Assembly: GCF_009674725.1 (NCBI RefSeq)
Contig: NZ_WKKH01000018.1
Coordinates: 1 to 64,000 of the forward strand
Reading direction: 5' to 3'
DNA length: 64,000 nucleotides
Origin: Pedobacter petrophilus
Lineage (GTDB): Bacteria; Bacteroidota; Bacteroidia; Sphingobacteriales; Sphingobacteriaceae
Position numbers and translations under genes: made by a program. Within the stretch, counting starts at the first letter, position 1. Each line of letters opens with the position of its first letter. The notes under the pieces are model-generated. The model made no database searches. It was not told where the DNA came from and saw only the letters and a program-made list of their open reading frames with translations. This document shows positions 1 to 64,000 of the stretch, one piece after another.

Positions 1-123
1 TTTTTGAGTGAAACAAGGCTTGTTTTTGAAGAGATAGCAGCGCTTCTACCTCTAGAAAACATAACGATGTTGCAGTCAAAAAGAAGCATAAACAAATTAT
101 TTAGATAAATTTTACACAGACTC
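1..123 (+). mobile_element. MITE-like repeat, copy 1 (left end outside window)
   Basis: This segment is nearly identical to the complete element at 13412-13574, in the same orientation, and ends with the same terminal sequence (CAGACTC at 117-123). Its left end lies beyond the window. It carries no reading frame of useful size. It ends 28 bp past the stop codon of the GH5-like gene, so it sits in that gene's 3' flank. The right flank reads AAAA rather than the TA seen at the second copy, so no target duplication can be confirmed here. Confidence 0.75.
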
Positions 124-150
124 AAAATATCGAAAAAAATATTTAATACA

Positions 151-2169
151 CTATGGATTTTTAGACTTTACGACCCAAACAACAGCATCATTCCCATTTA
201 TTTTTAAAGTAGCGTTCTCTGGTTTTAATCCATACAAGGTGTTACTCAATTCCCATCCTTTTTTAATGGTCATTTCTGTACTTACTGCTTCTGGATTGTA
301 GTTGATGGCAATAATCAATTTTTCATTCTTCGATAAATCATGTTCAGTTACCCCTATTTGTGCATTGTTTTGGTTAATAACTCGTTGACTAATCAAAGGT
401 TCTGCAATAATTTTATACAATTCTCTGTATGAAGGGGCGTTTGCATCCAAAGAACCAACCTCTTCAGCAACATTCATTTCTAAAGGAAAAGTTAAAAGAA
501 AAATCTTTCCTTTTCCGTAGGTTGACATTAAAAAAACAGGATTACCATCTTCTTCCTTTGCAAAAACTTTCGCTTGTTTGCTATCAATAGTGTACTTTCT
601 ATCTGCTGAGGTGCTAAAGTTTAAGCTGGAGGACAACAAATTGGTTGAGTTAAAATTTAGTTTCCCTCTTCTAGAAACATTGGTCAATATATTAATTCCC
701 AAGGGGTCATTAATAGTTGGCAAGTATGCATCATCTATTGAAATATATAGCGTTGCACCTTTATTTACTTTCTCTAACAATTTAGACCAATAATCTTTGA
801 ACACTGGATCTATCCCTTTAATAGAAGGTAAAAGGTATAATGGAGCATCCTTAAGTTCTTGTCCAGCTTTTTGATAGGTAAAATCGAACCCCGCTTGCTT
901 GGCCAAAATAAAGCTTGCATAAGCCACAGGCCAACTGTCTTGTCCTTCTGTTAAAATACAAACAGCTTCAGTTTTTCGTTGCGGAAGTGTTTCGAAGGGT
1001 AATTTACCTAAGAATTCACTAAATTTTTTAAACTCCTTAATTACTGGCTTTGTAGTTCTATCTTCCTTAATCAACCCCAATTCAGCTTCTACTGAGGCAT
1101 AGTCATAAGGAGGGTAATTAAGTTTTAACTGATCATAAGCGCACCACCAAAAAGTACCGCGACAGTCATAAGCCCAATTCGTAAACAATGCGGTTCTGGC
1201 AAATGCCGATTTCTCGTTCTCCCCACCCGTCATTGGACCCATTACACCAGTTTCCTCCAATAATGCAGGCTTCCCTCCAATATCACCATACATTCTTGTT
1301 TCTGCTGCGCCATGAAGAATGGTTCTCATGGTATTAATGCCGTCATAACTTGCGTAGGGTGTCCATAAAGAATAAGGGTGGGTTGTCAATACATCAGTGG
1401 TAGCTGCTTGGTCAATAATACGCCATGGGGCATTGTTTGCAGCACTTAAACTATGCATACCAGATACAAGGGGCCTTGATGGGTCTATGCTTTTAATAGT
1501 GCCTGATAGTAAGGCCGACCAAACATAAGCTTGTTGAAAATTTTTCACTTTTTCCATTACATTGCATTCGTTGCCAAAATCCCAAGCAAGAATAGCTTGA
1601 TGATTTTTAAACCTACCTACAAATGTTGAAACGAATTTCTGTTGCCAGTATAAAGATTCAGGATCTGTTAAAATATTTTTTCCTTCCAAAGCAGGTGGAA
1701 CATATAACTGTCCACTCATCCAACCGGTAATTAACCCAACAACTAACTTAAGTTTATATTTACTGGCCAAATCGGCCATGGTTTTAAAGTGTTGCAATTG
1801 CTCTTCACTCATTCCATTTAAACCCTCTGGTGTTTGTGGCAAAGGACCATCTTTAAATCCTATGTATTTTTTTTCTCCCTCCCCGGCATATATTTGATGA
1901 ATAGGTTGAAAATCTGGCCATAATGGAAATACCCTTAGCACTTTGATTCCGTTTTCAGAAAGTTGTTTAAAATCAGCTTCTATTACATCTGGTCTCCAAT
2001 CACGCCAAGTATGTGTACCTGCGTGTGAAGCCCAGTAGTTTACGCCAATAGAAAAAGAGCCAGGTGTAGTTAAAACATTTGATTGCCCGAAGCATTGATT
2101 AAGAAAACCTGCAAACATTAACAGAACAGCAATTGTTATCATTATACTTTGCTTTTGAAATTGTTTCAT
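151..2169 (-). CDS. Secreted GH5-like glycoside hydrolase (beta-mannanase/cellulase type)
   Basis: A (beta/alpha)8 retaining hydrolase predicted to be exported and to cut a beta-linked glycan. From the chosen start at 2169, residues 1-29 form a signal peptide (MKQFQKQSIM... ending CFGQ). The barrel spans about residues 30-390. WDFGNECNV carries the likely acid/base Glu201, and LLEETGVMG the likely nucleophile Glu306. The remaining ~280 residues look like a Rossmann-type domain resembling the trimerisation domain of beta-galactosidases, followed by a small beta domain. The frame stays open to 2256, but those extra codons run into a dispersed repeat (2220-2366) and do not look like a signal peptide, so the start at 2169 is preferred. 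Subfamily and substrate (mannan, xyloglucan or another beta-glycan) cannot be decided from sequence alone. Confidence 0.75.
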   Translation of the reverse strand: MKQFQKQSIMITIAVLLMFAGFLNQCFGQSNVLTTPGSFSIGVNYWASHAGTHTWRDWRPDVIEADFKQLSENGIKVLRVFPLWPDFQPIHQIYAGEGEKKYIGFKDGPLPQTPEGLNGMSEEQLQHFKTMADLASKYKLKLVVGLITGWMSGQLYVPPALEGKNILTDPESLYWQQKFVSTFVGRFKNHQAILAWDFGNECNVMEKVKNFQQAYVWSALLSGTIKSIDPSRPLVSGMHSLSAANNAPWRIIDQAATTDVLTTHPYSLWTPYASYDGINTMRTILHGAAETRMYGDIGGKPALLEETGVMGPMTGGENEKSAFARTALFTNWAYDCRGTFWWCAYDQLKLNYPPYDYASVEAELGLIKEDRTTKPVIKEFKKFSEFLGKLPFETLPQRKTEAVCILTEGQDSWPVAYASFILAKQAGFDFTYQKAGQELKDAPLYLLPSIKGIDPVFKDYWSKLLEKVNKGATLYISIDDAYLPTINDPLGINILTNVSRRGKLNFNSTNLLSSSLNFSTSADRKYTIDSKQAKVFAKEEDGNPVFLMSTYGKGKIFLLTFPLEMNVAEEVGSLDANAPSYRELYKIIAEPLISQRVINQNNAQIGVTEHDLSKNEKLIIAINYNPEAVSTEMTIKKGWELSNTLYGLKPENATLKINGNDAVVWVVKSKNP

Positions 2170-2219
2170 TTTAATAGGTGTTATTGTATGAATTTGTATG
2201 TTGTATGGTTTATTTTTTA

Positions 2220-2366
2220 GTACATGACAATTTTTAGTATTGATCACATAGGCCACATAGACCCACGTAGTTGGTGTCTATATGCCTCCTATATTAGCTT
2301 GATGTAAATTGCATCATGTCTCAATACTCATATCTCAATACTCATATCTACATGGTTAATTTCTGT
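2220..2366. repeat. Dispersed intergenic repeat, copy 1, with internal palindrome
   Basis: About 147 bp that align with 32992-33137. A 40-bp core (2296-2335) also occurs at 50699-50738. The core holds the 15-bp near-palindrome GATGTAAATTGCATC (2301-2315), followed by a 14-bp unit CAATACTCATATCT present twice in tandem. It lies just upstream of the GH5-like gene, as copy 2 lies upstream of a GH10 gene. It may be a shared leader or operator, or a REP-like element. Confidence 0.7.
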
Positions 2367-2402
2367 AGTGTACTTAGGTTTTATTTATAGTTATTAAGAT
2401 TT

Positions 2403-4226
2403 TTATTTATTCATGATTTCCCATTTCCCGCTGTAATAGGCCTTATCGAGTTTGTTAATCAGCTTATTGTTGCCCTTTTGCATGTAAAGTTCTCTCATGT
2501 CTTTATAGATGTAAAAATTAAGCCAATAAGCATATTCATATTTTTGATGAAGGCTAAGCGGACTTTTGTAAAAGCTATACCAGTGGGTGCTTAGCCCAAT
2601 TTTTTCTGAAAGGGCGATAGCCTCTTGAGCTCTTTTCCAGTTATTTTCGGTAATTGTTTTAAAAATTTCCTGACCATTTTTTAAAGTAAAAGACTCACTT
2701 TCCATTGTTGCTTGTCGATCATCAATACCGAGCTTCGTAAATGAAACGCTATCTTCAAATATCTTATCTCCATCAAGATCATAAAGAATTTTATCAAAAA
2801 ATCCGTTGTTATCTGTATCCTCATATTTTAATAGCGCAAACTTGTCTGGCTCTGTTTGCATCCTTCCCTTACCTTTCCATCTGTCGTATAATCCGCCATA
2901 ACCTTGAAACGAATTTGCAAGCTGATCAACTCTCCAAGCGCCCCACTCCGCTCCATTTAAATGAATTTTACCATCAAAGGCTCCTACATAAAGTTTCCCT
3001 TTTCCAGAAAAATCGGTATCAAATTCCCCTCTATCACCAATTACATCTGCCTGTGGGTTGTTATCTAAACCACCGTTACTTTTACCCATTTTAAATAGGT
3101 CTTTAGGCTCATAAAATTCAACCCTTTCCCACCGGTTACAATCATCATCTTCATCGAAAACCAGGCTGCAATAGTTCCAATCTCCCTTTTTAAAGGTTAA
3201 ATCCCATGCATTTTCTCGGTTTGGAAAAATCAGTTCATCTAATGCTCTCCAACGTTTATCATAGAATAAAAAATCAGCTTGTTTTCCTATGCCTTTTAAG
3301 GTTTTAAATCTATTTATCTGCTTAGAATAATCAAAGCCCTTCCCTTTTAGCAGCAAGCTCATGTCAAAATCAAACTCGTTTCCCGGCCCATTATCATTGT
3401 CCAAATCCCAAGTAATACCTACATAATCCATCAATCCATTAAAATGGAGGTCATACTCTTTATTGATGTTGTTAAAAAGTGGGTTTAAATTATCGGCAGG
3501 TCGAAAAGTAGGTGTATTTAAAAATCTAATTGCCATTTCTGAAAGATGGTCTCCATCGTTATCATAAAAAAGAAATGGGTTTTCCCATCCAAATTTCAAA
3601 TCCTCAATCCTAAAACTTGAGGCATGGGTTTTTATAAAAGACGTATTTCCATGATAATCTTCAAAAAAATTGGCTTGGCCATTATGCTCCCAAGCAAGCA
3701 TAGATATGGCATTCCAATCAATATAATTCATGATCTGATCTTTATCTGTATCTAATACGTACATAATTTCAGAATCAAAATCAAAGGCATTTCTTTTTGT
3801 AATAGCTCCATTATTAACAATTACCTGCAAATCGGCTTTACCATCCCCATCTTCATCACACCAATCCATACTAAAATCTAATGGCCCGGCAAAAATTCCA
3901 TCCTTATTCCTATCTATTAAAAGACAATCACTATCTGTATCACCCTCTACAGCTGTCCATATCATATCATCATCATCATCTATCCAAACTACAGGTATAT
4001 CTTTATTAACGGTGTAGTATAGTAGGTCAGGGTCTCCATCTTTATCCAAATCAACCATTTTAAGCTTTGATTTTTGAACACTAAAAGGCATTCTCCATGG
4101 AATTAGCTGAGTTTTATTATTCCAATAAGTTTGCTTTTGAGAGAATACAGGCGCTGCGTTAAAAGAAATGAGCAACACTAAAATGATGTTAATTTTAAGA
4201 ATGTTACGCTTTAGAAAAAAATACAT
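2403..4226 (-). CDS. Secreted Asp-rich repeat protein, function unknown
   Basis: A 607-residue protein with an N-terminal signal sequence ending at about residue 29 (AAPVFSQ). I do not recognise a catalytic family. The chain is full of short acidic loops of the DxDxDG type: DLDKDGDPDLLYY, DEDGDGKADLQV, DTDKDQIMNY, DNDGDHLSEM, DLDNDNGPGNEFD and DTDNNGFFDKILYDLDGD. They resemble calcium-binding loops of dockerin, VCBS or FG-GAP repeats and suggest a calcium-stabilised, propeller-like secreted protein. The last ~120 residues are helical in character and Lys-rich. It is divergent from HTCS 1 (192-bp shared upstream region) and lies upstream of the GH5-like gene on the same strand, separated by the repeat at 2220-2366. 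A role in binding or cutting the locus glycan is possible but unproven. Confidence 0.6.
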   Translation of the reverse strand: MYFFLKRNILKINIILVLLISFNAAPVFSQKQTYWNNKTQLIPWRMPFSVQKSKLKMVDLDKDGDPDLLYYTVNKDIPVVWIDDDDDMIWTAVEGDTDSDCLLIDRNKDGIFAGPLDFSMDWCDEDGDGKADLQVIVNNGAITKRNAFDFDSEIMYVLDTDKDQIMNYIDWNAISMLAWEHNGQANFFEDYHGNTSFIKTHASSFRIEDLKFGWENPFLFYDNDGDHLSEMAIRFLNTPTFRPADNLNPLFNNINKEYDLHFNGLMDYVGITWDLDNDNGPGNEFDFDMSLLLKGKGFDYSKQINRFKTLKGIGKQADFLFYDKRWRALDELIFPNRENAWDLTFKKGDWNYCSLVFDEDDDCNRWERVEFYEPKDLFKMGKSNGGLDNNPQADVIGDRGEFDTDFSGKGKLYVGAFDGKIHLNGAEWGAWRVDQLANSFQGYGGLYDRWKGKGRMQTEPDKFALLKYEDTDNNGFFDKILYDLDGDKIFEDSVSFTKLGIDDRQATMESESFTLKNGQEIFKTITENNWKRAQEAIALSEKIGLSTHWYSFYKSPLSLHQKYEYAYWLNFYIYKDMRELYMQKGNNKLINKLDKAYYSGKWEIMNK

Positions 4227-4418
4227 GAAACAGCGAATAGATTAGGGGTTAATATGTTGAGATTTAACTTGCGTACAGCAAATTGTTTAAAAACTTAACT
4301 AGAGATTATACAATTAACAGGAACGTTTAGAGTACAACGCAATAAAGAGATTTAAACAATTCCTAATTAGATAGGAAACCTTTATTTTAGCATAAATTAA
4401 AAGATCCAAATTTAACCG

Positions 4419-7400
4419 ATGTATTCTCGTTTTAGCTATTTCTCGCACTTAATAAAGATTTTTGCTTTTTTAATTATTTGGTTCATTCCTTTATTAGGTT
4501 TTTCCCAAATAGATAAAGTGAAGTTCAAATATCTTACACGGGAAGAGGGCTTATCTAGTAGTACGGTTAGCAATGTCTTTCAAGATAGTCAGGGCTACAT
4601 TTGGCTGGGAACAGAGGATGGATTAAATAGGTTTGATGGGTATAACGTGACGGTTTATAAGAATGAACCTCATAATGAGTCTAGTTTAAGCAGCAACTTT
4701 ATTAATTATATCTTAGAAGATAAGCAGCACAGAATTTGGGTCGCAACTAGTTATGGTTTAAATCTATATGATAGATACACTGATAGCTTTACACGATACA
4801 TTCATGACCCTAAAAAAAAAGGGAGCATTAGCAATAATCTTGTGTACACTTTATACCTGGATGTAAATGGTGACGTATGGGTAGGAACAGATTTTGGTTT
4901 GAACAAGTATAATGAAAAACAGAATAATTTCATTACTTACCTCCGGAATCCAAATGCGCAGAGAGAATCACTTGAAGACAAAATAAATAGTATAAATGAA
5001 GATGAATTTAATAACCTCTATTTAGGGACTGATGGCGCAGGAGTTAAAAAATTTAATAAAAAAACCAAATCGTTCATCAACCAACCTTCTAATTCAGCAT
5101 TATCAAAATTAGATGGCAGTAGAGTAATTACGATAAAAAAAGATAATCAAAACCACATCTGGTTAGGGACGAACGGAAAAGGACTTTTTGTTTTTGACCC
5201 TCAAAAAAATACCATTAAACATTATCAAAATGAGCAATATAATACCAAAAGCTTATCTAATAATGTAATTAGAAGTATAATTTTTGATAATCAGAAAAAT
5301 GCTTGGATTGGAACTGAAAATGGCGGACTAAATTTAAAGCTTCAGCATTCTGAAATATTTAATCGATTTGAAAATGACCTGAGGCAACCCATGTCTTTCT
5401 CTAGTAAAACAGCTTTATGCTTATTAGAAGATTCACAAGGAAATATTTGGGCTGGAACACATCATGGAGGCGTTAATACTTACTCTCCTAAAATAACAAA
5501 TTTCAAAAATTATACTAAAGGAGTTTGGAACGGTGCACTTGCATATAATGATGTAAAGGCATTTATAGAAACCGATAAAGGAGAAATTTGGGTGGGTAGT
5601 GATGGAGGTGGTATTAATGTGTTTAACAGTAAAACTAGCACATTTACTCAAAAGAGATTTTCTACAACCAATAAGAAAACTATTGGTTCTGATGCTATTC
5701 TTGATCTCATGAAAGATAAAAATGGCACTATCTGGGTTTGCACCTGGGGTGGTGGACTTAACCGTTATGATGAAGGCAAACAAGAATTCTATCGTTTCCT
5801 ACACGATACAAATGATAAAACTACGATCAGTTCTAATTACCCTTATGTTATTTGTGAAGATAAAACTGGCCTATTTTGGGTGGGAACGTTTTACGGTGGT
5901 TTAAATACTTTTGACCCTAAAACAGGGAAGTTTAAGCGAATTATTTATGCTGCTGATGGAAAATCAAAATTTACTGGCATATATGTAGAAAGTATTCATC
6001 AGGATAATGATGGTAATGTTTGGTTTGGCACACTTGACGGAGGTTTGAATTGTTTAACAGCTAATAAGAATTCTTTTGTCCATTATTTTAACAATACCCA
6101 CCAGGATTTGGCAGATGTAGTGTGGGCAATATATACAGATCATAAAAATAGACTTTGGATTGGTAAAAAAGGCCTTTTCCTTTTTGATCAGAAAAGAAAG
6201 AAATTTTCAACCTTTTTTAAACATCCGTATTTAGTTAATGAACAAATCCAATCTATCATTGAGGACAAAAAAGGAAATCTTTGGTTGGGAACCACCAATG
6301 GTATCATAGCTTTTAATCCTGATACCAAATATATTAAAAGATATACCCGTGCTGATGGATTGCAAGGCTTAGAATATGGTCAGAATGCTGCCTTTATGTC
6401 TAGTAAAGGAGAGTTGTACTTCGGTGGCTTTGAAGGATTTAACACTTTTTATCCAGACAGCATTAAATCTTTTGACTACAGCTACCCTATATGTATCACA
6501 GATCTTTCCATCTTTAATAAAAGTATCAATTCAGGAAAAGACAAAACAACAATTGCTAAATATATTAAAGACAATAAAAGTGTAGTGTTAAGTTATGATC
6601 AGTCTGTAATTTCATTTGATTATGCTGCCCTTAACTACGTATCACCCAAAAAAACAAATTATGCGTACAAACTAGAGGGCTTTGATAAAACCTGGAATTA
6701 TGTTGGAGATTTACGTAGAGCGACTTATACCAATTTAGACCCCGGCAAGTATACTTTCTATGTTAAAGCAAGTTCTCCGAAAGGTATTTGGAATACAAAG
6801 CCAGCTTTTGTTAACATTGTGATTACCCCTCCTTTTTATTTAACATGGTGGTTTAAAACATTAGGATTTATTTTAATTTCGGTAAGCATATTTGTTATAC
6901 TCTATTTTAAAAGAAGGCAAGAACTTCGTGTTATCCATGAAGAGAATAAAGAAAAACTTCATCAGGTACAATTGCAGTTTTTCACTAACATCTCTCATGA
7001 ATTTAGAACTCCTCTTACCCTTATTATGGGCACATTAGAACAGGTTTTTAAAATGAATGAGGATTCCTTATTTATAAGGCATTTCCATACCATTAACCGT
7101 AATGCGAACAGGCTTTTACAACTCATTAGTGAATTAATGGATTTCAGAAAGGCCGAATCGGGGGCTTTAAAACTAAGAGTAATGCCAGGTAACTTTTCTG
7201 CTTTTATGAGAGAAATTGCCGATGACTTTAAAGATCAAGCTATTTTACATGACATAGATTTTAAACTTGACCAGGAAAAAGAATTTTCGAAATTATGGTA
7301 TGATCGTCAGGTATTGGAAAAAACCATTTTGAACATCTTAAATAATGCATTTAAATACACGCCTGATAAAGGTAAAATTCACATCCAGTTAACAACAAAC

Positions 7401-8594
7401 ATCAAAGACTTTATTCCAAATTATGAAGCAAATGTGAAAATGGAGAATACATACGTTGGTAGAGATTATTTATACCTCATCATCTCTGATTCAGGTATGG
7501 GAATTTCTAAAAACTCTCTCCAGCATTTATTTGAACCCTATTTTAGAGTTTCAGCTATACACGTAGGCACTGGAATAGGATTAGCTTTTGTAAAGAGTTT
7601 AATATTTCTTCATAAAGGAAGTATTCATGTTTATAGTGAAATTAATAAAGGTACTCAAATTGTAATTTCTATACCTTGCAATGAAAAAGATTACAATATA
7701 GATGAGCTTTGGACTTATCAAAACAACGATATTGGGGTGCAGATAGAAAGTATTCATTTAAAGCCCAATTTAGAACATCTGTATAAATTCACGCAACAAG
7801 TTGAACCCTTAAAAGCAGCGAATAAAACCAAATCCTGCATTTTGTTTGTGGATGATAATGATGAACTGCGTGATTTCTTTAGAGGAGTACTCGAGAAAGA
7901 CTATTATGTTATTGTTGCAAAAGATGGTAATGAGGGAATTAAGAAAGCTAAAGAAGCATCACCTGCGTTAATTATTAGTGATGTGATGATGCCCGTAATG
8001 GATGGTATTGAATTTTGCCGTTTTATTAAAGATGATTTTGAAACCAGGCATATCCCCTTCATTCTATTAACAGCTAAAGACGCCCTTGAGTCTCGTTTAC
8101 AAGGTGTAAAATCTGGTGCTGATTATTATTTCAGCAAACCAGTGAGCACAGAATTATTATTAGAAACTATTAAAAACCAGTTTAATCAACAACAAAAAAT
8201 TAAAGAACGTTACTTAAAAGATTACCAAGTTGAAGTGAGAGATTTAGTACATTCTGCAAAAGATAAAGACTTTATGGATCAACTTTTGAGTATTATCGAA
8301 GAGAAGTTAGAAGAATCAGAATTGAACATTGATTATGTGAGTAAGAAAATTGGCGTGAGTAAAAGTAAACTCTATAAAAAAATCAAAGACATTACCGGCC
8401 AAAGCAGCAATGAATTCATTAGAACCATTAGGTTAAAAAAATCTATGGAGATCATGACGAATGAAGACGTTTCTATAACAGAGGTGATGTATCGCGTAGG
8501 TATTTCTTCTCACTCTTATTTTACCACAGCATTTAAGAAAGAGTTTGGAATGACTCCTTCAAAATTTCAACAGCAACTAGATAGAAAAATATAG
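4419..8594 (+). CDS. Hybrid two-component system sensor/regulator (HTCS 1)
   Basis: A one-polypeptide glycan sensor of the Bacteroidota HTCS type, 1391 residues. Order: signal peptide (to about residue 30); a periplasmic sensor of about 14 propeller repeats with recurring motifs such as DSQGYIWLGTEDGLNRF (to about 700); a Y_Y_Y domain (about 720-805); one membrane helix (about 815-835); HisKA with phospho-acceptor His860 in NISHEFRTP; HATPase with NNAFKYTP, GMGISK and GTGIGLAF; a receiver domain with acidic cluster VDDND and acceptor Asp1188 in ISDVMMPVMDG; and a C-terminal AraC-type HTH (about 1280-1391). It probably binds an oligosaccharide in the periplasm and activates nearby genes. It is paralogous to HTCS 2 at 53486-57682 and transcribed away from the minus-strand gene at 2403-4226. 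Confidence 0.95.
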   Translation: MYSRFSYFSHLIKIFAFLIIWFIPLLGFSQIDKVKFKYLTREEGLSSSTVSNVFQDSQGYIWLGTEDGLNRFDGYNVTVYKNEPHNESSLSSNFINYILEDKQHRIWVATSYGLNLYDRYTDSFTRYIHDPKKKGSISNNLVYTLYLDVNGDVWVGTDFGLNKYNEKQNNFITYLRNPNAQRESLEDKINSINEDEFNNLYLGTDGAGVKKFNKKTKSFINQPSNSALSKLDGSRVITIKKDNQNHIWLGTNGKGLFVFDPQKNTIKHYQNEQYNTKSLSNNVIRSIIFDNQKNAWIGTENGGLNLKLQHSEIFNRFENDLRQPMSFSSKTALCLLEDSQGNIWAGTHHGGVNTYSPKITNFKNYTKGVWNGALAYNDVKAFIETDKGEIWVGSDGGGINVFNSKTSTFTQKRFSTTNKKTIGSDAILDLMKDKNGTIWVCTWGGGLNRYDEGKQEFYRFLHDTNDKTTISSNYPYVICEDKTGLFWVGTFYGGLNTFDPKTGKFKRIIYAADGKSKFTGIYVESIHQDNDGNVWFGTLDGGLNCLTANKNSFVHYFNNTHQDLADVVWAIYTDHKNRLWIGKKGLFLFDQKRKKFSTFFKHPYLVNEQIQSIIEDKKGNLWLGTTNGIIAFNPDTKYIKRYTRADGLQGLEYGQNAAFMSSKGELYFGGFEGFNTFYPDSIKSFDYSYPICITDLSIFNKSINSGKDKTTIAKYIKDNKSVVLSYDQSVISFDYAALNYVSPKKTNYAYKLEGFDKTWNYVGDLRRATYTNLDPGKYTFYVKASSPKGIWNTKPAFVNIVITPPFYLTWWFKTLGFILISVSIFVILYFKRRQELRVIHEENKEKLHQVQLQFFTNISHEFRTPLTLIMGTLEQVFKMNEDSLFIRHFHTINRNANRLLQLISELMDFRKAESGALKLRVMPGNFSAFMREIADDFKDQAILHDIDFKLDQEKEFSKLWYDRQVLEKTILNILNNAFKYTPDKGKIHIQLTTNIKDFIPNYEANVKMENTYVGRDYLYLIISDSGMGISKNSLQHLFEPYFRVSAIHVGTGIGLAFVKSLIFLHKGSIHVYSEINKGTQIVISIPCNEKDYNIDELWTYQNNDIGVQIESIHLKPNLEHLYKFTQQVEPLKAANKTKSCILFVDDNDELRDFFRGVLEKDYYVIVAKDGNEGIKKAKEASPALIISDVMMPVMDGIEFCRFIKDDFETRHIPFILLTAKDALESRLQGVKSGADYYFSKPVSTELLLETIKNQFNQQQKIKERYLKDYQVEVRDLVHSAKDKDFMDQLLSIIEEKLEESELNIDYVSKKIGVSKSKLYKKIKDITGQSSNEFIRTIRLKKSMEIMTNEDVSITEVMYRVGISSHSYFTTAFKKEFGMTPSKFQQQLDRKI

Positions 8595-8626
8595 TGATTT
8601 TAGCGCTATTGAAACCTCAACAATCA

Positions 8627-9104
8627 GGGCAGACTCATTAAAATTAAACGCAGAGAGCGCCAAGTTTTTCGCAAAGAGCGCTGAGCTTTATAATTCTCCT
8701 TTCCTCCGTGTTTAATAAATTAATCCATTGTCCATGAACTGCGGGTTATGCATCATGCTATCGGGCCTAGCATGTATTTGTAGAAAAAAACGACTAAACT
8801 GGCCAATCAGCGAACCCGCTTCTCGGTTGAAAATGATTTTAGCCCTTGGGATAAAGATTCGATCAATGGCCTAAAAAAATCATTTCCCGGACAGTAGTCG
8901 AATTTTTTCACAAATTCATGCAAGTCCTTGATTTTTGTTTCTTTTCATCAAGGAAAAGAAAAGCGCAGCCCGCGAAGGGCAAAATCAAAGTACAGCATCT
9001 AGAGTTAGACCACTTTCTGCTTCGTAGCGTGATAACTACGCGCTATAACCCTTTAAACTGTGTAATTCTCCTTTGCTAATTGTTTAATTTTAATGCGTCT
9101 GCCC
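8627..9104. mobile_element. 478-bp non-autonomous element with 22-bp terminal inverted repeats
   Basis: The left end (8627-8648) and right end (9083-9104) are inverted copies of 22 bp with one mismatch, beginning GGGCAGAC. There is no transposase frame inside. The interior holds other repeat-like sequence: a CGCAGAGAGCGCC/CGCAAAGAGCGCT pair near 8650-8685, and a hairpin CCTTGAT...ATCAAGG near 8931-8958. It fills most of the 614-bp gap between HTCS 1 and the GH3 gene. The CAGGG start recalls ISAs1-type ends, from memory only. No flanking target duplication is visible. Confidence 0.6.
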
Positions 9105-9135
9105 TCTCATCTCGATAATAAAATTCCTTTTAAAT

Positions 9136-9167
9136 AAAAAAACAGGTTACCATGAACCTATTTTTTT
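9136..9167 (-). terminator. Intrinsic terminator after GH3 gene
   Basis: A hairpin AGGTT-ACCATG-AACCT is flanked by seven A and seven T residues, which extend the stem across one mismatch. It lies about 40 bp past the GH3 stop codon on the minus strand. It is symmetrical enough to act in both directions. Confidence 0.65.
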
Positions 9168-9208
9168 ATTTATTTCTTAATTCTGATCATCAAGGATTTA
9201 ATCTTCTG

Positions 9209-11836
9209 TTATTTATTCATTTCAATTATTTTATTAAACACATTTAAGTTCTTATCTCCTGGCTGGCCACCTCCTACAGCAATTTCAAACTTACCTGGAT
9301 TGATCACCGCATCGCCATTCTCCATAATCACTGAAAAATCTGAGGGTTTGAGCTTAAAAATAACAGTTTTCTTTTCCCCTTTCCCTAAATGAACTTTCTT
9401 AAAAGCTTTTAATGAAATTAGTGGGGCAGGAACTTTTGAATCCAAATGCTTCAAGTATACCTGAACTACTTCATCACCCTCCAAATTTCCATTATTTTTA
9501 ACCTCTACACTTAAATTAACTTCATCGTTTAAGTTAAAAGAATTTTTAATTTCAAATTTATCATAAGAGAATTTGGTGTAACTTAATCCGTAACCAAATT
9601 CATAAACTGGTTCTCCTTTAAAATATTTGTAGGTTCTGCCTTCCATATTGTAATTATCGAATGCAGGTAAATCATCTACTGAAGCATAAAATGTAACAGG
9701 TAGTCTTCCTGATGGATTATAATCACCAAAAATCACATCTGCAATTGCCTCACCTCCTTTTTGCCCTCCGTACCATGCCTCTACAATAGCGGGCAGGTTT
9801 TCATTTTCCCATTTCAAGCCTAATGCACCACCGTTTAACAGTACCAACACCACAGGTTTCCCTAAAGCTTTAATCTCCTTTAATAAGTCTTGCTGTACCT
9901 TAGGTAATCCTATTTTTGTTCGGTCTCCACCCTCAAAACCATCTAACTTTACGTTCATCTCTTCCCCTTCTAATCTTGGCGAAAGCCCTAGGCACATAAT
10001 TACAACATCAGCCTGTTTGGCAATTCTTATGGCCTCTGCTTTTAGGTTTTGATTAGGAAGGTTCCACGATAACTTTAGTTGTGCATTTGGGCCACGGCTA
10101 ATGTATTTAACATCAATTTTATGTAATTCGCCCTTTTTTAAGTTTAAACTAGCAGAATTATATCCTGGGCTATAAATACTTGAAAAGAAGAACTGCCGCT
10201 TTCCATCTATCATAAATTCATACTGTTCACTTCCAAACATATTAAAGTTAATTACTCCTGTCTCTGGAACTCTAACATAACCTGACCATGAAACTGCAAA
10301 TTTCTCCACATCCATGCTTTTAATTGGCGGATTGTCCATCCAATTAAAATTTATTTCTTTATCAACTCGGTTAAAAATAGGTTTCCCCTTGAAACTACTA
10401 TCACCATAATAAGCTGCAAACAAACCTTTTTTAAGTCCTTGTTTGTCCTGATAAAAAAACTGAGCAGGAATAATATCCAATGATGGAGCACCTTCAGCAT
10501 GTGAAGAACCTTTTGCATAAAGAATTTTTGCGCCACGCATCTTCCTTTTTATTCCTTCTAACGGAGTAATGATTTCTGATGGAAATCCATTATAATTAGC
10601 TAGCATCACTTCTTCATCATTGGCATTTGGACCAATAACTGCTATGGTTTTAAGACTTTTATTTAAAGGAAGTAAATTATTGCTGTTTTTTAGTAAAACA
10701 ATAGATTTTCTTGCTGCATCTAAAGTCAGTTTTTGATGACCTTCACTCTCTACTACGCTATAAGGGATATTTCCATAAGGATTATCTGTTGCTTTATCAA
10801 ACATCCCTAACTTAAACCTGGCGGTAAACAAGCGTTTTATGGCAACATCAAGTTCGGCTTCTGTTACCAGCTTCTTTTCAATTGCTTTATCAAGGGCACT
10901 AAAAATATCTCCACATTCTAAATCTACTCCTGCTTTTATGGCTAGCGCAGCTGCCTCTTCTGCAGTGGGTACTATTTGATGTGTTCCCTTTTTAAAAAAA
11001 TCATCTACAGCACCACAATCTGTTACTATAAAACCATTAAAACCCCATCTTTTACGTAAAATATCCACTAGGAGGTAGGAACTTCCACAGCATGGCTCTC
11101 CCCTAAAGCTATTGTAGGCACACATCAAAGAATAAACTCCAGCATCCTGGATGGCCATTTTAAAAGCTGGCGTATAAGTTTCAAAAAAATCACGGTCACT
11201 TACCTCCGCATTAAAATTATGACGAGATTGCTCGGGCCCGCTGTGTACGGCAAAGTGCTTAACGGTAGCTATGGTTTTAAAATAATTAGGGTTATTTCCT
11301 TGTAAACCTCTGATAAATGAAGTCGCTATAGTTCCTGTTAAGTATGGATCTTCACCATAGGTTTCCATTCCTCTTCCCCATCTTGGATCACGAAAGATAT
11401 TGATATTGGGCGTCCAAAAATTTAACCCCTGATACATTCCTCTTTTATCTCTAGACGAGAAGTAATCATACTTTGCTCTAGCTTCATCAGCAATGGCAGA
11501 TGATACTTTCTCTATAAAAGAAGGCTCCCATGTTGCAGCCAAGCCAATAGCTTGTGGAAAAACAGTAGCTCTACCAGCCCTGGCAACCCCATGTAAACAT
11601 TCATTCCACCAGTTGTATGCAGGTATGTCTAAATCCTTTGTTTTAATCGGGGTACCTTTATATTGTAGCAACTTTATTTTTTGATCAAGCGTAAGTTTAG
11701 AAACGAGATCATTTACTCTTTCTTCAGTTGATAATTTTGAATTTTTATAGATTTGCATTTTTTGTGCAAATGATAGTTGTGTCAGGAATGATTGACTTAC
11801 AAAAAGAACAAATAGTAGGATGTTTCTTTTAAACAT
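9209..11836 (-). CDS. GH3 beta-glucosidase/beta-xylosidase with PA14 insert
   Basis: An exported exo-acting beta-glycosidase of 875 residues, probably releasing glucose or xylose from the non-reducing ends of oligosaccharides. The signal peptide ends near residue 24 (TQLSFAQ). The GH3 N-terminal barrel holds the nucleophile Asp273 in FIVTDCGAVDDF, plus VKHFAVHSGPE and RDPRWGRGMETYGEDP. A C-terminal alpha/beta sandwich begins near residue 370 (LLKNSNNLLPL). A PA14 domain is inserted at about 460-600 (GLFAAYYG ... FSSIYSPGYNSASL). A fibronectin III-like domain ends the protein (about 780-860). The PA14 position matches GH3 enzymes seen in xylan and glucan loci. It is monocistronic: a 623-bp gap lies upstream and a hairpin terminator downstream. 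The xylosidase/glucosidase choice is undecided, though the GH10/GH120 context favours xylo-oligosaccharides. Confidence 0.9.
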   Translation of the reverse strand: MFKRNILLFVLFVSQSFLTQLSFAQKMQIYKNSKLSTEERVNDLVSKLTLDQKIKLLQYKGTPIKTKDLDIPAYNWWNECLHGVARAGRATVFPQAIGLAATWEPSFIEKVSSAIADEARAKYDYFSSRDKRGMYQGLNFWTPNINIFRDPRWGRGMETYGEDPYLTGTIATSFIRGLQGNNPNYFKTIATVKHFAVHSGPEQSRHNFNAEVSDRDFFETYTPAFKMAIQDAGVYSLMCAYNSFRGEPCCGSSYLLVDILRKRWGFNGFIVTDCGAVDDFFKKGTHQIVPTAEEAAALAIKAGVDLECGDIFSALDKAIEKKLVTEAELDVAIKRLFTARFKLGMFDKATDNPYGNIPYSVVESEGHQKLTLDAARKSIVLLKNSNNLLPLNKSLKTIAVIGPNANDEEVMLANYNGFPSEIITPLEGIKRKMRGAKILYAKGSSHAEGAPSLDIIPAQFFYQDKQGLKKGLFAAYYGDSSFKGKPIFNRVDKEINFNWMDNPPIKSMDVEKFAVSWSGYVRVPETGVINFNMFGSEQYEFMIDGKRQFFFSSIYSPGYNSASLNLKKGELHKIDVKYISRGPNAQLKLSWNLPNQNLKAEAIRIAKQADVVIMCLGLSPRLEGEEMNVKLDGFEGGDRTKIGLPKVQQDLLKEIKALGKPVVLVLLNGGALGLKWENENLPAIVEAWYGGQKGGEAIADVIFGDYNPSGRLPVTFYASVDDLPAFDNYNMEGRTYKYFKGEPVYEFGYGLSYTKFSYDKFEIKNSFNLNDEVNLSVEVKNNGNLEGDEVVQVYLKHLDSKVPAPLISLKAFKKVHLGKGEKKTVIFKLKPSDFSVIMENGDAVINPGKFEIAVGGGQPGDKNLNVFNKIIEMNK

Positions 11837-12459
11837 GAAATAAGTAGTTAATTTTAATGATATTTAAATACTATACATTCTAGCGAAGGATACGGAGTAC
11901 TGATAACTTTAAAATTATAAGAAAATATAATTAAAATTATCCCCTGTTATGATAGCGCTAAGCTTCATTAACTAGTTGTTCTAATAATAAAATAGTTAGT
12001 AAAAAGGATCTTTCTTGTTACCGCTATGGTGTATGCATTCTTCGGTCGCCGTGCTACACAGCTAGGCCTTTCATTGGGGTATGTTAAGCCTTTTATTGGA
12101 CTTTAGTCCTACAGAGTCCTAGCATACTCCTAGAATAGTCCTAGCTGTTATCCAGATGGCTTAGCAGGTGTCTTATCCTAAACTATTAAGCCATAATGTT
12201 AAGCAATGATATTAAACAATGATAAGGAAAGAAATTATACTTAGGCAGTCCCTAGGGTCCCCGAACTTTAGGGTAACATTTACCCCACGACCTCCAAAGG
12301 GCTCCTTTTAATGATTATTTTTAATTTCGAATTTCCCCACAACATTTGGCATTGACCCGAAAAGATCAGAATTAACGAATTAACCTTTAAAAAAGTGATT
12401 GTTAGTTTAAAGATTGGATGAGTGTATGGCAATTAGAGGGTTTGTTGTTGCCGAAGGAC
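11837..12459. other. 623-bp intergenic region without a gene
   Basis: This is the gap between the GH3 start and the GntR-family gene's stop. It contains the promoter region of the GH3 gene, an 11-bp tandem array (12102-12145), and no reading frame with a convincing start or family resemblance. No standard -33/-7 promoter pair could be picked out with confidence. Confidence 0.5.
12102..12145. repeat. Four-copy 11-bp tandem repeat (core TCCTA)
   Basis: Consecutive 11-bp units read TTTAGTCCTAC, AGAGTCCTAGC, ATACTCCTAGA and ATAGTCCTAGC. All share TCCTA in the same register. The 11-bp period is close to one helical turn. The array lies about 270 bp upstream of the GH3 start codon. Its function is unknown. 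Confidence 0.7.
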
Positions 12460-13179
12460 TTATGCTCCGAATGAATCCTGCTTGCTGATTTCAAAAATCT
12501 CATTTAAGTGCTCAGCCATTGCTTTTCCTGCTGCATCTGCATTGCCCGCCTTAATTGAATTAAATATTTTTTTGTGCTCTGCTATAGAAGTTTGTCCTCT
12601 ATCTTCTTTACAGATTTTCTTCTCCACAATATTTTTAATCAAATCTGGAATTAGGATTAAGATCATCGAATCAAAAACAGCATTTTTAGTGGCACTTGCA
12701 ATCTTGATATGAAACAGCATATCTTCATCAACTGCACTTTGGCCTTTCAAGGTTTTTTCTTCAAAATCAGCAAGTATTTGTGCTAGCGAATCTAAATCTT
12801 GCTGTGTTCTTCTCATCGCAGCTAACTTTGCAGCATTGATTTCCAGGTAATACCTCGCCTCTATTAAGGAAGCAAAACTTTGAGTATTGAAGTTAATAAT
12901 ATCTGTAAAAATACTGTCAATAATTTTTAAGCTAAGACCAGAAACAGTTGTTCCGCTTTGTGGTAAGGTTTTGAGCATGCCATAAAATTCAAGTTTCATA
13001 ATGGCTTGTCGTACATAGCTTCTTCCAATACCAAATTTCTCAGCTAAAATCCGCTCAGCAGGCAAGCGATCTCCAGGCTTTAATATCCCAGAAGAGATCA
13101 TTTCTTTCAGTCGCTTGATAATGACGTCAACTGGTGATTCGAGTTTGATGGTACTGAAGTTTTCTAAGATATCACTCAT
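12460..13179 (-). CDS. GntR-family regulator, FadR subfamily (FCD domain)
   Basis: A 239-residue transcriptional regulator. An N-terminal winged HTH (about residues 16-80: GILKPGDRLPAERILAEKF, SYVRQAIMKLEF) is followed by an all-helical FCD ligand-binding domain (about 95-225). Proteins of this subfamily (UxuR, ExuR, LldR, FadR) sense small organic acids, often hexuronates, and usually repress until the ligand binds. Two TTGG/CCAA operator-like clusters lie in the 441-bp region shared with the divergent GH36 gene: one just before its own start (13195-13213) and one at 13366-13386. The TTGGTATACCAA core matches the hexuronate operator known for E. coli UxuR/ExuR. Autoregulation and control of the GH36 gene by a uronate-type ligand are inferred from this. 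Confidence 0.88.
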   Translation of the reverse strand: MSDILENFSTIKLESPVDVIIKRLKEMISSGILKPGDRLPAERILAEKFGIGRSYVRQAIMKLEFYGMLKTLPQSGTTVSGLSLKIIDSIFTDIINFNTQSFASLIEARYYLEINAAKLAAMRRTQQDLDSLAQILADFEEKTLKGQSAVDEDMLFHIKIASATKNAVFDSMILILIPDLIKNIVEKKICKEDRGQTSIAEHKKIFNSIKAGNADAAGKAMAEHLNEIFEISKQDSFGA

Positions 13180-13194
13180 TGTTAATTTGAAAAT

Positions 13195-13213
13195 CCAATT
13201 TTTGGTTCTCCAA
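13195..13213. promoter_or_regulatory. Operator-like TTGG/CCAA cluster near GntR start
   Basis: CCAATTTTTGGTT (13195-13207) overlaps TTGGTTCTCCAA (13202-13213). The same 13-mer recurs at 13374-13386. The cluster lies 16-34 bp upstream of the regulator's start codon, as expected for autoregulation. Confidence 0.55.
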
Positions 13214-13365
13214 ACTTAAAAATAAAAATTATGATAACAGATTTTCACCTTGTTTTTTTTATTTAAAATTAACACACTATTTTCCAAATGATTATAACAA
13301 ACTTACTTCTCCTAAAATATGCTGAAAAAAAGTAAAATTTGGATATTTAAATAATCAGATTACTT

Positions 13366-13386
13366 TTGGTATACCAATTTTTGGTT
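13366..13386. promoter_or_regulatory. UxuR/ExuR-like operator
   Basis: The perfect palindrome TTGGTATACCAA (13366-13377) is followed directly by TTTTTGGTT, so that CCAATTTTTGGTT (13374-13386) repeats the site near the regulator's start. The core equals the central part of the E. coli UxuR/ExuR consensus. It lies between the divergent GntR and GH36 genes. Confidence 0.6.
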
Positions 13387-13411
13387 TAAAAACAATAATT
13401 CTTAAACCTTA

Positions 13412-13574
13412 GAGCCTGTTTAAATTTATGTTGTAAAAATGTTTATTACATGTTTTTGAGTGAAACAAGGCTTGTTTTTGAAGAGATAGCAGCGCTTCTA
13501 CCTCTAGAAAACATAACGATGTTGCAGTCAAAAAAAAGCATAAACAAATTATTAGATAAATTTTAAACAGACTC
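13412..13574 (+). mobile_element. Complete 163-bp MITE with TA target duplication
   Basis: The ends are imperfect inverted repeats of about 20 bp (left GAGCCTGTTTAAATTTAT; right end, reversed, GAGTCTGTTTAAAATTTAT). The element is flanked by TA on both sides within a TTA...TAA context, consistent with duplication of a TA target as in IS630- or some IS5-type transposition. No coding sequence is present. A second copy lies at 1-123. It is inserted between the operator at 13366-13386 and the GH36 gene, 46 bp before that gene's start codon, so it separates the operator from the gene. Confidence 0.8.
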
Positions 13575-13620
13575 TAAATCTGTATAAAATGAATCTTGAA
13601 CTTATAACACCTTCTGCCTA

Positions 13621-15732
13621 ATGCCAAAACAGATTTTATTATTCCTAGCTAGTTATTTTGTATTCTGGTTGACAGTTTTGTCTTCATCCGCACAAAAAAA
13701 AAATGAATATCTCAGTAAGAGTTCTTCAAATCAATTTTATGCCATTCTCCGTAATGACACCTTGAGAATTGGCAATTCGACCATTGAGAGGGTATTTTTA
13801 TGGAATGGAGGGAATCTAAAAACATGCGAATTCAATGATAAAAAAAATAACCAGCCTTGGAAAAGCGCAGGTTTAACCCCCGACTTATACATCCCCAATT
13901 CTGCCAATAAATCAAAAAATGGAAAATACCTACAAAGGAAAGTGCCTTCTAATGGGATACACCCAGCATATTTTGAAGCAGAAGTTTCTTTGGATATAGA
14001 TTCCATGAGTCTAAAACGGGTGTTTAGACTATATGCCGATTGCCCTGTTATTGCTTGCGATACCTACCTTAAAGGTGTTGCGAGAGGGAAATGGTCAAAA
14101 TCAAATACTAATGTTGCCGATTTAAAGAATATCGAAAACATCAATCATGCGGAAGCCGATAATGACCCGCCCATACTAGACCAACTTAATTTATCTGGAA
14201 AGCATTGGGCACTAGAGGTGGTCGACTTTTTAGACGTTACCGACCGCAACAATACTCTTGTAAAACCCTATAAAGGATTATCATACAAATCAGAAATTTA
14301 CAAGGGCAATATTTTGTTCGCCGATAACAAGGAAGCAGGCAAAGGGCTTTTCATTTTAAAAGAAGCACCTTGTTCCAATATCCAGTTGGCATACCCAGGT
14401 GGAGATTTCATCACAAATTTCGGGCAGTTTAAAGTAATAGGATTAGGCATAGAGCCTAGTGATTTATCATTACAAGAATGGACCAAAACCTACAGTTGCG
14501 CAATAGGTTTGTATGCTGGTAATGGTGCAAATAAATATACCAACCTGCACGAATATCAAAAGCTGAAACGATTAAACAAAGCAGCAGAAGATAATATGGT
14601 GATGATGAACACTTGGGGAGACCGTGGGCGGGATACTAAAGTGAACGAGGCTTTTTGCTTAAAAGAAATACTAGCAGCGGCACGATTGGGGGCTACCCAT
14701 TTTCAGATTGATGATGGCTGGCAAACTGGACGCAGCGCCAACTCGGCATTCTGGGGTGGTTCATTCAAAAATATCTGGAGCAATCCCGATTATTGGAAAC
14801 CAGATGTAAAAAAATATCCCCATGGACTAAAACCCCTTGTAGATGCTGGACGCAAATCAGGCGTTAAAATATGCCTCTGGTTTAACCCGAGCATTCAAAA
14901 TAATTTTGCCGACTGGGAGAAAGATGCCGAAGCTCTGCTTAATATTTATAAAAATGATGGCATAAAAGTATTTAAAATTGATGGGGTAAACATCCCTAAT
15001 AAAACCGCTGAGAACAACTTACGCAAGTTGTTTGATAAAGTGGTAGCTGAGTCAAACGGCGCTATATCTTTTAACCTCGACGTAACTGCTGGTCGCCGCG
15101 GAGGCTATTTCTATTTTAACGAATATGGAAATATCTTTCTAGAAAACCGATATACCGACTGGCAGAATTATTATCCCTACTGGACGCTTAGAAACCTTTG
15201 GATGCTTTCTAAATATACTCCAACCCAAAAAATACAGGTAGAATTTTTAAATAAATGGCGCAATCAGGATAAATATGGCAACGATAAGTTTTCACCGTCA
15301 AATTATTCATTCAATTATCTTTTTGCCATCACCATGGCTGGGCAACCCCTTGCCTGGATGGAAGGAACAGGTTTACCTGAAGAAGCGTTTGAGACTGCTA
15401 ACACGATTAAAAAATACAAGGAGATTCAGGCTGATTTTCATCAGGGAACAGTTTTGCCGATTGGTGATGAACCATCTGGACAAGCGTGGACTGGATTTCA
15501 ATCTATAAACAATAAAAGTGGATACCTTTTGGTTTTCCGCGAAGACCATCCTGATCAAGAAAACAAGGTTGCTGTATTTTTGCCCCCCACTACCGTTATA
15601 CAATGTAAAAACATCTTCACAAATGAACCGGTTAAAAAATTCATGGTAGATAAAGAAGGCAAAATCTCATTTAACCTAACAGCTAAAAACAGTTTTATAA
15701 TGTACCAATACCAGGTGATTAAAAACAAATAA
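13621..15732 (+). CDS. Secreted GH36-like alpha-galactosidase family protein
   Basis: A 703-residue exported enzyme expected to remove alpha-galactosyl (or similar) side groups. The signal peptide ends at about residue 25 (VLSSSAQ). A large N-terminal beta-sandwich (about 30-310) precedes the catalytic barrel. Motifs are MMNTWGDRGRD, THFQIDDGWQ, GVKICLWFNP and VFKIDG, where Asp454 is the likely nucleophile. TAGRRGGYF and ENRYTDW follow in the acid/base region. A short beta domain ends the chain. It is divergent from the FadR-type GntR gene and preceded by an operator-like palindrome and an inserted MITE, so it may be under that regulator's control. Low identity to classical GH36 enzymes is possible, so substrate specificity stays open. 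Confidence 0.78.
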   Translation: MPKQILLFLASYFVFWLTVLSSSAQKKNEYLSKSSSNQFYAILRNDTLRIGNSTIERVFLWNGGNLKTCEFNDKKNNQPWKSAGLTPDLYIPNSANKSKNGKYLQRKVPSNGIHPAYFEAEVSLDIDSMSLKRVFRLYADCPVIACDTYLKGVARGKWSKSNTNVADLKNIENINHAEADNDPPILDQLNLSGKHWALEVVDFLDVTDRNNTLVKPYKGLSYKSEIYKGNILFADNKEAGKGLFILKEAPCSNIQLAYPGGDFITNFGQFKVIGLGIEPSDLSLQEWTKTYSCAIGLYAGNGANKYTNLHEYQKLKRLNKAAEDNMVMMNTWGDRGRDTKVNEAFCLKEILAAARLGATHFQIDDGWQTGRSANSAFWGGSFKNIWSNPDYWKPDVKKYPHGLKPLVDAGRKSGVKICLWFNPSIQNNFADWEKDAEALLNIYKNDGIKVFKIDGVNIPNKTAENNLRKLFDKVVAESNGAISFNLDVTAGRRGGYFYFNEYGNIFLENRYTDWQNYYPYWTLRNLWMLSKYTPTQKIQVEFLNKWRNQDKYGNDKFSPSNYSFNYLFAITMAGQPLAWMEGTGLPEEAFETANTIKKYKEIQADFHQGTVLPIGDEPSGQAWTGFQSINNKSGYLLVFREDHPDQENKVAVFLPPTTVIQCKNIFTNEPVKKFMVDKEGKISFNLTAKNSFIMYQYQVIKNK

Positions 15733-15846
15733 TTGTAATGAAGAAACTACTATTTAATTGCGCAAGCCTTGGTAACCAGAAAAAACAGCACCAGCGTAAT
15801 ATACTAAGCTAATGATATTTAACATGATAAAACGCCTGACCCATTC

Positions 15847-16391
15847 TTGTACACTTTCTTTGCGATTGTATCGCTTACCTTACTTTTAAACCCAGTATAT
15901 GCACAAGAAATCTATATAAAAGTTAATGCCAGAAATTTTGCCAGAAACCATTCCATTGTTGAGGTAAACTTACCGAAAAACCTGGCATCCCTTTCGTATA
16001 AATTAGTGAATGAAGTAACTAAACATGATGCCGTAGTACAGCAAAATGCAGGCGGAAAGCTTTTATTTATACTGCCCGACGCGCTAAGCCCTAAAGGTCC
16101 GCCAGCTTCGTATGTTTCGGCGTATTGCTTAATAGATGGCGGTATTGCATCACTTACCGTGTTTGGTTTCCCTTCCAATTTAAATTATCCGCAACCTATC
16201 AGAGTTCCCTTGTTATGCCTTACTGGTGTTTTGCACCAGTCGCTAATGTGCCTTTTTTCATCGAACCCGGTGGCACTTATACTTCAAGCTACCGATATTT
16301 AATTCGCGATGGAGAACCAGATAAAGGCCTATTAGCGCAAATGAACAATGACATCATGTATCCTGTAAAGGCAAGCTTAGTTTATAAGTAG
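15847..16391 (+). pseudogene. Decayed DUF6807 (PmoA-family) gene, frameshifted and internally deleted
   Basis: The first frame begins at 15847 with a signal-like segment ending VYAQ. It continues with EIYIKVNARNFARNHSIVEV, GGKLLFILP and a further stretch typical of the DUF6807 N-terminus, until about 16195. The C-terminal part of the family is in another frame, about 16200-16391 (NVPFFIEPGGTYTSSYRYLI, NNDIMYPVKASL). Together the two parts give only about 180 residues, whereas intact family members have about 300-400. So a central deletion as well as a frame change is likely. Family assignment is by recall of motif style and is moderate. Confidence 0.6.
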
Positions 16392-16422
16392 AGGGCAAAC
16401 TTCCCCCCCTATTTACCAACCT

Positions 16423-18327
16423 TCAAATTGCCTTTTTTGCCATCCAAACCTTTACGAATACTTTACCAGATTTCAAGTTTACAAAAGGGCCAGCATGTAT
16501 ATTACCATCTGAACGTTTGTTTCCAAAGTAATCTGTATCCATTATCAGAGCTGTACCATCTGGATTTTCAAAAGCTGCTTTAGGTATTTTGGCCTTACCC
16601 AATAATTCAGTAGTAATCAATTGCACTTTTTGTTCAAAATAGGCTTTATCAGTTGTAAAATGTAAAAATGTATCTCCACCTTCCACTATCACTTTAATTT
16701 CTGGGTTAGCCGTACTGGTTGCAAAATTCTCATCTTTATTAGATGGCTTAGCCTGTTTATAGTAGATATTGCCTTTTATCCATACTGGAAGTTTAGCATT
16801 GTTGTAGCCCTCTATGCCGTATTTAGCTTCAGGGTTACTACCGCCAATAATAATATTGTTGTAAACCCTATCATCCCCACCAAAAATGGTTGTAAGTCCT
16901 TTCATAGCTACAGAATGAGGTAAAAAATAAGGTGTAAAGCGGTTAAGGTCATTTCTTACCAGTACTTCCCCTGCAATAAGATTATGCAAATAGGCTCCTC
17001 CTTCTGATTGATTTTGAATAGCCACAGGCGATAAAAAAATATTGTTGTCGATTACAAATGGTCCATGGTTTACTTCTATATACAAATCTTGCTGGTCATT
17101 ATTATAAAACAGATTGCTACTCACCCTTGTTCCCTGCGTCATCCAATCTAGCCACATTCCTCTGCCACAGTTGTGAATGTTGTTTTTTCTGATGGTTGCA
17201 TCAATCGGTGCATGAAATTTTATTCCTCCAATTTCCCAACCTTCAAATTGTCTTTTTTGCCAGATGTTATAAATATGGTTATTTTCAATAATACTGAAAG
17301 CTGCACCCATACTACCGCAAATACCAGTTTGTTCGCAATTAAAAATCTGATTGTTTCTTACAATGTGCGAACCAATAGTTTCCTTAGTCCAGTTGTTTCT
17401 TAATGCATTAAAAACCACCTCAATGTAATGGATATTACCGTCGCGATTAACATTTCCTTGGTCTGCTCCCCAAACATTATGTCCAGTAGTGCGATCTTTA
17501 CCGAGGGTAATACCATTACATTTAGAATCACTGATGATGTTATTCTCAATAATCCAGCCTTTGTTCCAGTTTGTGGCTATCATACCAATCTGTTCTGCAG
17601 TTGGAGCTGCCCACTGGGTGGCTGCCTGACTAATAGTAAAGCCAGAAATGGTTATAAAATTAATCCCAGGTTTGTCAGGATAGAATACCGTTCTTCTGGC
17701 ACTGATCTCAATTAATTCTGTATTGGGATTTGCCTGTTGAAAGTTTGCCCAGATAGTTGTGCTTTGTTCATCGCTTTGGCAATACCAAGTATAGGTTGCA
17801 CCGATGGGATCTATATTATTTTTATCGGCAACTGGCCTAAGTACTTTATCAAGTGTTTCTTTTTCGTAAAGTGATTTGCCATTTAAAAATACTTCACCGG
17901 TATGGTGCACCCTTCCTTTGTTTAAAAACCAATCACCATCTATAAAATCTTTGTATGGATTGTAATCGCCAAAAAACGAATTAGGAATGGTTACTTTCCA
18001 TATATTCTTCTCTTTTTTCCAATCAGATATTGCTTCGGAACCCTTAATCTGCACTTTTTCGCCCATTGCAGCACGATAAATAATTCGTTTTGTATTGCTT
18101 TCGCCTCCTCGCAAGGGATTAACCCATTCCCGGTAGGTACCAGCATGAACTGTAATAGTATCTCCAGGGTAAGCTTTTCTTACTGCTGCAGCTATCGTTT
18201 TAAAAGGACTTGCAGCTGTACCGCTATTGGCATCGTTTCCTTTTTTTGTAACATGATATTCAGTGCAAAAGCCCTTTGTAGCAAAAATTAGTACTAAAAT
18301 TGAAAAACATACGGTCAGCTTGTTCAT
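16423..18327 (-). CDS. GH120 beta-xylosidase (right-handed beta-helix)
   Basis: A 634-residue exported enzyme predicted to release xylose from xylo-oligosaccharides. A signal peptide (to about residue 21) is followed by the start typical of the family (EYHVTKKGNDANSGTAASPF), then AGTYREWVNP, IPNSFFGDYNPYKDF and a parallel beta-helix with GGDDRVYNNIIIGG near the end. The motif order and length match GH120 (XylC of Thermoanaerobacterium, recalled). WLDW carries the likely nucleophile Asp394 and IEVNHGP the likely acid/base Glu418. The spacing is almost that of the two catalytic residues of XylC. It is probably co-transcribed with the PhyH gene (27-bp gap) behind the xylanase/transporter genes. 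Its presence is the strongest single argument that xylan is a substrate of the locus. Confidence 0.88.
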   Translation of the reverse strand: MNKLTVCFSILVLIFATKGFCTEYHVTKKGNDANSGTAASPFKTIAAAVRKAYPGDTITVHAGTYREWVNPLRGGESNTKRIIYRAAMGEKVQIKGSEAISDWKKEKNIWKVTIPNSFFGDYNPYKDFIDGDWFLNKGRVHHTGEVFLNGKSLYEKETLDKVLRPVADKNNIDPIGATYTWYCQSDEQSTTIWANFQQANPNTELIEISARRTVFYPDKPGINFITISGFTISQAATQWAAPTAEQIGMIATNWNKGWIIENNIISDSKCNGITLGKDRTTGHNVWGADQGNVNRDGNIHYIEVVFNALRNNWTKETIGSHIVRNNQIFNCEQTGICGSMGAAFSIIENNHIYNIWQKRQFEGWEIGGIKFHAPIDATIRKNNIHNCGRGMWLDWMTQGTRVSSNLFYNNDQQDLYIEVNHGPFVIDNNIFLSPVAIQNQSEGGAYLHNLIAGEVLVRNDLNRFTPYFLPHSVAMKGLTTIFGGDDRVYNNIIIGGSNPEAKYGIEGYNNAKLPVWIKGNIYYKQAKPSNKDENFATSTANPEIKVIVEGGDTFLHFTTDKAYFEQKVQLITTELLGKAKIPKAAFENPDGTALIMDTDYFGNKRSDGNIHAGPFVNLKSGKVFVKVWMAKKAI

Positions 18328-18354
18328 AATTAATTAATTTTAAGATGATTACCT

Positions 18355-19236
18355 TTATAAACTGGTTTTAATTTTTAATACTTCAGGCCTCAAATAGGGT
18401 TTATTTAAGTCGACAATAGGCCGGTAAGCATAAGGATCTGCACCTGCCACCATCATGATATCTCTTAAATCTTCTGTTAAAGGAAATTTTCCGTCTTGAT
18501 CCCATGGCAACATACTTTCGGCACTCATGTAATGATTAACAAGAGCTGTCCTAAAATTATCATCCGTTTTGTTACGGAGAGAGCTGTGCAAAAGATACCC
18601 GTTAAAAAATACCACATCACCTTTTTTTGCTGCTAAAGGGATGATATCTTCTGAGGGATAACTGGATACATCAATGGTATCTACATCTGCGTATTCATTA
18701 CTAGAATTTTCGGCCCTTGGCATAATGTAGCCGGGTTTTTGACTTTGCGGAATAACCCACAAACATCCATTTTGCACACTTGCATCGTCAATAGCTATCC
18801 AAACTCCTATCAGAGATTTATCTCGGGTGGGAATATAAAATTCGTCTTGATGCCAAGACTGCCCAGCTTTTCCAGGTCCTTTTACAAACAACATAGACTG
18901 CATGCACTTTACATTTGGGCTCACTATTTTAGTTAAAACATCTATAACAGCCTTGTGCGAGAGATAATTTTTTATCACCGGGGAAATTTTATGGGGAAAA
19001 TGGATAGCCACATATTTCTTTAAAATGTCTGCGTCACTTTCATTTTCGCCCACGGGAAGCATGCCGTCTACCTGTCCGTAATCGCCCTTAAAAATTTTTG
19101 CGGTGTCGTTCTTAAGTTCTTCTACTTCTATAGGCGAAAATAAACCTTTTGCAACGAGGAAGCCGTAATTCTGATAAAAGCGAATATTCTCTTCGGTAAT
19201 ATTTCTGTGCTGTATAAACTGATCTTGATTGGTCAT
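18355..19236 (-). CDS. Phytanoyl-CoA dioxygenase (PhyH) family protein 1
   Basis: A 293-residue Fe(II)/2-oxoglutarate-type dioxygenase, probably cytoplasmic (no signal peptide). The metal triad is visible: QSWHQDEFYIP supplies the His and Asp of HxD, and the distal His is in YLLHSSLRN. An Arg for 2-oxoglutarate follows (DNFRTALVNHY). The double-stranded beta-helix core spans about residues 90-260. PhyH-like proteins recur in Bacteroidota and Planctomycetota sugar loci, but their substrates are mostly unknown. It sits between the MFS porter and the GH120 gene, and a second family member (50775-51560) lies in another operon of the window. Hydroxylation of a sugar- or uronate-derived intermediate is a guess. 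Confidence 0.82.
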   Translation of the reverse strand: MTNQDQFIQHRNITEENIRFYQNYGFLVAKGLFSPIEVEELKNDTAKIFKGDYGQVDGMLPVGENESDADILKKYVAIHFPHKISPVIKNYLSHKAVIDVLTKIVSPNVKCMQSMLFVKGPGKAGQSWHQDEFYIPTRDKSLIGVWIAIDDASVQNGCLWVIPQSQKPGYIMPRAENSSNEYADVDTIDVSSYPSEDIIPLAAKKGDVVFFNGYLLHSSLRNKTDDNFRTALVNHYMSAESMLPWDQDGKFPLTEDLRDIMMVAGADPYAYRPIVDLNKPYLRPEVLKIKTSL

Positions 19237-19298
19237 AATATTATTGTTCTTTGCGTACAGTGGGTTATGTTAACGTCCCGATAGCTACGGGGAGAAAC

Positions 19299-19335
19299 GG
19301 TATCCTTTTTGGCTTTTGGGGGTCAAAAAGATACC
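19299..19335. repeat. Imperfect hairpin in 183-bp intergenic region
   Basis: GGTATCCTTTTTG and CAAAAAGATACC face each other across a 12-nt loop, with one bulge. It lies between the PhyH start and the MFS stop. A GTATC-ended hairpin of similar design is at 24891-24915. It resembles dispersed non-coding hairpins of Bacteroidota rather than a clean terminator. Confidence 0.5.
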
Positions 19336-19419
19336 GTGGAAAGCGTGTTAAACCGAGGTTTTGCCGAGCTCATTGATACCAATAACAATGGAAATTTATC
19401 AATAAACGCCCAAATTTCA

Positions 19420-20811
19420 TCAATCATCTGACTTGCCTATTAATTGGGTTTCGAGTTCTTCGAGTGTTTTTCCTTTAGTTTCTGGGATACTAGTTTTTAT
19501 ATAAAAGAAGTAGATTATGCAAAATAGAGCGAACAGTGAAAGTGTTACCGAGGTTCCTAAGTGTTTATTTAAAATGGGAAAGGAAAAACTTGCCGCAAAA
19601 TCTGCTAGCCATAAAACCAATGTAGCAAAAGAAAGTGCCAGCCCGCGAATACGGTTAGGGAAAATTTCTGAAAGAATAACCCAGGTAACGGCGCCTAAAC
19701 TGGCAGAAAAACCAGCTATATAGACCAATAAAAATATAAGCACTAAGTAGTACTGATAAAAATTGAGGTAGAAACAAGCGGCTACTGCCAAGAGTGAAAG
19801 CGCCATAACGGCACAGCCGGTAAGCAGTAATTTTTTACGACCAGCTTTATCTACCAGCCATATAGCTACCAAAGTAAATACCAGCATGGTAACACCGATA
19901 GCGATGGTTTGCATAGAAGCGATGGATGCACTTACACCTGTGTTTTTGAAAATCTCAGGGGCGTAATATAAGATAGCATTAATGCCTGTTATTTGTTGAA
20001 ATATGGCAATCAATACGCCCATAATAAGCACTTTGCTGTACTTTGCGTGAAACAGATCTTTTAAATTACCTGCAATCTCACGGCTAAAACTGCTGCTAAT
20101 GGTTAGTATTTCTGCTTCGGCATAAGCTTTGCCCCCAGTTTTTGAAAGTATGGTATATGCTTTGTCCTTTTTGTTATTTTGAACAAGCCAACGGGGAGTT
20201 TCGGGTACTAAGAACAGTGCAACAAAAAATAGTACAGCCGGAATGGCTTGTGATGCAAACATCCATCGCCAACTATTTTCGCCTAGATCTGCTAAGGTAT
20301 AATTTACCACATAAGCAAGTAAAATACCCAAAACTATTGCCAATTGATATAGGGAAACCATTCTACCCCGAAACAAAGCAGGCACTGTTTCGGCAATATA
20401 CATGGGTACAGCCATGGCAGCTGCGCCTACTGCTATGCCGCCCGCAATTCTGAAGATGATAAACTCTATTAACGAATTGGCAAATGCAACGCCGATACCT
20501 GTAGCTGCAAATAAAAAGGCACAGAAAAACAGGGCTGTTCTCCTCCCAAGCGCATCGGCCAGTTTCCCAGCCATCAATGCCCCTAAGCCACAACCAATTA
20601 ATATAGAACTTACTGCCCAGCCTAGCATCAATTCATCTAACTGAAAAAAGCCTTTTATAAATGGGATGGTGCCGGATATAATGGCGGTATCAAAACCAAA
20701 CAAAACACCACCTAAAGCTGATATGGAACTTATCATTACCACGTAAAGCTGATTGAATGGATAAGAGGCGTTAGTGTTGCTTTGAGAAAAGGTACTCGCT
20801 GTATTGGCCAT
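19420..20811 (-). CDS. MFS sugar porter (XylE/AraE-like proton symporter)
   Basis: A 463-residue inner-membrane transporter with about 12 hydrophobic helices. Family signatures are present: GGVLFGFDTAIISG in helix 1, ADALGRRTALF in loop 2-3, PETPRWLV before the central loop, QQITGINAILYYAPEIF in helix 7, and PETKGKTLEELE at the end. Members carry xylose, arabinose, galactose or glucose with a proton. The gene follows the GH10 xylanase by 14 bp, so it is very likely in the same transcript. This context points to xylose uptake after periplasmic breakdown. Exact sugar specificity cannot be read from sequence. Confidence 0.92.
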   Translation of the reverse strand: MANTASTFSQSNTNASYPFNQLYVVMISSISALGGVLFGFDTAIISGTIPFIKGFFQLDELMLGWAVSSILIGCGLGALMAGKLADALGRRTALFFCAFLFAATGIGVAFANSLIEFIIFRIAGGIAVGAAAMAVPMYIAETVPALFRGRMVSLYQLAIVLGILLAYVVNYTLADLGENSWRWMFASQAIPAVLFFVALFLVPETPRWLVQNNKKDKAYTILSKTGGKAYAEAEILTISSSFSREIAGNLKDLFHAKYSKVLIMGVLIAIFQQITGINAILYYAPEIFKNTGVSASIASMQTIAIGVTMLVFTLVAIWLVDKAGRKKLLLTGCAVMALSLLAVAACFYLNFYQYYLVLIFLLVYIAGFSASLGAVTWVILSEIFPNRIRGLALSFATLVLWLADFAASFSFPILNKHLGTSVTLSLFALFCIIYFFYIKTSIPETKGKTLEELETQLIGKSDD

Positions 20812-20825
20812 ATTATCTTGTTATA

Positions 20826-22604
20826 TTAATTTTTAAGCTTGATAGTTATTGTTTTACCGTTGCTTGTTAAAATTGCTTGTTGCTCTGTTTGTCTCGATCC
20901 GCTTTTTACGGTAATGCTGTAATTGCCGTTAAATGCTTTTACATTATAAATCCCTTTGCTGTTTGTACGTCCATCTGTATTTGTTGCCCATGTTTTACTA
21001 ACCAGGTTTGTGAATACTTGTCCGTTAGGTTTTAACCGCCAATCTTTATCCCATAATGCTGCTGCAGGAATCCAATGTTGTTTTTCCCAAAAGCCCCATT
21101 GCGTTACTCCTGTTACAGAGGGGTTACTAAATACAGCGGTTAAAAAATCGCGGGTATAATTCATTTTAAAATCATCATCATCGCTGGTTATATCAAATTC
21201 GCTAATTTGTATGGGAAGCCCCAATTCGGCAAAACGATTTAAACGGGCTATTACATAATCAATTGAAGGTGGAGTTCCCCCAATATGGCCTTGTTCGCCA
21301 ATGGCATCTACGGGTGTTTTCTTTTCCTTTAAAAACCGTACAGTTTTGTAAAAAGACTCACTAGCTTCTTCATCATGAAACATGGTATAGTCGTTTACCA
21401 ATAACGTTACACCCGGAGCACCTTTTCTTGCGGCTTTAAACCAATCGATCATTACATCACGCCCCAATAAATCAATGATATCATGATGTGCATACGGCTC
21501 GTTAAGTACATGCCATTCGGAGAATTGGCCCTTCATTTCGCTGGTTTGCACATTAATATTATCGATAGCTGCTTTACGAAGTGCAGCAGTATCATTTTTA
21601 ATGTCGGCTAACCACGTTGGTGAGTGTTGCCACGATGGCCATATCATTACTGTACCCTGGGTGGTTATATTGTTTGCCCGCAGGTAGCGCACAGCGTCTT
21701 TAGTTTTATTATGGTCATATCGCGGCCAGTATTTCCACTTCAATTCATTTTCGAACACTACCTGATTGAAGTATCGGAACAACGTCTCGTGATATTTTTT
21801 TAAACCGGGGTTAAGTGTATCTAAAAGGGTTTTTGAATTTGCTGCTGTTCCCCAAACAAAATTCAGTCTTTTCATTTTTACAGCTACGGTTGCACCGGGC
21901 ACGGGCTTACCGTTTTTATCAATTACCTTTACCGTCAAACTTCCTTTTCTGTATTTTTCTATGCGCTCTGCAGCAGCTTTTCGCCAGGGAGCATCGGGTT
22001 TATCTCCATCATAATGAACTACACTACGCGGAAGCTCGGTAATTTGAACCGTTTGTTTGTAATTTCTTAAATCTAGATCTGCAATTTCAAAAACCTGAGC
22101 CATATTGCCACAATATATTGTCAGCGATAAATCTCCCTTACTAACGTCTCTTGAGGCAAGGATTGGCACTTTTATAGTTGTCCATTGCTGACCGCATGAT
22201 ATACCGCGTTCAAATAAGGGCGGCCATTCTATTTTGCCATTTATTGTGCGATCGAGTTTTACTTCTATAAAAGCTTCGCCTGTTTCCCTTTTGCTTTTTA
22301 GGGTACGCATTTTAAACCCTAACCAAAGTACATCTCCATTTTTAATTTCAGCATTAATAACCGATTTGAGAATAATCACTGTAGGTTTTTGCTCAATAGC
22401 ACCCACCCTTAAAACAGATTTAAATGATTGGCCCTCAACGGCAGTTAATTCTACATTTTGAGATGTATTAAACGACTTAATACCATCAGGCAATAACACA
22501 TCTCCATTTTTAGTTTGAGCCCATGAAGAGTGTGTTAAGGTAAGTAGTGCAATTATGCTAATTAGCGTTTTTGTATTATTTAAGGTAATTCTCCCTGTTA
22601 TCAT
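20826..22604 (-). CDS. GH10 endo-1,4-beta-xylanase 1
   Basis: A 592-residue exported xylanase. The signal peptide ends near residue 29 (THSSWAQ). A beta-sandwich resembling a CBM4/9-type module covers about 35-185. A short linker follows, with PRSVVHYDGDKPDAPWRKAA and a small beta domain. The GH10 barrel (about 245-550) carries the acid/base Glu369 in WHVLNEPYAH and the nucleophile Glu469 in IQISEFDIT, exactly 100 residues apart. A short C-terminal beta tail follows. It lies between an isomerase gene (24 bp upstream) and the MFS porter (14 bp downstream), in the operon that begins with GH88. It is a paralogue of the GH10 at 31171-32946, with the same domain order. Confidence 0.95.
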   Translation of the reverse strand: MITGRITLNNTKTLISIIALLTLTHSSWAQTKNGDVLLPDGIKSFNTSQNVELTAVEGQSFKSVLRVGAIEQKPTVIILKSVINAEIKNGDVLWLGFKMRTLKSKRETGEAFIEVKLDRTINGKIEWPPLFERGISCGQQWTTIKVPILASRDVSKGDLSLTIYCGNMAQVFEIADLDLRNYKQTVQITELPRSVVHYDGDKPDAPWRKAAAERIEKYRKGSLTVKVIDKNGKPVPGATVAVKMKRLNFVWGTAANSKTLLDTLNPGLKKYHETLFRYFNQVVFENELKWKYWPRYDHNKTKDAVRYLRANNITTQGTVMIWPSWQHSPTWLADIKNDTAALRKAAIDNINVQTSEMKGQFSEWHVLNEPYAHHDIIDLLGRDVMIDWFKAARKGAPGVTLLVNDYTMFHDEEASESFYKTVRFLKEKKTPVDAIGEQGHIGGTPPSIDYVIARLNRFAELGLPIQISEFDITSDDDDFKMNYTRDFLTAVFSNPSVTGVTQWGFWEKQHWIPAAALWDKDWRLKPNGQVFTNLVSKTWATNTDGRTNSKGIYNVKAFNGNYSITVKSGSRQTEQQAILTSNGKTITIKLKN

Positions 22605-22628
22605 GTTAATTTTTTTTGATACCCTATT

Positions 22629-23447
22629 TTAATTGTTTGGATAGCGTTGCTTAAGTAAATTCATCATGTACACATTAATATCCCATTGATTAGCTATCGG
22701 CATTGCTGTATAAGGAATTGCTGGCATGTAAGGAAATGGGCCAAATTCAGGCGAAATGCTGAGTAAATCTGCACCCTCACTCCTTCTGTATTTTACAATT
22801 GCATCCCACCAATTTAAGTGTGTTTGCAACTCGGTTGTCCATTGTGGTGATCGGGGATCTGAAACTTGTGCCGACTGGCTGTATCCAACCCTGGCATGAA
22901 TATGTACGGCACGGCTTATGGCCAATTCTATAGCGTCGTTATGATCTTCCAACAAACTTTCCGATACGTTGCACCAATGCGAAAAATCGGCGGTAATTAC
23001 TATTTCGGGATTGGCTATAAGCAATTCTTTTGCAATACGCACTGCAAATAAAGCCTTGTTACGGTGGGTTTCGTGAGCAATGGTAATTCCGGTTTCGTTT
23101 GATATTACCTCAGCCATTTCAAAAAGCTGCCGGTTTTGTTCTGCAGTATAATAGTCTTTACCTGTTTGTGAATCTATTAATACTGGATTTAAACTGGCAA
23201 GTTTGTATAGGTACTTTTTAAAGCTTTCGGAATGTTGTGTAAAATCTTTTTCAAACGATTGATAATACTGACCCACCAAAAGCAAATCGTGCTGCTTTAG
23301 GGCATCGCCCATCTGTATTTTTTCTATTTCATTAATCGGCATCCCCGCTTCTACACCATCGTACCCAGCGTTTTTTACCATCGAGCAGAATTCATTCCAA
23401 GAGATTTGTTCAGCTCCCCAGCGGGGACAGAAGTATTTAATTTTCAT
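22629..23447 (-). CDS. TIM-barrel sugar phosphate isomerase/epimerase family protein 1
   Basis: A 272-residue cytoplasmic protein of the xylose isomerase-like/AP endonuclease 2 superfamily. The expected metal-binding motifs are in order: HETHRN, ADFSHWCN, VHIHARVGYSQ and SPEFGPFPY. It starts directly with the first barrel strand and has no signal peptide. It is closely related to the protein at 52553-53374 (same HETHR, DFSHW, HIHARVGY and PEFGP blocks), which lies beside a kinase and a GntR regulator in another operon. Here it sits between GH88 and GH10 with gaps of 36 and 24 bp. It may isomerise or epimerise a sugar or uronate released by these enzymes. The precise reaction is unknown. Confidence 0.8.
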   Translation of the reverse strand: MKIKYFCPRWGAEQISWNEFCSMVKNAGYDGVEAGMPINEIEKIQMGDALKQHDLLLVGQYYQSFEKDFTQHSESFKKYLYKLASLNPVLIDSQTGKDYYTAEQNRQLFEMAEVISNETGITIAHETHRNKALFAVRIAKELLIANPEIVITADFSHWCNVSESLLEDHNDAIELAISRAVHIHARVGYSQSAQVSDPRSPQWTTELQTHLNWWDAIVKYRRSEGADLLSISPEFGPFPYMPAIPYTAMPIANQWDINVYMMNLLKQRYPNN

Positions 23448-23483
23448 TTTCTGCTATTTATTTTTTTGGTAATGATGCTATCG

Positions 23484-24692
23484 TTATCTGGTCATCTCAT
23501 CAGCTGCTACCATGATAATTCCTGGCACAAAACCCACAAAACGTTCGTCCATTTTATTAACCTGCTTTTGTTCGGCTGGCACAGCCCAGCCTGTATAGGC
23601 ATTGTGAATATTACCATTTTCGCCTACGCTTTTTTGTATAAATAACCATGCTTTGGCGAACATATCATCGTATTCATTAGGAATCCATCCCTTACGCACA
23701 CCTTCTTTTAATGCAGATAAAACCATTGAAATACTGGTTACTTCTTCAGGTGTTGAAGGGTCATCAACAAGAACGTGTAACCCTCCATTTTTGCTCTGAT
23801 ACTGTTTTATACCATCTGCAATAATTTTCATGCTAGCAGCAATCGTTTTAAATTTGGGATGGCTCTTGGGAAGATAACGCAGTAAACCAGCAATAGCCCA
23901 CAATAACCAGCCTTGCGAACGGCACCAATAAGTTGTTGCATTTTCGCCGTTAAACAAACCTGTCCTTACTAATTTTTTATCTTTATCTAAAAAATGTTTT
24001 ATCCCTGCTTCTAGCTGAAAAAGAGATTGTTTCCAATAAATATCGGCCACTTTAGGGTCGGTAGATAGTGTAGCCGCAATGGCCGTTGTACGTGTAGCCC
24101 AATAAGCCGAATCGGGTATGGTAAACTTCATATAGTCAAAGTCATCGTGCGCAAGCATACCAAACCTGTCTCTACCCACATAATGCAAAACCGCATCTGC
24201 AACATCAAAACACACTCTTTTTGCGGTAGGATCTTTAGTTATTTTATATAGCTCATGCACTGGAAACGAAACACCTAGGTTAGCCGAATAGATAACAAAT
24301 GTTAGAGGTCCATCACGCAAGATCCTTGCTTTTGGCCCTTCGTATTGTTTAAAATACTCAGCATCAGTTAATTTTCCGTCATTTTCTACGTGATATTTAA
24401 ACCATTTATCCGCAAAAACAAATCCTTCTTTAAATCCCCGATTTGCAAAACGAAGCAGACCCTCTACTTGTATAGAGCCAAACCAATCCGTATTTACCAC
24501 ACTAAATTCCTGCTTTAAAACATTTTGTATCAACTCCTTAATATTTGCAGGTAAGTTTTTAGGTAAACCCGTATCTACCAAGGGAGTTACCTCTAAACTT
24601 TTTAGATCAGGAGTGCTTTTAGCAAGTAAAGGCGCTAAAACACCACCTGTTGTGGCTGTCAATAATAGACCAGCGAAGTTCCTTCTTTTCAT
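23484..24692 (-). CDS. GH88/GH105-family unsaturated uronyl hydrolase 1
   Basis: A 402-residue (alpha/alpha)6-barrel enzyme predicted to hydrolyse oligosaccharides that carry a 4,5-unsaturated uronic acid at the non-reducing end, the product of a polysaccharide lyase. The start MKRRNFAGLLL followed by a hydrophobic stretch suggests export, possibly by the Tat route. Family features are TYWCRSQGWLLWAIAGLLRY, MLAHDDFDYMKF and YEGPKARILRDGPL. It is a close paralogue, with equal length, of the protein at 43225-44433. It is the first gene of a run with an isomerase, GH10 and MFS porter. The region upstream, including the first six codons, is duplicated at 30018-30192 beside an AraC regulator. Whether it acts on glucuronyl or galacturonyl ends is not decided. 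Confidence 0.85.
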   Translation of the reverse strand: MKRRNFAGLLLTATTGGVLAPLLAKSTPDLKSLEVTPLVDTGLPKNLPANIKELIQNVLKQEFSVVNTDWFGSIQVEGLLRFANRGFKEGFVFADKWFKYHVENDGKLTDAEYFKQYEGPKARILRDGPLTFVIYSANLGVSFPVHELYKITKDPTAKRVCFDVADAVLHYVGRDRFGMLAHDDFDYMKFTIPDSAYWATRTTAIAATLSTDPKVADIYWKQSLFQLEAGIKHFLDKDKKLVRTGLFNGENATTYWCRSQGWLLWAIAGLLRYLPKSHPKFKTIAASMKIIADGIKQYQSKNGGLHVLVDDPSTPEEVTSISMVLSALKEGVRKGWIPNEYDDMFAKAWLFIQKSVGENGNIHNAYTGWAVPAEQKQVNKMDERFVGFVPGIIMVAADEMTR

Positions 24693-24851
24693 GAGATGAT
24701 AAATTATTATTTATTGGTCTAATTTGGTTCCAGGGGCGTAAACATATGGCCTGATAAACTATAAAAATAAACCATCTTAAGGTGAAATGTTATTCTTATT
24801 TTATTTAATTTAGAAACTATTTTAATCAAATGGTAAATAAAAATAGCACTT
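24675..24851. repeat. Duplicated promoter/start segment, copy A
   Basis: These 177 bp align over their whole length with 30018-30192, with roughly a dozen differences. The segment includes the first six codons of the GH88 gene and about 160 bp upstream of it. On the minus strand both copies hold a TAnnTTTA box (TATGTTTA here, TATATTTA in copy B) at the same place, close to the Bacteroidota -7 element TAnnTTTG. This makes it a likely promoter copied from one gene to the other. Confidence 0.8.
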
Positions 24852-24890
24852 TTTTAAAGCTTTCGAAATCTCAGTAGCACTCGGGGCAAT

Positions 24891-24915
24891 GATACTTTTA
24901 TTGATAAAAAGTATC
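24891..24915. repeat. Hairpin after isomerase gene
   Basis: GATACTTTTA and TAAAAAGTATC form an inverted repeat around a 4-nt loop, 26 bp past the stop of the minus-strand isomerase gene. No clear T tract follows on that strand, so terminator function is uncertain. It could be an mRNA 3'-end stabiliser. Confidence 0.45.
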
Positions 24916-24940
24916 CAAAAATCAACATCAATACGCTAAA

Positions 24941-25846
24941 TTAAAAATATCGTTTTAAAGCATCTGGATATTGGGCTAAGGCAATTTCGGGCTCCTCCAA
25001 TTCAGGGTGCCACAGCTTTTCCCATTCCAAACTGTAAAAACCTTTATATTTTACCTGCTTCAGGCTATCAAAAGCCTCCTTTAACGGAACGTCACCCTTC
25101 CCTAGCAATACATAATGTTCTTTACCATCAATTACTTTAGCATCTTTAACATGCACATGCCTAATGTATTTTGCTAATTTTTTACAGACTTCTGCAGGCG
25201 ACTGTTTAGATGCCGCCCACATATTATGAATATCCCATATCATACCCACGTTGTGGTTTTCTGCTTGTTGCATCACGTACTGCAACTCATTCATTTCCAC
25301 TAGTTCACCATGAGATTCCAGCAATATCATCACCTGACTAGCATAATTTCCAAGTAGTTTAAGGTTTGTGGCTATGGTATCTAACGAAGCTTTTCGTGCT
25401 TCGCCGCTCAATAGCTTTTCAGGAAATACCCGCACATATTTGCTACCTAAACGCTGCGCTAGGTCGATATATTTTTTGGCCTCGTCAAAGTTCTTGTCCC
25501 TGTCAGGGTTGGCATTATAATGCATGTGCGCCGACGAGCCTAAATCTGTTATGATTAAACCCTTATCACTAATCATACGTTTTGTAGAGGCCATATTCGC
25601 CTCGCTGAACCAGAGTGATTTGTTAAGGTCGAGTTCCCCGGCAATTATCCTTATTTCTACTCCCTGATAATCGTATTTTGAGGCAAAATCAAGTATCTGC
25701 GGAAGATCCCATTTGGGGCAACCAAGTGTAGAAAAGGATAGTTTAGGACCCTTTATTACAGCATCGGGTAATTTATAAGCCAAAGACAACGCACCCAACA
25801 CTATTCCCGAATACTTGATAAATTTCTTTCTGTTGATCTGTTCCAT
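24941..25846 (-). CDS. TIM-barrel sugar isomerase/epimerase family protein 2 (exported)
   Basis: A 301-residue protein of the xylose isomerase-like TIM-barrel superfamily. Unlike its two cousins in the window it has an N-terminal targeting region (NRKKFIKYSGIVLGALSLAY) with a Tat-like pattern, so a periplasmic location is likely. Barrel motifs include STLGCPKWDLPQI, LESHGELVE, IWDIHNMW, HVHVKDAKV, LGKGDVPLKE and YSLEWEKLWHP. It lies 15 bp after the GMC oxidoreductase gene and behind its small subunit. In Bacteroidota this gene trio often goes together with oxidation of glycosides to 3-keto sugars, so a role in handling an oxidised sugar is inferred. It is only distantly related to proteins 1 and 3. 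Confidence 0.8.
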   Translation of the reverse strand: MEQINRKKFIKYSGIVLGALSLAYKLPDAVIKGPKLSFSTLGCPKWDLPQILDFASKYDYQGVEIRIIAGELDLNKSLWFSEANMASTKRMISDKGLIITDLGSSAHMHYNANPDRDKNFDEAKKYIDLAQRLGSKYVRVFPEKLLSGEARKASLDTIATNLKLLGNYASQVMILLESHGELVEMNELQYVMQQAENHNVGMIWDIHNMWAASKQSPAEVCKKLAKYIRHVHVKDAKVIDGKEHYVLLGKGDVPLKEAFDSLKQVKYKGFYSLEWEKLWHPELEEPEIALAQYPDALKRYF

Positions 25847-25861
25847 CGTCGCCGTTACTAG

Positions 25862-27538
25862 TTATAGATTATTGTTTTTAAGTTCTGATACCGCATAGTT
25901 TGCAGCCCGAGCGGTAAGTGCCATATAGGTAAGCGATGGGTTTTGTGATGATGTAGAGGTCATGCATGCACCATCGGTAACAAAAACATTTTTACAATGA
26001 TGAAGCTGGTTCCATTGATTTAGTAATGATGTTTCGGGATCTTTTCCCATCCTTACTCCGCCCATCTCATGGTTTTCATTACCTGGATTATGTTTAGTAT
26101 CTATCGACTCAATATTGGTGAAACCGGCCTTGGTAAACATGTCTGTAAACTGACCAAAAAAATCTAATATCATTTTTTCATAATTCTCATCATAACTAAC
26201 ATTTACCCTCAGCAGTGGCAGTCCATATTTATCCTTTTTTATTGGATCAAGTGATACCTTATTTGTTATTTTCGGAATAGTTTCTCCCATCATTTGGGCG
26301 AAAATTTTCCATTTACCTGGCATTTTATTATCAATATTGGCTTTTAGGTTTTCACCATAATCATTTCCATAATCAGTATGGCCTCTTTGCGACCCTATCA
26401 CAGTATTGTAACCTCTTAAAAAATCGGTTTCTTGCGTGTAAATATTCCTGAAACGGGGCATAAAACTCATTGTCGGTCGGCGTCCCTGTGTACCGAATTC
26501 TTTTAGTCCATCGTATTCGGCGGTAACTTTTCCTCTATAATTATGCGAACCAACATATTTACCCAACAATCCACTATCATTCCCTAGACCGTTTGGAAAC
26601 CTTGCAGAAATTGAACTAAGCAGAATGAGGTTACTATTGAGTGCTGATGCGTTTACAAAAATAACTCTGGCATAGTATGTCGTAGTTTTCTTGGTATTGA
26701 TGTCGATCACGTTCACACCCTTAGCCTTCTTAGTCTGCTCATCGTAAATTATAGAATGCACCAACGATTCTGCAAGCAGAGTGAGGTTACCCGTTTTTTG
26801 GGCCCAGGGAATGGTGGATGAATTGCTAGAAAAATACCCACCGAAAGGACATCCTCTGGCGCAAAGATCCCGATTTTGACATTTAACTCTTCCCTGTTGT
26901 ATATGTATTGGCTGAGGTTTGGTCAAATGCGCCACCCTCGCTATAATAACATTCCTGTCTTTATAATTACGCCCTACCACATCACGCAAGTGTTCTACTA
27001 AACATGTCATTTCAAAAGGTGGCAAAAATTCACCGTCAGGTAAGGTCGCCAATCCATCGCGGTTTCCGGCTATGCCGATAAATTTTTCGACATGGCTGTA
27101 CCAGGGTGCTATATCTGCATAGCGCATAGGCCAGTCAACTGCGAAACCGTCACGTAGCGGACCGGTAAAATCGAAGTCGCTCCATCTTTGCGTATGCCTG
27201 GCCCATAAAAGCGACCGGCCGCCTACCTGATTGCCCCTTATCCAGTCGTAAGGTTTTTCTTGTATGTATTCTTGTACAGCATCCTTTTTCAAAAAATGCA
27301 CAGTGCTTTCATCAAACACATAATTTCTACTAGGTATTTTATATTCCTTACTTATACTATAAGGCACTGTACCTCGGTGGGCAAATTCCCAAGGAAACAT
27401 ATTTGTTGTAGGATAATCTTTAATGTGCTTAACATTGCGGCCACTTTCAATCATCAGCGTTTTTAAGCCCTTTTCTGTAAGCTCTTTGGCGGCCCAACCG
27501 TCAGACATACCTGAACCAATCACTATCGCATCATACAT
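25862..27538 (-). CDS. GMC-family FAD oxidoreductase (sugar dehydrogenase large subunit type)
   Basis: A flavoprotein of about 558 residues, of the type that pairs with a gluconate 2-dehydrogenase subunit 3. The start at 27538 (MYDAIVIGSGM) is preferred over one 14 codons upstream, because it puts the dinucleotide-binding strand at the N-terminus as in the family and removes the overlap with the upstream gene. The FAD motif reads GSGMSDGWAAKEL: the third Gly of GxGxxG is replaced by Asp, where relatives usually have GSGISGGWAAKEL. Other family features are RGNQVGGRSLLWARHTQRW, CARGCPFGGYFSSNSSTIPW, HEMGGVRMG and VTDGACMTSTSSQNPSLTYM. It probably oxidises a sugar or oligosaccharide hydroxyl in the periplasm with its neighbours at 27553 and 24941. 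Confidence 0.88.
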   Translation of the reverse strand: MYDAIVIGSGMSDGWAAKELTEKGLKTLMIESGRNVKHIKDYPTTNMFPWEFAHRGTVPYSISKEYKIPSRNYVFDESTVHFLKKDAVQEYIQEKPYDWIRGNQVGGRSLLWARHTQRWSDFDFTGPLRDGFAVDWPMRYADIAPWYSHVEKFIGIAGNRDGLATLPDGEFLPPFEMTCLVEHLRDVVGRNYKDRNVIIARVAHLTKPQPIHIQQGRVKCQNRDLCARGCPFGGYFSSNSSTIPWAQKTGNLTLLAESLVHSIIYDEQTKKAKGVNVIDINTKKTTTYYARVIFVNASALNSNLILLSSISARFPNGLGNDSGLLGKYVGSHNYRGKVTAEYDGLKEFGTQGRRPTMSFMPRFRNIYTQETDFLRGYNTVIGSQRGHTDYGNDYGENLKANIDNKMPGKWKIFAQMMGETIPKITNKVSLDPIKKDKYGLPLLRVNVSYDENYEKMILDFFGQFTDMFTKAGFTNIESIDTKHNPGNENHEMGGVRMGKDPETSLLNQWNQLHHCKNVFVTDGACMTSTSSQNPSLTYMALTARAANYAVSELKNNNL

Positions 27539-27552
27539 TTTTACATATCTAT

Positions 27553-28083
27553 TTAAGAAACCGAAAATATTTTTACACAAACATGAAAACGACTCGGAAC
27601 CAACTCATACGGGATAATCTTAGTCATAAAATACTCCGAGGTATTATAGCCTTTTATAACCCACTTTCGTGTTTCTGCTAAAAAATATTTTAAATCTTCG
27701 ATGGATTTTCCCTTCTCTATGCTCCTTAATATTGTTAATTTATCGGAATGAGTTAATTTATTAAAAGAGTTGCCCGCCTGTTCTCTTGAATAGTTGTTCA
27801 GTTGCCTTAAGCCTTTAACATATATTTCTTGTTGTTTATCATCATAGCAATCATCCATCATTTTTAACAAAAAATGATATAGGTTTAGCTTTTTTGCCCC
27901 ATAGGTACCCGTTTCGGGAATTATTGTTTCTACTACCCCAGAAAGTAAACTTTCTTCCTTGTCGCTAATCCTGATGAATTTTAGCTTAAGGGAAATGGCA
28001 CCCCTATCATCCTGACAGGCAGGTATCAATAATATGGCACCACCAACAATGGCTATTTGCTTAATCCATACCCTTCTATTCAT
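27553..28083 (-). CDS. Gluconate 2-dehydrogenase subunit 3 family protein
   Basis: A 176-residue small subunit/chaperone for the GMC oxidoreductase encoded next. The N-terminus NRRVWIKQIAIVGGAILLIP shows a twin-arginine motif and a hydrophobic stretch ending in ACQ, so Tat export with lipid anchoring is likely. LSGVVETIIPETGTYGAKKL is the family's typical entry motif, followed by helices and a DDCYDDKQQ segment. It starts 1 bp after the stop of the lyase-like gene and ends 14 bp before the GMC start, so the three are one transcription unit. No cytochrome c subunit gene is seen nearby, so the electron acceptor is unknown. Confidence 0.85.
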   Translation of the reverse strand: MNRRVWIKQIAIVGGAILLIPACQDDRGAISLKLKFIRISDKEESLLSGVVETIIPETGTYGAKKLNLYHFLLKMMDDCYDDKQQEIYVKGLRQLNNYSREQAGNSFNKLTHSDKLTILRSIEKGKSIEDLKYFLAETRKWVIKGYNTSEYFMTKIIPYELVPSRFHVCVKIFSVS

Positions 28084-28084
28084 G

Positions 28085-29956
28085 TTACCAGTTTTTTAAA
28101 GGTTTAATAATAGTATCTGAGTGATCTCCTTCATCTTTATACACAACCGCAATGGTGGTTTTATTTACGTCTTTTAAGTGGATAGTTAATCTTTTGATAC
28201 CCTTATTTGGATCTTCACGTTGTGGTTGTATGGATTGCGACAACGGCCTGGCTTCTAGTATTTCAAAGCTCGCGTTCTCAGGGCTTTCAATCTGGACTTT
28301 AAGTTTTTCATTATCCAAAGTCAATATCGCTATTCTTTTATTTGCAGAAAGTTGAATAGTTGCTGCTGTTTGCATAAACCAATACAAATCCTTCACTGGC
28401 GTTGCGGCAAGCACCTCATCCTGAACTAGCACCTGTTTTTTATCCTGCAAGGCTATACCGCGTATGGCCGATTCAACTTTAGGGGAATACGCATTCGTCA
28501 TATCTTTTACCCCGAAAGTTGATGATTTGCTGGATAAAAAGCGGTCAATTTTAGTCGAGGCTTTAGTATTTTGATCGGGCTGTTTACCTGGGTTCATCAC
28601 CAGGGTATTATGACCTTCCGCCTTCATCCGGTAATAAGTCCATCGCTGGCCAGTAGCTATATCAAAGTAACCGGGCAAATCGTAAGTATCATGTTGCAGA
28701 TCCATCGCCCAACGTTTGCCATTCCGCTCTAAAACAAAATTGCCAATGTCCAGGTGCCCGTGACTTGCTGTATTAGAACCGCCCTTAAAACCGACAAACC
28801 AAGCCTTAGGGTCACTCCACGACGAACGCATTGTTGCTACTTCGGCTCCTCGAAAGTAATTATCTAGCGGCAGTTCCTTACCACCAACATAACTCGCATC
28901 ATACCATAGTAACTCGCGGACATTATATTCTGGATGTTGTTTTTGATAGCTTGCAAGTAATGGCTGATTATATTTTTTAGCAAACCAGAAGAGTTCGGGC
29001 GATTGAATCAAGTCCGTCCAGCAATCGGCATAATCAAATGGCTTACCGCTGTTACTGCCCATAGCTAAAAAGTAATCGGCAGTTTTTGAAAATCCCTCTA
29101 TCTTGCTCAAACCAAAGTCTGTACCTAAAGCCGTTTCTAATGACGCTATCAAGGCCACGTTATACTGTGTTCCGAACTTCCAATAACCTGGCCCTTCGTC
29201 GGTTGCCCCGTCAGGTGCTAACTTTAACATGGTATGGGGTATATGCTGTATTACCTGCCCAATTAGGTAATTGCAAAGCTTGGGCTCTTCATCGGCAATA
29301 GCTAAAGCTGCCAAACCTACGCCGCCGCTGCAAACCTGGTTCCAGTTACTGGTTGCTTTTGGCCAGTTAACCAAGTGCTTATTCTCCAAGCCGCTGTAAC
29401 CCATGTAAGCCCTTAATAAGCCTTTATCAATTATGGCCTGTTTGATGATTTTACGTTGTTCGGGCGTCCAAACTTCATACAGCCAGTCATACCCTATGGC
29501 AAATCCGTGAAGCATTTCCGATGTATCCAAAAAATGCCATGGGTTCCAGTCGGGGAAACGAGATGCAGAATAAAGATCGCCCCAGACCTTTGCAGCATAT
29601 TTTTTATTTCCGGTTAATCGGTAAGCCATAGCAAGAACGTATACCCGCCTATAAACAGTACGGCTCACCTCCAACAACTGTCCGCCCAACTGGTTAGCCA
29701 GAACATACTTAACAGTATCCGCAGAAAGCAAAGAGTCTGCTTGGTGTATCAATACCTTGCTAACCTTTCTAAGAAATTCATCTTTTGTAATATTTACTTT
29801 TAAATTTTCAAAGTCTTTAATCGATTTTAACATTAACCTAGGATGGCCGGTATTTAAAGTAGATAAAATACTATCCGGAAGTTTAACCTGTCCAAAGCAT
29901 AAACCCGCATAGAAAATAAAGAAAAGTGAAACAAAAAATTTCATCCTATAAATCAT
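28085..29956 (-). CDS. Heparinase II/III-family polysaccharide lyase 1
   Basis: An exported lyase of about 623 residues, predicted to cleave a uronic-acid-containing glycan by beta-elimination. It has an (alpha/alpha) toroid N-terminal half (HPRLMLKSIKDFENLK, WHFLDTSEMLHGFAIGYDWL, NWNQVCSGGVGLAALAIADE, DGATDEGPGYWKFG) and a beta-sandwich C-terminal half with the family motif SHGHLDIGNFVLERNGKRW. The start at 29956 has GGGAG 9 nt upstream and leads into MIYRMKFFVSLFFIFYAG, a good signal peptide. The frame also runs on to 30034, where it uses the copied start codons of a GH88 gene (MKRRNFTDL), so a hybrid N-terminus is possible. The first codons of the operon sit behind the duplicated promoter. 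Substrate family is not resolved. Confidence 0.8.
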   Translation of the reverse strand: MIYRMKFFVSLFFIFYAGLCFGQVKLPDSILSTLNTGHPRLMLKSIKDFENLKVNITKDEFLRKVSKVLIHQADSLLSADTVKYVLANQLGGQLLEVSRTVYRRVYVLAMAYRLTGNKKYAAKVWGDLYSASRFPDWNPWHFLDTSEMLHGFAIGYDWLYEVWTPEQRKIIKQAIIDKGLLRAYMGYSGLENKHLVNWPKATSNWNQVCSGGVGLAALAIADEEPKLCNYLIGQVIQHIPHTMLKLAPDGATDEGPGYWKFGTQYNVALIASLETALGTDFGLSKIEGFSKTADYFLAMGSNSGKPFDYADCWTDLIQSPELFWFAKKYNQPLLASYQKQHPEYNVRELLWYDASYVGGKELPLDNYFRGAEVATMRSSWSDPKAWFVGFKGGSNTASHGHLDIGNFVLERNGKRWAMDLQHDTYDLPGYFDIATGQRWTYYRMKAEGHNTLVMNPGKQPDQNTKASTKIDRFLSSKSSTFGVKDMTNAYSPKVESAIRGIALQDKKQVLVQDEVLAATPVKDLYWFMQTAATIQLSANKRIAILTLDNEKLKVQIESPENASFEILEARPLSQSIQPQREDPNKGIKRLTIHLKDVNKTTIAVVYKDEGDHSDTIIKPLKNW

Positions 29957-30017
29957 ATTAAATATCTCCCTAATAATAAGGTGATAGGTTTTTAGTGCTG
30001 ATTTTATTAAATCCGTG

Positions 30018-30192
30018 AAGTTCCTTCTTTTCATGAGGTGATAAATATTATTTATTGGTATGATTTGGTTCCAGGGGTGTAAATATATTACCTGATAAAC
30101 TATAAAAATAAACCATCTTAAGGTGAAATGTTATTCTTATTTTATTTAATTTAGAAACTATATTAATCAAATGCTAAATAAAATTAGCACTT
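30018..30192. repeat. Duplicated promoter/start segment, copy B
   Basis: These 175 bp match 24675-24851. They fill the divergent region between the lyase operon (minus) and the AraC gene (plus, start 30220). The copy carries the start codons of a GH88-like gene (MKRRNF) fused in frame to the lyase leader. Because an AraC gene adjoins this copy only, a binding site for it may lie within the shared sequence (inference). Confidence 0.8.
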
Positions 30193-30219
30193 AGAATTAA
30201 AATACATTGTAATTATGCT

Positions 30220-31071
30220 ATGAAGCCGATTGTTCAAAAATTACCCTTAACAGAAAATAGTTCGTTTGTGAGCAGATCTTACCGCACGCCTGATTTTGAA
30301 GTACCGTGGCACCATCATGTAGAATACGAGTTGATATTATTTACGGAAGGCTCTGGGATGAGTTTTATCGGTAATTATATTGGAGGGTTTGAAACAGGTG
30401 ATATATTTTTCTTGGGAAAAAATCTTCCACATACATTTCAAAAGCGGGAGAAAGATTTAATAACAAGTGCCATCGTGATCCAATTTCGAGAGGACTGTTG
30501 GGGGGAAGACTTCTTTTTAGCCGACGAATGCTCCCCTATCAGAGAATTATTTGCTATTTCAGCGAAGGGATTAAAAGTTTCGAACTCAAGCAAGATTGCA
30601 CTAACTGCCTTAATTAAAGAATTGGAGCATACAGTTGGCTTTCAACGTGTAATTGGTTTATGTAATTGTCTAAATATTATAGCTTCAGTAACTGATTACC
30701 TCCTACTGTCGACTGGTATGGTTAGACAATCTGACCCCAAAAGCAATGATAAGATTGATAAGATTTTTGACTTTACTATCTGCTCGTTTAAAAGACCAAT
30801 TGAACTGCAGGAAGTAGCAAGCATTGGCAATATGAGCGTTCCTGCATTTTGCAGTTATTTTAAAAAATGCACAAAAAAAACTTACATCAGCTTTTTAAAT
30901 GAAGTACGAATCGGTTACGCCTGTAGAAGTTTGGCAAATGTAGATAAAAGCATTAATCAGGTTTGTTTCGAAAGTGGCTTTCAAACACTACAGAATTTTA
31001 ATAAACAGTTTTATAAACTAAAACAAGTTACGCCATCTGCCTATCGGAAAAAAATAATTAGAAATTTGTAG
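30220..31071 (+). CDS. AraC-family transcriptional regulator with cupin domain
   Basis: A 283-residue activator-type regulator. The N-terminal cupin (about residues 15-100: VPWHHHVEYELILFTEGSG, GDIFFLGKNLPHTF) would bind a sugar. The C-terminus has two HTH motifs (LQEVASIGNMSVPAFCSYFK at about 205-225, and INQVCFESGFQTLQNFNKQF at about 250-270). It is transcribed divergently from the lyase/oxidoreductase operon. The start at 30220 is the first Met in frame, close to the duplicated promoter segment. It most likely controls the lyase operon and, through the copied segment, the GH88/GH10/MFS operon as well. The ligand is unknown. Confidence 0.88.
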   Translation: MKPIVQKLPLTENSSFVSRSYRTPDFEVPWHHHVEYELILFTEGSGMSFIGNYIGGFETGDIFFLGKNLPHTFQKREKDLITSAIVIQFREDCWGEDFFLADECSPIRELFAISAKGLKVSNSSKIALTALIKELEHTVGFQRVIGLCNCLNIIASVTDYLLLSTGMVRQSDPKSNDKIDKIFDFTICSFKRPIELQEVASIGNMSVPAFCSYFKKCTKKTYISFLNEVRIGYACRSLANVDKSINQVCFESGFQTLQNFNKQFYKLKQVTPSAYRKKIIRNL

Positions 31072-31170
31072 CAGCATTCCCCTTGAAACAACTATCTCTT
31101 GTGTAATTTAGTGCTTGTTACTTTTCCGACAACCCAGAGGTTATGATTTGCAGCAACCTTTTAATAACTT

Positions 31171-32946
31171 TTAGTTATCCAATATGACAGTAACAACTTC
31201 ACCTTTAGCTGTTAATTTAGTCTGTTTTTTGATTACTTTATTACCTTTCTTTATCAAAATCTCGTATGCTCCATTAAATCCACGAACTTGTAGTTTACCG
31301 TCCTTATCGGTAATCCCTTTTTCATGGGTTGACCAAACATTGCTCACAAGGTTTGTGAAAACCTGACCCTGGGGCTTAATGTTCCAATTTTTATCCCAAA
31401 GTGCAGAGGCTGAAATCCAATGCTGTTTTTCCCAAAATCCCCATTGTACAAAACCAATTGTATTGGGATTACTGAATACTGCCGTCATAAAATCTCTCAT
31501 ATAACGTGCCTTAAAATCATTATCATCACTTGTAATGTCGAATTCAGAAATCTGAATCGGTAATCCTAACTCTGAAAAATGAGCTAGCTTAGCTATAACA
31601 TATTCGATTGCGGGAGGAGTGCTACCAATGTGTCCTTGCTCTCCAATGGCGTCTATAGCTCCATGCGCTTGCAAAAACTTAGCATTTTCAAAAAATGTTT
31701 CACTGGGAGAACCTTTTCCATCTTGTCGAAACATGGTATAATCGTTTAGAAATAATTTTACGCCAGGCGCTCCAACTCTCGCTGCTTTGAACCAGTTAAG
31801 CATGGCATTATTACCTAATAAATCAACCAATTCATGGTGATTATATGTTTCGTTAACTACATCCCATTCTGTAAACTGCCCCTTCATTACTGTTGTTTGA
31901 TCCTTTATTGTTGCCAATATAGATTTTTGAAGTGCACTGGTATCATTTTTTAAGGGTAACAAATGAGGTGAATGTTGCCAAGATGGCCAAACCATAACAT
32001 GACCTCTTATTTTAATATCTTGCTGTTTTAACCATTTTGTTGCTGATAGCGTTTTGTTGTGGTCATATTTTTGCCAATACTTGGCTTTCATTTCATTTTC
32101 TAAAACTACTTCATTAAAGTACTTAACTAAGGTGTCGCGGTATATTTTTGCGTCTGCACTAACTGTATCTAATAAGATAGATGAATTTGAAGCAGTTCCC
32201 CAAGCAAAACTGTGCTTTTTTAAGTGTACCTCCACACTTGCACCTTGTACAGGTTTGCCGTTTTTGTTTAACACGAGAACTTGCAAATTGCCTTTTCGAT
32301 ATTTTTCTATGCGCTCTGCAGCTGCCTTTCGCCATGGGGCATCAGGACTATCTCCATCATAATGCACCACGCTGCGAGGTAAGTCGCTATATTTGGTAGT
32401 TTTTTCATAGTTGATAAGCGTTAAATCGCCAAATTCAAAAATCTGGGCTGCAGCTCCACATTTTAAAACAAATGATAGTTCACCAGAAGCTATGTTTCTA
32501 GAAGCAATAAATGGTATTTGAAAACTTATCCACTTAGCACCTATTGATATGCCTCGCTCTAGGATAGGCGGCCATTCATATTTGCCATTAACAGTACGGT
32601 CTAATGAGATTTCTATAACTGCCTCTCCAGATTCTCTTTTACTTTGAATACATTTTGCCTTAAATGATAGCCACATAACATCGCCAACATTAACCTTATT
32701 ATTTACTGGTGCTCTTAATATGTATTCTTTAGTACCAACAGGTATATTGTAGGTATTTACCTTAAGGGCAGATGTGAATAATTGATCTTTTACAGTTACA
32801 GTTTCTATACCCGAAAATTCTTTAGTATTTGTTAGCGAGTTTATGCCACGGAGTAATGTGTCCCCTATTTTTACTTGCCCAAAAACCAGATTTGAACTAA
32901 AGAGAAAAAAAGCGGTTATTAGCTTTAAAAGATGGTTGTATTTCAT
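31171..32946 (-). CDS. GH10 endo-1,4-beta-xylanase 2
   Basis: An exported xylanase of about 591 residues with the same build as GH10 number 1: signal peptide (MKYNHLLKLITAFFLF ... VFGQ), N-terminal CBM4/9-like beta-sandwich, PRSVVHYDGDSPDAPWRKAA linker, GH10 barrel and short beta tail. The acid/base is Glu366 in WDVVNETYNH and the nucleophile Glu468 in IQISEFDIT. The frame is open to 33102, but the extra 52 codons come from a dispersed repeat (32992-33137). The Met at 32946 gives a standard signal peptide; 32955 or 32985 are also possible. It follows SusD on the same strand but is separated from it by a strong terminator (33161-33188), so it probably has its own promoter. It converges with the AraC gene. 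Confidence 0.93.
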   Translation of the reverse strand: MKYNHLLKLITAFFLFSSNLVFGQVKIGDTLLRGINSLTNTKEFSGIETVTVKDQLFTSALKVNTYNIPVGTKEYILRAPVNNKVNVGDVMWLSFKAKCIQSKRESGEAVIEISLDRTVNGKYEWPPILERGISIGAKWISFQIPFIASRNIASGELSFVLKCGAAAQIFEFGDLTLINYEKTTKYSDLPRSVVHYDGDSPDAPWRKAAAERIEKYRKGNLQVLVLNKNGKPVQGASVEVHLKKHSFAWGTASNSSILLDTVSADAKIYRDTLVKYFNEVVLENEMKAKYWQKYDHNKTLSATKWLKQQDIKIRGHVMVWPSWQHSPHLLPLKNDTSALQKSILATIKDQTTVMKGQFTEWDVVNETYNHHELVDLLGNNAMLNWFKAARVGAPGVKLFLNDYTMFRQDGKGSPSETFFENAKFLQAHGAIDAIGEQGHIGSTPPAIEYVIAKLAHFSELGLPIQISEFDITSDDNDFKARYMRDFMTAVFSNPNTIGFVQWGFWEKQHWISASALWDKNWNIKPQGQVFTNLVSNVWSTHEKGITDKDGKLQVRGFNGAYEILIKKGNKVIKKQTKLTAKGEVVTVILDN

Positions 32947-32991
32947 TTTCTGCATGGAATGTAAGCGCGTAATTTTCCTTTTCATGGTTAT

Positions 32992-33137
32992 ATACCTGAC
33001 AATTTTTAGTATTAACCAAATAGTCACATAGACCCACATAGTTCGGTGTCTATGTGCCCTCATGTTAGCTTGATGCAAATTGCATCCTGTCTCAATACTC
33101 ATATCTCAATACTCACATCTATGTAGTTTAATTTATG
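32992..33137. repeat. Dispersed intergenic repeat, copy 2, with perfect palindrome
   Basis: This aligns with 2220-2366 over about 146 bp, and its 40-bp core (33067-33106) matches 50699-50738. The palindrome GATGCAAATTGCATC (33072-33086) is perfect here. The 14-bp CAATACTCATATCT unit is again doubled, with one change in the second copy. It lies directly upstream of the GH10 start. Confidence 0.7.
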
Positions 33138-33160
33138 TCGTAACAAGTCAGTATATTTAA

Positions 33161-33188
33161 TAAAAGCCGGCGAAATCACCGGCTTTTA
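33161..33188 (-). terminator. Strong intrinsic terminator after SusD
   Basis: TAAAAGCCGG and CCGGCTTTTA form a 10-bp perfect stem (12 bp with flanking A/T pairs) around an 8-nt loop, with T-rich flanks on both sides. It lies 6 bp past the SusD stop codon on the minus strand and isolates the SusC/SusD transcript from the GH10 gene. Confidence 0.88.
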
Positions 33189-33193
33189 TTTTG

Positions 33194-34666
33194 TTATTGA
33201 TACCCGTTATTTTGAGGTAACAAATTAGTATTAAGGTTAATCTGCGGTTGAGGTACAGGGTAATAGCGATGAAAATCTTTAATATTAGTAAATCCTGCGG
33301 CGGTTAATACAGTCACTAACTTGCCCATACGTATTAAATCATCTCTGCGTTTCCCTTCAAAACAAAACTCCCAATGGCGTTCGTCTAAAACGGCATTTTC
33401 AAATGCATTTTGATCTAAGCCAGAAAGAAGCCCAAGGTTTACGCGAAATCTTACTTTGTTTATGCCAATGTATTTATTGGGGTCTGCTGGATTAATACGG
33501 TTTAAGGCTTCTGAATGCATTAACAAAACATCGGCATAGCGGATGATAAGAAAGTTGCAACGATCGTTAAAGGTCGTTAAAGCCAATGCATCATCCCTGT
33601 ATTTAGCACAAAAAGGATTAGTTGTTGGAGTGGTTAAATAATTGTAGGGAGTACCAGTTATACCTACACCCTGATCGTAAAAATTGAATTTCTTCCTAAT
33701 AACATCTGTACTTGGAAAAGAATCGTAAAATTTACGTTCTGCAGGGAAAGAGCCAAATGAGTTAGGATAAACAAGACCATCAACCAGAAATCCGGTCATG
33801 CCACCTGCACGATTCGGTGCTTGATCAAATTGGATAGAGAAAATATGCTCTATCCCATTTTCTTTAGTTACATTAAATACATCTGAATAGTTAGGAAATA
33901 AATTATACTCCTTAGAATTAATAACTTTTTCGCAAGCTGCAGCTGCATTTTGAAAATCATCTGCTTCTTTAAAAGGCATGTAAGCACGTGTAAGATATAC
34001 TTTTGCGAGTAAAGAAGTAGCCGCACCAGAACTTGCTGTACCCTTGTAACCTGACGAGATTTGAGCTTCCTTTTTTAAATTTAGCTCTGCGTACTTAAAG
34101 TCTTCAATTATCTGTTTATAAACTAAGCTTTGTTCCGTTCTGCTAGGCTTTTGTGCTTTCAGATCTTCCAGTTCGGTAAATGATTCTAAAACAAGAGGTA
34201 CATTTCCAAACATTTTTACGAGTTCAAAATAGCAGTGCGCCCGTATAAACCGTGCTTCGGCAAGGTAAGGGTTAATAACAGCATCAGACAACCCTGATAA
34301 AGGAGCTTGTTTAATAATCACGTTAGCACGAGAAATAATAATATAATTACGCACCCAAAATTGATCAATTTCACTATTCACAGGAGTGATTAAATGATTC
34401 TGCATTTCATATCTAGGCCCACTTGTTGCTATTGTTGTCAATTCGTCGCTAAATATATCAGTAAGTATCAAATTACTTCTTCCATAGCCTTCATTGGCCT
34501 CAAACATAATATAAAGCCCATTTGCCAATACTCGTAAATCTTCTTCAGATTTAGGAAATGTGGCTAAGTCTAGGCTGGAGAATTGTTTTTCGTCCAAAAA
34601 TTTCTTGCATCCGGTTTGTATCGATACAAAAAATATTAATATTAAAATTTTAAATATATTTTTCAT
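33194..34666 (-). CDS. SusD/RagB-family outer-membrane glycan-binding lipoprotein
   Basis: A 490-residue surface lipoprotein that binds oligosaccharides over the SusC pore. The signal peptide ends in a lipobox, IQTGC, followed by KKFLDEKQ as in most SusD proteins. Family helices and motifs include RVLANGLYIMFEAN, AEARFIRAHCYFELVKMFG, ATSLLAKVYLTRAYMPF, FLIIRYADVLLMHSEALNRI and ERHWEFCFEGKRRDDLIRMG. The gene starts 26 bp after the SusC stop codon and ends at a strong terminator. It is the only SusD gene in the window, so it must serve most of the surrounding enzymes or share this role with loci outside. Confidence 0.95.
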   Translation of the reverse strand: MKNIFKILILIFFVSIQTGCKKFLDEKQFSSLDLATFPKSEEDLRVLANGLYIMFEANEGYGRSNLILTDIFSDELTTIATSGPRYEMQNHLITPVNSEIDQFWVRNYIIISRANVIIKQAPLSGLSDAVINPYLAEARFIRAHCYFELVKMFGNVPLVLESFTELEDLKAQKPSRTEQSLVYKQIIEDFKYAELNLKKEAQISSGYKGTASSGAATSLLAKVYLTRAYMPFKEADDFQNAAAACEKVINSKEYNLFPNYSDVFNVTKENGIEHIFSIQFDQAPNRAGGMTGFLVDGLVYPNSFGSFPAERKFYDSFPSTDVIRKKFNFYDQGVGITGTPYNYLTTPTTNPFCAKYRDDALALTTFNDRCNFLIIRYADVLLMHSEALNRINPADPNKYIGINKVRFRVNLGLLSGLDQNAFENAVLDERHWEFCFEGKRRDDLIRMGKLVTVLTAAGFTNIKDFHRYYPVPQPQINLNTNLLPQNNGYQ

Positions 34667-34691
34667 TTCATTTTCTTTTTAAGCGTTTATA

Positions 34692-37600
34692 CTAAAATCC
34701 AAATTTTGCTCCAAATATAAATGACCGTGCAACTGCATAAGCTCCCTGGTCTACTCCTTGTACAAATTGTCTGGTAGAAGCATATGAATTAACCTCTGGA
34801 TCAAAACCAGTATATTTGGTAATAACGCCTAGGTTAGTACCAGTAACATATAGGCGTAAAGAATTTATTTTAGCTCCCTTTAACCATTTATTATCATTTA
34901 TTTGGTAAGATAAGGAAAGCGATTTTAGCCTTATGTAGCTTCCGTCTTCAAGGAAATCGTCTGCAAGCAATCTGCTAGTTTCGGAACCTGCAGCGGTAAG
35001 CGTGTTGCTTGTTCCTTCGCCTTTCCACCTGTTAAGCACACTTTTTCCTTTATTATTTGCTGCCTCATATTCTAAATAGTATTTATTCAGGTTCAAAATT
35101 TTATTGCCTTGCTGCCCTTGTAAAAAAGCATTCAGTTCAAATCCTTTATAAGAGAAGGTGTTAGTAAAGCCAAAAACGAATTTTGGATATGCTGATCCAT
35201 CCATTATTTTCTTATCACCCTGGTCTATTTTCTGATCATTGTTAATATCTATATATTTGGCAAAACCAGGTTTAAGTGTGGCTTTGTAGGCGTTACTAAA
35301 GTTACTATTGTTGATTTCTGTTTGTGATTGCCAGATGCCATCAAATGTGTAGAGAAAAAATTTCCCTAATTCTTGGCCAGGTTGAAGAATTATAAAATCT
35401 TCTCTGGAGATAAGTGCTTCAAACTCACCTGACCCTATTTTCCGAAACGGTTCAAGTCCTAGGGATAAAATTTTATTTCTGTTGGTTGCAAGGTTAAATG
35501 ACGAATTCCATTTAAAGTTTGTAGTGCTTATAGGTTTTCCTGAAAGGGAAAGTTCTAACCCTTTATTACTAATGGAGCCTAGATTTTCCTGAGCGTTTGT
35601 AAAGCCAGTTGTTGCAGGTAATGCTACTTGCCATAATAGATTAGTGGTTTTCTTATTATAATAATCAATAGTAAAGAGCAATCGCTCAGACCATAAACTT
35701 ACATCCACTCCGGCATTAAAAGCTGCCGTTTGCTCCCATTGAAGATTTTGATTTGAGACTTGAGAGGCAGCAGCGGCAACTTGCTTGGTAGTTCCGAAAA
35801 CTACATTGCCATCTTTTGCACTTGGATTATTGCTTGATGAAGCTAAATCATACCCATACCTTGATAGATAAGGATTAATTTCCTGATTTCCAGTTACCCC
35901 ATAGCCTGCTCGTATTTTTAAATCAGATATCATATCTAATTTTTTAAGCATAGGCAACTCTTTAAGCTTATAAGCTATGGCTGCCGATGGGAAGTACCCA
36001 TATCTGTGATTAGCACCGAACTTACTTGATCCGTCAGCCCTTAAAGTTGCTGTTAGTAATAAGTTAGACCATAGTTTCCCATTGATACGTGTATAGTATG
36101 ATTGTAGCTGATTTTGATCTGCGAAAGAAAATGCTTTTTGTGCTGGCCCCGCACCTAAACTATTCTCCTCAAAAGCATTTGAAAATATTCCGGCACTACT
36201 AGCGGTACTAGTTTCGTTATTAAATTTTTGAAAAGATACACCAGCTAATGCTGTAATTGAATATTTAGATCCAAAATCTTTGGTATAAGTTAGGTAGTTT
36301 TCATTTAACCAGTTTCTGGTAATCCGGTTAAATTTACTACCAGAGCCTTTGTTACCAGCTTCTTCATAAAGATCGCTCGGCGCAAAAAAGTTTTGCCTTC
36401 CGCTTGCAGATTCGCCTCCAACAAGCACTTTAAGCTTCAATCCTTTTAAAATATCATACTCTCCAAACATGCTTACTTGTGCCCTATTTAGATAGGCGTC
36501 ATTAGTTACCCTTTCAGAATAAGCTACAGGATTACCCAATCTGTCTACATTGCCAGAATAACTTACAGAGAAATCATCCCTTATGATGCCATTACCGTAA
36601 GAATAGCCATTAATTGGTCCACTTACAGGTATGGAAGGATTAATACGTAGAGCATTCAATATTACGCCACCCTGAGTTCCTCCAGCTGTATTAACAAGCG
36701 TGTTATGACCAAGTGTATGGGCTAAAACGGAAGTTAAACCGAATTTTAATTTATCAGATATCTGACGATCCAAGTTGAAACGTAAATTCCCTCTTTCAAA
36801 GCCAGTTTTTCGTACTATACCGTCCTGTTGAAATACCTCTCCACTTAGTAGGAATTTGGTTTTTTCTTCACCTCCACTTATGCTTAATTGTGCGCTAGAT
36901 ACTGGTGCTGACTGAAAAAGTCCGTCCTGCCAGTTAGTGGTGTGGGTAGAAAAATAATCTAATAAAGCCTGTGATGCAAAAGGCGCAGCCGTCGGCGTGA
37001 GGTTTTTAATCACCTCATTTTTATATTCCGCATATTCCCTGGCATTCATTAAATCAAGTTTTTTAGTAACTGAACTAACTCCATGGTAACCTTCCAAATT
37101 AATGTTCAACTGCCCAGCTTTTCCACGTTTGGTGGTAATTAATATTACTCCGTTTGCGCCACGAGAACCATAGATAGCTGTAGCAGAAGCATCTTTTAAT
37201 ATCTCCATAGATTCAATATCGTTTGGATTTAAAGAACTTAAATCTTCATTACTCGGATATCCATCAACCACAAATAAAGGCTCACTACTTGTTCCTAATG
37301 AATTATTTCCTCGTATCCTGATGTTTGGCCGAGCACCAGGAGTGGCATCACTATTGGTTACCTGCACACCCGCAGCCCTACCTTGTAAAGCCTGACTAAC
37401 TGAGGTTAGCTGTGTGTTTTTAAAATCAGCTGCTTTTATCGAAGATACTGAACCTGTTACATCGCCTTTTTTAACAGAGCCATAGCCGATAACCACTACA
37501 TCGTTAAGTAATTTACTTTCTGATTTTAAAACAACATTTAACTTGGTATTCTTTCCAACAGATATCTCTTGTGTTTCAAAACCGATATAAGAAAAAACCA

Positions 37601-37901
37601 ATACCGAATTTTCTGAAGATACATTGATACTAAAATCGCCATTATTTGTTGATACAACCCCATTTTGAGTGCCTTTTTCTTTAATACTAACCCCTGGAAG
37701 TGTCTCATTATTACTATCAGTTATTTTACCAGAAACAGTTATAACAGCTTTGCTTGAGGTTATTTTTAGTTTGGGATTTACTGCTGCTTTTACGTGTATG
37801 TTTAACAGCGATGCAGTAAGAGAAACTACTAGTAAACACAAAAAGGATTTAAACAATACACTTTTTGGAATACGTGGATCACGAAAGGCAAATTTTTTCA
37901 T
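34692..37901 (-). CDS. SusC/RagA-family TonB-dependent outer-membrane transporter
   Basis: A 1069-residue outer-membrane oligosaccharide importer. Signal region (to about residue 38), then a carboxypeptidase-regulatory-like domain (VSGKITDSNNETLPGVSIKE, about 55-135), a plug domain with VVIGYGSVKKGDVTGSVSS, LQGRAAGVQVTNSD and ASATAIYGSRGANGVILITT, and a large beta-barrel ending in the SusC-type C-terminus (ARSFIFGAKFGF). Partner of the SusD gene 25 bp downstream. The 5' leader has a 12-bp tandem repeat (37908-37931) shared in part with the leader at 61314-61344. No anti-sigma/ECF pair adjoins it, so control by one of the HTCS or the AraC protein is likely. Confidence 0.96.
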   Translation of the reverse strand: MKKFAFRDPRIPKSVLFKSFLCLLVVSLTASLLNIHVKAAVNPKLKITSSKAVITVSGKITDSNNETLPGVSIKEKGTQNGVVSTNNGDFSINVSSENSVLVFSYIGFETQEISVGKNTKLNVVLKSESKLLNDVVVIGYGSVKKGDVTGSVSSIKAADFKNTQLTSVSQALQGRAAGVQVTNSDATPGARPNIRIRGNNSLGTSSEPLFVVDGYPSNEDLSSLNPNDIESMEILKDASATAIYGSRGANGVILITTKRGKAGQLNINLEGYHGVSSVTKKLDLMNAREYAEYKNEVIKNLTPTAAPFASQALLDYFSTHTTNWQDGLFQSAPVSSAQLSISGGEEKTKFLLSGEVFQQDGIVRKTGFERGNLRFNLDRQISDKLKFGLTSVLAHTLGHNTLVNTAGGTQGGVILNALRINPSIPVSGPINGYSYGNGIIRDDFSVSYSGNVDRLGNPVAYSERVTNDAYLNRAQVSMFGEYDILKGLKLKVLVGGESASGRQNFFAPSDLYEEAGNKGSGSKFNRITRNWLNENYLTYTKDFGSKYSITALAGVSFQKFNNETSTASSAGIFSNAFEENSLGAGPAQKAFSFADQNQLQSYYTRINGKLWSNLLLTATLRADGSSKFGANHRYGYFPSAAIAYKLKELPMLKKLDMISDLKIRAGYGVTGNQEINPYLSRYGYDLASSSNNPSAKDGNVVFGTTKQVAAAASQVSNQNLQWEQTAAFNAGVDVSLWSERLLFTIDYYNKKTTNLLWQVALPATTGFTNAQENLGSISNKGLELSLSGKPISTTNFKWNSSFNLATNRNKILSLGLEPFRKIGSGEFEALISREDFIILQPGQELGKFFLYTFDGIWQSQTEINNSNFSNAYKATLKPGFAKYIDINNDQKIDQGDKKIMDGSAYPKFVFGFTNTFSYKGFELNAFLQGQQGNKILNLNKYYLEYEAANNKGKSVLNRWKGEGTSNTLTAAGSETSRLLADDFLEDGSYIRLKSLSLSYQINDNKWLKGAKINSLRLYVTGTNLGVITKYTGFDPEVNSYASTRQFVQGVDQGAYAVARSFIFGAKFGF

Positions 37902-37907
37902 ACTTTA

Positions 37908-37931
37908 AATTATTTGGTTAATTATTTGGTT
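37908..37931 (-). promoter_or_regulatory. 12-bp tandem repeat in SusC leader
   Basis: On the minus strand AACCAAATAATT occurs twice in tandem, 6 bp before the SusC start codon. The leader of the lipoprotein gene at 61345 shows AACCAAATAATTA and the same AAAGTATG start context. The leader at 50663-50690 has two related ACCAAA copies. This is a likely mRNA leader element. Confidence 0.5.
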
Positions 37932-38054
37932 ATTTCAGATGCTTGTTATAGCACTATTGGATTGGTTTTTAAACTAAAATGAGGCATTCACTGTAATTTC
38001 CTCACTTATTCATTTAAGCAAATGGAAGAATAGTAAGCTAATCAGGGTTGCTGT

Positions 38055-38077
38055 AATGAGTATTTTTTTTACTCATT
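38055..38077. repeat. Inverted repeat AATGAGTA/TACTCATT
   Basis: A perfect 8-bp inverted repeat around a 7-nt T run lies 34 bp past the BASS stop codon and 154 bp before the SusC start. It could end the operon upstream or serve as an operator for SusC. No T tract follows the stem on the minus strand, which weakens the terminator reading. Confidence 0.45.
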
Positions 38078-38110
38078 CCTGTATTTTTAAATAAAAAAGA
38101 TGCTTCTAGC

Positions 38111-39211
38111 TTAAACAACAGATTCTTCTGGACGCGGTTCAATAGGTTTACTTCCCCAATAGGTTGCTAGCAGAGAAAATGTGGTGTTCATAATAGGCCC
38201 GTTAACTGCAGGGGCTAAACCCACCGTTGCAATTTTACCCATCTGTACTGCAATTCCAGATGCTAAGCCACCATTTTGCATCCCCACTTCAATAGCTATT
38301 GTTCTGCTGTTTAATTTTGACAGGCCAAATAAGCGACCACCCCAATAACCCAAAAACACTCCAGCGGTCATGTGTAAAAACATGGCAACCACCAACGTAA
38401 TGCCAATATGTAACATATTGTTTCTACCTGCAGCCGTAATTATTATAATGATACAAGCGATGCCGGCCATAGAAATTTTGGGCATTACATGATCTATCCA
38501 CACTGCTTTTTTATGAAAAAAATGGTTTACAAAAACGCCGAGGAAAATAGGTATGATTACCAGTTTCAATATATCCAGAAACATAGCAGAAAAGCTAACT
38601 GGCACAAATTGACCTCCTAAAAATTTCATTAATAGTGGGGTCATTAGTGGAGCTAGCAGCGTAGAAACTGCAGTAATGGTGACCGATAAAGCTAAATTGG
38701 CCTTTGCAATAAAAGCGATGACATTACTGGCCAATCCGCTTGGCATACAGCCCACCAAAACAACCCCCGCCGCAATCTCTGGCGGAAAGCCGAATGCTTT
38801 GGCTATGGTAAAACCAACAAAAGGCATAATGGTATAATGGCATAGCACGCCAACCAATACTGCTTTAGGCATTTTAAACACGCCAGACAAATCGCGCCAG
38901 CCCATGGTACAACCTACTCCAAAAGTAATAATTTGCAGCAAAGGCACAATGAGGTTTTTTAGTTGAAAGCTGCCTAAGGTGATAAAATATTCAGGAAAAG
39001 TCATAGCAACAGTTACCGAAGCAAGGATGAAAACTGTATAAGCGAATTTTTTAAATTTGGCCGACTGCATCATGGTAAATGCCAGAAGCAGCCAAAATAC
39101 GGTTAAAAACAAGCCTCCTTCCACAAGTTTATGACTTAAAAATAAGTAAGTAGCAATTATTAATATGGCTACCGTTGCCAGTAGGGATATTTTTTTTAGG
39201 GTGATGCCCAT
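38111..39211 (-). CDS. Bile acid:sodium symporter (BASS) family transporter
   Basis: A 366-residue inner-membrane carrier with about 10 helices. The family signature is clear in GVVLVGCMPSGLASNVIAFI and GVGCTMGWRDL. BASS proteins move organic anions (bile acids, pyruvate, pantoate) with sodium. The gene starts 3 bp after an aldo/keto reductase and is the last of an operon with two uronate-releasing enzymes (a heparinase-like lyase and GH88/105) and DUF4861. A plausible inferred role is uptake of a uronic acid or keto-acid released by them. This would be a transporter type not usually assigned to uronates. No signal peptide is needed, and the start at 39211 fits the first helix. Confidence 0.87.
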   Translation of the reverse strand: MGITLKKISLLATVAILIIATYLFLSHKLVEGGLFLTVFWLLLAFTMMQSAKFKKFAYTVFILASVTVAMTFPEYFITLGSFQLKNLIVPLLQIITFGVGCTMGWRDLSGVFKMPKAVLVGVLCHYTIMPFVGFTIAKAFGFPPEIAAGVVLVGCMPSGLASNVIAFIAKANLALSVTITAVSTLLAPLMTPLLMKFLGGQFVPVSFSAMFLDILKLVIIPIFLGVFVNHFFHKKAVWIDHVMPKISMAGIACIIIIITAAGRNNMLHIGITLVVAMFLHMTAGVFLGYWGGRLFGLSKLNSRTIAIEVGMQNGGLASGIAVQMGKIATVGLAPAVNGPIMNTTFSLLATYWGSKPIEPRPEESVV

Positions 39212-39214
39212 TTT

Positions 39215-40207
39215 TTAAAGTATTAAATCTATCTGAAGCAAAGCATTATTAATGTTATTGATTTCTTCGTCTGTTAATATGAAAGAAGCTGCTTTTACAT
39301 TTTCTAACATCTGCGAAGCATTACGTGCTCCAACCAACACTGAAGTAACCGCGGGTTGCCTCATAGTCCAATTAAGTGCTAATTGTGCAAGGCTGATGTC
39401 TCTTTCATCTGCTATGTGTTTTACGGCATCCAGCATTTTCATCACTTCCTTATGGTTGTGCTCTTTAAAATAAGGTGTGTTAGGGCGGTGGTCGCCATGG
39501 TTAAAAACATGCCCAGGTTTTATTTTACCTGTTAAAAGTCCTTTTTGTAAGGATGTATGTGGTAAAATACCAATACCATTCTTTAGGCAAAAAGGTACCA
39601 GGTCTTTTTCAATACCCCGATTAACCATACTATACGCTACCTGATTTGTAGCTATTGGCAAAACAGCATTGGCTCTTTCCAGTAAATCTACTGGGCAGTT
39701 ACATACTCCAGCCGCCAGAATTTTACCTTGCGTTTTCAATATTTCCAATGCTTCCATGGTCTCTTCTATAGGCGTGGTGCTTTCTGGCCAATGCATCTGG
39801 AAAAGGTCGATATAATCGGTTTGTAAACGCTTAAGGCTTCGTTCACATTCGTCGATAACACTTTGCTTACCATTAAACTTATATATTTTAACAGGTTTGT
39901 CCTGATTGTCTTTGCTCTCAAAAGCAAAATCACCTTTCTCGGCGTCCCATATCATCCCAAATTTTGTAAGCAGCTGCACTTTGTCACGCTTGCCCTTAAT
40001 GGTATTTCCAACCACAATTTCGCTATGCCCCATGCCATAAACGGGAGCGGTATCAATGGTGGTTACTCCGTTTTCTATAGCAGCTTCAATTGCCTTAATT
40101 GCATCGCCTTCATCGGCTCCGCCCCAAAACCAGCCTCCTATTGCGAACGCGCCATAAGTAATAGGCGAAAGCATAATGTTTGTGCCCGGTAATTGCTTCT
40201 TATCCAT
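39215..40207 (-). CDS. Aldo/keto reductase
   Basis: A 330-residue cytoplasmic NADPH-type oxidoreductase with a TIM barrel. The catalytic tetrad region is visible: DTAPVYGMGHSE (Asp and Tyr), LLTKFGM (Lys) and DLFQMHWPEST (His). A nucleotide-binding end follows with SVLVGARNASQMLENV. It lies in the same unit as the BASS carrier (3 bp apart) and behind the lyase 2 gene. A likely, unproven job is reduction of an aldehyde or keto sugar such as a 4-deoxy-5-keto-uronate formed by lyase and GH88/105 action. Confidence 0.87.
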   Translation of the reverse strand: MDKKQLPGTNIMLSPITYGAFAIGGWFWGGADEGDAIKAIEAAIENGVTTIDTAPVYGMGHSEIVVGNTIKGKRDKVQLLTKFGMIWDAEKGDFAFESKDNQDKPVKIYKFNGKQSVIDECERSLKRLQTDYIDLFQMHWPESTTPIEETMEALEILKTQGKILAAGVCNCPVDLLERANAVLPIATNQVAYSMVNRGIEKDLVPFCLKNGIGILPHTSLQKGLLTGKIKPGHVFNHGDHRPNTPYFKEHNHKEVMKMLDAVKHIADERDISLAQLALNWTMRQPAVTSVLVGARNASQMLENVKAASFILTDEEINNINNALLQIDLIL

Positions 40208-40293
40208 TTTATTATTTTTTTATATTGATGCTTTAATATTTAGTTGAGATAAATAGAGCTGGCGTTTTTAGGTTAGCCTCACCTACTCAATTT

Positions 40294-42666
40294 TTATTTT
40301 CTTTTGATTATGTACTCACCCTGCCCTGCATTAAAATACAGCAAGCCATCTTTATTGTACAGGTCATTTATAGAATTTTTACTATTGCTTAGGCACTTGA
40401 TACTCCAATTGCCTTTTGCCAAATCGGCAATTAACACCTTGGTTGTTCCCTTAGCAGTTATTTTTAAATTGATGGCAGTTGCAGCCAGGTCTCCGTTTTT
40501 ATTGAACAGTACCATCCTATCACCGATTGTAGTGCCTACAAATCGATCTGTTTCTACCCTTTCGGCCAACAGTGGCTTGGCATTTCCATAATCCATCACC
40601 TGCATCACATTCAAAAAATTATCCACCTTGTTGCCATCCTTAGGCGAAATCTCTATTCGCCATGCGGCATTATCTCCAGAGTTATTTGCCGCAACAATTT
40701 GCTGAGGGAAATTTTTTCCGTTCACGTTGTATTCATTTCCCTTGCCACCAACTTTCTGTATACTAAGGTTTTGAATCAATGGCAATAAAGTAGTGTTGAT
40801 CATTTGACCATTGTACCCTTTGTCGCTCCGTTTTACCATGGTAATATTCCCTTGGATTACAGGCTCTTCCACGCAGTGCAATAAGCAAGATTTTTTATAG
40901 CTTTTATCGGAAGCATCTACGCGATCAAAAACAATCAAAGCTGCAGGTACACCTATATTTTTAAGGTTCAAAAACACAAAAGAGCGCTTAAAGCTTTTTA
41001 CTTTATTACTATAAGCTTCTGCAAGTTCTCCTTTTAGGTAAGTATATTCGGGGGCTATGGTATCAGGGCCAAAAGCATGTGCCAGTACTTCACCTGTTTT
41101 ATAATCTTTTGCAAGAAAATCTGAGAGGTTTTTGGGTTCTGCCGCACCATTGGGAAACTGCTGCCCACCATCGTTCACTACCTCATTATCATGCCAGGTG
41201 AACTTTTCATCAGACTTGTAGATAAGCATTGAATTATGAGCAATTGTACGTTGATAATAGTTTTTAAAATGCGCTGAGCCATAGGCTCCTGTGGTGCCTT
41301 GGTAAATGCCCGAGTTAACCGCAAGAGGCCCTTTATAATAAAGTTGAAAACTGCCCGCATCCAAATGTTGATGGTTGGTAAAATTATAGGCACCTATCTT
41401 CATCTCAGCCACTACTGCATTTGAGTTTATGCCAGCTTCCCAACCTGTTCTTGCCACCATGGTGCCCAAGGGCTCTTTAAAGTATTTTGTTAGGGGCGTA
41501 GAACGCATGTCTTCTTTTGGCAATACATTGGGGTCTATGAGTAAGAGATCGTATAGGGGGTCTTTGCCAATCAGTTTTCCTTTAATAGCCGCACTCATAA
41601 GAACGGGGTCTTTGAAATAACTTGCCGTAAGCGCATCGGATGCCATGCTCCAATAGTCGCCGAATTTGATGAACAACTCGTTAAAATCGTCGCCATCTCT
41701 AAATACCTGTCCATCGGGTCTGCGGGTATAAAACCATTTATACGGCACGTTAGCTTGAGACTTGCTTACCACGTTTGGATACCCCATCCTATCAAAAAGG
41801 AGGGTAAAAAGCAAATCGTACTTAAACCGGTAAGGTCCATAAGCACTTCCCTGGTGGTGGTAAGAAGCTGGGTAAAACAAATTTCTAATCGGGATAAATT
41901 CAGCAAATATCCTACCCGCTACCAAGTTGTATATCTCGGGTTTTTCATCATAAGTAGCAATGCCGCAAGAAAGCATATCTCTTGATAACTGTGCCTCTAC
42001 CCCATGTCCCACAATGGATCCTTGCACTAATTTTGGCCAAACTACTTCTAGTTTTGTTGCCAAAGATTCCATTTGTGTGATGAGGACTTTTTTTTCTTTA
42101 TCGCCTATTAAATCATAGCACCAATCATATACTACAGCCATGGTATGTATGGCATTACCGATGTCTCTGCAAACGTCGGCTTTATTATAATCAATGATGA
42201 TGGTCTTATTCAGGTTTTGTATGGCAACCACGGCTGCTTCTCCCGATGGAACATGATGGTCAAACGCATACAAAAAAGCTTTTGATTCAATTGCACTTAA
42301 CACTTTAAAATCTATGTTGTGCCTTACACCTTGTTTTAGCTCACCATCGGTAGGCCTAAGAGCCTGTTTCCTGATGCTATCTAAACAACCCGACAACAAA
42401 GGGTTTGCCGCATTTTCTTTTAGCTTCGCAATGTCTGATTTTCTAAAATACAAACGAGGGTGTTCGTGGGGTGGCTTGGGGATATCCAAGCCCAAGCCAT
42501 CCCTTTTGGTTAAGGGTGGATATTTAACTTGAACAATTTTATTTGTATCAATAGCATGAATATAGGGATCCACATATCCTGGATGTGCGTCTAATACTTT
42601 CTGTGCATGCGCAGCTAATCCGATGGCAAAAGCAACTGCAGTTAGTAGTATTTTAATATTATGCAT
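40294..42666 (-). CDS. Heparinase II/III-family polysaccharide lyase 2
   Basis: A 790-residue exported protein with a signal peptide ending near residue 21 (GLAAHAQ). The helical toroid half includes PHEHPRLYFRKSDIAKLKEN, MAVVYDWCYDLIGDKE and QGSIVGHGVEAQLSRDML. The beta-sandwich half carries the family motif FTNHQHLDAGSFQLYYKGPL and YYQRTIAHNSMLIY. This is the usual Tyr/His setup of heparinase II/III-type lyases that act on uronate-containing glycans. It is only distantly related to lyase 1 at 28085. It is flanked by an AKR gene downstream (86 bp) and the GlcG/HbpS-like gene upstream (80 bp). The specific PL family and substrate are not resolved. Confidence 0.82.
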   Translation of the reverse strand: MHNIKILLTAVAFAIGLAAHAQKVLDAHPGYVDPYIHAIDTNKIVQVKYPPLTKRDGLGLDIPKPPHEHPRLYFRKSDIAKLKENAANPLLSGCLDSIRKQALRPTDGELKQGVRHNIDFKVLSAIESKAFLYAFDHHVPSGEAAVVAIQNLNKTIIIDYNKADVCRDIGNAIHTMAVVYDWCYDLIGDKEKKVLITQMESLATKLEVVWPKLVQGSIVGHGVEAQLSRDMLSCGIATYDEKPEIYNLVAGRIFAEFIPIRNLFYPASYHHQGSAYGPYRFKYDLLFTLLFDRMGYPNVVSKSQANVPYKWFYTRRPDGQVFRDGDDFNELFIKFGDYWSMASDALTASYFKDPVLMSAAIKGKLIGKDPLYDLLLIDPNVLPKEDMRSTPLTKYFKEPLGTMVARTGWEAGINSNAVVAEMKIGAYNFTNHQHLDAGSFQLYYKGPLAVNSGIYQGTTGAYGSAHFKNYYQRTIAHNSMLIYKSDEKFTWHDNEVVNDGGQQFPNGAAEPKNLSDFLAKDYKTGEVLAHAFGPDTIAPEYTYLKGELAEAYSNKVKSFKRSFVFLNLKNIGVPAALIVFDRVDASDKSYKKSCLLHCVEEPVIQGNITMVKRSDKGYNGQMINTTLLPLIQNLSIQKVGGKGNEYNVNGKNFPQQIVAANNSGDNAAWRIEISPKDGNKVDNFLNVMQVMDYGNAKPLLAERVETDRFVGTTIGDRMVLFNKNGDLAATAINLKITAKGTTKVLIADLAKGNWSIKCLSNSKNSINDLYNKDGLLYFNAGQGEYIIKRK

Positions 42667-42746
42667 TAGCAGGTTTCATTTTGATTTTTTTATTGATGTT
42701 TTTATGGTACGGCGGTTATAGTGAGGATATTAATTATTGTTTTCTA

Positions 42747-43196
42747 TTACAAAAAGAAACTGTCTCTTCCATATTCCGCTAATTCGTTGTCTTGCATCAT
42801 CAAATCACCATCGCCCTTCTTACCTTTTCTGCCGCTTACGCCTATGCCGCCAATTACCTGCCCGTTATGCATAATGACCACACCACCTGTAAATCCAGTA
42901 AAATTTTCATCCGTCCAATTGCGCATATCAAAATCAACTGTTTTTTCATTTTTGGGAAAGGATGCCCAGTTGATGGTATCTTTTTGGCCTACTACCGCAG
43001 AATACGCTTTGCTTTGGGCTAGCTTGATACTTGCGGGCACCACATGATCCATCGCCTGAAATGCTATTAAATGCCCAGAGGCGTTAACTACCGCAACCGC
43101 TACGGGGTTACCTCCATCCTTGCTGGCGTTGGTTATGATTTGATTGACGCCTTGCATGGCTTCTTCTAGTGTTACAGATAAAATATTGAATGGCAT
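42747..43196 (-). CDS. GlcG/HbpS (DUF336) family protein
   Basis: A 149-residue protein of the GlcG/HbpS family. Family features are LEEAMQGVNQIITNA, VAVAVVNASGHLIAFQAMDH, KLAQSKAYSAVVG and GGVVIMHNGQVIGGIGVSG. Members have been linked to haem binding (HbpS) and to glycolate or diol loci (GlcG), but a common biochemical role is not established. There is no signal peptide. It lies 28 bp after the GH88 2 gene and 80 bp before lyase 2, so it belongs to the same operon. It may be an accessory to oxidation or stress handling, which is only a guess. Confidence 0.82.
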   Translation of the reverse strand: MPFNILSVTLEEAMQGVNQIITNASKDGGNPVAVAVVNASGHLIAFQAMDHVVPASIKLAQSKAYSAVVGQKDTINWASFPKNEKTVDFDMRNWTDENFTGFTGGVVIMHNGQVIGGIGVSGRKGKKGDGDLMMQDNELAEYGRDSFFL

Positions 43197-43224
43197 GTTT
43201 TATTTCTAAATATTGAGGTTTTGC

Positions 43225-44433
43225 TTATCGGGTCATTTCGTCTGCGGCAAGCATGATAATGCCAGGCACAAAGCCACGGAATTTTTCATCCATCAAATTC
43301 ACCTTTTTCTCTTCGGCGGTTACGGCCCAACCTGTATAGGTATTATGCACCACTCCTTTTTCATCCACACTCTTTTTAATAAACTCCCAACCCTTATTAC
43401 ACATATCATTATATATAGGCGGCAACCAACCATTTCTCATTCCTTCTTTTACAGATGCCACAACCATTGCGATACCGGTAACTTCTTCAGGAGAAGAAGG
43501 ATCATCAACCAATACATGCAAGCCACCGTTTTTACTTTGATATTTTACAGTCCCATCTGCAATAACCTTCATTGCTGCTGCAGCTCTTTTAAACTCTGGA
43601 TGTGTTTTTGGCAGATAGCGCAATAACCCACTTATAGCCCATATTAACCAACCCTGAGAGCGGCACCAATAGGTTTTAGCAGGCTCTCCCTTAAATAAAC
43701 CGGTACGTACAATTCCTTTTTTAACGTCTAAAAAATACTCGATACCTTGGTTTAACTGATAGATAGATTGTTTCCAATACATATTGGCCACAGCTATATC
43801 AGTACATAGCGATGCAGCAATTGCGTTAGCCCTTGTTGCCCAGTAAGCAGTATCAGGTATGGCGAAATCCATATAATTATAGTCGTCATGAGCAAGCATT
43901 CCAAACCTATCTCTGGCAGCATAATGTAAAATGGCATCGGCTACATCGAAGCAAACTTGCTTGGCTTTTAAATCGCGGGTTTGTTTATACAGTTCATGTA
44001 CTGGAAATGCTACGCCGAGGTTAGCCGAATAAATAACAAATGTTAACGGGCCGTCTCGCAGTATCCTTGCCTTTGGTCCTTCATATTGTTTGTAATATTG
44101 CTCGTCGGTTAATTTAGAATCATGCTCTACATGAAAATTAAACCACTTTTTGGAGTAGTCTAACCCTTCCTTATAACCTCGATTAGCAAACCGGAGCAAG
44201 CCTTCTATCTGTATGGTGCCATCCCAGTCGGTATTAACCGTTTTAAACTCTGCCTTTAGGGTATTTTTCACCATTTGTTTCAGGTTAGCTGGAAGCATAT
44301 TCGGTAAACCATCCGCACTCAATACAGACTTATCATAAAAATTTTCGGTTTGCTTGCCTACACTTAAAAGCGGCGATAGGAGGCCGCCTAGAGTTAAACC
44401 CAAGGCTAATTCTGTAAACTCTTTTCTTTTCAT
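43225..44433 (-). CDS. GH88/GH105-family unsaturated uronyl hydrolase 2
   Basis: A 402-residue paralogue of the enzyme at 23484-24692, equal in length, sharing most motifs: TYWCRSQGWLIWAISGLLRY, MLAHDDYNYMDF, YEGPKARILRDGPL and LHVLVDDPSSPEEVTGIAM. The N-terminus MKRKEFTELALGLTLGG suggests export. The start codon overlaps the DUF4861 stop codon by ATGA, so translation is probably coupled. It should remove unsaturated uronosyl residues produced by lyase 2 encoded downstream. Whether the two copies split glucuronyl and galacturonyl substrates is unknown. Confidence 0.85.
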   Translation of the reverse strand: MKRKEFTELALGLTLGGLLSPLLSVGKQTENFYDKSVLSADGLPNMLPANLKQMVKNTLKAEFKTVNTDWDGTIQIEGLLRFANRGYKEGLDYSKKWFNFHVEHDSKLTDEQYYKQYEGPKARILRDGPLTFVIYSANLGVAFPVHELYKQTRDLKAKQVCFDVADAILHYAARDRFGMLAHDDYNYMDFAIPDTAYWATRANAIAASLCTDIAVANMYWKQSIYQLNQGIEYFLDVKKGIVRTGLFKGEPAKTYWCRSQGWLIWAISGLLRYLPKTHPEFKRAAAAMKVIADGTVKYQSKNGGLHVLVDDPSSPEEVTGIAMVVASVKEGMRNGWLPPIYNDMCNKGWEFIKKSVDEKGVVHNTYTGWAVTAEEKKVNLMDEKFRGFVPGIIMLAADEMTR

Positions 44434-45725
44434 TTATATAAAATTTTTGTTTTTATTGGGTTATTCAACTTGTCTGCAACTTCTTGGATATAGCTTTCAA
44501 ATCCTGCTTTGGTAGAGAAACGAGGGTCCGTTTTTTCCCAACAGGCGATAAAATAGATGTTATAAGTTTTATTTTTTTGAGGTTTAAGTGCTACATAGGA
44601 AGTATTTGGGATACTATCTGATGAGCTGGTGGTGGCATGACTTGCATATTGACTTGCCGGAAATAAAATGGCCAGTCCCAATTTGGTTTTAGTGCCATCG
44701 GCCTGATCCCCATAAGTAAACACAGAACTGTATTCGGAATTATGGTTTTTTAATACCGCCTCGCCACCTTCAAAATTAGCTATTCCGGTAACCAGATATT
44801 CATTGTCAGCAAGGCTCAACTTAATTTCATTCTTATAAAAATAATCTCTTTTTATGATGGAGACTTTTTCAAAGCCATTTTTTAATCTGCCAGCAGCGTC
44901 CCATTTCTTAAAATTTAGTTTAAATGCTGCGTATAAAGATCCTTCAGCAATCGCTCGAAAAGTGGTTTTATCAGCATCAGCCAGACGATAAAGGTTTCCG
45001 TTTTTTTGTACCGCTAAACCACCTGCCCCTAATGAATTGCCAGTACGTAAAATATCCATACCCCAATCTTGAAGCTTATGCCAACTACCAACCAAACCTA
45101 CGCGGTTTAAAATAGGTTCTGATAAGACTTTACCATAGATATCTTTACCATTTCGTTTATCAAAAAAACTTCTGAAAGCCACTTTATCATTTTCAATTCC
45201 CGGACCTTCTAGCTGATAAACCGGATCAGCGATGTTCTGTGTAAACCCCCGACTTCTTTCTAAATACTCAATTTCCTTTTCAGGAAGTGCATTTTTACTT
45301 TTTTTGCTAAAGCGGATATTCGTTACTTGCGGAAAAGAGATTTCATCAATCGTTTTTACCCATTCCATCTTCAATGTATCTTTTGAGTTAGCATTGAGAT
45401 TCACTTCTATTAATAAGCAATCCCATCTTCCGTCCTCATCTTTATCTATCAATTGGCTTGTTAAAGTTTTATTTGCTTTCTTTATTAGCGGATAAAAGCC
45501 CGAAGGCATATTTTTTAGTTTACTTTTTTCGATACAGATAATTTCACCTTCTCTTTTAAAGCTTTGGTCATTTTCAATAATGATTAAGTGTTGAGGTATT
45601 TTGGCTTGTGACCAAGCCTGAGTGGCTACCAAAATGATCAAAATTGGTAAACAAACACGTTTTATAAAAAAATCCTGAAATATCAGCTTATAAAATATCA
45701 GCAAACGAAACTTGTAACCTTTCAT
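44430..45725 (-). CDS. DUF4861 domain protein
   Basis: A 431-residue exported protein. The signal peptide follows a basic start (MKGYKFRLLIFYK) and ends in WSQ at about residue 40. The DUF4861 domain covers most of the chain (RGFTQNIADPVYQLEGPGIE, VAFRSFFDKRNGKDIYGK, HKLQDWGMDILRTGNSLGAG, GLAILFPASQYASH). This family, common in Bacteroidota glycan loci, may be a carbohydrate-active beta-sandwich but its function is not settled. It is the first gene of an operon with GH88/105, GlcG/HbpS, lyase 2, AKR and BASS. An operator-like 14-bp inverted repeat lies about 125-160 bp upstream (45851-45887). Confidence 0.78.
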   Translation of the reverse strand: MKGYKFRLLIFYKLIFQDFFIKRVCLPILIILVATQAWSQAKIPQHLIIIENDQSFKREGEIICIEKSKLKNMPSGFYPLIKKANKTLTSQLIDKDEDGRWDCLLIEVNLNANSKDTLKMEWVKTIDEISFPQVTNIRFSKKSKNALPEKEIEYLERSRGFTQNIADPVYQLEGPGIENDKVAFRSFFDKRNGKDIYGKVLSEPILNRVGLVGSWHKLQDWGMDILRTGNSLGAGGLAVQKNGNLYRLADADKTTFRAIAEGSLYAAFKLNFKKWDAAGRLKNGFEKVSIIKRDYFYKNEIKLSLADNEYLVTGIANFEGGEAVLKNHNSEYSSVFTYGDQADGTKTKLGLAILFPASQYASHATTSSSDSIPNTSYVALKPQKNKTYNIYFIACWEKTDPRFSTKAGFESYIQEVADKLNNPIKTKILYK

Positions 45726-46263
45726 GTTTTTCGGTTTTTGATTCCATTGGTTTTACCTAATCACTTATTAAGCAAATACATTTGCGTCTCTTATTTGGAG
45801 TACAAAAGTATTTTGCTTAAAAAATTGGGTTGGCAAAAAATGAAGTCTATTATATTTGGTTAACCAATTTTTTGTTAACCAAATATAAAAACAATTTTAA
45901 ACAATTCAAGAAAATTATTTTCTTTTTTAACATAGCTATAATGCTTCTTTTTTCTAAAGAGACATCATAAGACTTATAGAAGGCATGTTTTTGAAGTTTA
46001 GCCCAAAAGTAGTTAAGGCCATATCATAGGTAAGTGGAATAGCAGAGTGCTTGTTAACGATGGGTAAGTTATAAGCCGCGCCCGTTCTTCTGCCAAGAAA
46101 CGTTTATTCGAAAACCAGATTATGGTTTAAAATGGCCAAAATTATCAGTTCTGTTATTTGCTTGAGCAGCTAAGAATTGATTTATTGGAGACTATTAAAT
46201 CGATTTATAAAAATATTGTTGAACCCGCTAGCTTAAAAAATCAACACTTGTGTTTTGCCTGAG
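45726..46263. other. 538-bp intergenic region
   Basis: This is the gap between the DUF4861 start and the GntR-family stop. It holds the inverted repeat at 45851-45887. The rest (about 45950-46250) has two short open stretches of about 40 codons, one on each strand: RTGAAYNLPIVNKHSAIPL on the minus strand near 46000-46090, and YLLEQLRIDLLETIKSIYKN on the plus strand near 46155-46220. Neither has a start that can be defended. They may be remnants of decayed genes. Confidence 0.4.
45851..45887. promoter_or_regulatory. 14-bp perfect inverted repeat upstream of DUF4861 operon
   Basis: TATATTTGGTTAAC (45851-45864) and GTTAACCAAATATA (45874-45887) are exact inverted copies with a 9-nt spacer. The inner part reads CCAATTTTTTGTT, close to CCAATTTTTGGTT in the two FadR-type sites at 13195 and 13374. 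It lies 126-162 bp before the DUF4861 start. It is most likely an operator for one of the two GntR regulators. Confidence 0.6.
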
Positions 46264-46989
46264 TTAAATTAAACCTTGCAAAATATATTTCTCGGTATTT
46301 GCATATAATGAAGTATAAATGCTAAAATCGGTTCTATTGGTATCAATTCTTCTTTCCAGGCGTAATACAGGGCTACCGGCATCAATTTCTAGGTAATGGC
46401 TCACCAAATCATCTGCTAAAATTGCCCAAATTTTTTGCTCTCCACCTTTTATCTCAATTTTATAATGCGTTCGTAATAGCTCGTATAAAGATTTGTTTGC
46501 TAAGGATCTGGAAGCAAAGCGTGGCAAATTATGATTTGGGATATGGAGAAACTCATAAAAGACAACGGTATCCGCTACACTTCTCTGCCTTTCAATGTAG
46601 AAACAAGAGTCTTCCAATTCTTGCTGAGTTGGAGTAAAAGGCATAACATCTGGCCATGATGTAATTCTAGGGCCGTCGATAATTTTTGTCAATAAGTTTT
46701 CTACATTACTGTTTGAATTAGCTAAGCGGCCTTCTATGGATAGAATACCCAGCCCGGTTGGCAATTCTTGTACAATGCTTCCCTTGCCATGATGTTTTTT
46801 TATATAGCCATCATTAACCAATAAGGCCAAAGCCTGTCTAATAGTTGGTTGTGTTACCGAGTGAGCGATATTGAGTTCACTTTCTGACGGAAGCAAGTCG
46901 CCAGCTTTATAAACCCCATTACTGATTTGTTTACGCAGGGTTTCATAAAGCTGGCGATATTGTGGAATCCTAATATTTTTATCAGCCAT
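46264..46989 (-). CDS. GntR-family regulator, HutC subfamily (UTRA domain)
   Basis: A 241-residue repressor-type regulator. The winged HTH is at about residues 8-75 (YRQLYETLRKQISNGVYKAG, LPSESELNIAHSVTQPTIRQ), and the UTRA sugar/amine sensor domain at about 90-240. It starts 26 bp after the stop of the SUMF1-fused hydrolase gene and is the last gene of the operon running down from 53374. Two identical 14-bp palindromes in that operon's promoter (53383-53396 and 53431-53444) are good candidates for its binding site, which would make it autoregulatory. The ligand is probably a phosphorylated sugar or uronate product of the operon (inference). Confidence 0.88.
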   Translation of the reverse strand: MADKNIRIPQYRQLYETLRKQISNGVYKAGDLLPSESELNIAHSVTQPTIRQALALLVNDGYIKKHHGKGSIVQELPTGLGILSIEGRLANSNSNVENLLTKIIDGPRITSWPDVMPFTPTQQELEDSCFYIERQRSVADTVVFYEFLHIPNHNLPRFASRSLANKSLYELLRTHYKIEIKGGEQKIWAILADDLVSHYLEIDAGSPVLRLERRIDTNRTDFSIYTSLYANTEKYILQGLI

Positions 46990-47015
46990 TTACAATATTA
47001 ACAAAAATTAAAGAG

Positions 47016-49622
47016 CTATTGGTTAGCGTTCATCATACATCTAAAACCAAGTGTACCAGCTCGATCTAAACCTGGGTACATCAAAAAATATTTGCAATGA
47101 AAATCAATGGGCTGTTTACCCCCTGGAGCAGCTTTAAAATAACTTGTTCCACCGCCAAAGTACCACCTAGATGTGCTCAACTGCCAAGTTTCACAGCCGC
47201 CGCGGAGGGTTACAAAGCGATTATTACCGTCAAACCTTTCGCTCTCATTCCATTCCCATACTTTATTAAATACAAAGCTTGTCCCGTGGGTTTCAGCTGC
47301 AGCTTGCCATTCCCATTCTGTGGGTAAGCGCATACCAGCCCATGCGGCGTATGCCCTTGCATCTTCCAAAGAAACATACACAACGGGTTCGTTTTTAATG
47401 GCATCTGGGCATTTAGTGCCTTTCCAATGTTTCAAATAGTTATCAGTATTTGTTGGCGTATAGCCTGATTTGTTTATGAAATTTTCAAACTCTCCATTAG
47501 TAACCACCTTAGGCATGATTTGGTAATTGGGCAATACCTGATTTTGGTGATGAATAATAAAGCTGAAACCATTCTCTTTCACAAATTTATATTCGGTTTC
47601 ATTCACTGCGTCCTCATCTGGGTAACAATCACCTTCACGCTGTGCATGTTTAACGGTAAAGTGGTAATTAGCACCCTTAACCTTCAATAAATTGGCGATA
47701 TAATTTTTATTTGCAACTACAGCACTAGGCGTTTTTGCTTTCTTTAAGAACAAGACTTTAGCATAATTATCATTTACAGGAAGCGGTTTTGCATCTTCCG
47801 CCTTTTGCTTAGCTAGCAAAGCAAAAATTTCTTTAGAAGGCATTTTACCTTTAAGACCTAACACGCAACCTAATCGATTTATACTTACACTGATTTTACC
47901 ATTAACCAAGGCTAATTTTTTTCCTGTCCATAAATCATAATACTGCATGTGATGCTCATCTGCATCAAATTCTACCTTAACACCTTTTAATGGAGCATCG
48001 GCAACGACATTCCAAATTCGAGTTTCGCTGTTTTCCCAGGATGATATATTTACCGATTTATTGTTTGTAGGCAAATATGGTTTCCATGAATCAGAGGTGT
48101 ATAAAGGATAGTATTGTTGCCAAATGGCGTTCATTTTACGGATGGTCTGACGATCTGTGGCGTTCCATTTATTCATTATTCCAAATAGGTTTTCCCAAAC
48201 TATCGCCCCTTGGCCGTTTAACCATGTAAAAGCAAGGTCGTTCTGGCGGTCGGTTTTACCACGATTGATCCTTAACTGCAAATGATCTGGAATGATCCAT
48301 TTCAAGGCAAGCACCCCTTGATTATTGATTGGCTTTACGGTTTGTGCCCATGAAGAGGTAACGGCGTTAGGCCCTTGTGCGCATTGCAACAGCGGACTCA
48401 ATTCAGGGCCAACCGTAACACCTCTTTTATACTTATCCAGCTCTTGCTGAAACTCCATCCCATAGGTGCCAACATCCATAAACAACCCATCGGCATCGGT
48501 TTTACCAATTATTTCCGGAAAAATTTTGAAATCAGTTTTGTCAGCTTGCCTGGTATCTACGTCCCAAGGATTATAGATAAGAATTGCTTTTACTCCGTTA
48601 TCATGAAATTCCTTTACAATATTGGCTAAAGCAGGTATACCGCCGGGCATATTGTAAAAATAATCAAACTGGTTTTTTTCGTCGATACCGATATTAGGAT
48701 AGCTATGCCATATCATTACCGATTGGAAACCTCCAAATTCCTTTTTCATCTTATCGCAGTACTCTTTTACCTTATACTTGCCGGTTTCGTTATCATAAAA
48801 ATCCTTGTCCCACATAAATGCAAACCCCATAATAAAATTCTTTTTGAGCCATTGCATTTCAGGCCGGTCATACAATTGCCTGTCTAATGCAATTGATTTA
48901 GGATTAAACATTATAGCCAGTTCATTATATCTTTTTACACGGTCTGGATTAGATGGCAGCGACAAATTCAATGAACGTATATTTACCTTTGCAATCATAT
49001 CATCAAGCGCTTCTACACGTACAAAGGGCACTATAGAAAAACTATCAGTGTTAAATTTGGGCACTGAAAGTGTTTGGCTAAACCTTGCCATTTTCTTATC
49101 CGCCATAAAATATTCGGTCCCATGGAATACCCGCCTAACTGGATTTGAAATTTCTTCCCCTTTGTTCTTTAATGCGAAATCGATAAATATCTTGGCCTTA
49201 CCTGCCTTAGCATCTATCATTCCATCTATCACTATTTTTTCTGAAGGCACTAGCTTCATATCGAAAGCTACCTTATTAAAGTTTATGGTGGTCTGTCTGG
49301 TTTTATCAAGAATCAACTCGATAAAATAAGCCGTTGTATCATTGGTATGTGCCCTTACAAATGATTGATAATCTTTCATTTTTTTGTACCAATCGTTCCA
49401 ATTTTCGCCTGGTTTAGGAGGTAAGATAACAGATTCGCTATGTTCTAAGGTTTCTGAGTACTTCCAGTTAGCTGTACCATCCCACATATCGGCATTTATT
49501 ACATATTGAGAGAAAGGGAAACGGAGGTAATCTGATTGCTTATTTTGTGCATGGAGTTCAGTGGCTGCAATAAGCAAAATAAAGCATATAAGCAGTTTAA
49601 ATGTTAGATTTTTATGTTCCAT
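47016..49622 (-). CDS. Secreted TIM-barrel hydrolase-like protein fused to a SUMF1-like domain
   Basis: An 868-residue exported protein. The signal peptide ends near residue 25 (ATELHAQ). An N-terminal beta domain reaches about 250. A TIM-barrel region spans about 255-560: WLKKNFIMGFAFMWDKDFYD, FGGFQSVMIWHSYPNIG, DADGLFMDVGTYGMEF, GVTVGPELSPLLQCAQGP and IVWENLFGIMNKW. These look like a glycosidase barrel, with Asp and Glu candidates, but I cannot place the family. From about residue 700 to the end the chain has a formylglycine-generating-enzyme-like (SUMF1) fold (MRLPTEWEWQAAAETHG, VWEWNESERF, VTLRGGCETWQ, TLGFRCM). The cysteine pair of true FGEs is not at its expected place, so that half is probably a binding domain. 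It sits in an operon with a sugar transporter, kinase and GntR regulator. Confidence 0.75.
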   Translation of the reverse strand: MEHKNLTFKLLICFILLIAATELHAQNKQSDYLRFPFSQYVINADMWDGTANWKYSETLEHSESVILPPKPGENWNDWYKKMKDYQSFVRAHTNDTTAYFIELILDKTRQTTINFNKVAFDMKLVPSEKIVIDGMIDAKAGKAKIFIDFALKNKGEEISNPVRRVFHGTEYFMADKKMARFSQTLSVPKFNTDSFSIVPFVRVEALDDMIAKVNIRSLNLSLPSNPDRVKRYNELAIMFNPKSIALDRQLYDRPEMQWLKKNFIMGFAFMWDKDFYDNETGKYKVKEYCDKMKKEFGGFQSVMIWHSYPNIGIDEKNQFDYFYNMPGGIPALANIVKEFHDNGVKAILIYNPWDVDTRQADKTDFKIFPEIIGKTDADGLFMDVGTYGMEFQQELDKYKRGVTVGPELSPLLQCAQGPNAVTSSWAQTVKPINNQGVLALKWIIPDHLQLRINRGKTDRQNDLAFTWLNGQGAIVWENLFGIMNKWNATDRQTIRKMNAIWQQYYPLYTSDSWKPYLPTNNKSVNISSWENSETRIWNVVADAPLKGVKVEFDADEHHMQYYDLWTGKKLALVNGKISVSINRLGCVLGLKGKMPSKEIFALLAKQKAEDAKPLPVNDNYAKVLFLKKAKTPSAVVANKNYIANLLKVKGANYHFTVKHAQREGDCYPDEDAVNETEYKFVKENGFSFIIHHQNQVLPNYQIMPKVVTNGEFENFINKSGYTPTNTDNYLKHWKGTKCPDAIKNEPVVYVSLEDARAYAAWAGMRLPTEWEWQAAAETHGTSFVFNKVWEWNESERFDGNNRFVTLRGGCETWQLSTSRWYFGGGTSYFKAAPGGKQPIDFHCKYFLMYPGLDRAGTLGFRCMMNANQ

Positions 49623-49660
49623 CGTAAAGATTATTAAAAAGGGAATGAGATGATATATTA

Positions 49661-50662
49661 TTAGACTATTTTAGAAACGATTATAGCGATAAGTCCAAAC
49701 ACATAAAAAGCAATGGTAAGGCTTAATAAGGTTAAAGTTCCTTTCGGAGGATTTTTAAATTCTTTCCATACAAAAATACCCCATAAAATGGCGACCACTG
49801 TTGCACCCTGTCCCAAACCGTAAGAGATAGCGAAACCTGCCTTTCCTGCTGCTAAAATACTAGCAGACATGCCTATACACCATATCGAACCTCCAAGCAC
49901 ACCTATTAAATGAGTTTTTAAAGTGCCTTCAAAATATTGGCTATAACTTACAGGTTGGCCCACAAAGGGCTTTTTCATAATCACTGTGTTTAAAATAAAA
50001 TTACTGACGAAGATTCCTAGTGAAAAAAAGAATATAGCAGTATAAGGGCTAAGAAGTCCCGCTTCTGGAGTAATTAGATTTACTGCCATTGATTTGGCTA
50101 CAAACCGATAAAAAAAACTCATTAAAACACCACTAATTACCGCTAATACAATGCCTTTGGCAGAAGTTTGATGCGAGCCATTATTCATTTTACGGTAAGC
50201 GAAAGCGCTGGTTATAATAGCCAGTGCAACTAAAAATACGCCAACTGCGAGATAAACCGGATCGCCGACCGGGGATGCCATGTAATTGATAAACACACCT
50301 AATACTAAAGCGATACCCACGCAAATAGTTATAGCAATGGACATGCCTGCAATAGCAATAGCGGCCACTAATAAAATATTTGCAATATTAAAAATCAGTC
50401 CTCCCAACATGGCAGACCCAATACTGCCTGAGCCTGCCTGAGCGAAATCATCGGCGAAAGACCGCCCATGGCTGCCTGAACTACCCAGCGTTAGGGCCAA
50501 GACCAAGGAAAACAATAAAATACCGATGGTGTAATCCCAATAGAAAAGCTCAAAACGCCAAGTTTTTGAAGCGAGTTTTTGAGTGTTTGCCCAGGATCCC
50601 CAGGCAAACATGGCAACAAAACATAAAATAACAGAGATGGTATAACTTTCTGGAGTATACAT
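49661..50662 (-). CDS. DMT-superfamily sugar transporter (RhaT/GRP-like)
   Basis: A 333-residue inner-membrane permease with about 10 helices. The N-terminus (AMFAWGSWANTQKLA), the LGGLIFNIANILLVAAIAIA segment, and the internal duplicated helix-pair pattern match the RhaT/GRP type (drug/metabolite transporter superfamily) found in Bacteroidota sugar loci. Members import L-rhamnose or glucose with a proton or sodium. It lies 38 bp before the SUMF1-fused gene and after a PhyH gene, so the operon probably imports its own monosaccharide. The sugar is unknown. Its leader contains ACCAAA repeats like those before SusC. Confidence 0.78.
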   Translation of the reverse strand: MYTPESYTISVILCFVAMFAWGSWANTQKLASKTWRFELFYWDYTIGILLFSLVLALTLGSSGSHGRSFADDFAQAGSGSIGSAMLGGLIFNIANILLVAAIAIAGMSIAITICVGIALVLGVFINYMASPVGDPVYLAVGVFLVALAIITSAFAYRKMNNGSHQTSAKGIVLAVISGVLMSFFYRFVAKSMAVNLITPEAGLLSPYTAIFFFSLGIFVSNFILNTVIMKKPFVGQPVSYSQYFEGTLKTHLIGVLGGSIWCIGMSASILAAGKAGFAISYGLGQGATVVAILWGIFVWKEFKNPPKGTLTLLSLTIAFYVFGLIAIIVSKIV

Positions 50663-50694
50663 TTGGTTTAGGTTTAAATTTGGTTAATTATTGA

Positions 50695-50770
50695 GGTGAG
50701 CTTGATGTAAATTGCATCCTGTCTCAATACTCATATCTGCTTGGTTTAATTCTATAATGTAATTAGGCAT
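50695..50770. repeat. Dispersed intergenic repeat, copy 3 (short form)
   Basis: The 40-bp core at 50699-50738 matches 2296-2335 and 33067-33106, including GATGTAAATTGCATC (50704-50718). Here the CAATACTCATATCT unit is single, not doubled, and the 5' half of the repeat is missing. It lies in the 112-bp gap between the PhyH 2 stop and the transporter start. Confidence 0.65.
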
Positions 50771-50774
50771 TTGT

Positions 50775-51560
50775 TTAAAATTCCATAATCGCTTTGCGGG
50801 ATACCTTTAGCAAAGGTTCAAAATTCCCATAATCCCTCACTTTTTTATAGGGTTTGTTTGCAACTGTGTTGTATGAGGCGATAAGGCTCCATCGGTCATG
50901 ATCAGAATTATTACTATCGGAGCGATGAAGAATATTTCCGTCAAAAAACAAGGCATCGCCAGGTTCCATCTCCATATATTCCAATTCATATTTACTAATT
51001 GCTTCTTGTAATCTTTCTTCGTCTACCACAGTTTGTTCGTTGATGCGATCGTGATTTATACGGCCAATTTTTTGCGAACCTCTTAACACCTGAAGGCATC
51101 CATTCTCCCTAGTTGCTTTATCTACTGCAATGGTACAGCTTAACATATCTGGCAATAAGCAACCGTAGTTGTACCAATATCCATAATCCTGATGCCACTC
51201 CCAAGCCCCACCTTCTTTGGCATTTTTGAGTATCATTTTCGCACTATACACGTAAATTGATTCGCCAAGCAAAATTTCTGCGTTTTCAACAACCCTTTCG
51301 TTTCTTGAAAACATGCCGTAAATATCTTCTCCAGGCTTATCCCACATTTTAAGTTTGGTAAGGTTTCCGGTTTGGTCACCTTTAACCAGTACTTCTTCTG
51401 GATTAATATCTGCTTGCGCAATGGTTTTTAATTTAGCCACTTCTACTGCACTAAACAAAGATTTAACCAGTATAAATCCACTTTCTTTAAATATCTTTTT
51501 ATCGGCTGGACTGAATAATTTAAAATTAGGATCTGCGATTACTTCTGGTGATTGTAACAT
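50775..51560 (-). CDS. Phytanoyl-CoA dioxygenase (PhyH) family protein 2
   Basis: A 261-residue Fe(II)/2-oxoglutarate-type dioxygenase, cytoplasmic. The HxD pair is in GAWEWHQDYGYWYNYG and the distal His in DGNILHRSDSNN. The 2-oxoglutarate Arg is probably in DHDRWSLIASYN. It resembles PhyH protein 1 only in the core motifs, so the two are likely separate subfamilies. It starts 11 bp after the PfkB kinase stop codon, so they are co-transcribed. The substrate is unknown. Association with the sugar kinase and TIM isomerase suggests modification of the same small-molecule sugar. Confidence 0.82.
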   Translation of the reverse strand: MLQSPEVIADPNFKLFSPADKKIFKESGFILVKSLFSAVEVAKLKTIAQADINPEEVLVKGDQTGNLTKLKMWDKPGEDIYGMFSRNERVVENAEILLGESIYVYSAKMILKNAKEGGAWEWHQDYGYWYNYGCLLPDMLSCTIAVDKATRENGCLQVLRGSQKIGRINHDRINEQTVVDEERLQEAISKYELEYMEMEPGDALFFDGNILHRSDSNNSDHDRWSLIASYNTVANKPYKKVRDYGNFEPLLKVSRKAIMEF

Positions 51561-51571
51561 GATGATAAATT

Positions 51572-52483
51572 TTAGCTATTGAAATTGTTTACTTCGGTTA
51601 AAGTAGGTAGACCAGCTACCGTGCCTATTTTTGTTACAGCTAGCGCAGCCACTTTTGAAGCGAAATCAATCGCATCTTCAATAGGCTGATTAGTTGACAA
51701 TGCATAAACTAGTCCACCGTTAAAGGCATCGCCAGCACCCGTAGAATCGATTGATTTTACTTTTTTAGCTGGGAAATGTTGCTTTTTATCTTGCGAAAGC
51801 AGAATACTGCCACATTCCGCCAGTGTAATAATTACATTTTTAGACCCTTTACTGATTAGCGCATCTGCTGCGGCATAGGCCGATTCTAGATCGGTAACTG
51901 CTATTCCAGAAATGATACTAGCTTCGGTTTCGTTGGGCGTAATATAATCCACTAAAGCGAGTATTTCAGGCTTAATGGCCTGAGCTGGAGCTGGGTTAAA
52001 CACTACAGTTGTATTTGTTGAATGGCCAATCCTGATCGCTTCTTCCACAACGTCTAAATTGTTTTCCAACTGGATCAGTAAAAAATCAGCTTCTTCAAAC
52101 AGTTGTTTATTGGCGTGCAAATCTGCAATGGTTAAATGAGAATTTGCACCCGCAACCACACCTATGGCATTATGGCCTTTATTATCAATGAGTATAAGTC
52201 CTACACCAGTATGGCAATCGTCAATCACTTTTACAGCATCTGTCGCTAAGTTTTCTTTTTTAAACAGCGCTAAGGCGTCCTTGCCAAATGTATCGTCGCC
52301 AATACAACACATAAATTTTAAGTCGGCTCCAAGTCTGGCCAGCGCTAAAGCCTGGTTAGATCCCTTTCCACCTGGTCCCATATCAAACCTACTGCCCATA
52401 ATTGTTTCTCCAAGCGATGGAATTTTATCTCCGATTACGCTTAAACCCACGTTGTAACTACCTATCACTAATATTTTCTTCAT
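51572..52483 (-). CDS. PfkB-family sugar kinase (ribokinase-like)
   Basis: A 303-residue cytoplasmic kinase. The two PfkB signatures are visible: GPGGKGSNQALALARLGADL (about 36-55) and DSTGAGDAFNGGLVYAL near residue 250, the latter containing the catalytic Asp and anion hole. The phosphate donor region NVIITLAECGSILLS also fits. It looks most like ribokinases, but in a glycan locus it may phosphorylate another sugar, such as a released pentose or a ketose made by the neighbouring isomerase. It lies between the TIM isomerase (69 bp upstream) and PhyH 2 (11 bp downstream). Confidence 0.88.
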   Translation of the reverse strand: MKKILVIGSYNVGLSVIGDKIPSLGETIMGSRFDMGPGGKGSNQALALARLGADLKFMCCIGDDTFGKDALALFKKENLATDAVKVIDDCHTGVGLILIDNKGHNAIGVVAGANSHLTIADLHANKQLFEEADFLLIQLENNLDVVEEAIRIGHSTNTTVVFNPAPAQAIKPEILALVDYITPNETEASIISGIAVTDLESAYAAADALISKGSKNVIITLAECGSILLSQDKKQHFPAKKVKSIDSTGAGDAFNGGLVYALSTNQPIEDAIDFASKVAALAVTKIGTVAGLPTLTEVNNFNS

Positions 52484-52552
52484 TTAATTAATTAGATATA
52501 AGATTTGAGAAATGAGATATTAGATCTTGCTAAGATTTATACCTTTCTACCT

Positions 52553-53374
52553 TTAAAATATATTTGTTACTTTTTTAAATCGTTCTTTTTGCCTTTCGTT
52601 CATCCATTCGCAAATTTCCCATAAATTAGATACTGGAGTATTAGAAAAGGGCAATGTATGATGATAACCTGGAGGGCCGAATTCGGGAGCAATGGTACTT
52701 TGCCTCATCCCTTTAGCTAATTGTTTTTGCCAGATCATATCCCACCATTTTTCATGCGCTTCAACATGCTGCTGGTATTCTGGTGCTCGTGGATCGGGTA
52801 CTTGTGGCCCTTGTTCATATCCTACACGTGCATGGATGTGTATGCATCGCTCTGCACAAAGCTGTATAATTTCTATTTCTGATTCAATTAAACGCTCACA
52901 AACACAAACCCAATGACTAAAATCGCAGCAAATGTTTAGCTCAGCAAATGACAGCAATAGCTCTCTGGTATCCCATGGATTATAAGTTATCCTGCCCCTA
53001 TGCGTTTCATGTGCAACAGGTATTCCTATTTCTTTTTCGTATGCTAAAGCTTGTGCTAAAAACTCGTGTTTTTGGCTCATTGTCCAACTGTCTTTTCCAC
53101 TTTGGCTATTGATAAGAACAGGGTTTAAAGGTAATGACTGTTGTATCAATTCTTTAAAAGAGGCTACGTGCTCTGTTACGGTTTCGCCATACGTGTGAAT
53201 CTGGGCAATAAATTCAAAGTCATACTTGGAAAGTAGTTTTTTAAAGCCTACATGCTCCAATGCTCGAACGCTTTTAAACTCTACCCCGTTGTAGCCATTT
53301 TCTTTGATTTTCGAAAATGCCGATTCAAATGGTTCTGTAACTCCCCATAAATGGCGAAAGGTCTTTAACTGCAT
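52553..53374 (-). CDS. TIM-barrel sugar phosphate isomerase/epimerase family protein 3
   Basis: A 273-residue cytoplasmic TIM-barrel protein, paralogous to that at 22629-23447. Shared metal-site blocks are HETHRGR, CCDFSHWVCV, IHIHARVGYEQGPQVPDPRAP and APEFGPPGYHHTLPF. It is the first gene of an operon that ends with the HutC-type regulator. Its promoter region holds two identical palindromes (53383-53396, 53431-53444). The ATG at 53374 follows an AACCAA leader. It probably converts the sugar that the downstream kinase phosphorylates. The reaction is not identified. Confidence 0.8.
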   Translation of the reverse strand: MQLKTFRHLWGVTEPFESAFSKIKENGYNGVEFKSVRALEHVGFKKLLSKYDFEFIAQIHTYGETVTEHVASFKELIQQSLPLNPVLINSQSGKDSWTMSQKHEFLAQALAYEKEIGIPVAHETHRGRITYNPWDTRELLLSFAELNICCDFSHWVCVCERLIESEIEIIQLCAERCIHIHARVGYEQGPQVPDPRAPEYQQHVEAHEKWWDMIWQKQLAKGMRQSTIAPEFGPPGYHHTLPFSNTPVSNLWEICEWMNERQKERFKKVTNIF

Positions 53375-53382
53375 TTGGTTAG

Positions 53383-53444
53383 CTTATTATAATAAGTCAA
53401 AGCTATATATATTTAATGAAACATACAACACTTATTATAATAAG
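53383..53444. promoter_or_regulatory. Two identical 14-bp palindromes (operator pair)
   Basis: The perfect palindrome CTTATTATAATAAG occurs at 53383-53396 and again at 53431-53444, 48 bp apart, immediately before the isomerase start at 53374. I found no third exact copy in the window. The arrangement suggests a dimer-binding repressor with looping or double occupancy. The HutC-type regulator encoded at the end of this operon is the best candidate. Confidence 0.65.
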
Positions 53445-53485
53445 AATAATTAAATTATTGATTTACAAGATTATAAATAACAAAT

Positions 53486-56400
53486 TTAACCTTTTCCTTT
53501 CTTAATGCTATGGTCTATATCAAGCAAAAATTGACTAGGACTAACCCCATATTCCTTTTTAAAAACAGTAGAAAAATATGATTTCGATAAAATACCCACC
53601 CGATACATTACTTCTCCTACCGAAACTGCTTCACAGGTCATAATCTCAACTGCTTTTTTTAGGCGTACATTTTTTACAAACTCAATAATGGCAAGTCCTG
53701 TTATTTCTTTAATTTTTGTACCAAGTTTAGTTTTGCTCATTCCTATCTCCTTGCAAATCATATCCACACTCAAATCTGGGTTTTCCATGTGTAGTTCTAT
53801 AATAGCCAAAAGTTTGTCCATCAATTCCTTATCTTTAGCAGAGTGTACAAGTTCCCTTACCTCCACCTTATAGTCTTTCAAGTAACGCTGCTTTATTTTT
53901 TGTCGCTGATCAAAAAGATTTTTAATAGTGAGCGATAAAAGATCTATATCAATCGGCTTACTAAAATAATGGTCGGCGCCAAACCCTACACCGCTAATCT
54001 TTGTATCGGGAGTATCGTTGGCTGTTAATAAAATAATAGGGATATGACTCGTTTCCAAATCTTCTTTTAGCAAACGGCAAAGTTCAATCCCATCCATTTT
54101 GGGCATCATCACATCGCTAAGAATAAGATCCGGACTTTGCTCTTTTGCTTTAATAAGTCCTTCCAGACCATCAACAGCTTCATAAATATGATAATGCAAT
54201 GCTAAGCACTCCCTTAAAAAAGCCCTTATTTCATCATTATCTTCTACAATAAGTAAGGTTTTTGCTTCCCTTGGCAGCGCTAAATCTAGGTTTCCTTTTA
54301 TTAGGATATCTTTTTTAAAATACAATTCGTTTTTATACTCCAGGCTTTCTAGTTTAACGGTACTTTCTTCATTATTTTCGTCCCACAGTTCTGATAATTT
54401 ATACTCTTTTTTACCAATTGGGATTGCTATGCTAATTTCCGTACCCTTAAGCTTTTCACTGTATACATAAATTTCCCCTTTGTGCAAAAACGTAAGGGTT
54501 TTAACAAAAGCTAGGCCAAGGCCAGAGCCTAAGTGCGATTGAGTAATCCGGAAATATCGCTCAAACAAATGGTTCATAGATTGTTTGGAAATGCCTATCC
54601 CGTTATCGGCCACACGGATGTAAACATATTCGGCTGCTTTATAATTGCTTTTTAAAATCAGTTCATTTTCAAACGATGGCTTTAAGTCTGCAATAGCAAA
54701 AAAGATTTCAATTGTTACTGTTTCTCCAGCCGGAGTGTATTTAAAAGAATTATGCAACAGGTTGATGATGATTTTTTCTATGATCTGTTTATCAAACCAT
54801 AAATCTTCGTTTATTACAGGAATATTTACTTTAAAATTGATCCCTAACTCAATTGCTTTTTCAGAAAAGTCTGCAGCTAAATCATTAATCAATTGAGCTA
54901 AATTTCCCTTTGTAACCTTTAGGTTTAAAACACCTGTTTCTGCTTTACGGAAATCGATAATTTCGTTGATCAAACCCATCAGGCGCATGCCGTTTCTGTA
55001 CATAATTTGAGTTGAGTTCTTCAACGTTTCAGAACCTCCCTCTTTCATTATTCGTTGAAGTGGCCCTAGTATTAAGGTAAGCGGGGTGCGTAATTCGTGA
55101 GATATATTGGTAAAAAATTGAAGCTGAGATTGATGAATCTCTTCCTTTTTTACTTCATCTATTTTTTTAAGCTCTACTTTCCTTCTTTGTTGAAGCAAGA
55201 AAATCAGTGTTGCCATCAAAACCAATACTCCCGACAACTTAAACCACCAGGTCATCCAGAATGGTGGAACAATAATAACATTTATAGATGCCTCGTTTGT
55301 ACCCCAAACACCATCGGCATTTCTTGCTTTTACCTTGAAAACATATTTTCCTGGATCTAAATTCGTATACGTTGCTTTTCGCTGATTTCCCACAAAGTTC
55401 CATGCCCTGTCAAAGCCTTCAAGATAATAAGCATATTGCGTTTTTTCTGGGTCGATATAATTGAGAGATGCATAGTCGAAAGAAAATAATGATTGATCGT
55501 AGGCTAGTTTGACTTCCTTCGCTTCACTAATTGGACTTTTTAAAACCGAATTATCGCCAAATGCTATTACACTTTTGTTAAATATTTGGAAATCGGTAAA
55601 ATATACAGGTGCTACATTACTGCTGTTAGAAATACTATCGGGATGGAAAATATTAAAGCCCTGAGTTCCTCCGAAAAGCATTTTGCCATCTCGGGTTTTT
55701 AAGCTAGAATTTCTAGAAAACTCAAGACCTTGCAATCCATCTGCTTCAGAATATCGTTTAAAGAAAAGCTGATCAGGGTTGTATTTGATAAGGCCGTTAT
55801 TTGTACTGATCCAAAAATTTCCCTTCAAATCTTCCATAATTTCTAAAATTATGATTTTACCGAATTTAGCGCTTAATGCAGGTTGCTTAAATGTTCTGGT
55901 TTTAAAATCAAACAGCATTAAACTGTTTTGCCCTATCCATAATCGTCCTTTAGAATCGTTAAAAACCACATCAACAGGTTCATAGAACGAAATTTTGGTA
56001 TTAGAGTTCGGATTAAAATAACTAGTTAACGATTTATTTTTTTCAGAATAGCAATATAAACCTGCATCGTCTGTTCCTATCCATAAATCCCCATTTTTAT
56101 CTTCCTGTATCCGGCTGATACTTTTGCCTTCAAATTTTGTTTTTTGATTAATTGGCCCCTTAAAAAGCCTAAATATGCCTTTTTTTCTATCTAAAACCGA
56201 TAAGCCGCCGTACGCAGTACCCACCCATAATTGCCCCCTGCTATCTTCAAATAGCTGGCATACGTCATCAGAACCGATGGAGTTTGTATCTGCGGGCTGG
56301 TGAACAAAACGAGAAAAGTTGTTTGTTTTAGGGTTAAACCGATTAAGCCCCCCTCCCCATGTTGCAACCCAAATAGTTCCTTGTTTATCCTTATAGACAT

Positions 56401-57682
56401 GAAGTACCGCATCGGACCCTAGAGTACTTGAATTACCCAATTTATTACGATATACCCTATACGTGTTATCCTTTCGATTCCAAATGTTGATGCCTCCACC
56501 GTCTGTCCCTATCCAAATTAAACCGTCTTTATCTTCATAAAAAGTTTTTACGTTTTTATGAGATAAACTGTTCGATTGCGGAAGGGCCGTAACCAGATTG
56601 AATTTATACCGTTCGGGACTGTAAACGCATAGCCCCCCACCTGTAGCCACCCAAAAATTATGCTGCTTGTCTTCCAATACAGCGGATACACTTTTTTGAG
56701 GAAGACTTGTTTTAGAAAACGGATCACTTTTGTAATGGGTAAAGCTATTGGTCGTAAAACTATATACACTGAGCCCACCATTTACTGTTCCAACCCAAAA
56801 ATCACCTTTACTATCTTTAAATAGACATAGAACTTCATTTTCTGGCAAACCGATTAGCTTGTTTTCATTTTTTTTAAACTGCCTGACAGATCCTTTTGTA
56901 CTATTAATAACTGATATTCCTTCCTCTTTTGTCCCTACCCATAGATCGCGGTTTTTATCTTCACAAATTGCAGTAATGAAATTACTGGAAATGCCATTAC
57001 TTCTATTAAACAACTTCCAAGTACGGCCAAATAATTGATACAGCCCATTTCCATCCGTGCCTACCCAAAGCGTTTTATTGCTAGCTTGATAAATACAATT
57101 TATGCCATTAAGGTTCTTTGCCTCTTTAGTGTAAGCGCTATAATTGTCTATTCGCTTTTTTCCAAATTGTATAAGGTTCAAACCACCCGCAGTACCTATC
57201 CATAAATTTCCTTTATCATCTACAAAGACAGTTCGGATGTTATTATTGCTTAATCGGCCTGCATTCTTGGTATTGTACAAAAAACGAGTAAATGTATTTG
57301 AGTTTCTGTTAAACCTATTTAGTCCAAAACCTGTTGCAACCCAAATATTATGGTCTTTATCTTCGCAAATGCCATTAATAAAGCTATTGCTTATGGAGCC
57401 TTTATTGTTTACATCCGGTAGGTAATTTATAACCTGATAGCCATCATATCGGCTCAAGCCATAACTCGTTCCTATCCATATATAACCTTTACTGTCTTGA
57501 AAAACACATCTTATTTTACTATTTGACAGCCCTTTTTCAATCACTCTAAATTTAAGTTCAGGATAGGAAGCTGAAGCAATACCTGCATTGGCAAAAAAGA
57601 ACAGTATAATATATATATGGAAAACGAGCCTACTATATACCAGTGAAATTGTTTTGCAAAGGACCTTTTTGCTCATTAACAT
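53486..57682 (-). CDS. Hybrid two-component system sensor/regulator (HTCS 2)
   Basis: A 1398-residue HTCS with the same domain order as HTCS 1: signal peptide, about 14 propeller repeats (e.g. DSKGYIWIGTSYGLSRYDGY), Y_Y_Y domain, membrane helix (about 820-840), HisKA with acceptor His862 in NISHELRTP, HATPase (NNSFKY-like LLHNSFKYTP, GIGISKQ, GSGLGLAF), receiver with VEDNDE and Asp1190 in LSDVMMPKMDG, and an AraC-type HTH at the C-terminus. The periplasmic parts differ enough from HTCS 1 to allow a different ligand. It is divergent from the jelly-roll/GH31 genes, and the 187-bp shared region holds an inverted repeat at 57788-57833. Confidence 0.95.
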   Translation of the reverse strand: MLMSKKVLCKTISLVYSRLVFHIYIILFFFANAGIASASYPELKFRVIEKGLSNSKIRCVFQDSKGYIWIGTSYGLSRYDGYQVINYLPDVNNKGSISNSFINGICEDKDHNIWVATGFGLNRFNRNSNTFTRFLYNTKNAGRLSNNNIRTVFVDDKGNLWIGTAGGLNLIQFGKKRIDNYSAYTKEAKNLNGINCIYQASNKTLWVGTDGNGLYQLFGRTWKLFNRSNGISSNFITAICEDKNRDLWVGTKEEGISVINSTKGSVRQFKKNENKLIGLPENEVLCLFKDSKGDFWVGTVNGGLSVYSFTTNSFTHYKSDPFSKTSLPQKSVSAVLEDKQHNFWVATGGGLCVYSPERYKFNLVTALPQSNSLSHKNVKTFYEDKDGLIWIGTDGGGINIWNRKDNTYRVYRNKLGNSSTLGSDAVLHVYKDKQGTIWVATWGGGLNRFNPKTNNFSRFVHQPADTNSIGSDDVCQLFEDSRGQLWVGTAYGGLSVLDRKKGIFRLFKGPINQKTKFEGKSISRIQEDKNGDLWIGTDDAGLYCYSEKNKSLTSYFNPNSNTKISFYEPVDVVFNDSKGRLWIGQNSLMLFDFKTRTFKQPALSAKFGKIIILEIMEDLKGNFWISTNNGLIKYNPDQLFFKRYSEADGLQGLEFSRNSSLKTRDGKMLFGGTQGFNIFHPDSISNSSNVAPVYFTDFQIFNKSVIAFGDNSVLKSPISEAKEVKLAYDQSLFSFDYASLNYIDPEKTQYAYYLEGFDRAWNFVGNQRKATYTNLDPGKYVFKVKARNADGVWGTNEASINVIIVPPFWMTWWFKLSGVLVLMATLIFLLQQRRKVELKKIDEVKKEEIHQSQLQFFTNISHELRTPLTLILGPLQRIMKEGGSETLKNSTQIMYRNGMRLMGLINEIIDFRKAETGVLNLKVTKGNLAQLINDLAADFSEKAIELGINFKVNIPVINEDLWFDKQIIEKIIINLLHNSFKYTPAGETVTIEIFFAIADLKPSFENELILKSNYKAAEYVYIRVADNGIGISKQSMNHLFERYFRITQSHLGSGLGLAFVKTLTFLHKGEIYVYSEKLKGTEISIAIPIGKKEYKLSELWDENNEESTVKLESLEYKNELYFKKDILIKGNLDLALPREAKTLLIVEDNDEIRAFLRECLALHYHIYEAVDGLEGLIKAKEQSPDLILSDVMMPKMDGIELCRLLKEDLETSHIPIILLTANDTPDTKISGVGFGADHYFSKPIDIDLLSLTIKNLFDQRQKIKQRYLKDYKVEVRELVHSAKDKELMDKLLAIIELHMENPDLSVDMICKEIGMSKTKLGTKIKEITGLAIIEFVKNVRLKKAVEIMTCEAVSVGEVMYRVGILSKSYFSTVFKKEYGVSPSQFLLDIDHSIKKGKG

Positions 57683-57787
57683 TTTAAACAGATTTTAAGG
57701 CTAAAATACTGAAAATAACTTGGTGCGATGCCCATATACAAACCACTCGTCGTGTTTTTTGAACGTTATAAGCTAATACAGTTACAA

Positions 57788-57833
57788 AAATGACCAATCA
57801 AGCAACAAGGTATAATTTTAAATTTGGTCATTT
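57788..57833. promoter_or_regulatory. Inverted repeat AAATGACCAA/TTGGTCATTT
   Basis: A perfect 10-bp inverted repeat (57788-57797 and 57824-57833), arms 36 bp apart from centre to centre, between the HTCS 2 start (57682) and the jelly-roll gene (57870). The two arms fit two subunits of an AraC-type DNA-binding domain, so HTCS 2 itself may bind here. I did not find the same pair elsewhere in the window. Confidence 0.5.
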
Positions 57834-57869
57834 GTAGTATAACCATTTATAAAAATTATAAACCTAAAC

Positions 57870-58976
57870 ATGATACAAAAACCGGAGGCATTAACCTCAG
57901 CTCAATCGAGTGCTGGGACAACTAACCTCAAGTATTTAGATTGCTGTCTTTCAGGGCTTTTTGCCAAAAGCAGCGAACATACATCCCAGAAAAAAACCCT
58001 TTTCTTAACGAGTTGCAGCTTAACTATTGGTATGATGATCTCAATCACATCATGGGCGCAGGAGGTAAAAAATAAACAGCTGAAACCCCAGTTAATCATT
58101 CAATCAAATTTTGAAGGGACAACCCGAGTTGTGCCAATACCTGGTACTAAAGATTATGGCGCTTCAATAGAACGGTTAGCTGGCAAGGGAGCAAAACTAA
58201 GGAATAGCGACTGGGATAAAGATCTTATACCAGTAATTAAAAGTGGCATACTGGAGGTTCAATACACTGGTGGCGATTCTTCTAAACGCTACGCTAAAGT
58301 TGTACCAGAGCCAGGCAACCCTAACAACCATGTACTTAAGTTTTGGCTGGATGGTTCATGGACAGCAGATTTGGGACTTCAAAAAGCAAGGGTACAAACA
58401 AATCTATATGGCATCAAGGGAGGTTTCAAAGAATTTTATCAGTCGGTAAGAGTATTTCTTTCTAACGATTTTGCAGTGCTTCGAGATTACCCTAAAAGAA
58501 TAACATGGCTTACACTTTCAGAATTTTGGAATAACGAATGGTGGGTAAAAGAAGAGAAATATGGTTTCAGGAATGGCTTGTGTATTGGCAAACTAGATCC
58601 TAATGAAACAGATTTAAACTTTTTATTAAATGCCGAAGACCCAGGCCAAAAAGAAGTTTGGCGGTATAACAATACAAACGTAAAAGTACCCATAGGAAAA
58701 TGGTTTACCATGGAATACTACTTTAAAGAAGGCAATAAAGAAACCGGCCGTTTTTATCTAGCCATAACCCCAGATGGTGAGCCGAAAAAAGTGGTTTATG
58801 ATGTGCATAATTTTACGCACATGACCACTGATCCAGCTCCAAACGGATTAACAGGATATAACCCGATGAAATTATATACTTCACCAGAAATTGTTGCCTA
58901 TGTGAAATCTAAGGGGAAAACACTCCAGATTTATTGGGACGATTTTAAACTCTGGAAGAATAAACGCCCACAATAA
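57870..58976 (+). CDS. Jelly-roll (ConA-like) polysaccharide lyase/binding protein, paralogue 1
   Basis: A 368-residue protein, first of four paralogues at 57870-64000. Conserved core motifs are FKEFYQSVRVFL, WLTLSEFWNNEWW, GKWFTMEYYFKEG, GRFYLAITPDG, NPMKLYTS and IYWDDFKLWKNKRP. The predicted fold is a beta-jelly roll like that of alginate lyase/LamG families. I cannot say whether it is a lyase or a non-catalytic glycan-binding protein. The start is odd: about 45 residues precede a signal-like stretch (LFLTSCSLTIGMMISITSWAQ), so the real start may be internal, but no Met lies between residue 1 and that stretch. It is divergent from HTCS 2 and followed 29 bp later by GH31. Confidence 0.65.
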   Translation: MIQKPEALTSAQSSAGTTNLKYLDCCLSGLFAKSSEHTSQKKTLFLTSCSLTIGMMISITSWAQEVKNKQLKPQLIIQSNFEGTTRVVPIPGTKDYGASIERLAGKGAKLRNSDWDKDLIPVIKSGILEVQYTGGDSSKRYAKVVPEPGNPNNHVLKFWLDGSWTADLGLQKARVQTNLYGIKGGFKEFYQSVRVFLSNDFAVLRDYPKRITWLTLSEFWNNEWWVKEEKYGFRNGLCIGKLDPNETDLNFLLNAEDPGQKEVWRYNNTNVKVPIGKWFTMEYYFKEGNKETGRFYLAITPDGEPKKVVYDVHNFTHMTTDPAPNGLTGYNPMKLYTSPEIVAYVKSKGKTLQIYWDDFKLWKNKRPQ

Positions 58977-59005
58977 ATACACTTTAAAATTTACAAATAA
59001 ACTTT

Positions 59006-61239
59006 ATGAAAAACAGGTTTTTGTTTTTACTTCTATTTTTTATGGGTAGCCAGGTTACTGCCCAAAGCACTAATCCCATCGTTATCGGTAAAACTAGATT
59101 CACGGTTATTACCCCCGAACTTATCCGAATGGAATATGCCTTGGATGACAAATTTGTAGACAATACTCTTTTTTTGCACATAATCGCTCAGCCTTGAGCA
59201 ATGAGTTTCAGATTAAACAAGACGGAAACAAGTATACCATTACTACCAAAAGAATGGTAGTAAAATTTATAGATGATGGCTACCCGCTCAGCAACCTTAA
59301 CATCCGTATTACCGTTTTTAATAAGCCAAAAAATTATGAATGGGCGATGCATAAAAAGGATAATAAAAACCTTGGTGGAACCCTGATTACGCTTGATCAG
59401 ATTACGGGCGAAGTTCCTACTAGCAATGGTTTATTATCCAGAAACGGTTGTCAGTTAATTGATGATAGCCGAAAAGAAATTTTTGTAGATGGATGGATTG
59501 CCGAACGTTCTGTAAATCACCTGTCCGATTTTTACTTTTTCGCCTATGGCAATGATTATAAAACGGCACTCAAGGCCTTGTCTACCATAAGTGGTGAAGT
59601 GCCTATGAATCGTAAATATATTCATGGAAGCTGGTATTGCCGCTGGTGGGATTACTCGGCAGATGAGTTTTTAGAAATAGTTAAGGGATATAAGGAACAT
59701 GATTTCCCGCTTGATGTAATGGTATTGGATATGGGCTGGCATACTCAAAAAGATGCCACAACTGGATTGGGCAATACAGATTCTTACGGATGGACGGGCT
59801 ACAGCTGGAACAAAAAACTATTTCCCAATCCTCAAGGTCTGCTGAATAAGTTAAAAGACGACGGTCTGGCTATTGCCCTGAATGATCACCCTCATGATGG
59901 GATCCGCCATCACGAAGATCAATACCCTAATTTTATGAAAGCTATGGGCGAAGACACTACGGGTAAAAAAGAATTGTTGTTTAATGCCGGAAATAAAAAG
60001 TACACGGAAAACTTTTTTAAGTATGCTCAGCAGCCTTTAGAGAATATGGGGGTAGATTTTTGGTGGCTAGACTGGCAACAAGATATGGAAATGCCTTATG
60101 TGTTGGGCTACCGCACCTTACGACACTTACCTTGGCTTAACAACCTTTACTTTAAAAATTCAGAACGTGATAACAAACGAGGACTTCTGTTTAGCCGTTG
60201 GGCGGGATGGGGAAGCCACCGTACACCTATACAATTTTCTGGTGATGCAAAATCAACCTGGGAATTGCTGAAATTTGAAGTGCCTTTTACCACCAATAGC
60301 GGTAACGTTGGATGCTTTTTTTGGGCGCATGATATTGGTGGCTTTTTTGGCGACCGTAATCCGGAACAATACGTGAGGTGGACACAATTCGGACTTACCA
60401 ATTCATCATTAAGAATACATTCTACTTATGATTCAAAATTAGACAGGCGTCCTTGGCTTTGGGGCGAACAGGCTGAGATAGCAATGAGAAAGGTCTATCA
60501 TCTTCGCTCGCAATTAATGCCGTACATCTATTCAAGCGTTTGGCAATGCCATAGTCAAACAATCCCCTTAAACCGAGGAATGTATATCGAGTATCCCGAC
60601 AAGGAAGAGGCGTACAATAATCCGCAACAATACCTATTTGGCGACTTGTTACTCTCTGCCCCGATAGTATCTCCCGGAACAGGAAAAGATTTAATTGCTA
60701 ACCAAAAAGTTTGGTTTCCAGAAGGTGATACTTGGTTTAATATCTTTAACCATAAAAAATACGAAGGAGGTACAACACAAGATGTAAGTGCAGATATTAA
60801 TGAGTCTCCCTTATTTGTTAAAGGCGGTTACCCTTTGCCAATGCAACCTTATCGCCAACGAATGGCAACCGCAAAGCTTGATACCCTGGTTATACGATGC
60901 TATCCAGGAACAGAGGGTAAAAAGAACATGTTTACGCTTTATGAAGATGATGGTGTTTCTACCGATTATTTAAAGGGCAAAAATGCATTTAATAACCTGT
61001 ATTATTTGCAAGCGAAGAACGGAGCGGATATAACCATTGATGCTGTTGCCGGCCAAGGTTATAAAGACCAACCGCTAAAAAGGGCCTATCAAATAGAGCT
61101 ACTTGGTGTAGTGATGAAAGGTGCCAAAGTAAATGGGAAAAGTAGGAAAGTAGTATGGCGAAAAGATTTAAATGCAAGCGTTGTTACTATTCCAAGTACA
61201 ACGATAAAGCAAGTGATTACCGTTAATTTATTTCAATAA
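59006..61239 (+). CDS. GH31 alpha-glycosidase, frame broken in a T7 run
   Basis: A GH31 enzyme (alpha-glucosidase/alpha-xylosidase type) of about 744 residues if restored. The first frame (59006 to a stop at 59197) has a signal peptide (MGSQVTAQ) and ITPELIRMEYALDDKFVDNT. The rest, from about 59176, is in another frame and gives NRSALSNEF, then barrel motifs VMVLDMGWHTQ, FWWLDWQQDMEMPY (likely nucleophile Asp) and PIQFSGDAKSTW (likely acid/base Asp). The switch falls in TTTTTTT at 59169-59175. One more T would give ...DNTLFFAHNRSAL and a continuous protein. It may be a mutation, a sequencing slip, or slippage-based expression. An internal TTG at 59194 could start a signal-less protein, which seems less likely to work. 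In a xylan locus, alpha-xylosidase or alpha-glucosidase activity is plausible. Confidence 0.8.
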
Positions 61240-61313
61240 AAGTATTACACTGAGTTCGATAAAAAAATTTATAAAAAGAAAGTTACGAGTACAAGCAATT
61301 TAAAAATATTTTT

Positions 61314-61344
61314 TTAACCAAATAATTATTAATTAAACCAAAGT
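61314..61344 (+). promoter_or_regulatory. ACCAAA leader of jelly-roll paralogue 2
   Basis: TTAACCAAAT begins at 61314, and a second ACCAAA lies just before the start codon at 61345. The end reads AAAGTATGAAAAA, as before SusC (37902-37931 on the minus strand). It is a leader shared between outer-membrane genes of the locus. Confidence 0.45.
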
Positions 61345-62406
61345 ATGAAAAATTCTTTTTTAATAGTGCTAACTATTCCTGCATTAATATTATGTATGGG
61401 CAGTTGCAAGAAAAACCAAGAGGTAGCAAATACCACTGCCTCTTCATCCAGCACTTCAGAAAACCAGCTTCAGTTGCTAAGCACCACAGGCACACTGGTT
61501 GCGTCATCAGATTTTAACAATTCAGCTATTTCTTATGTAGATCCACAACGTGATGACCTTACCGGCATTAATGTTAGTCCCTACGACTGGACAACTTCAA
61601 ATTTTGGAAAAAGCTTTCGCTTTTATTACGAAGGGGGAACATCTACAGACCGCAAAGCTGTAATAACAACAGATGATAACAGTACCAATAACATTCTAAA
61701 ATACATTATTACTAACGGCACCATTGCGGCAAACCCGCCAAAAGCCAGAGTACAGGTAGAAATTGATGGCTTTAAGGACCCAGTTACTGGCGGATATTTC
61801 AAAGAGTTTTACCAAAGCGTAAGAATGAAACTTCATTACAGCTCATTCAAGAAAATTTTAGATGACCCAAACCGACTAGTCCCACCTACCCCAACATACG
61901 ATCCACATGATTGGCTTACCTTATTTGAACTTTGGAACAATAATACCTGGGGAGATGATTTTCCTTTTAGAATAGGGATAACTTTAAAGAAATCTGCAAA
62001 CTTGCAAAATTTTAACTTTGAAGCAGGTGCTCAAAAAGATGTTAGCGGTTCGTTTCAAGACGTTTGGAAAAATTCTTCCTCTACATTTGTTGTACCACTA
62101 GGCACCTGGATGACTGTTGACATCTATTTTAAAGAAGGTACAGCAGGCAGTAATAATGGTAAGTTTTATATGGCTGTTACGCCAGATGGCGGTACTAAAA
62201 CAGTAATATTTGATTATGCAACCGGCACTAATCACAATTGGACACAGCACCCAGGTGATCCTAATCCAGACGGTGTGCAAAGTTGGAACGCCATGAAACT
62301 ATATACTTCTAAAACTATTATAGACGCTGTAAAAGCAGGTACTAATCCTCAATCGTTACAAGTATCTTGGGATAATTTTAGAATTTGGAGAGATAAGCAA
62401 CCTTAA
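61345..62406 (+). CDS. Jelly-roll surface lipoprotein, paralogue 2
   Basis: A 353-residue lipoprotein. The signal peptide ends in MGSCKKNQE, a lipobox followed by lysines as in exported Bacteroidota surface proteins. A Ser/Thr-rich linker (about 30-55) leads into the jelly-roll core with FKEFYQSVRMKLHYS, WLTLFELWNNNTW, GTWMTVDIYFKEG, GKFYMAVTPDGGTKTVIFDY, NAMKLYTS and VSWDNFRIWRDKQP. It probably binds or cuts glycan at the cell surface. The gene lies 105 bp after the GH31 stop codon and 80 bp before paralogue 3. Confidence 0.68.
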   Translation: MKNSFLIVLTIPALILCMGSCKKNQEVANTTASSSSTSENQLQLLSTTGTLVASSDFNNSAISYVDPQRDDLTGINVSPYDWTTSNFGKSFRFYYEGGTSTDRKAVITTDDNSTNNILKYIITNGTIAANPPKARVQVEIDGFKDPVTGGYFKEFYQSVRMKLHYSSFKKILDDPNRLVPPTPTYDPHDWLTLFELWNNNTWGDDFPFRIGITLKKSANLQNFNFEAGAQKDVSGSFQDVWKNSSSTFVVPLGTWMTVDIYFKEGTAGSNNGKFYMAVTPDGGTKTVIFDYATGTNHNWTQHPGDPNPDGVQSWNAMKLYTSKTIIDAVKAGTNPQSLQVSWDNFRIWRDKQP

Positions 62407-62486
62407 TAATTTAAAAATTGCTTGTACTTTTTTAATAAAGCTTAGTAAACAATAAATATGATCAGCTATAAAAAACCAAATATATC

Positions 62487-63524
62487 ATGAAAAAATATTC
62501 TTTTTTGTTAGTATCCATGTGCTTCTTCTTTGCATGCAGCAAAAAAAACAGTCCACTAGTGTCCTCACCACCTATTAATCCAATTGACATCAGTCCTGTA
62601 CCAACTTCAGAGTTGATATTTAACTCTGGTTTTGAAAACACTACCATCATACAAACTAATGCGCAGATGGATGAATTTAGAGGTAAAGATCTTACGTTCT
62701 CTACAAAGAATGATTGGGTAACTGATTTCGCAAACCATCCGAACGTTGGTTATGTAAGAAATTACTATGAAGAAGGTGATAGTACCCAGCGTAGGGCCAG
62801 AATTGTAGCAGAACCATTAAACCCGAGCAACAAAGTGCTTAATTATAAATTACTTACACCTCATATTGCCATTCCGGCAAGCTCTCAGTATACGGTAAAT
62901 GGAATTGTTTTCGATAAAAAAGCCAGAATACAAATGGATATTTACGGCAATACCGATTTGAAGGAAGTATACCAATCTGTACGCCTATTTATACCTACAG
63001 ACTTTAACAAGCTTGTTAATTCTGCATACCCAGCAAGTGGAGATTGGATTACCCTATTTGAGTTTTGGAATAATGCGCAATGGAATCCTGGGGCTACCTA
63101 TCCTTTCCGTTTTGGTGTTACGCTTAGCAAAATTGCTCCTGGCACCGTTGGCTCTCCATTCTTTTTCAAAGTTGAAGCCCAGAAATTAGTAAGCGGATTT
63201 GTAACCGTATGGGAAAAATCTAACACCGGTTTTCAAGCTCCTATTGGTAAATGGATGACCATAGAGTATTATATCAAAGATGGTAACAAAGGAAACGGAC
63301 GCTTTTATTTTGCAGTTACACCAGATGGTGGCACTAAAACGGTAGTTTATGACCTTAAAGAAGATACCTGCCATCCAGATGACCCCAATCCGGACGGGCT
63401 TGGAGACATCAATCCAATTAAACTTTATACCTCTAATAACATGGTAAATCAGATGAACGCTAGAAATGGCATCTTCCAAGTGTATTGGGATGATTTTAAG
63501 TTTTGGAAAAATAAAAGGCCATAA
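62487..63524 (+). CDS. Jelly-roll surface lipoprotein, paralogue 3
   Basis: A 345-residue lipoprotein with a lipobox in FFFACSKKNSP and a Pro/Ser-rich linker. The core repeats the set seen in paralogues 1 and 2: LKEVYQSVRLFIP, WITLFEFWNNAQW, GKWMTIEYYIKDG, GRFYFAVTPDGGTKTVVYDL, NPIKLYTS and VYWDDFKFWKNKRP. The plus-strand unit ends here in a hairpin terminator (63576-63607) shared with the convergent paralogue 4. Confidence 0.68.
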   Translation: MKKYSFLLVSMCFFFACSKKNSPLVSSPPINPIDISPVPTSELIFNSGFENTTIIQTNAQMDEFRGKDLTFSTKNDWVTDFANHPNVGYVRNYYEEGDSTQRRARIVAEPLNPSNKVLNYKLLTPHIAIPASSQYTVNGIVFDKKARIQMDIYGNTDLKEVYQSVRLFIPTDFNKLVNSAYPASGDWITLFEFWNNAQWNPGATYPFRFGVTLSKIAPGTVGSPFFFKVEAQKLVSGFVTVWEKSNTGFQAPIGKWMTIEYYIKDGNKGNGRFYFAVTPDGGTKTVVYDLKEDTCHPDDPNPDGLGDINPIKLYTSNNMVNQMNARNGIFQVYWDDFKFWKNKRP

Positions 63525-63575
63525 TTTTCTTCAATCGAAGAATCCGCTTCATAATAGAACAGCGATTAAACAATA

Positions 63576-63607
63576 AAATTCCCGGCAACTTGCGCAACCG
63601 GGAATTT
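63576..63607. terminator. Bidirectional hairpin between convergent paralogues
   Basis: AAATTCCCGG and CCGGGAATTT form a 10-bp perfect stem with a 12-nt loop between genes that end at 63524 (plus) and 63634 (minus). The flanking A/T tracts are modest, so the efficiency is unclear. Confidence 0.75.
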
Positions 63608-63633
63608 ATACCTTTCAGCCGATTTACCTACTG

Positions 63634-64000
63634 CTATGGCGTTATAGCGCCCACGCTAGGAAGTTTGTTTTCGTACATTTCCAAGTCATCCCAATATACC
63701 TGTAGAGATTTACCTGCAACTTGAAAAGGTTTAACCACAGCCTCGCTGCAGTATAATTTCATCGGGTTAAAGCCATTATAACCCGTAGGACTGGTATTAT
63801 TGCGATGGATATTAGTTGCATATTTATCACACAACTTATTCCAAACACCTGTATTGGTAGCATTTACCTCACGAACTGCGAAATAAGTTCTGCCTGTACC
63901 AGCATCACCTTCTTTAATATAAATTTCTGCTTCCAACCATTTGCCAGTTGGTATTTTATAATTGGTGTTCTGCACACTCCATATATTTAGTGGTTGTGCA
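63634..64000 (-). CDS. Jelly-roll protein, paralogue 4 (partial, N-terminus outside window)
   Basis: The C-terminal 122 residues of a fourth paralogue on the minus strand. The reading frame stays open to the window edge (AQPLNIWSVQNTNYK...), so the GTG at 63975 is not its start. Shared motifs are PTGKWLEAEIYIKEGDAGTG, TYFAVREVNATN, NPMKLYCS and VYWDDLEMYENKLP. It is the most divergent of the four and points toward the others. Whether it belongs to another operon cannot be seen. Confidence 0.7.
   Translation of the reverse strand, partial: AQPLNIWSVQNTNYKIPTGKWLEAEIYIKEGDAGTGRTYFAVREVNATNTGVWNKLCDKYATNIHRNNTSPTGYNGFNPMKLYCSEAVVKPFQVAGKSLQVYWDDLEMYENKLPSVGAITP

Follow-up and report, generated by a model that had tools for sequence, protein, structure and literature searches.

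The 868-residue protein encoded on the minus strand of a 64,000-nucleotide stretch of DNA (the window) is, on balance, probably a secreted exo-glycosidase that falls outside the families named in the libraries we searched and carries a non-catalytic module of the SUMF1 fold. A CBM-like beta-sandwich would be followed by a (beta/alpha) barrel of amylase-superfamily type, which carries a C-terminal beta-domain, and then by a SUMF1-fold domain stripped of FGE chemistry. Positions of these features and of the adjoining genes are given in Table 1. If this reading is right, annotation after the accessory SUMF1 domain hides a likely glycosidase, and the neighbouring genes provide direct guesses at its substrate.

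Domain architecture

The first-pass annotation had described a TIM-barrel hydrolase fused to a SUMF1-like domain at 47016-49622, and the fusion is confirmed: the minus-strand reading frame with these bounds encodes 868 residues, and PF03781 matches residues 692-796 (E 5.1e-20, 72.7 bits against a cut-off of 23.3), which assigns the SUMF1 fold by sequence. The reading frame is a real gene, because a relative in a Salinivirgaceae MAG shares 59% identity with it across residues 10-863. Pfam scans took in 31 proteins of the window, and in the 868-residue protein only the SUMF1 part passes the cut-off. To judge from its sequence, the protein is probably secreted. The Sphingopyxis member of the family has no signal-like start by eye, and secretion may therefore not hold family-wide. 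For the CBM-like beta-sandwich, taken from a low-confidence model, the best PDB matches are meprin (MAM), GlfT2 and the CBM16/22/29/4 beta-sandwiches, with Z of about 10-12.

Table 1. Features of the 868-residue protein and its neighbouring genes, in window positions
Feature	Position	Strand	Basis
Whole gene, 868 aa	47016..49622	-	ORF, translation, relatives
Signal-peptide-like N-terminus, residues 1-26	49545..49622	-	By eye: hydrophobic run up to LHAQ
CBM-like beta-sandwich, residues 30-226	48945..49535	-	Low-confidence full-length model and PDB matches
(beta/alpha) barrel, putative glycosidase, about residues 247-512	48087..48884	-	Model beta1-beta5, amylase-type matches, HHalign
C-terminal beta-domain of barrel half, about residues 513-595	47838..48086	-	Strands in barrel-only model; sub-threshold Melibiase_C 551-588
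SUMF1-like domain without FGE Cys pair, residues 634-866	47025..47723	-	PF03781, family SUMF1 profile, Cys recount
D314, after beta2	48681..48683	-	35/35 rows
D354, after beta3	48561..48563	-	32/34 rows, E in 2
D383, putative nucleophile, end of beta4	48474..48476	-	34/35 rows
E407, putative acid/base, end of beta5	48402..48404	-	35/35 rows
S-x-W-Y motif, residues 818-821, where FGE has its active-site Cys pair	47160..47171	-	S 31/32, W 31/32, Y 32/32
GntR-UTRA regulator, 26 bp downstream	46264..46989	-	PF00392, PF07702
Sugar permease (Ureide_permease; RhaT/GlcU-like below cut-off), 38 bp upstream	49661..50662	-	Pfam, NCBIfam
PhyH-type dioxygenase	50775..51560	-	PF05721
Ribokinase	51572..52483	-	PfkB; TIGR02152 336.3 bits > cut-off 299.65
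Isomerase-like TIM-barrel protein (AP_endonuc_2)	52553..53374	-	PF01261 28.9 bits < cut-off 31.1
Hybrid two-component regulator	53486..57682	-	Reg_prop, HisKA, HATPase_c, Response_reg, HTH_18

The barrel is remotely related to GHL6 and DUF6259

As far as profile searches reach, the barrel belongs to none of the families that Pfam and NCBIfam name. Its half of the protein has a sole Pfam match, to Melibiase_C (GH36/GH27) at residues 551-588, which is sub-threshold (E 0.095; 13.3 bits against a cut-off of 22.9). Scanning the barrel against Pfam, NCBIfam and PHROGs yielded no usable match, and a PDB profile search with 15 relatives returned SUMF1-fold chains, plus weak rows taken as chance, and no barrel family. 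PF00128 (GH13) is not listed for the protein at a maximum E of 10, under filters that drop most matches above 0.1.

In HHalign comparisons, the 35-row barrel alignment scored 87.5% against GHL6 (a set of 30 proteins, 22 above the Pfam cut-off) and 86.1% against DUF6259 (8 proteins, all 8 above it), and at most 1.0% against 16 control families, whose sets were smaller (2-12 proteins). By this measure the barrel is a remote relative of these two hypothetical hydrolase families. Since hmmscan lists neither PF19773 (DUF6259) nor PF14871 (GHL6) for the 868-residue protein or the 15 relatives, the link is by profile-profile comparison only. The likeness to these uncharacterised families lies in the stretch from beta3 to beta5, with the beta4 Asp common to both and the beta5 Glu in DUF6259; only about 80 columns align. 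GH13 scored 28.1%, over beta2-beta3 only. The first-pass annotation could match the barrel half to no hydrolase family, which holds for the named families of Pfam and NCBIfam and has to be qualified by the remote kinship to GHL6 and DUF6259 and by a local resemblance to amylases.

That resemblance comes from structure prediction. The full-length model has a mean pLDDT of 48.6, too poor for the barrel, and the barrel was therefore folded alone (57.7, with values below 50 after beta5). Nearly all 50 rows listed by Foldseek for the barrel-only model are amylase-type by title (best E 2.6e-9), and the best VIA row, a GH13 structure, has a Z of 10.2. Because the models are of low confidence and the stretch after beta5 falls below a pLDDT of 50, these matches are only local (TM about 0.3; rmsd 14-19 Å in Foldseek and mostly 11-12 Å in VIA), and what the barrel-only model suggests is a local resemblance to amylase-type (GH13) barrels. 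A GH36 row, 9ayu with Z 9.3, is on a par with the best GH13 row, and GH27 rows follow (Z 8.4-8.8; 4nx0 at 8.8), also with large rmsd, so that the fold comparison, which the first-pass annotation had put forward as a means of placing the barrel among GH families, does not separate GH13 from GH36/GH27. HHalign speaks against a GH36/GH27 identity, which these rows and the sub-threshold Melibiase_C match would favour: it gives 1.6% for GH36 and 1.8% when the comparison is with smaller proteins that match Melibiase.

A putative catalytic pair on beta4 and beta5

Conservation was assessed on the alignment of 35 rows, two of them fragments; the tree used 33 rows over 250 residues. D383 and E407, as positioned by the barrel model, are likely the catalytic pair. 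Hydrolysis would be retaining, as in GH13-like enzymes, with D383 (end of beta4) as nucleophile and E407 (end of beta5) as acid/base. The two residues are 24 positions apart, the spacing of their counterparts in Taka-amylase (GH13). The barrel resembles GH13 in its C-terminal beta-domain, beta4 Asp, beta5 Glu and top Foldseek rows. It differs in two respects. The Arg that GH13 enzymes invariably carry two positions ahead of their beta4 Asp is absent from all 35 rows, which have F, N, V, Y, I, M or T at residue 381; and no Asp after E407 is conserved at the 90% level among these rows. The layout also differs from that of GH36, in which the acid/base is an Asp on beta6 and not, as the barrel's likely one, a Glu on beta5.

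The HHalign alignment with DUF6259 sets an Asp opposite the beta4 Asp and the Glu of a GEG motif opposite the beta5 Glu. A D...GEG regular expression matched one of the eight DUF6259 proteins, so the DUF6259 Glu rests on the HHalign consensus. GHL6 has no Glu opposite E407 in its alignment.

The SUMF1-like domain lacks the FGE cysteine pair

The match of the family-specific SUMF1 profile to the domain is split in two, because profile positions 141-173 have no counterpart. The domain resembles FGE (SUMF1) and pFGE (SUMF2) in its fold, assigned by sequence, and in NVWEW-like and GFRC motifs. The first-pass annotation had noticed that the key cysteines are out of place, and the comparison bears this out: where human FGE reads GGSYMCHRSYC the protein reads RGGCETWQLSTSRWYF, and the CxxxxC pair occurs in none of the 32 family SUMF1 domains that hold this stretch. 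A different, FGE-like SUMF1 protein of the same genome (L003) retains CxxxxC. The domain further differs from FGE in its fusion to a glycosidase-type barrel and in bearing the S-x-W-Y motif together with YxPx(4)NxLxxW. SUMF2 is likewise without FGE chemistry. The window also holds no sulfatase, as had been noted: the three PF00884 matches of the genome lie on contigs 36, 58 and 23, and the window is on contig 18.

The NCBIfam equivalogs for EgtB and SenA score the protein at 48.3 and 55.4 bits, below their cut-offs of 360 and 420. The family profile also finds SUMF1-fold domains in PorK/GldK, CalU17, ToxD, PvdO and other proteins, for none of which we know of a barrel of the present kind. The switch to a glycan-binding or structural role that the first-pass annotation suggested is plausible. 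The domain would then oxidise nothing, and its conserved S-x-W-Y region would bind glycan or hold the enzyme together. Should it bind sugar, it would be an example of an enzyme fold converted to carbohydrate recognition alongside a catalytic barrel.

The barrel and SUMF1 partner recur together

The fusion is not a one-off and is met again in distantly related bacteria: the SUMF1 partner is fused in 30 of the 35 barrel proteins and encoded by the next gene in three (the other two are cut by contig ends). Of 395 genomes sampled from the phylum, at least 15 have the barrel family, that of the window included; in most genomes only two candidates were scored, which makes the genome counts lower bounds, and they are not summed because the "order" and "phylum" samples overlap. 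The barrel part was matched in all 15 positive genomes, either separately or in a match running on into the SUMF1 part. Since most queries spanned both domains, paired proteins may be favoured and barrel-only ones under-found.

Nearly all genomes sampled come from the window's phylum, and other lineages were reached through plasmid records and IMG/VR contigs. One family member lies on a Sphingopyxis plasmid, and two among the plasmid records are annotated "SUMF1/EgtB/PvdO family nonheme iron enzyme". Scans of viral contigs gave two members, one cut by the contig end (L041) and one of full length (L081), and beyond these only repeats; the contig of the latter is probably bacterial, because TypA- and GH2-like genes, recognised by eye, adjoin it. 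Among the literature matches listed, from which subscription journals are largely missing and which in one case were 10 of 787 papers, no title or opening of an abstract seemed to describe the barrel-SUMF1 fusion.

Neighbouring genes point to a neutral monosaccharide

The uronate/xylan context named in the first-pass annotation fits the wider 64 kb, which holds a heparin-lyase equivalog, two GH88, two GH10, GH120-type and SusC/D genes, but not the gene's own run of ribokinase, permease, isomerase-like and PhyH genes. Neighbourhoods were compared by clustering ORFs of at least 140 aa over 10 to 26 kb stretches at 30 loci, some of the same genus, with 37000-60000 representing the window; cluster names rest on one or two scanned members, and SusC and SDR were in part named by eye or after the annotation of the records. 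The PfkB cluster is present at 6 of the 30 loci, in three lineages. The genome carries seven PfkB genes in 5.47 Mb, a density at which about 0.03 would be expected in a 20 kb stretch. All four kinases tested have ribokinase as their best-scoring NCBIfam model; the window's alone exceeds the cut-off and the three relatives fall below it. In the 700-aa clade the PfkB cluster is missing at eight of the nine loci compared, some over short stretches.

Sugar permeases and ribokinases lie near the gene in some clades, and galactose (Leloir) genes with GH127 in another; GalT-GalK-GalM immediately precede one family member (L065). The window's own run and these ribokinase-like and Leloir genes of some relatives suggest that the enzyme frees a neutral monosaccharide and does not cleave uronate or xylan. 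The freed sugar would be imported by the adjacent permease and phosphorylated by the adjacent ribokinase. Going by the neighbours, the most likely product in the window's clade is ribose or a ribose-like pentose, an identification that is itself doubtful; in the Leloir-gene clade the product would be galactose. Bacteroides rus loci serve ribose scavenging, and likeness to them is seen in the ribokinase, permease, SusC/D, ADP-ribosylglycohydrolase and nucleoside hydrolase genes near various family members, not all at one locus.

Proposed function and alternatives

A broader proposal, which we put forward tentatively, is that these proteins form a new glycosidase family of the amylase-type superfamily. 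Its barrel would need an FGE-fold partner, the cysteine-oxidation groove would have become a sugar-recognition site marked by S-x-W-Y, and the sugar would differ by clade, ribose-type with ribokinase and galactose with Leloir genes. A very different role for the SUMF1 part is suggested by the name "nonheme iron enzyme" given to the plasmid relatives: the protein could be bifunctional, pairing a glycosidase barrel with a SUMF1-fold enzyme, such as an oxidase, that has a metal site of another kind and would be comparable to EgtB or PvdO. PvdO, EgtB and OvsA chains do match the SUMF1 profile, conservation of the domain is strong, with many positions kept in 32-33 of 33 rows, and two further cysteines (C810 and C843 in the 868-residue protein) occur in the stretch both here and in the closest relative (L004:9974). 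These cysteines are found in only 2 of 32 rows, however, and at the 70% level the SUMF1 alignment has no His column and a single Cys column (GFRC), which leaves no Cys pair or His cluster common to the family that could hold Cu or Fe. Moreover, about 33-45 profile positions are absent from six of the 30 fused domains, among them that of the 868-residue protein, and we regard a second enzyme activity as very unlikely.

It is also quite unlikely that the barrel is no longer catalytic and that the entire protein is a glycan-binding surface protein. The CBM-like flanking domain would suit such a role, as would the Mtd phage receptor-binding chains among the SUMF1-fold relatives (at weak E-values) and a paralogue (L004:4615-6852) with N in place of D383. 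Loss of activity is at odds with the retention of D383 in 34 and E407 in all 35 rows, which diverge down to about 21% identity to the 868-residue protein, and with gene runs that include kinases and permeases. If the barrel is instead an active glycosidase, it might attack a uronate- or xylan-type polysaccharide like the rest of the locus, the ribokinase being incidental. The polysaccharide-degrading genes of the 64 kb speak for this unlikely alternative, but at none of the other 29 loci is there a cluster partner for the heparinase, GH88 and DUF4861 genes of the window (the compared stretch does not reach the GH10 genes). Release of a monosaccharide, the reading we prefer, agrees better with what accompanies the gene elsewhere: a genome of the same genus (G504) keeps the GntR-isomerase-PhyH-permease-PfkB-barrel set together, and in Sphingopyxis, as in three family f52 genomes, ribokinase-like genes lie next to the barrel or to its run of SUMF1 and permease genes.

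The barrel-SUMF1 architecture and its recurrence

A Pfam scan of the window protein lists one family above cut-off, PF03781 at residues 692-796 (E 5.1e-20), together with a sub-threshold Melibiase_C stretch, in keeping with the first-pass annotation of a SUMF1-like domain fused to a barrel hydrolase of no nameable family. In the NCBIfam scan the protein falls far under the cut-offs for both SenA and EgtB. In the full-length model, the N-terminal part is similar to MAM and CBM beta-sandwiches, with Z about 10-12 across some 120-150 residues.

The barrel-SUMF1 architecture recurs. The SUMF1 domain is fused in 30 of 35 barrel proteins and encoded just before the barrel in three, all from the genome family f52 (genes overlapping by 11 bases in two genomes, 54 bases apart in one); the other two are cut by contig ends. 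In one fused protein, L063, a stop codon interrupts the SUMF1 part. The observation behind the first-pass annotation stands, and its interpretation, of a glycan-binding or structural module beside a new enzyme class, holds in part. Among the papers listed by literature searches, none seems from its title or opening abstract lines to describe the architecture.

Coordinates of the genes and proteins discussed
Feature	Location	Remark
Barrel-SUMF1 gene	window 47016-49622, minus strand	868 residues; ORF and translation
L063 family member	8166-10949, genome G269	in-frame TAG within SUMF1 part
ADP-ribosylglycohydrolase-like proteins	L036 7364-8923; L079 6686-8260	directly beside barrel gene
Pfam-unmatched family	window 57870-58973; L061 14007-14993; L068 12044-13213	
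HepB equivalog	window 40294-42666	703 bits, cut-off 600
Adjoining ORFs	window 61345-62403; 62487-63521	each about 350 aa

The SUMF1 domain

The FGE cysteine pair reported missing from the window protein is missing throughout: CxxxxC occurs in none of the 32 family SUMF1 domains that hold the stretch. The same stretch carries S-x-W-Y (residues 818-821; S and W in 31/32, Y in 32/32), and Y721, P723, L730 and W733 are each present in 33/33 domains. No alignment column has His in at least 70% of rows, and the GFRC Cys (32/32) is the sole column with Cys at that level. The window protein and L004:9974 have two further Cys in the CxxxxC stretch, C810 and C843 in window numbering, of which the next relatives keep C810 alone. 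In contrast, L003, a SUMF1 protein from the window's own genome, reads GGSFMCNASYC and is FGE-like. Approximately 33-45 profile positions are missing within the domain in the window protein and five relatives. Loss of the shared Cys pair, absence of a shared His and retention of one motif in what was the active-site stretch make a non-catalytic module the best reading of the SUMF1 domain. The residues seen give no support to the plasmid-record name 'nonheme iron enzyme'.

Family placement of the barrel

Invariant or near-invariant residues of the 35-row barrel alignment include W305, P309, G312, D314, W353, D354, G379, D383, E407 and NG-x-G at 469-472. A barrel-only model (6 rows; mean pLDDT 57.7, pTM 0.52) contains beta1-beta5 and the C-terminal beta-domain and places D383, the putative nucleophile, directly after beta4 and E407, the putative acid/base, directly after beta5, with pLDDT below 50 at model residues 172-256, a stretch that begins at E407.

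Foldseek returned amylase-type enzymes in nearly all 50 rows shown (best E 2.6e-9, TM only about 0.3), along with a GH5 mannanase and an alpha-galactosidase. VIA ranked neopullulanase (Z 10.2, rmsd 11.1, 253 residues), 9izo (Z 9.5, rmsd 3.7, 163 residues), GH36 9ayu (Z 9.3) and GH27 4nx0 (Z 8.8); rows within 1 of each other count as ties, which leaves GH13 and GH36 unseparated by this comparison. D383 and E407 lie 24 residues apart, as do the Asp and Glu of the Taka-amylase pair, but the GH13 Arg is missing from the barrel family. HHalign scored the barrel alignment at 87.5% against GHL6 (30 proteins, of which 22 pass the Pfam cut-off), 86.1% against DUF6259 (8, all passing it) and 28.1% against GH13 (30). 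GH36 gave 1.6% (7 proteins) and small Melibiase-matched proteins 1.8% (12 proteins); 16 control families of 2-12 proteins gave at most 1.0%.

Distribution and phylogeny

A protein search matched 222 of 395 genomes of the phylum at E 0.001, mostly via the SUMF1 part alone, and the barrel part in 15, window genome counted, among the matches listed. A five-row profile gave the same number in the phylum (15/395 at E 1e-25) and 13/400 in a sample of the order that overlaps the first; all these counts are lower bounds, with mostly two candidates scored per genome. The scan of genome contigs confirmed a single relative, a Salinivirgaceae MAG protein of 59% identity whose locus holds two more family members. 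Plasmid members occur in Sphingopyxis sp. FD7 and Spirosoma sp. KNUC1025 (two plasmid records). Two IMG/VR contigs classed viral also carry the barrel gene: L081 has a bacterial look, with TypA- and GH2-like genes by eye, and L041 has phage-like genes at the opposite end from the barrel gene.

The tree of 33 barrels (midpoint root, several open forks) shows four types: one of 930 aa, one of 700 aa, that of the window and one that is split. Because the window's type mixes the genus Pedobacter with the Salinivirgaceae MAG, its sequences suggest transfer.

Gene neighbourhoods

The window gene run comprises a regulator, an isomerase-like protein, ribokinase, PhyH, a permease, barrel-SUMF1 and GntR. 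G504, a genome of the same genus, has GntR, isomerase-like, PhyH, RhaT-type permease, ribokinase-like and barrel-SUMF1 genes; three f52 genomes have ribokinase-like, RhaT-type permease, SUMF1 and barrel genes (one scanned, two by cluster); and Sphingopyxis has a TonB receptor, ribokinase-like, barrel-SUMF1 and GH127. Of the 30 loci compared, six have the PfkB cluster, against a background of 7 PfkB genes in the window's 5.47 Mb genome; it is absent from 8 of the 9 compared loci of the 700-aa clade, several of whose members have no informative neighbour. ADP-ribosylglycohydrolase adjoins two members (assigned by scan in one and by cluster in the other), and L004 includes a nucleoside hydrolase gene. 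Clusters of GH127 (7/30 loci, six of the 930-aa type), MGH1/GH63-like proteins (8/30) and DUF2961 (4/30) also occur, as do GalT in three loci, aldose epimerase in two and GalK in one; L065 holds all three.

An exo-glycosidase that supplies its product to a dedicated kinase would be consistent with the data. Judging from the neighbour genes, the released sugar would be ribose or a similar pentose in the window's locus and galactose in the 930-aa clade.

One of the two ADP-ribosylglycohydrolase-like proteins stands behind SusC/SusD-like genes, and a protein family with no Pfam match is found close to the barrel at three loci. Elsewhere in the window, the heparin/heparan-sulfate lyase HepB equivalog lies in a mixed polysaccharide locus with GH10 and GH88 genes, and two adjoining ORFs lack a Pfam match at E 0.001.
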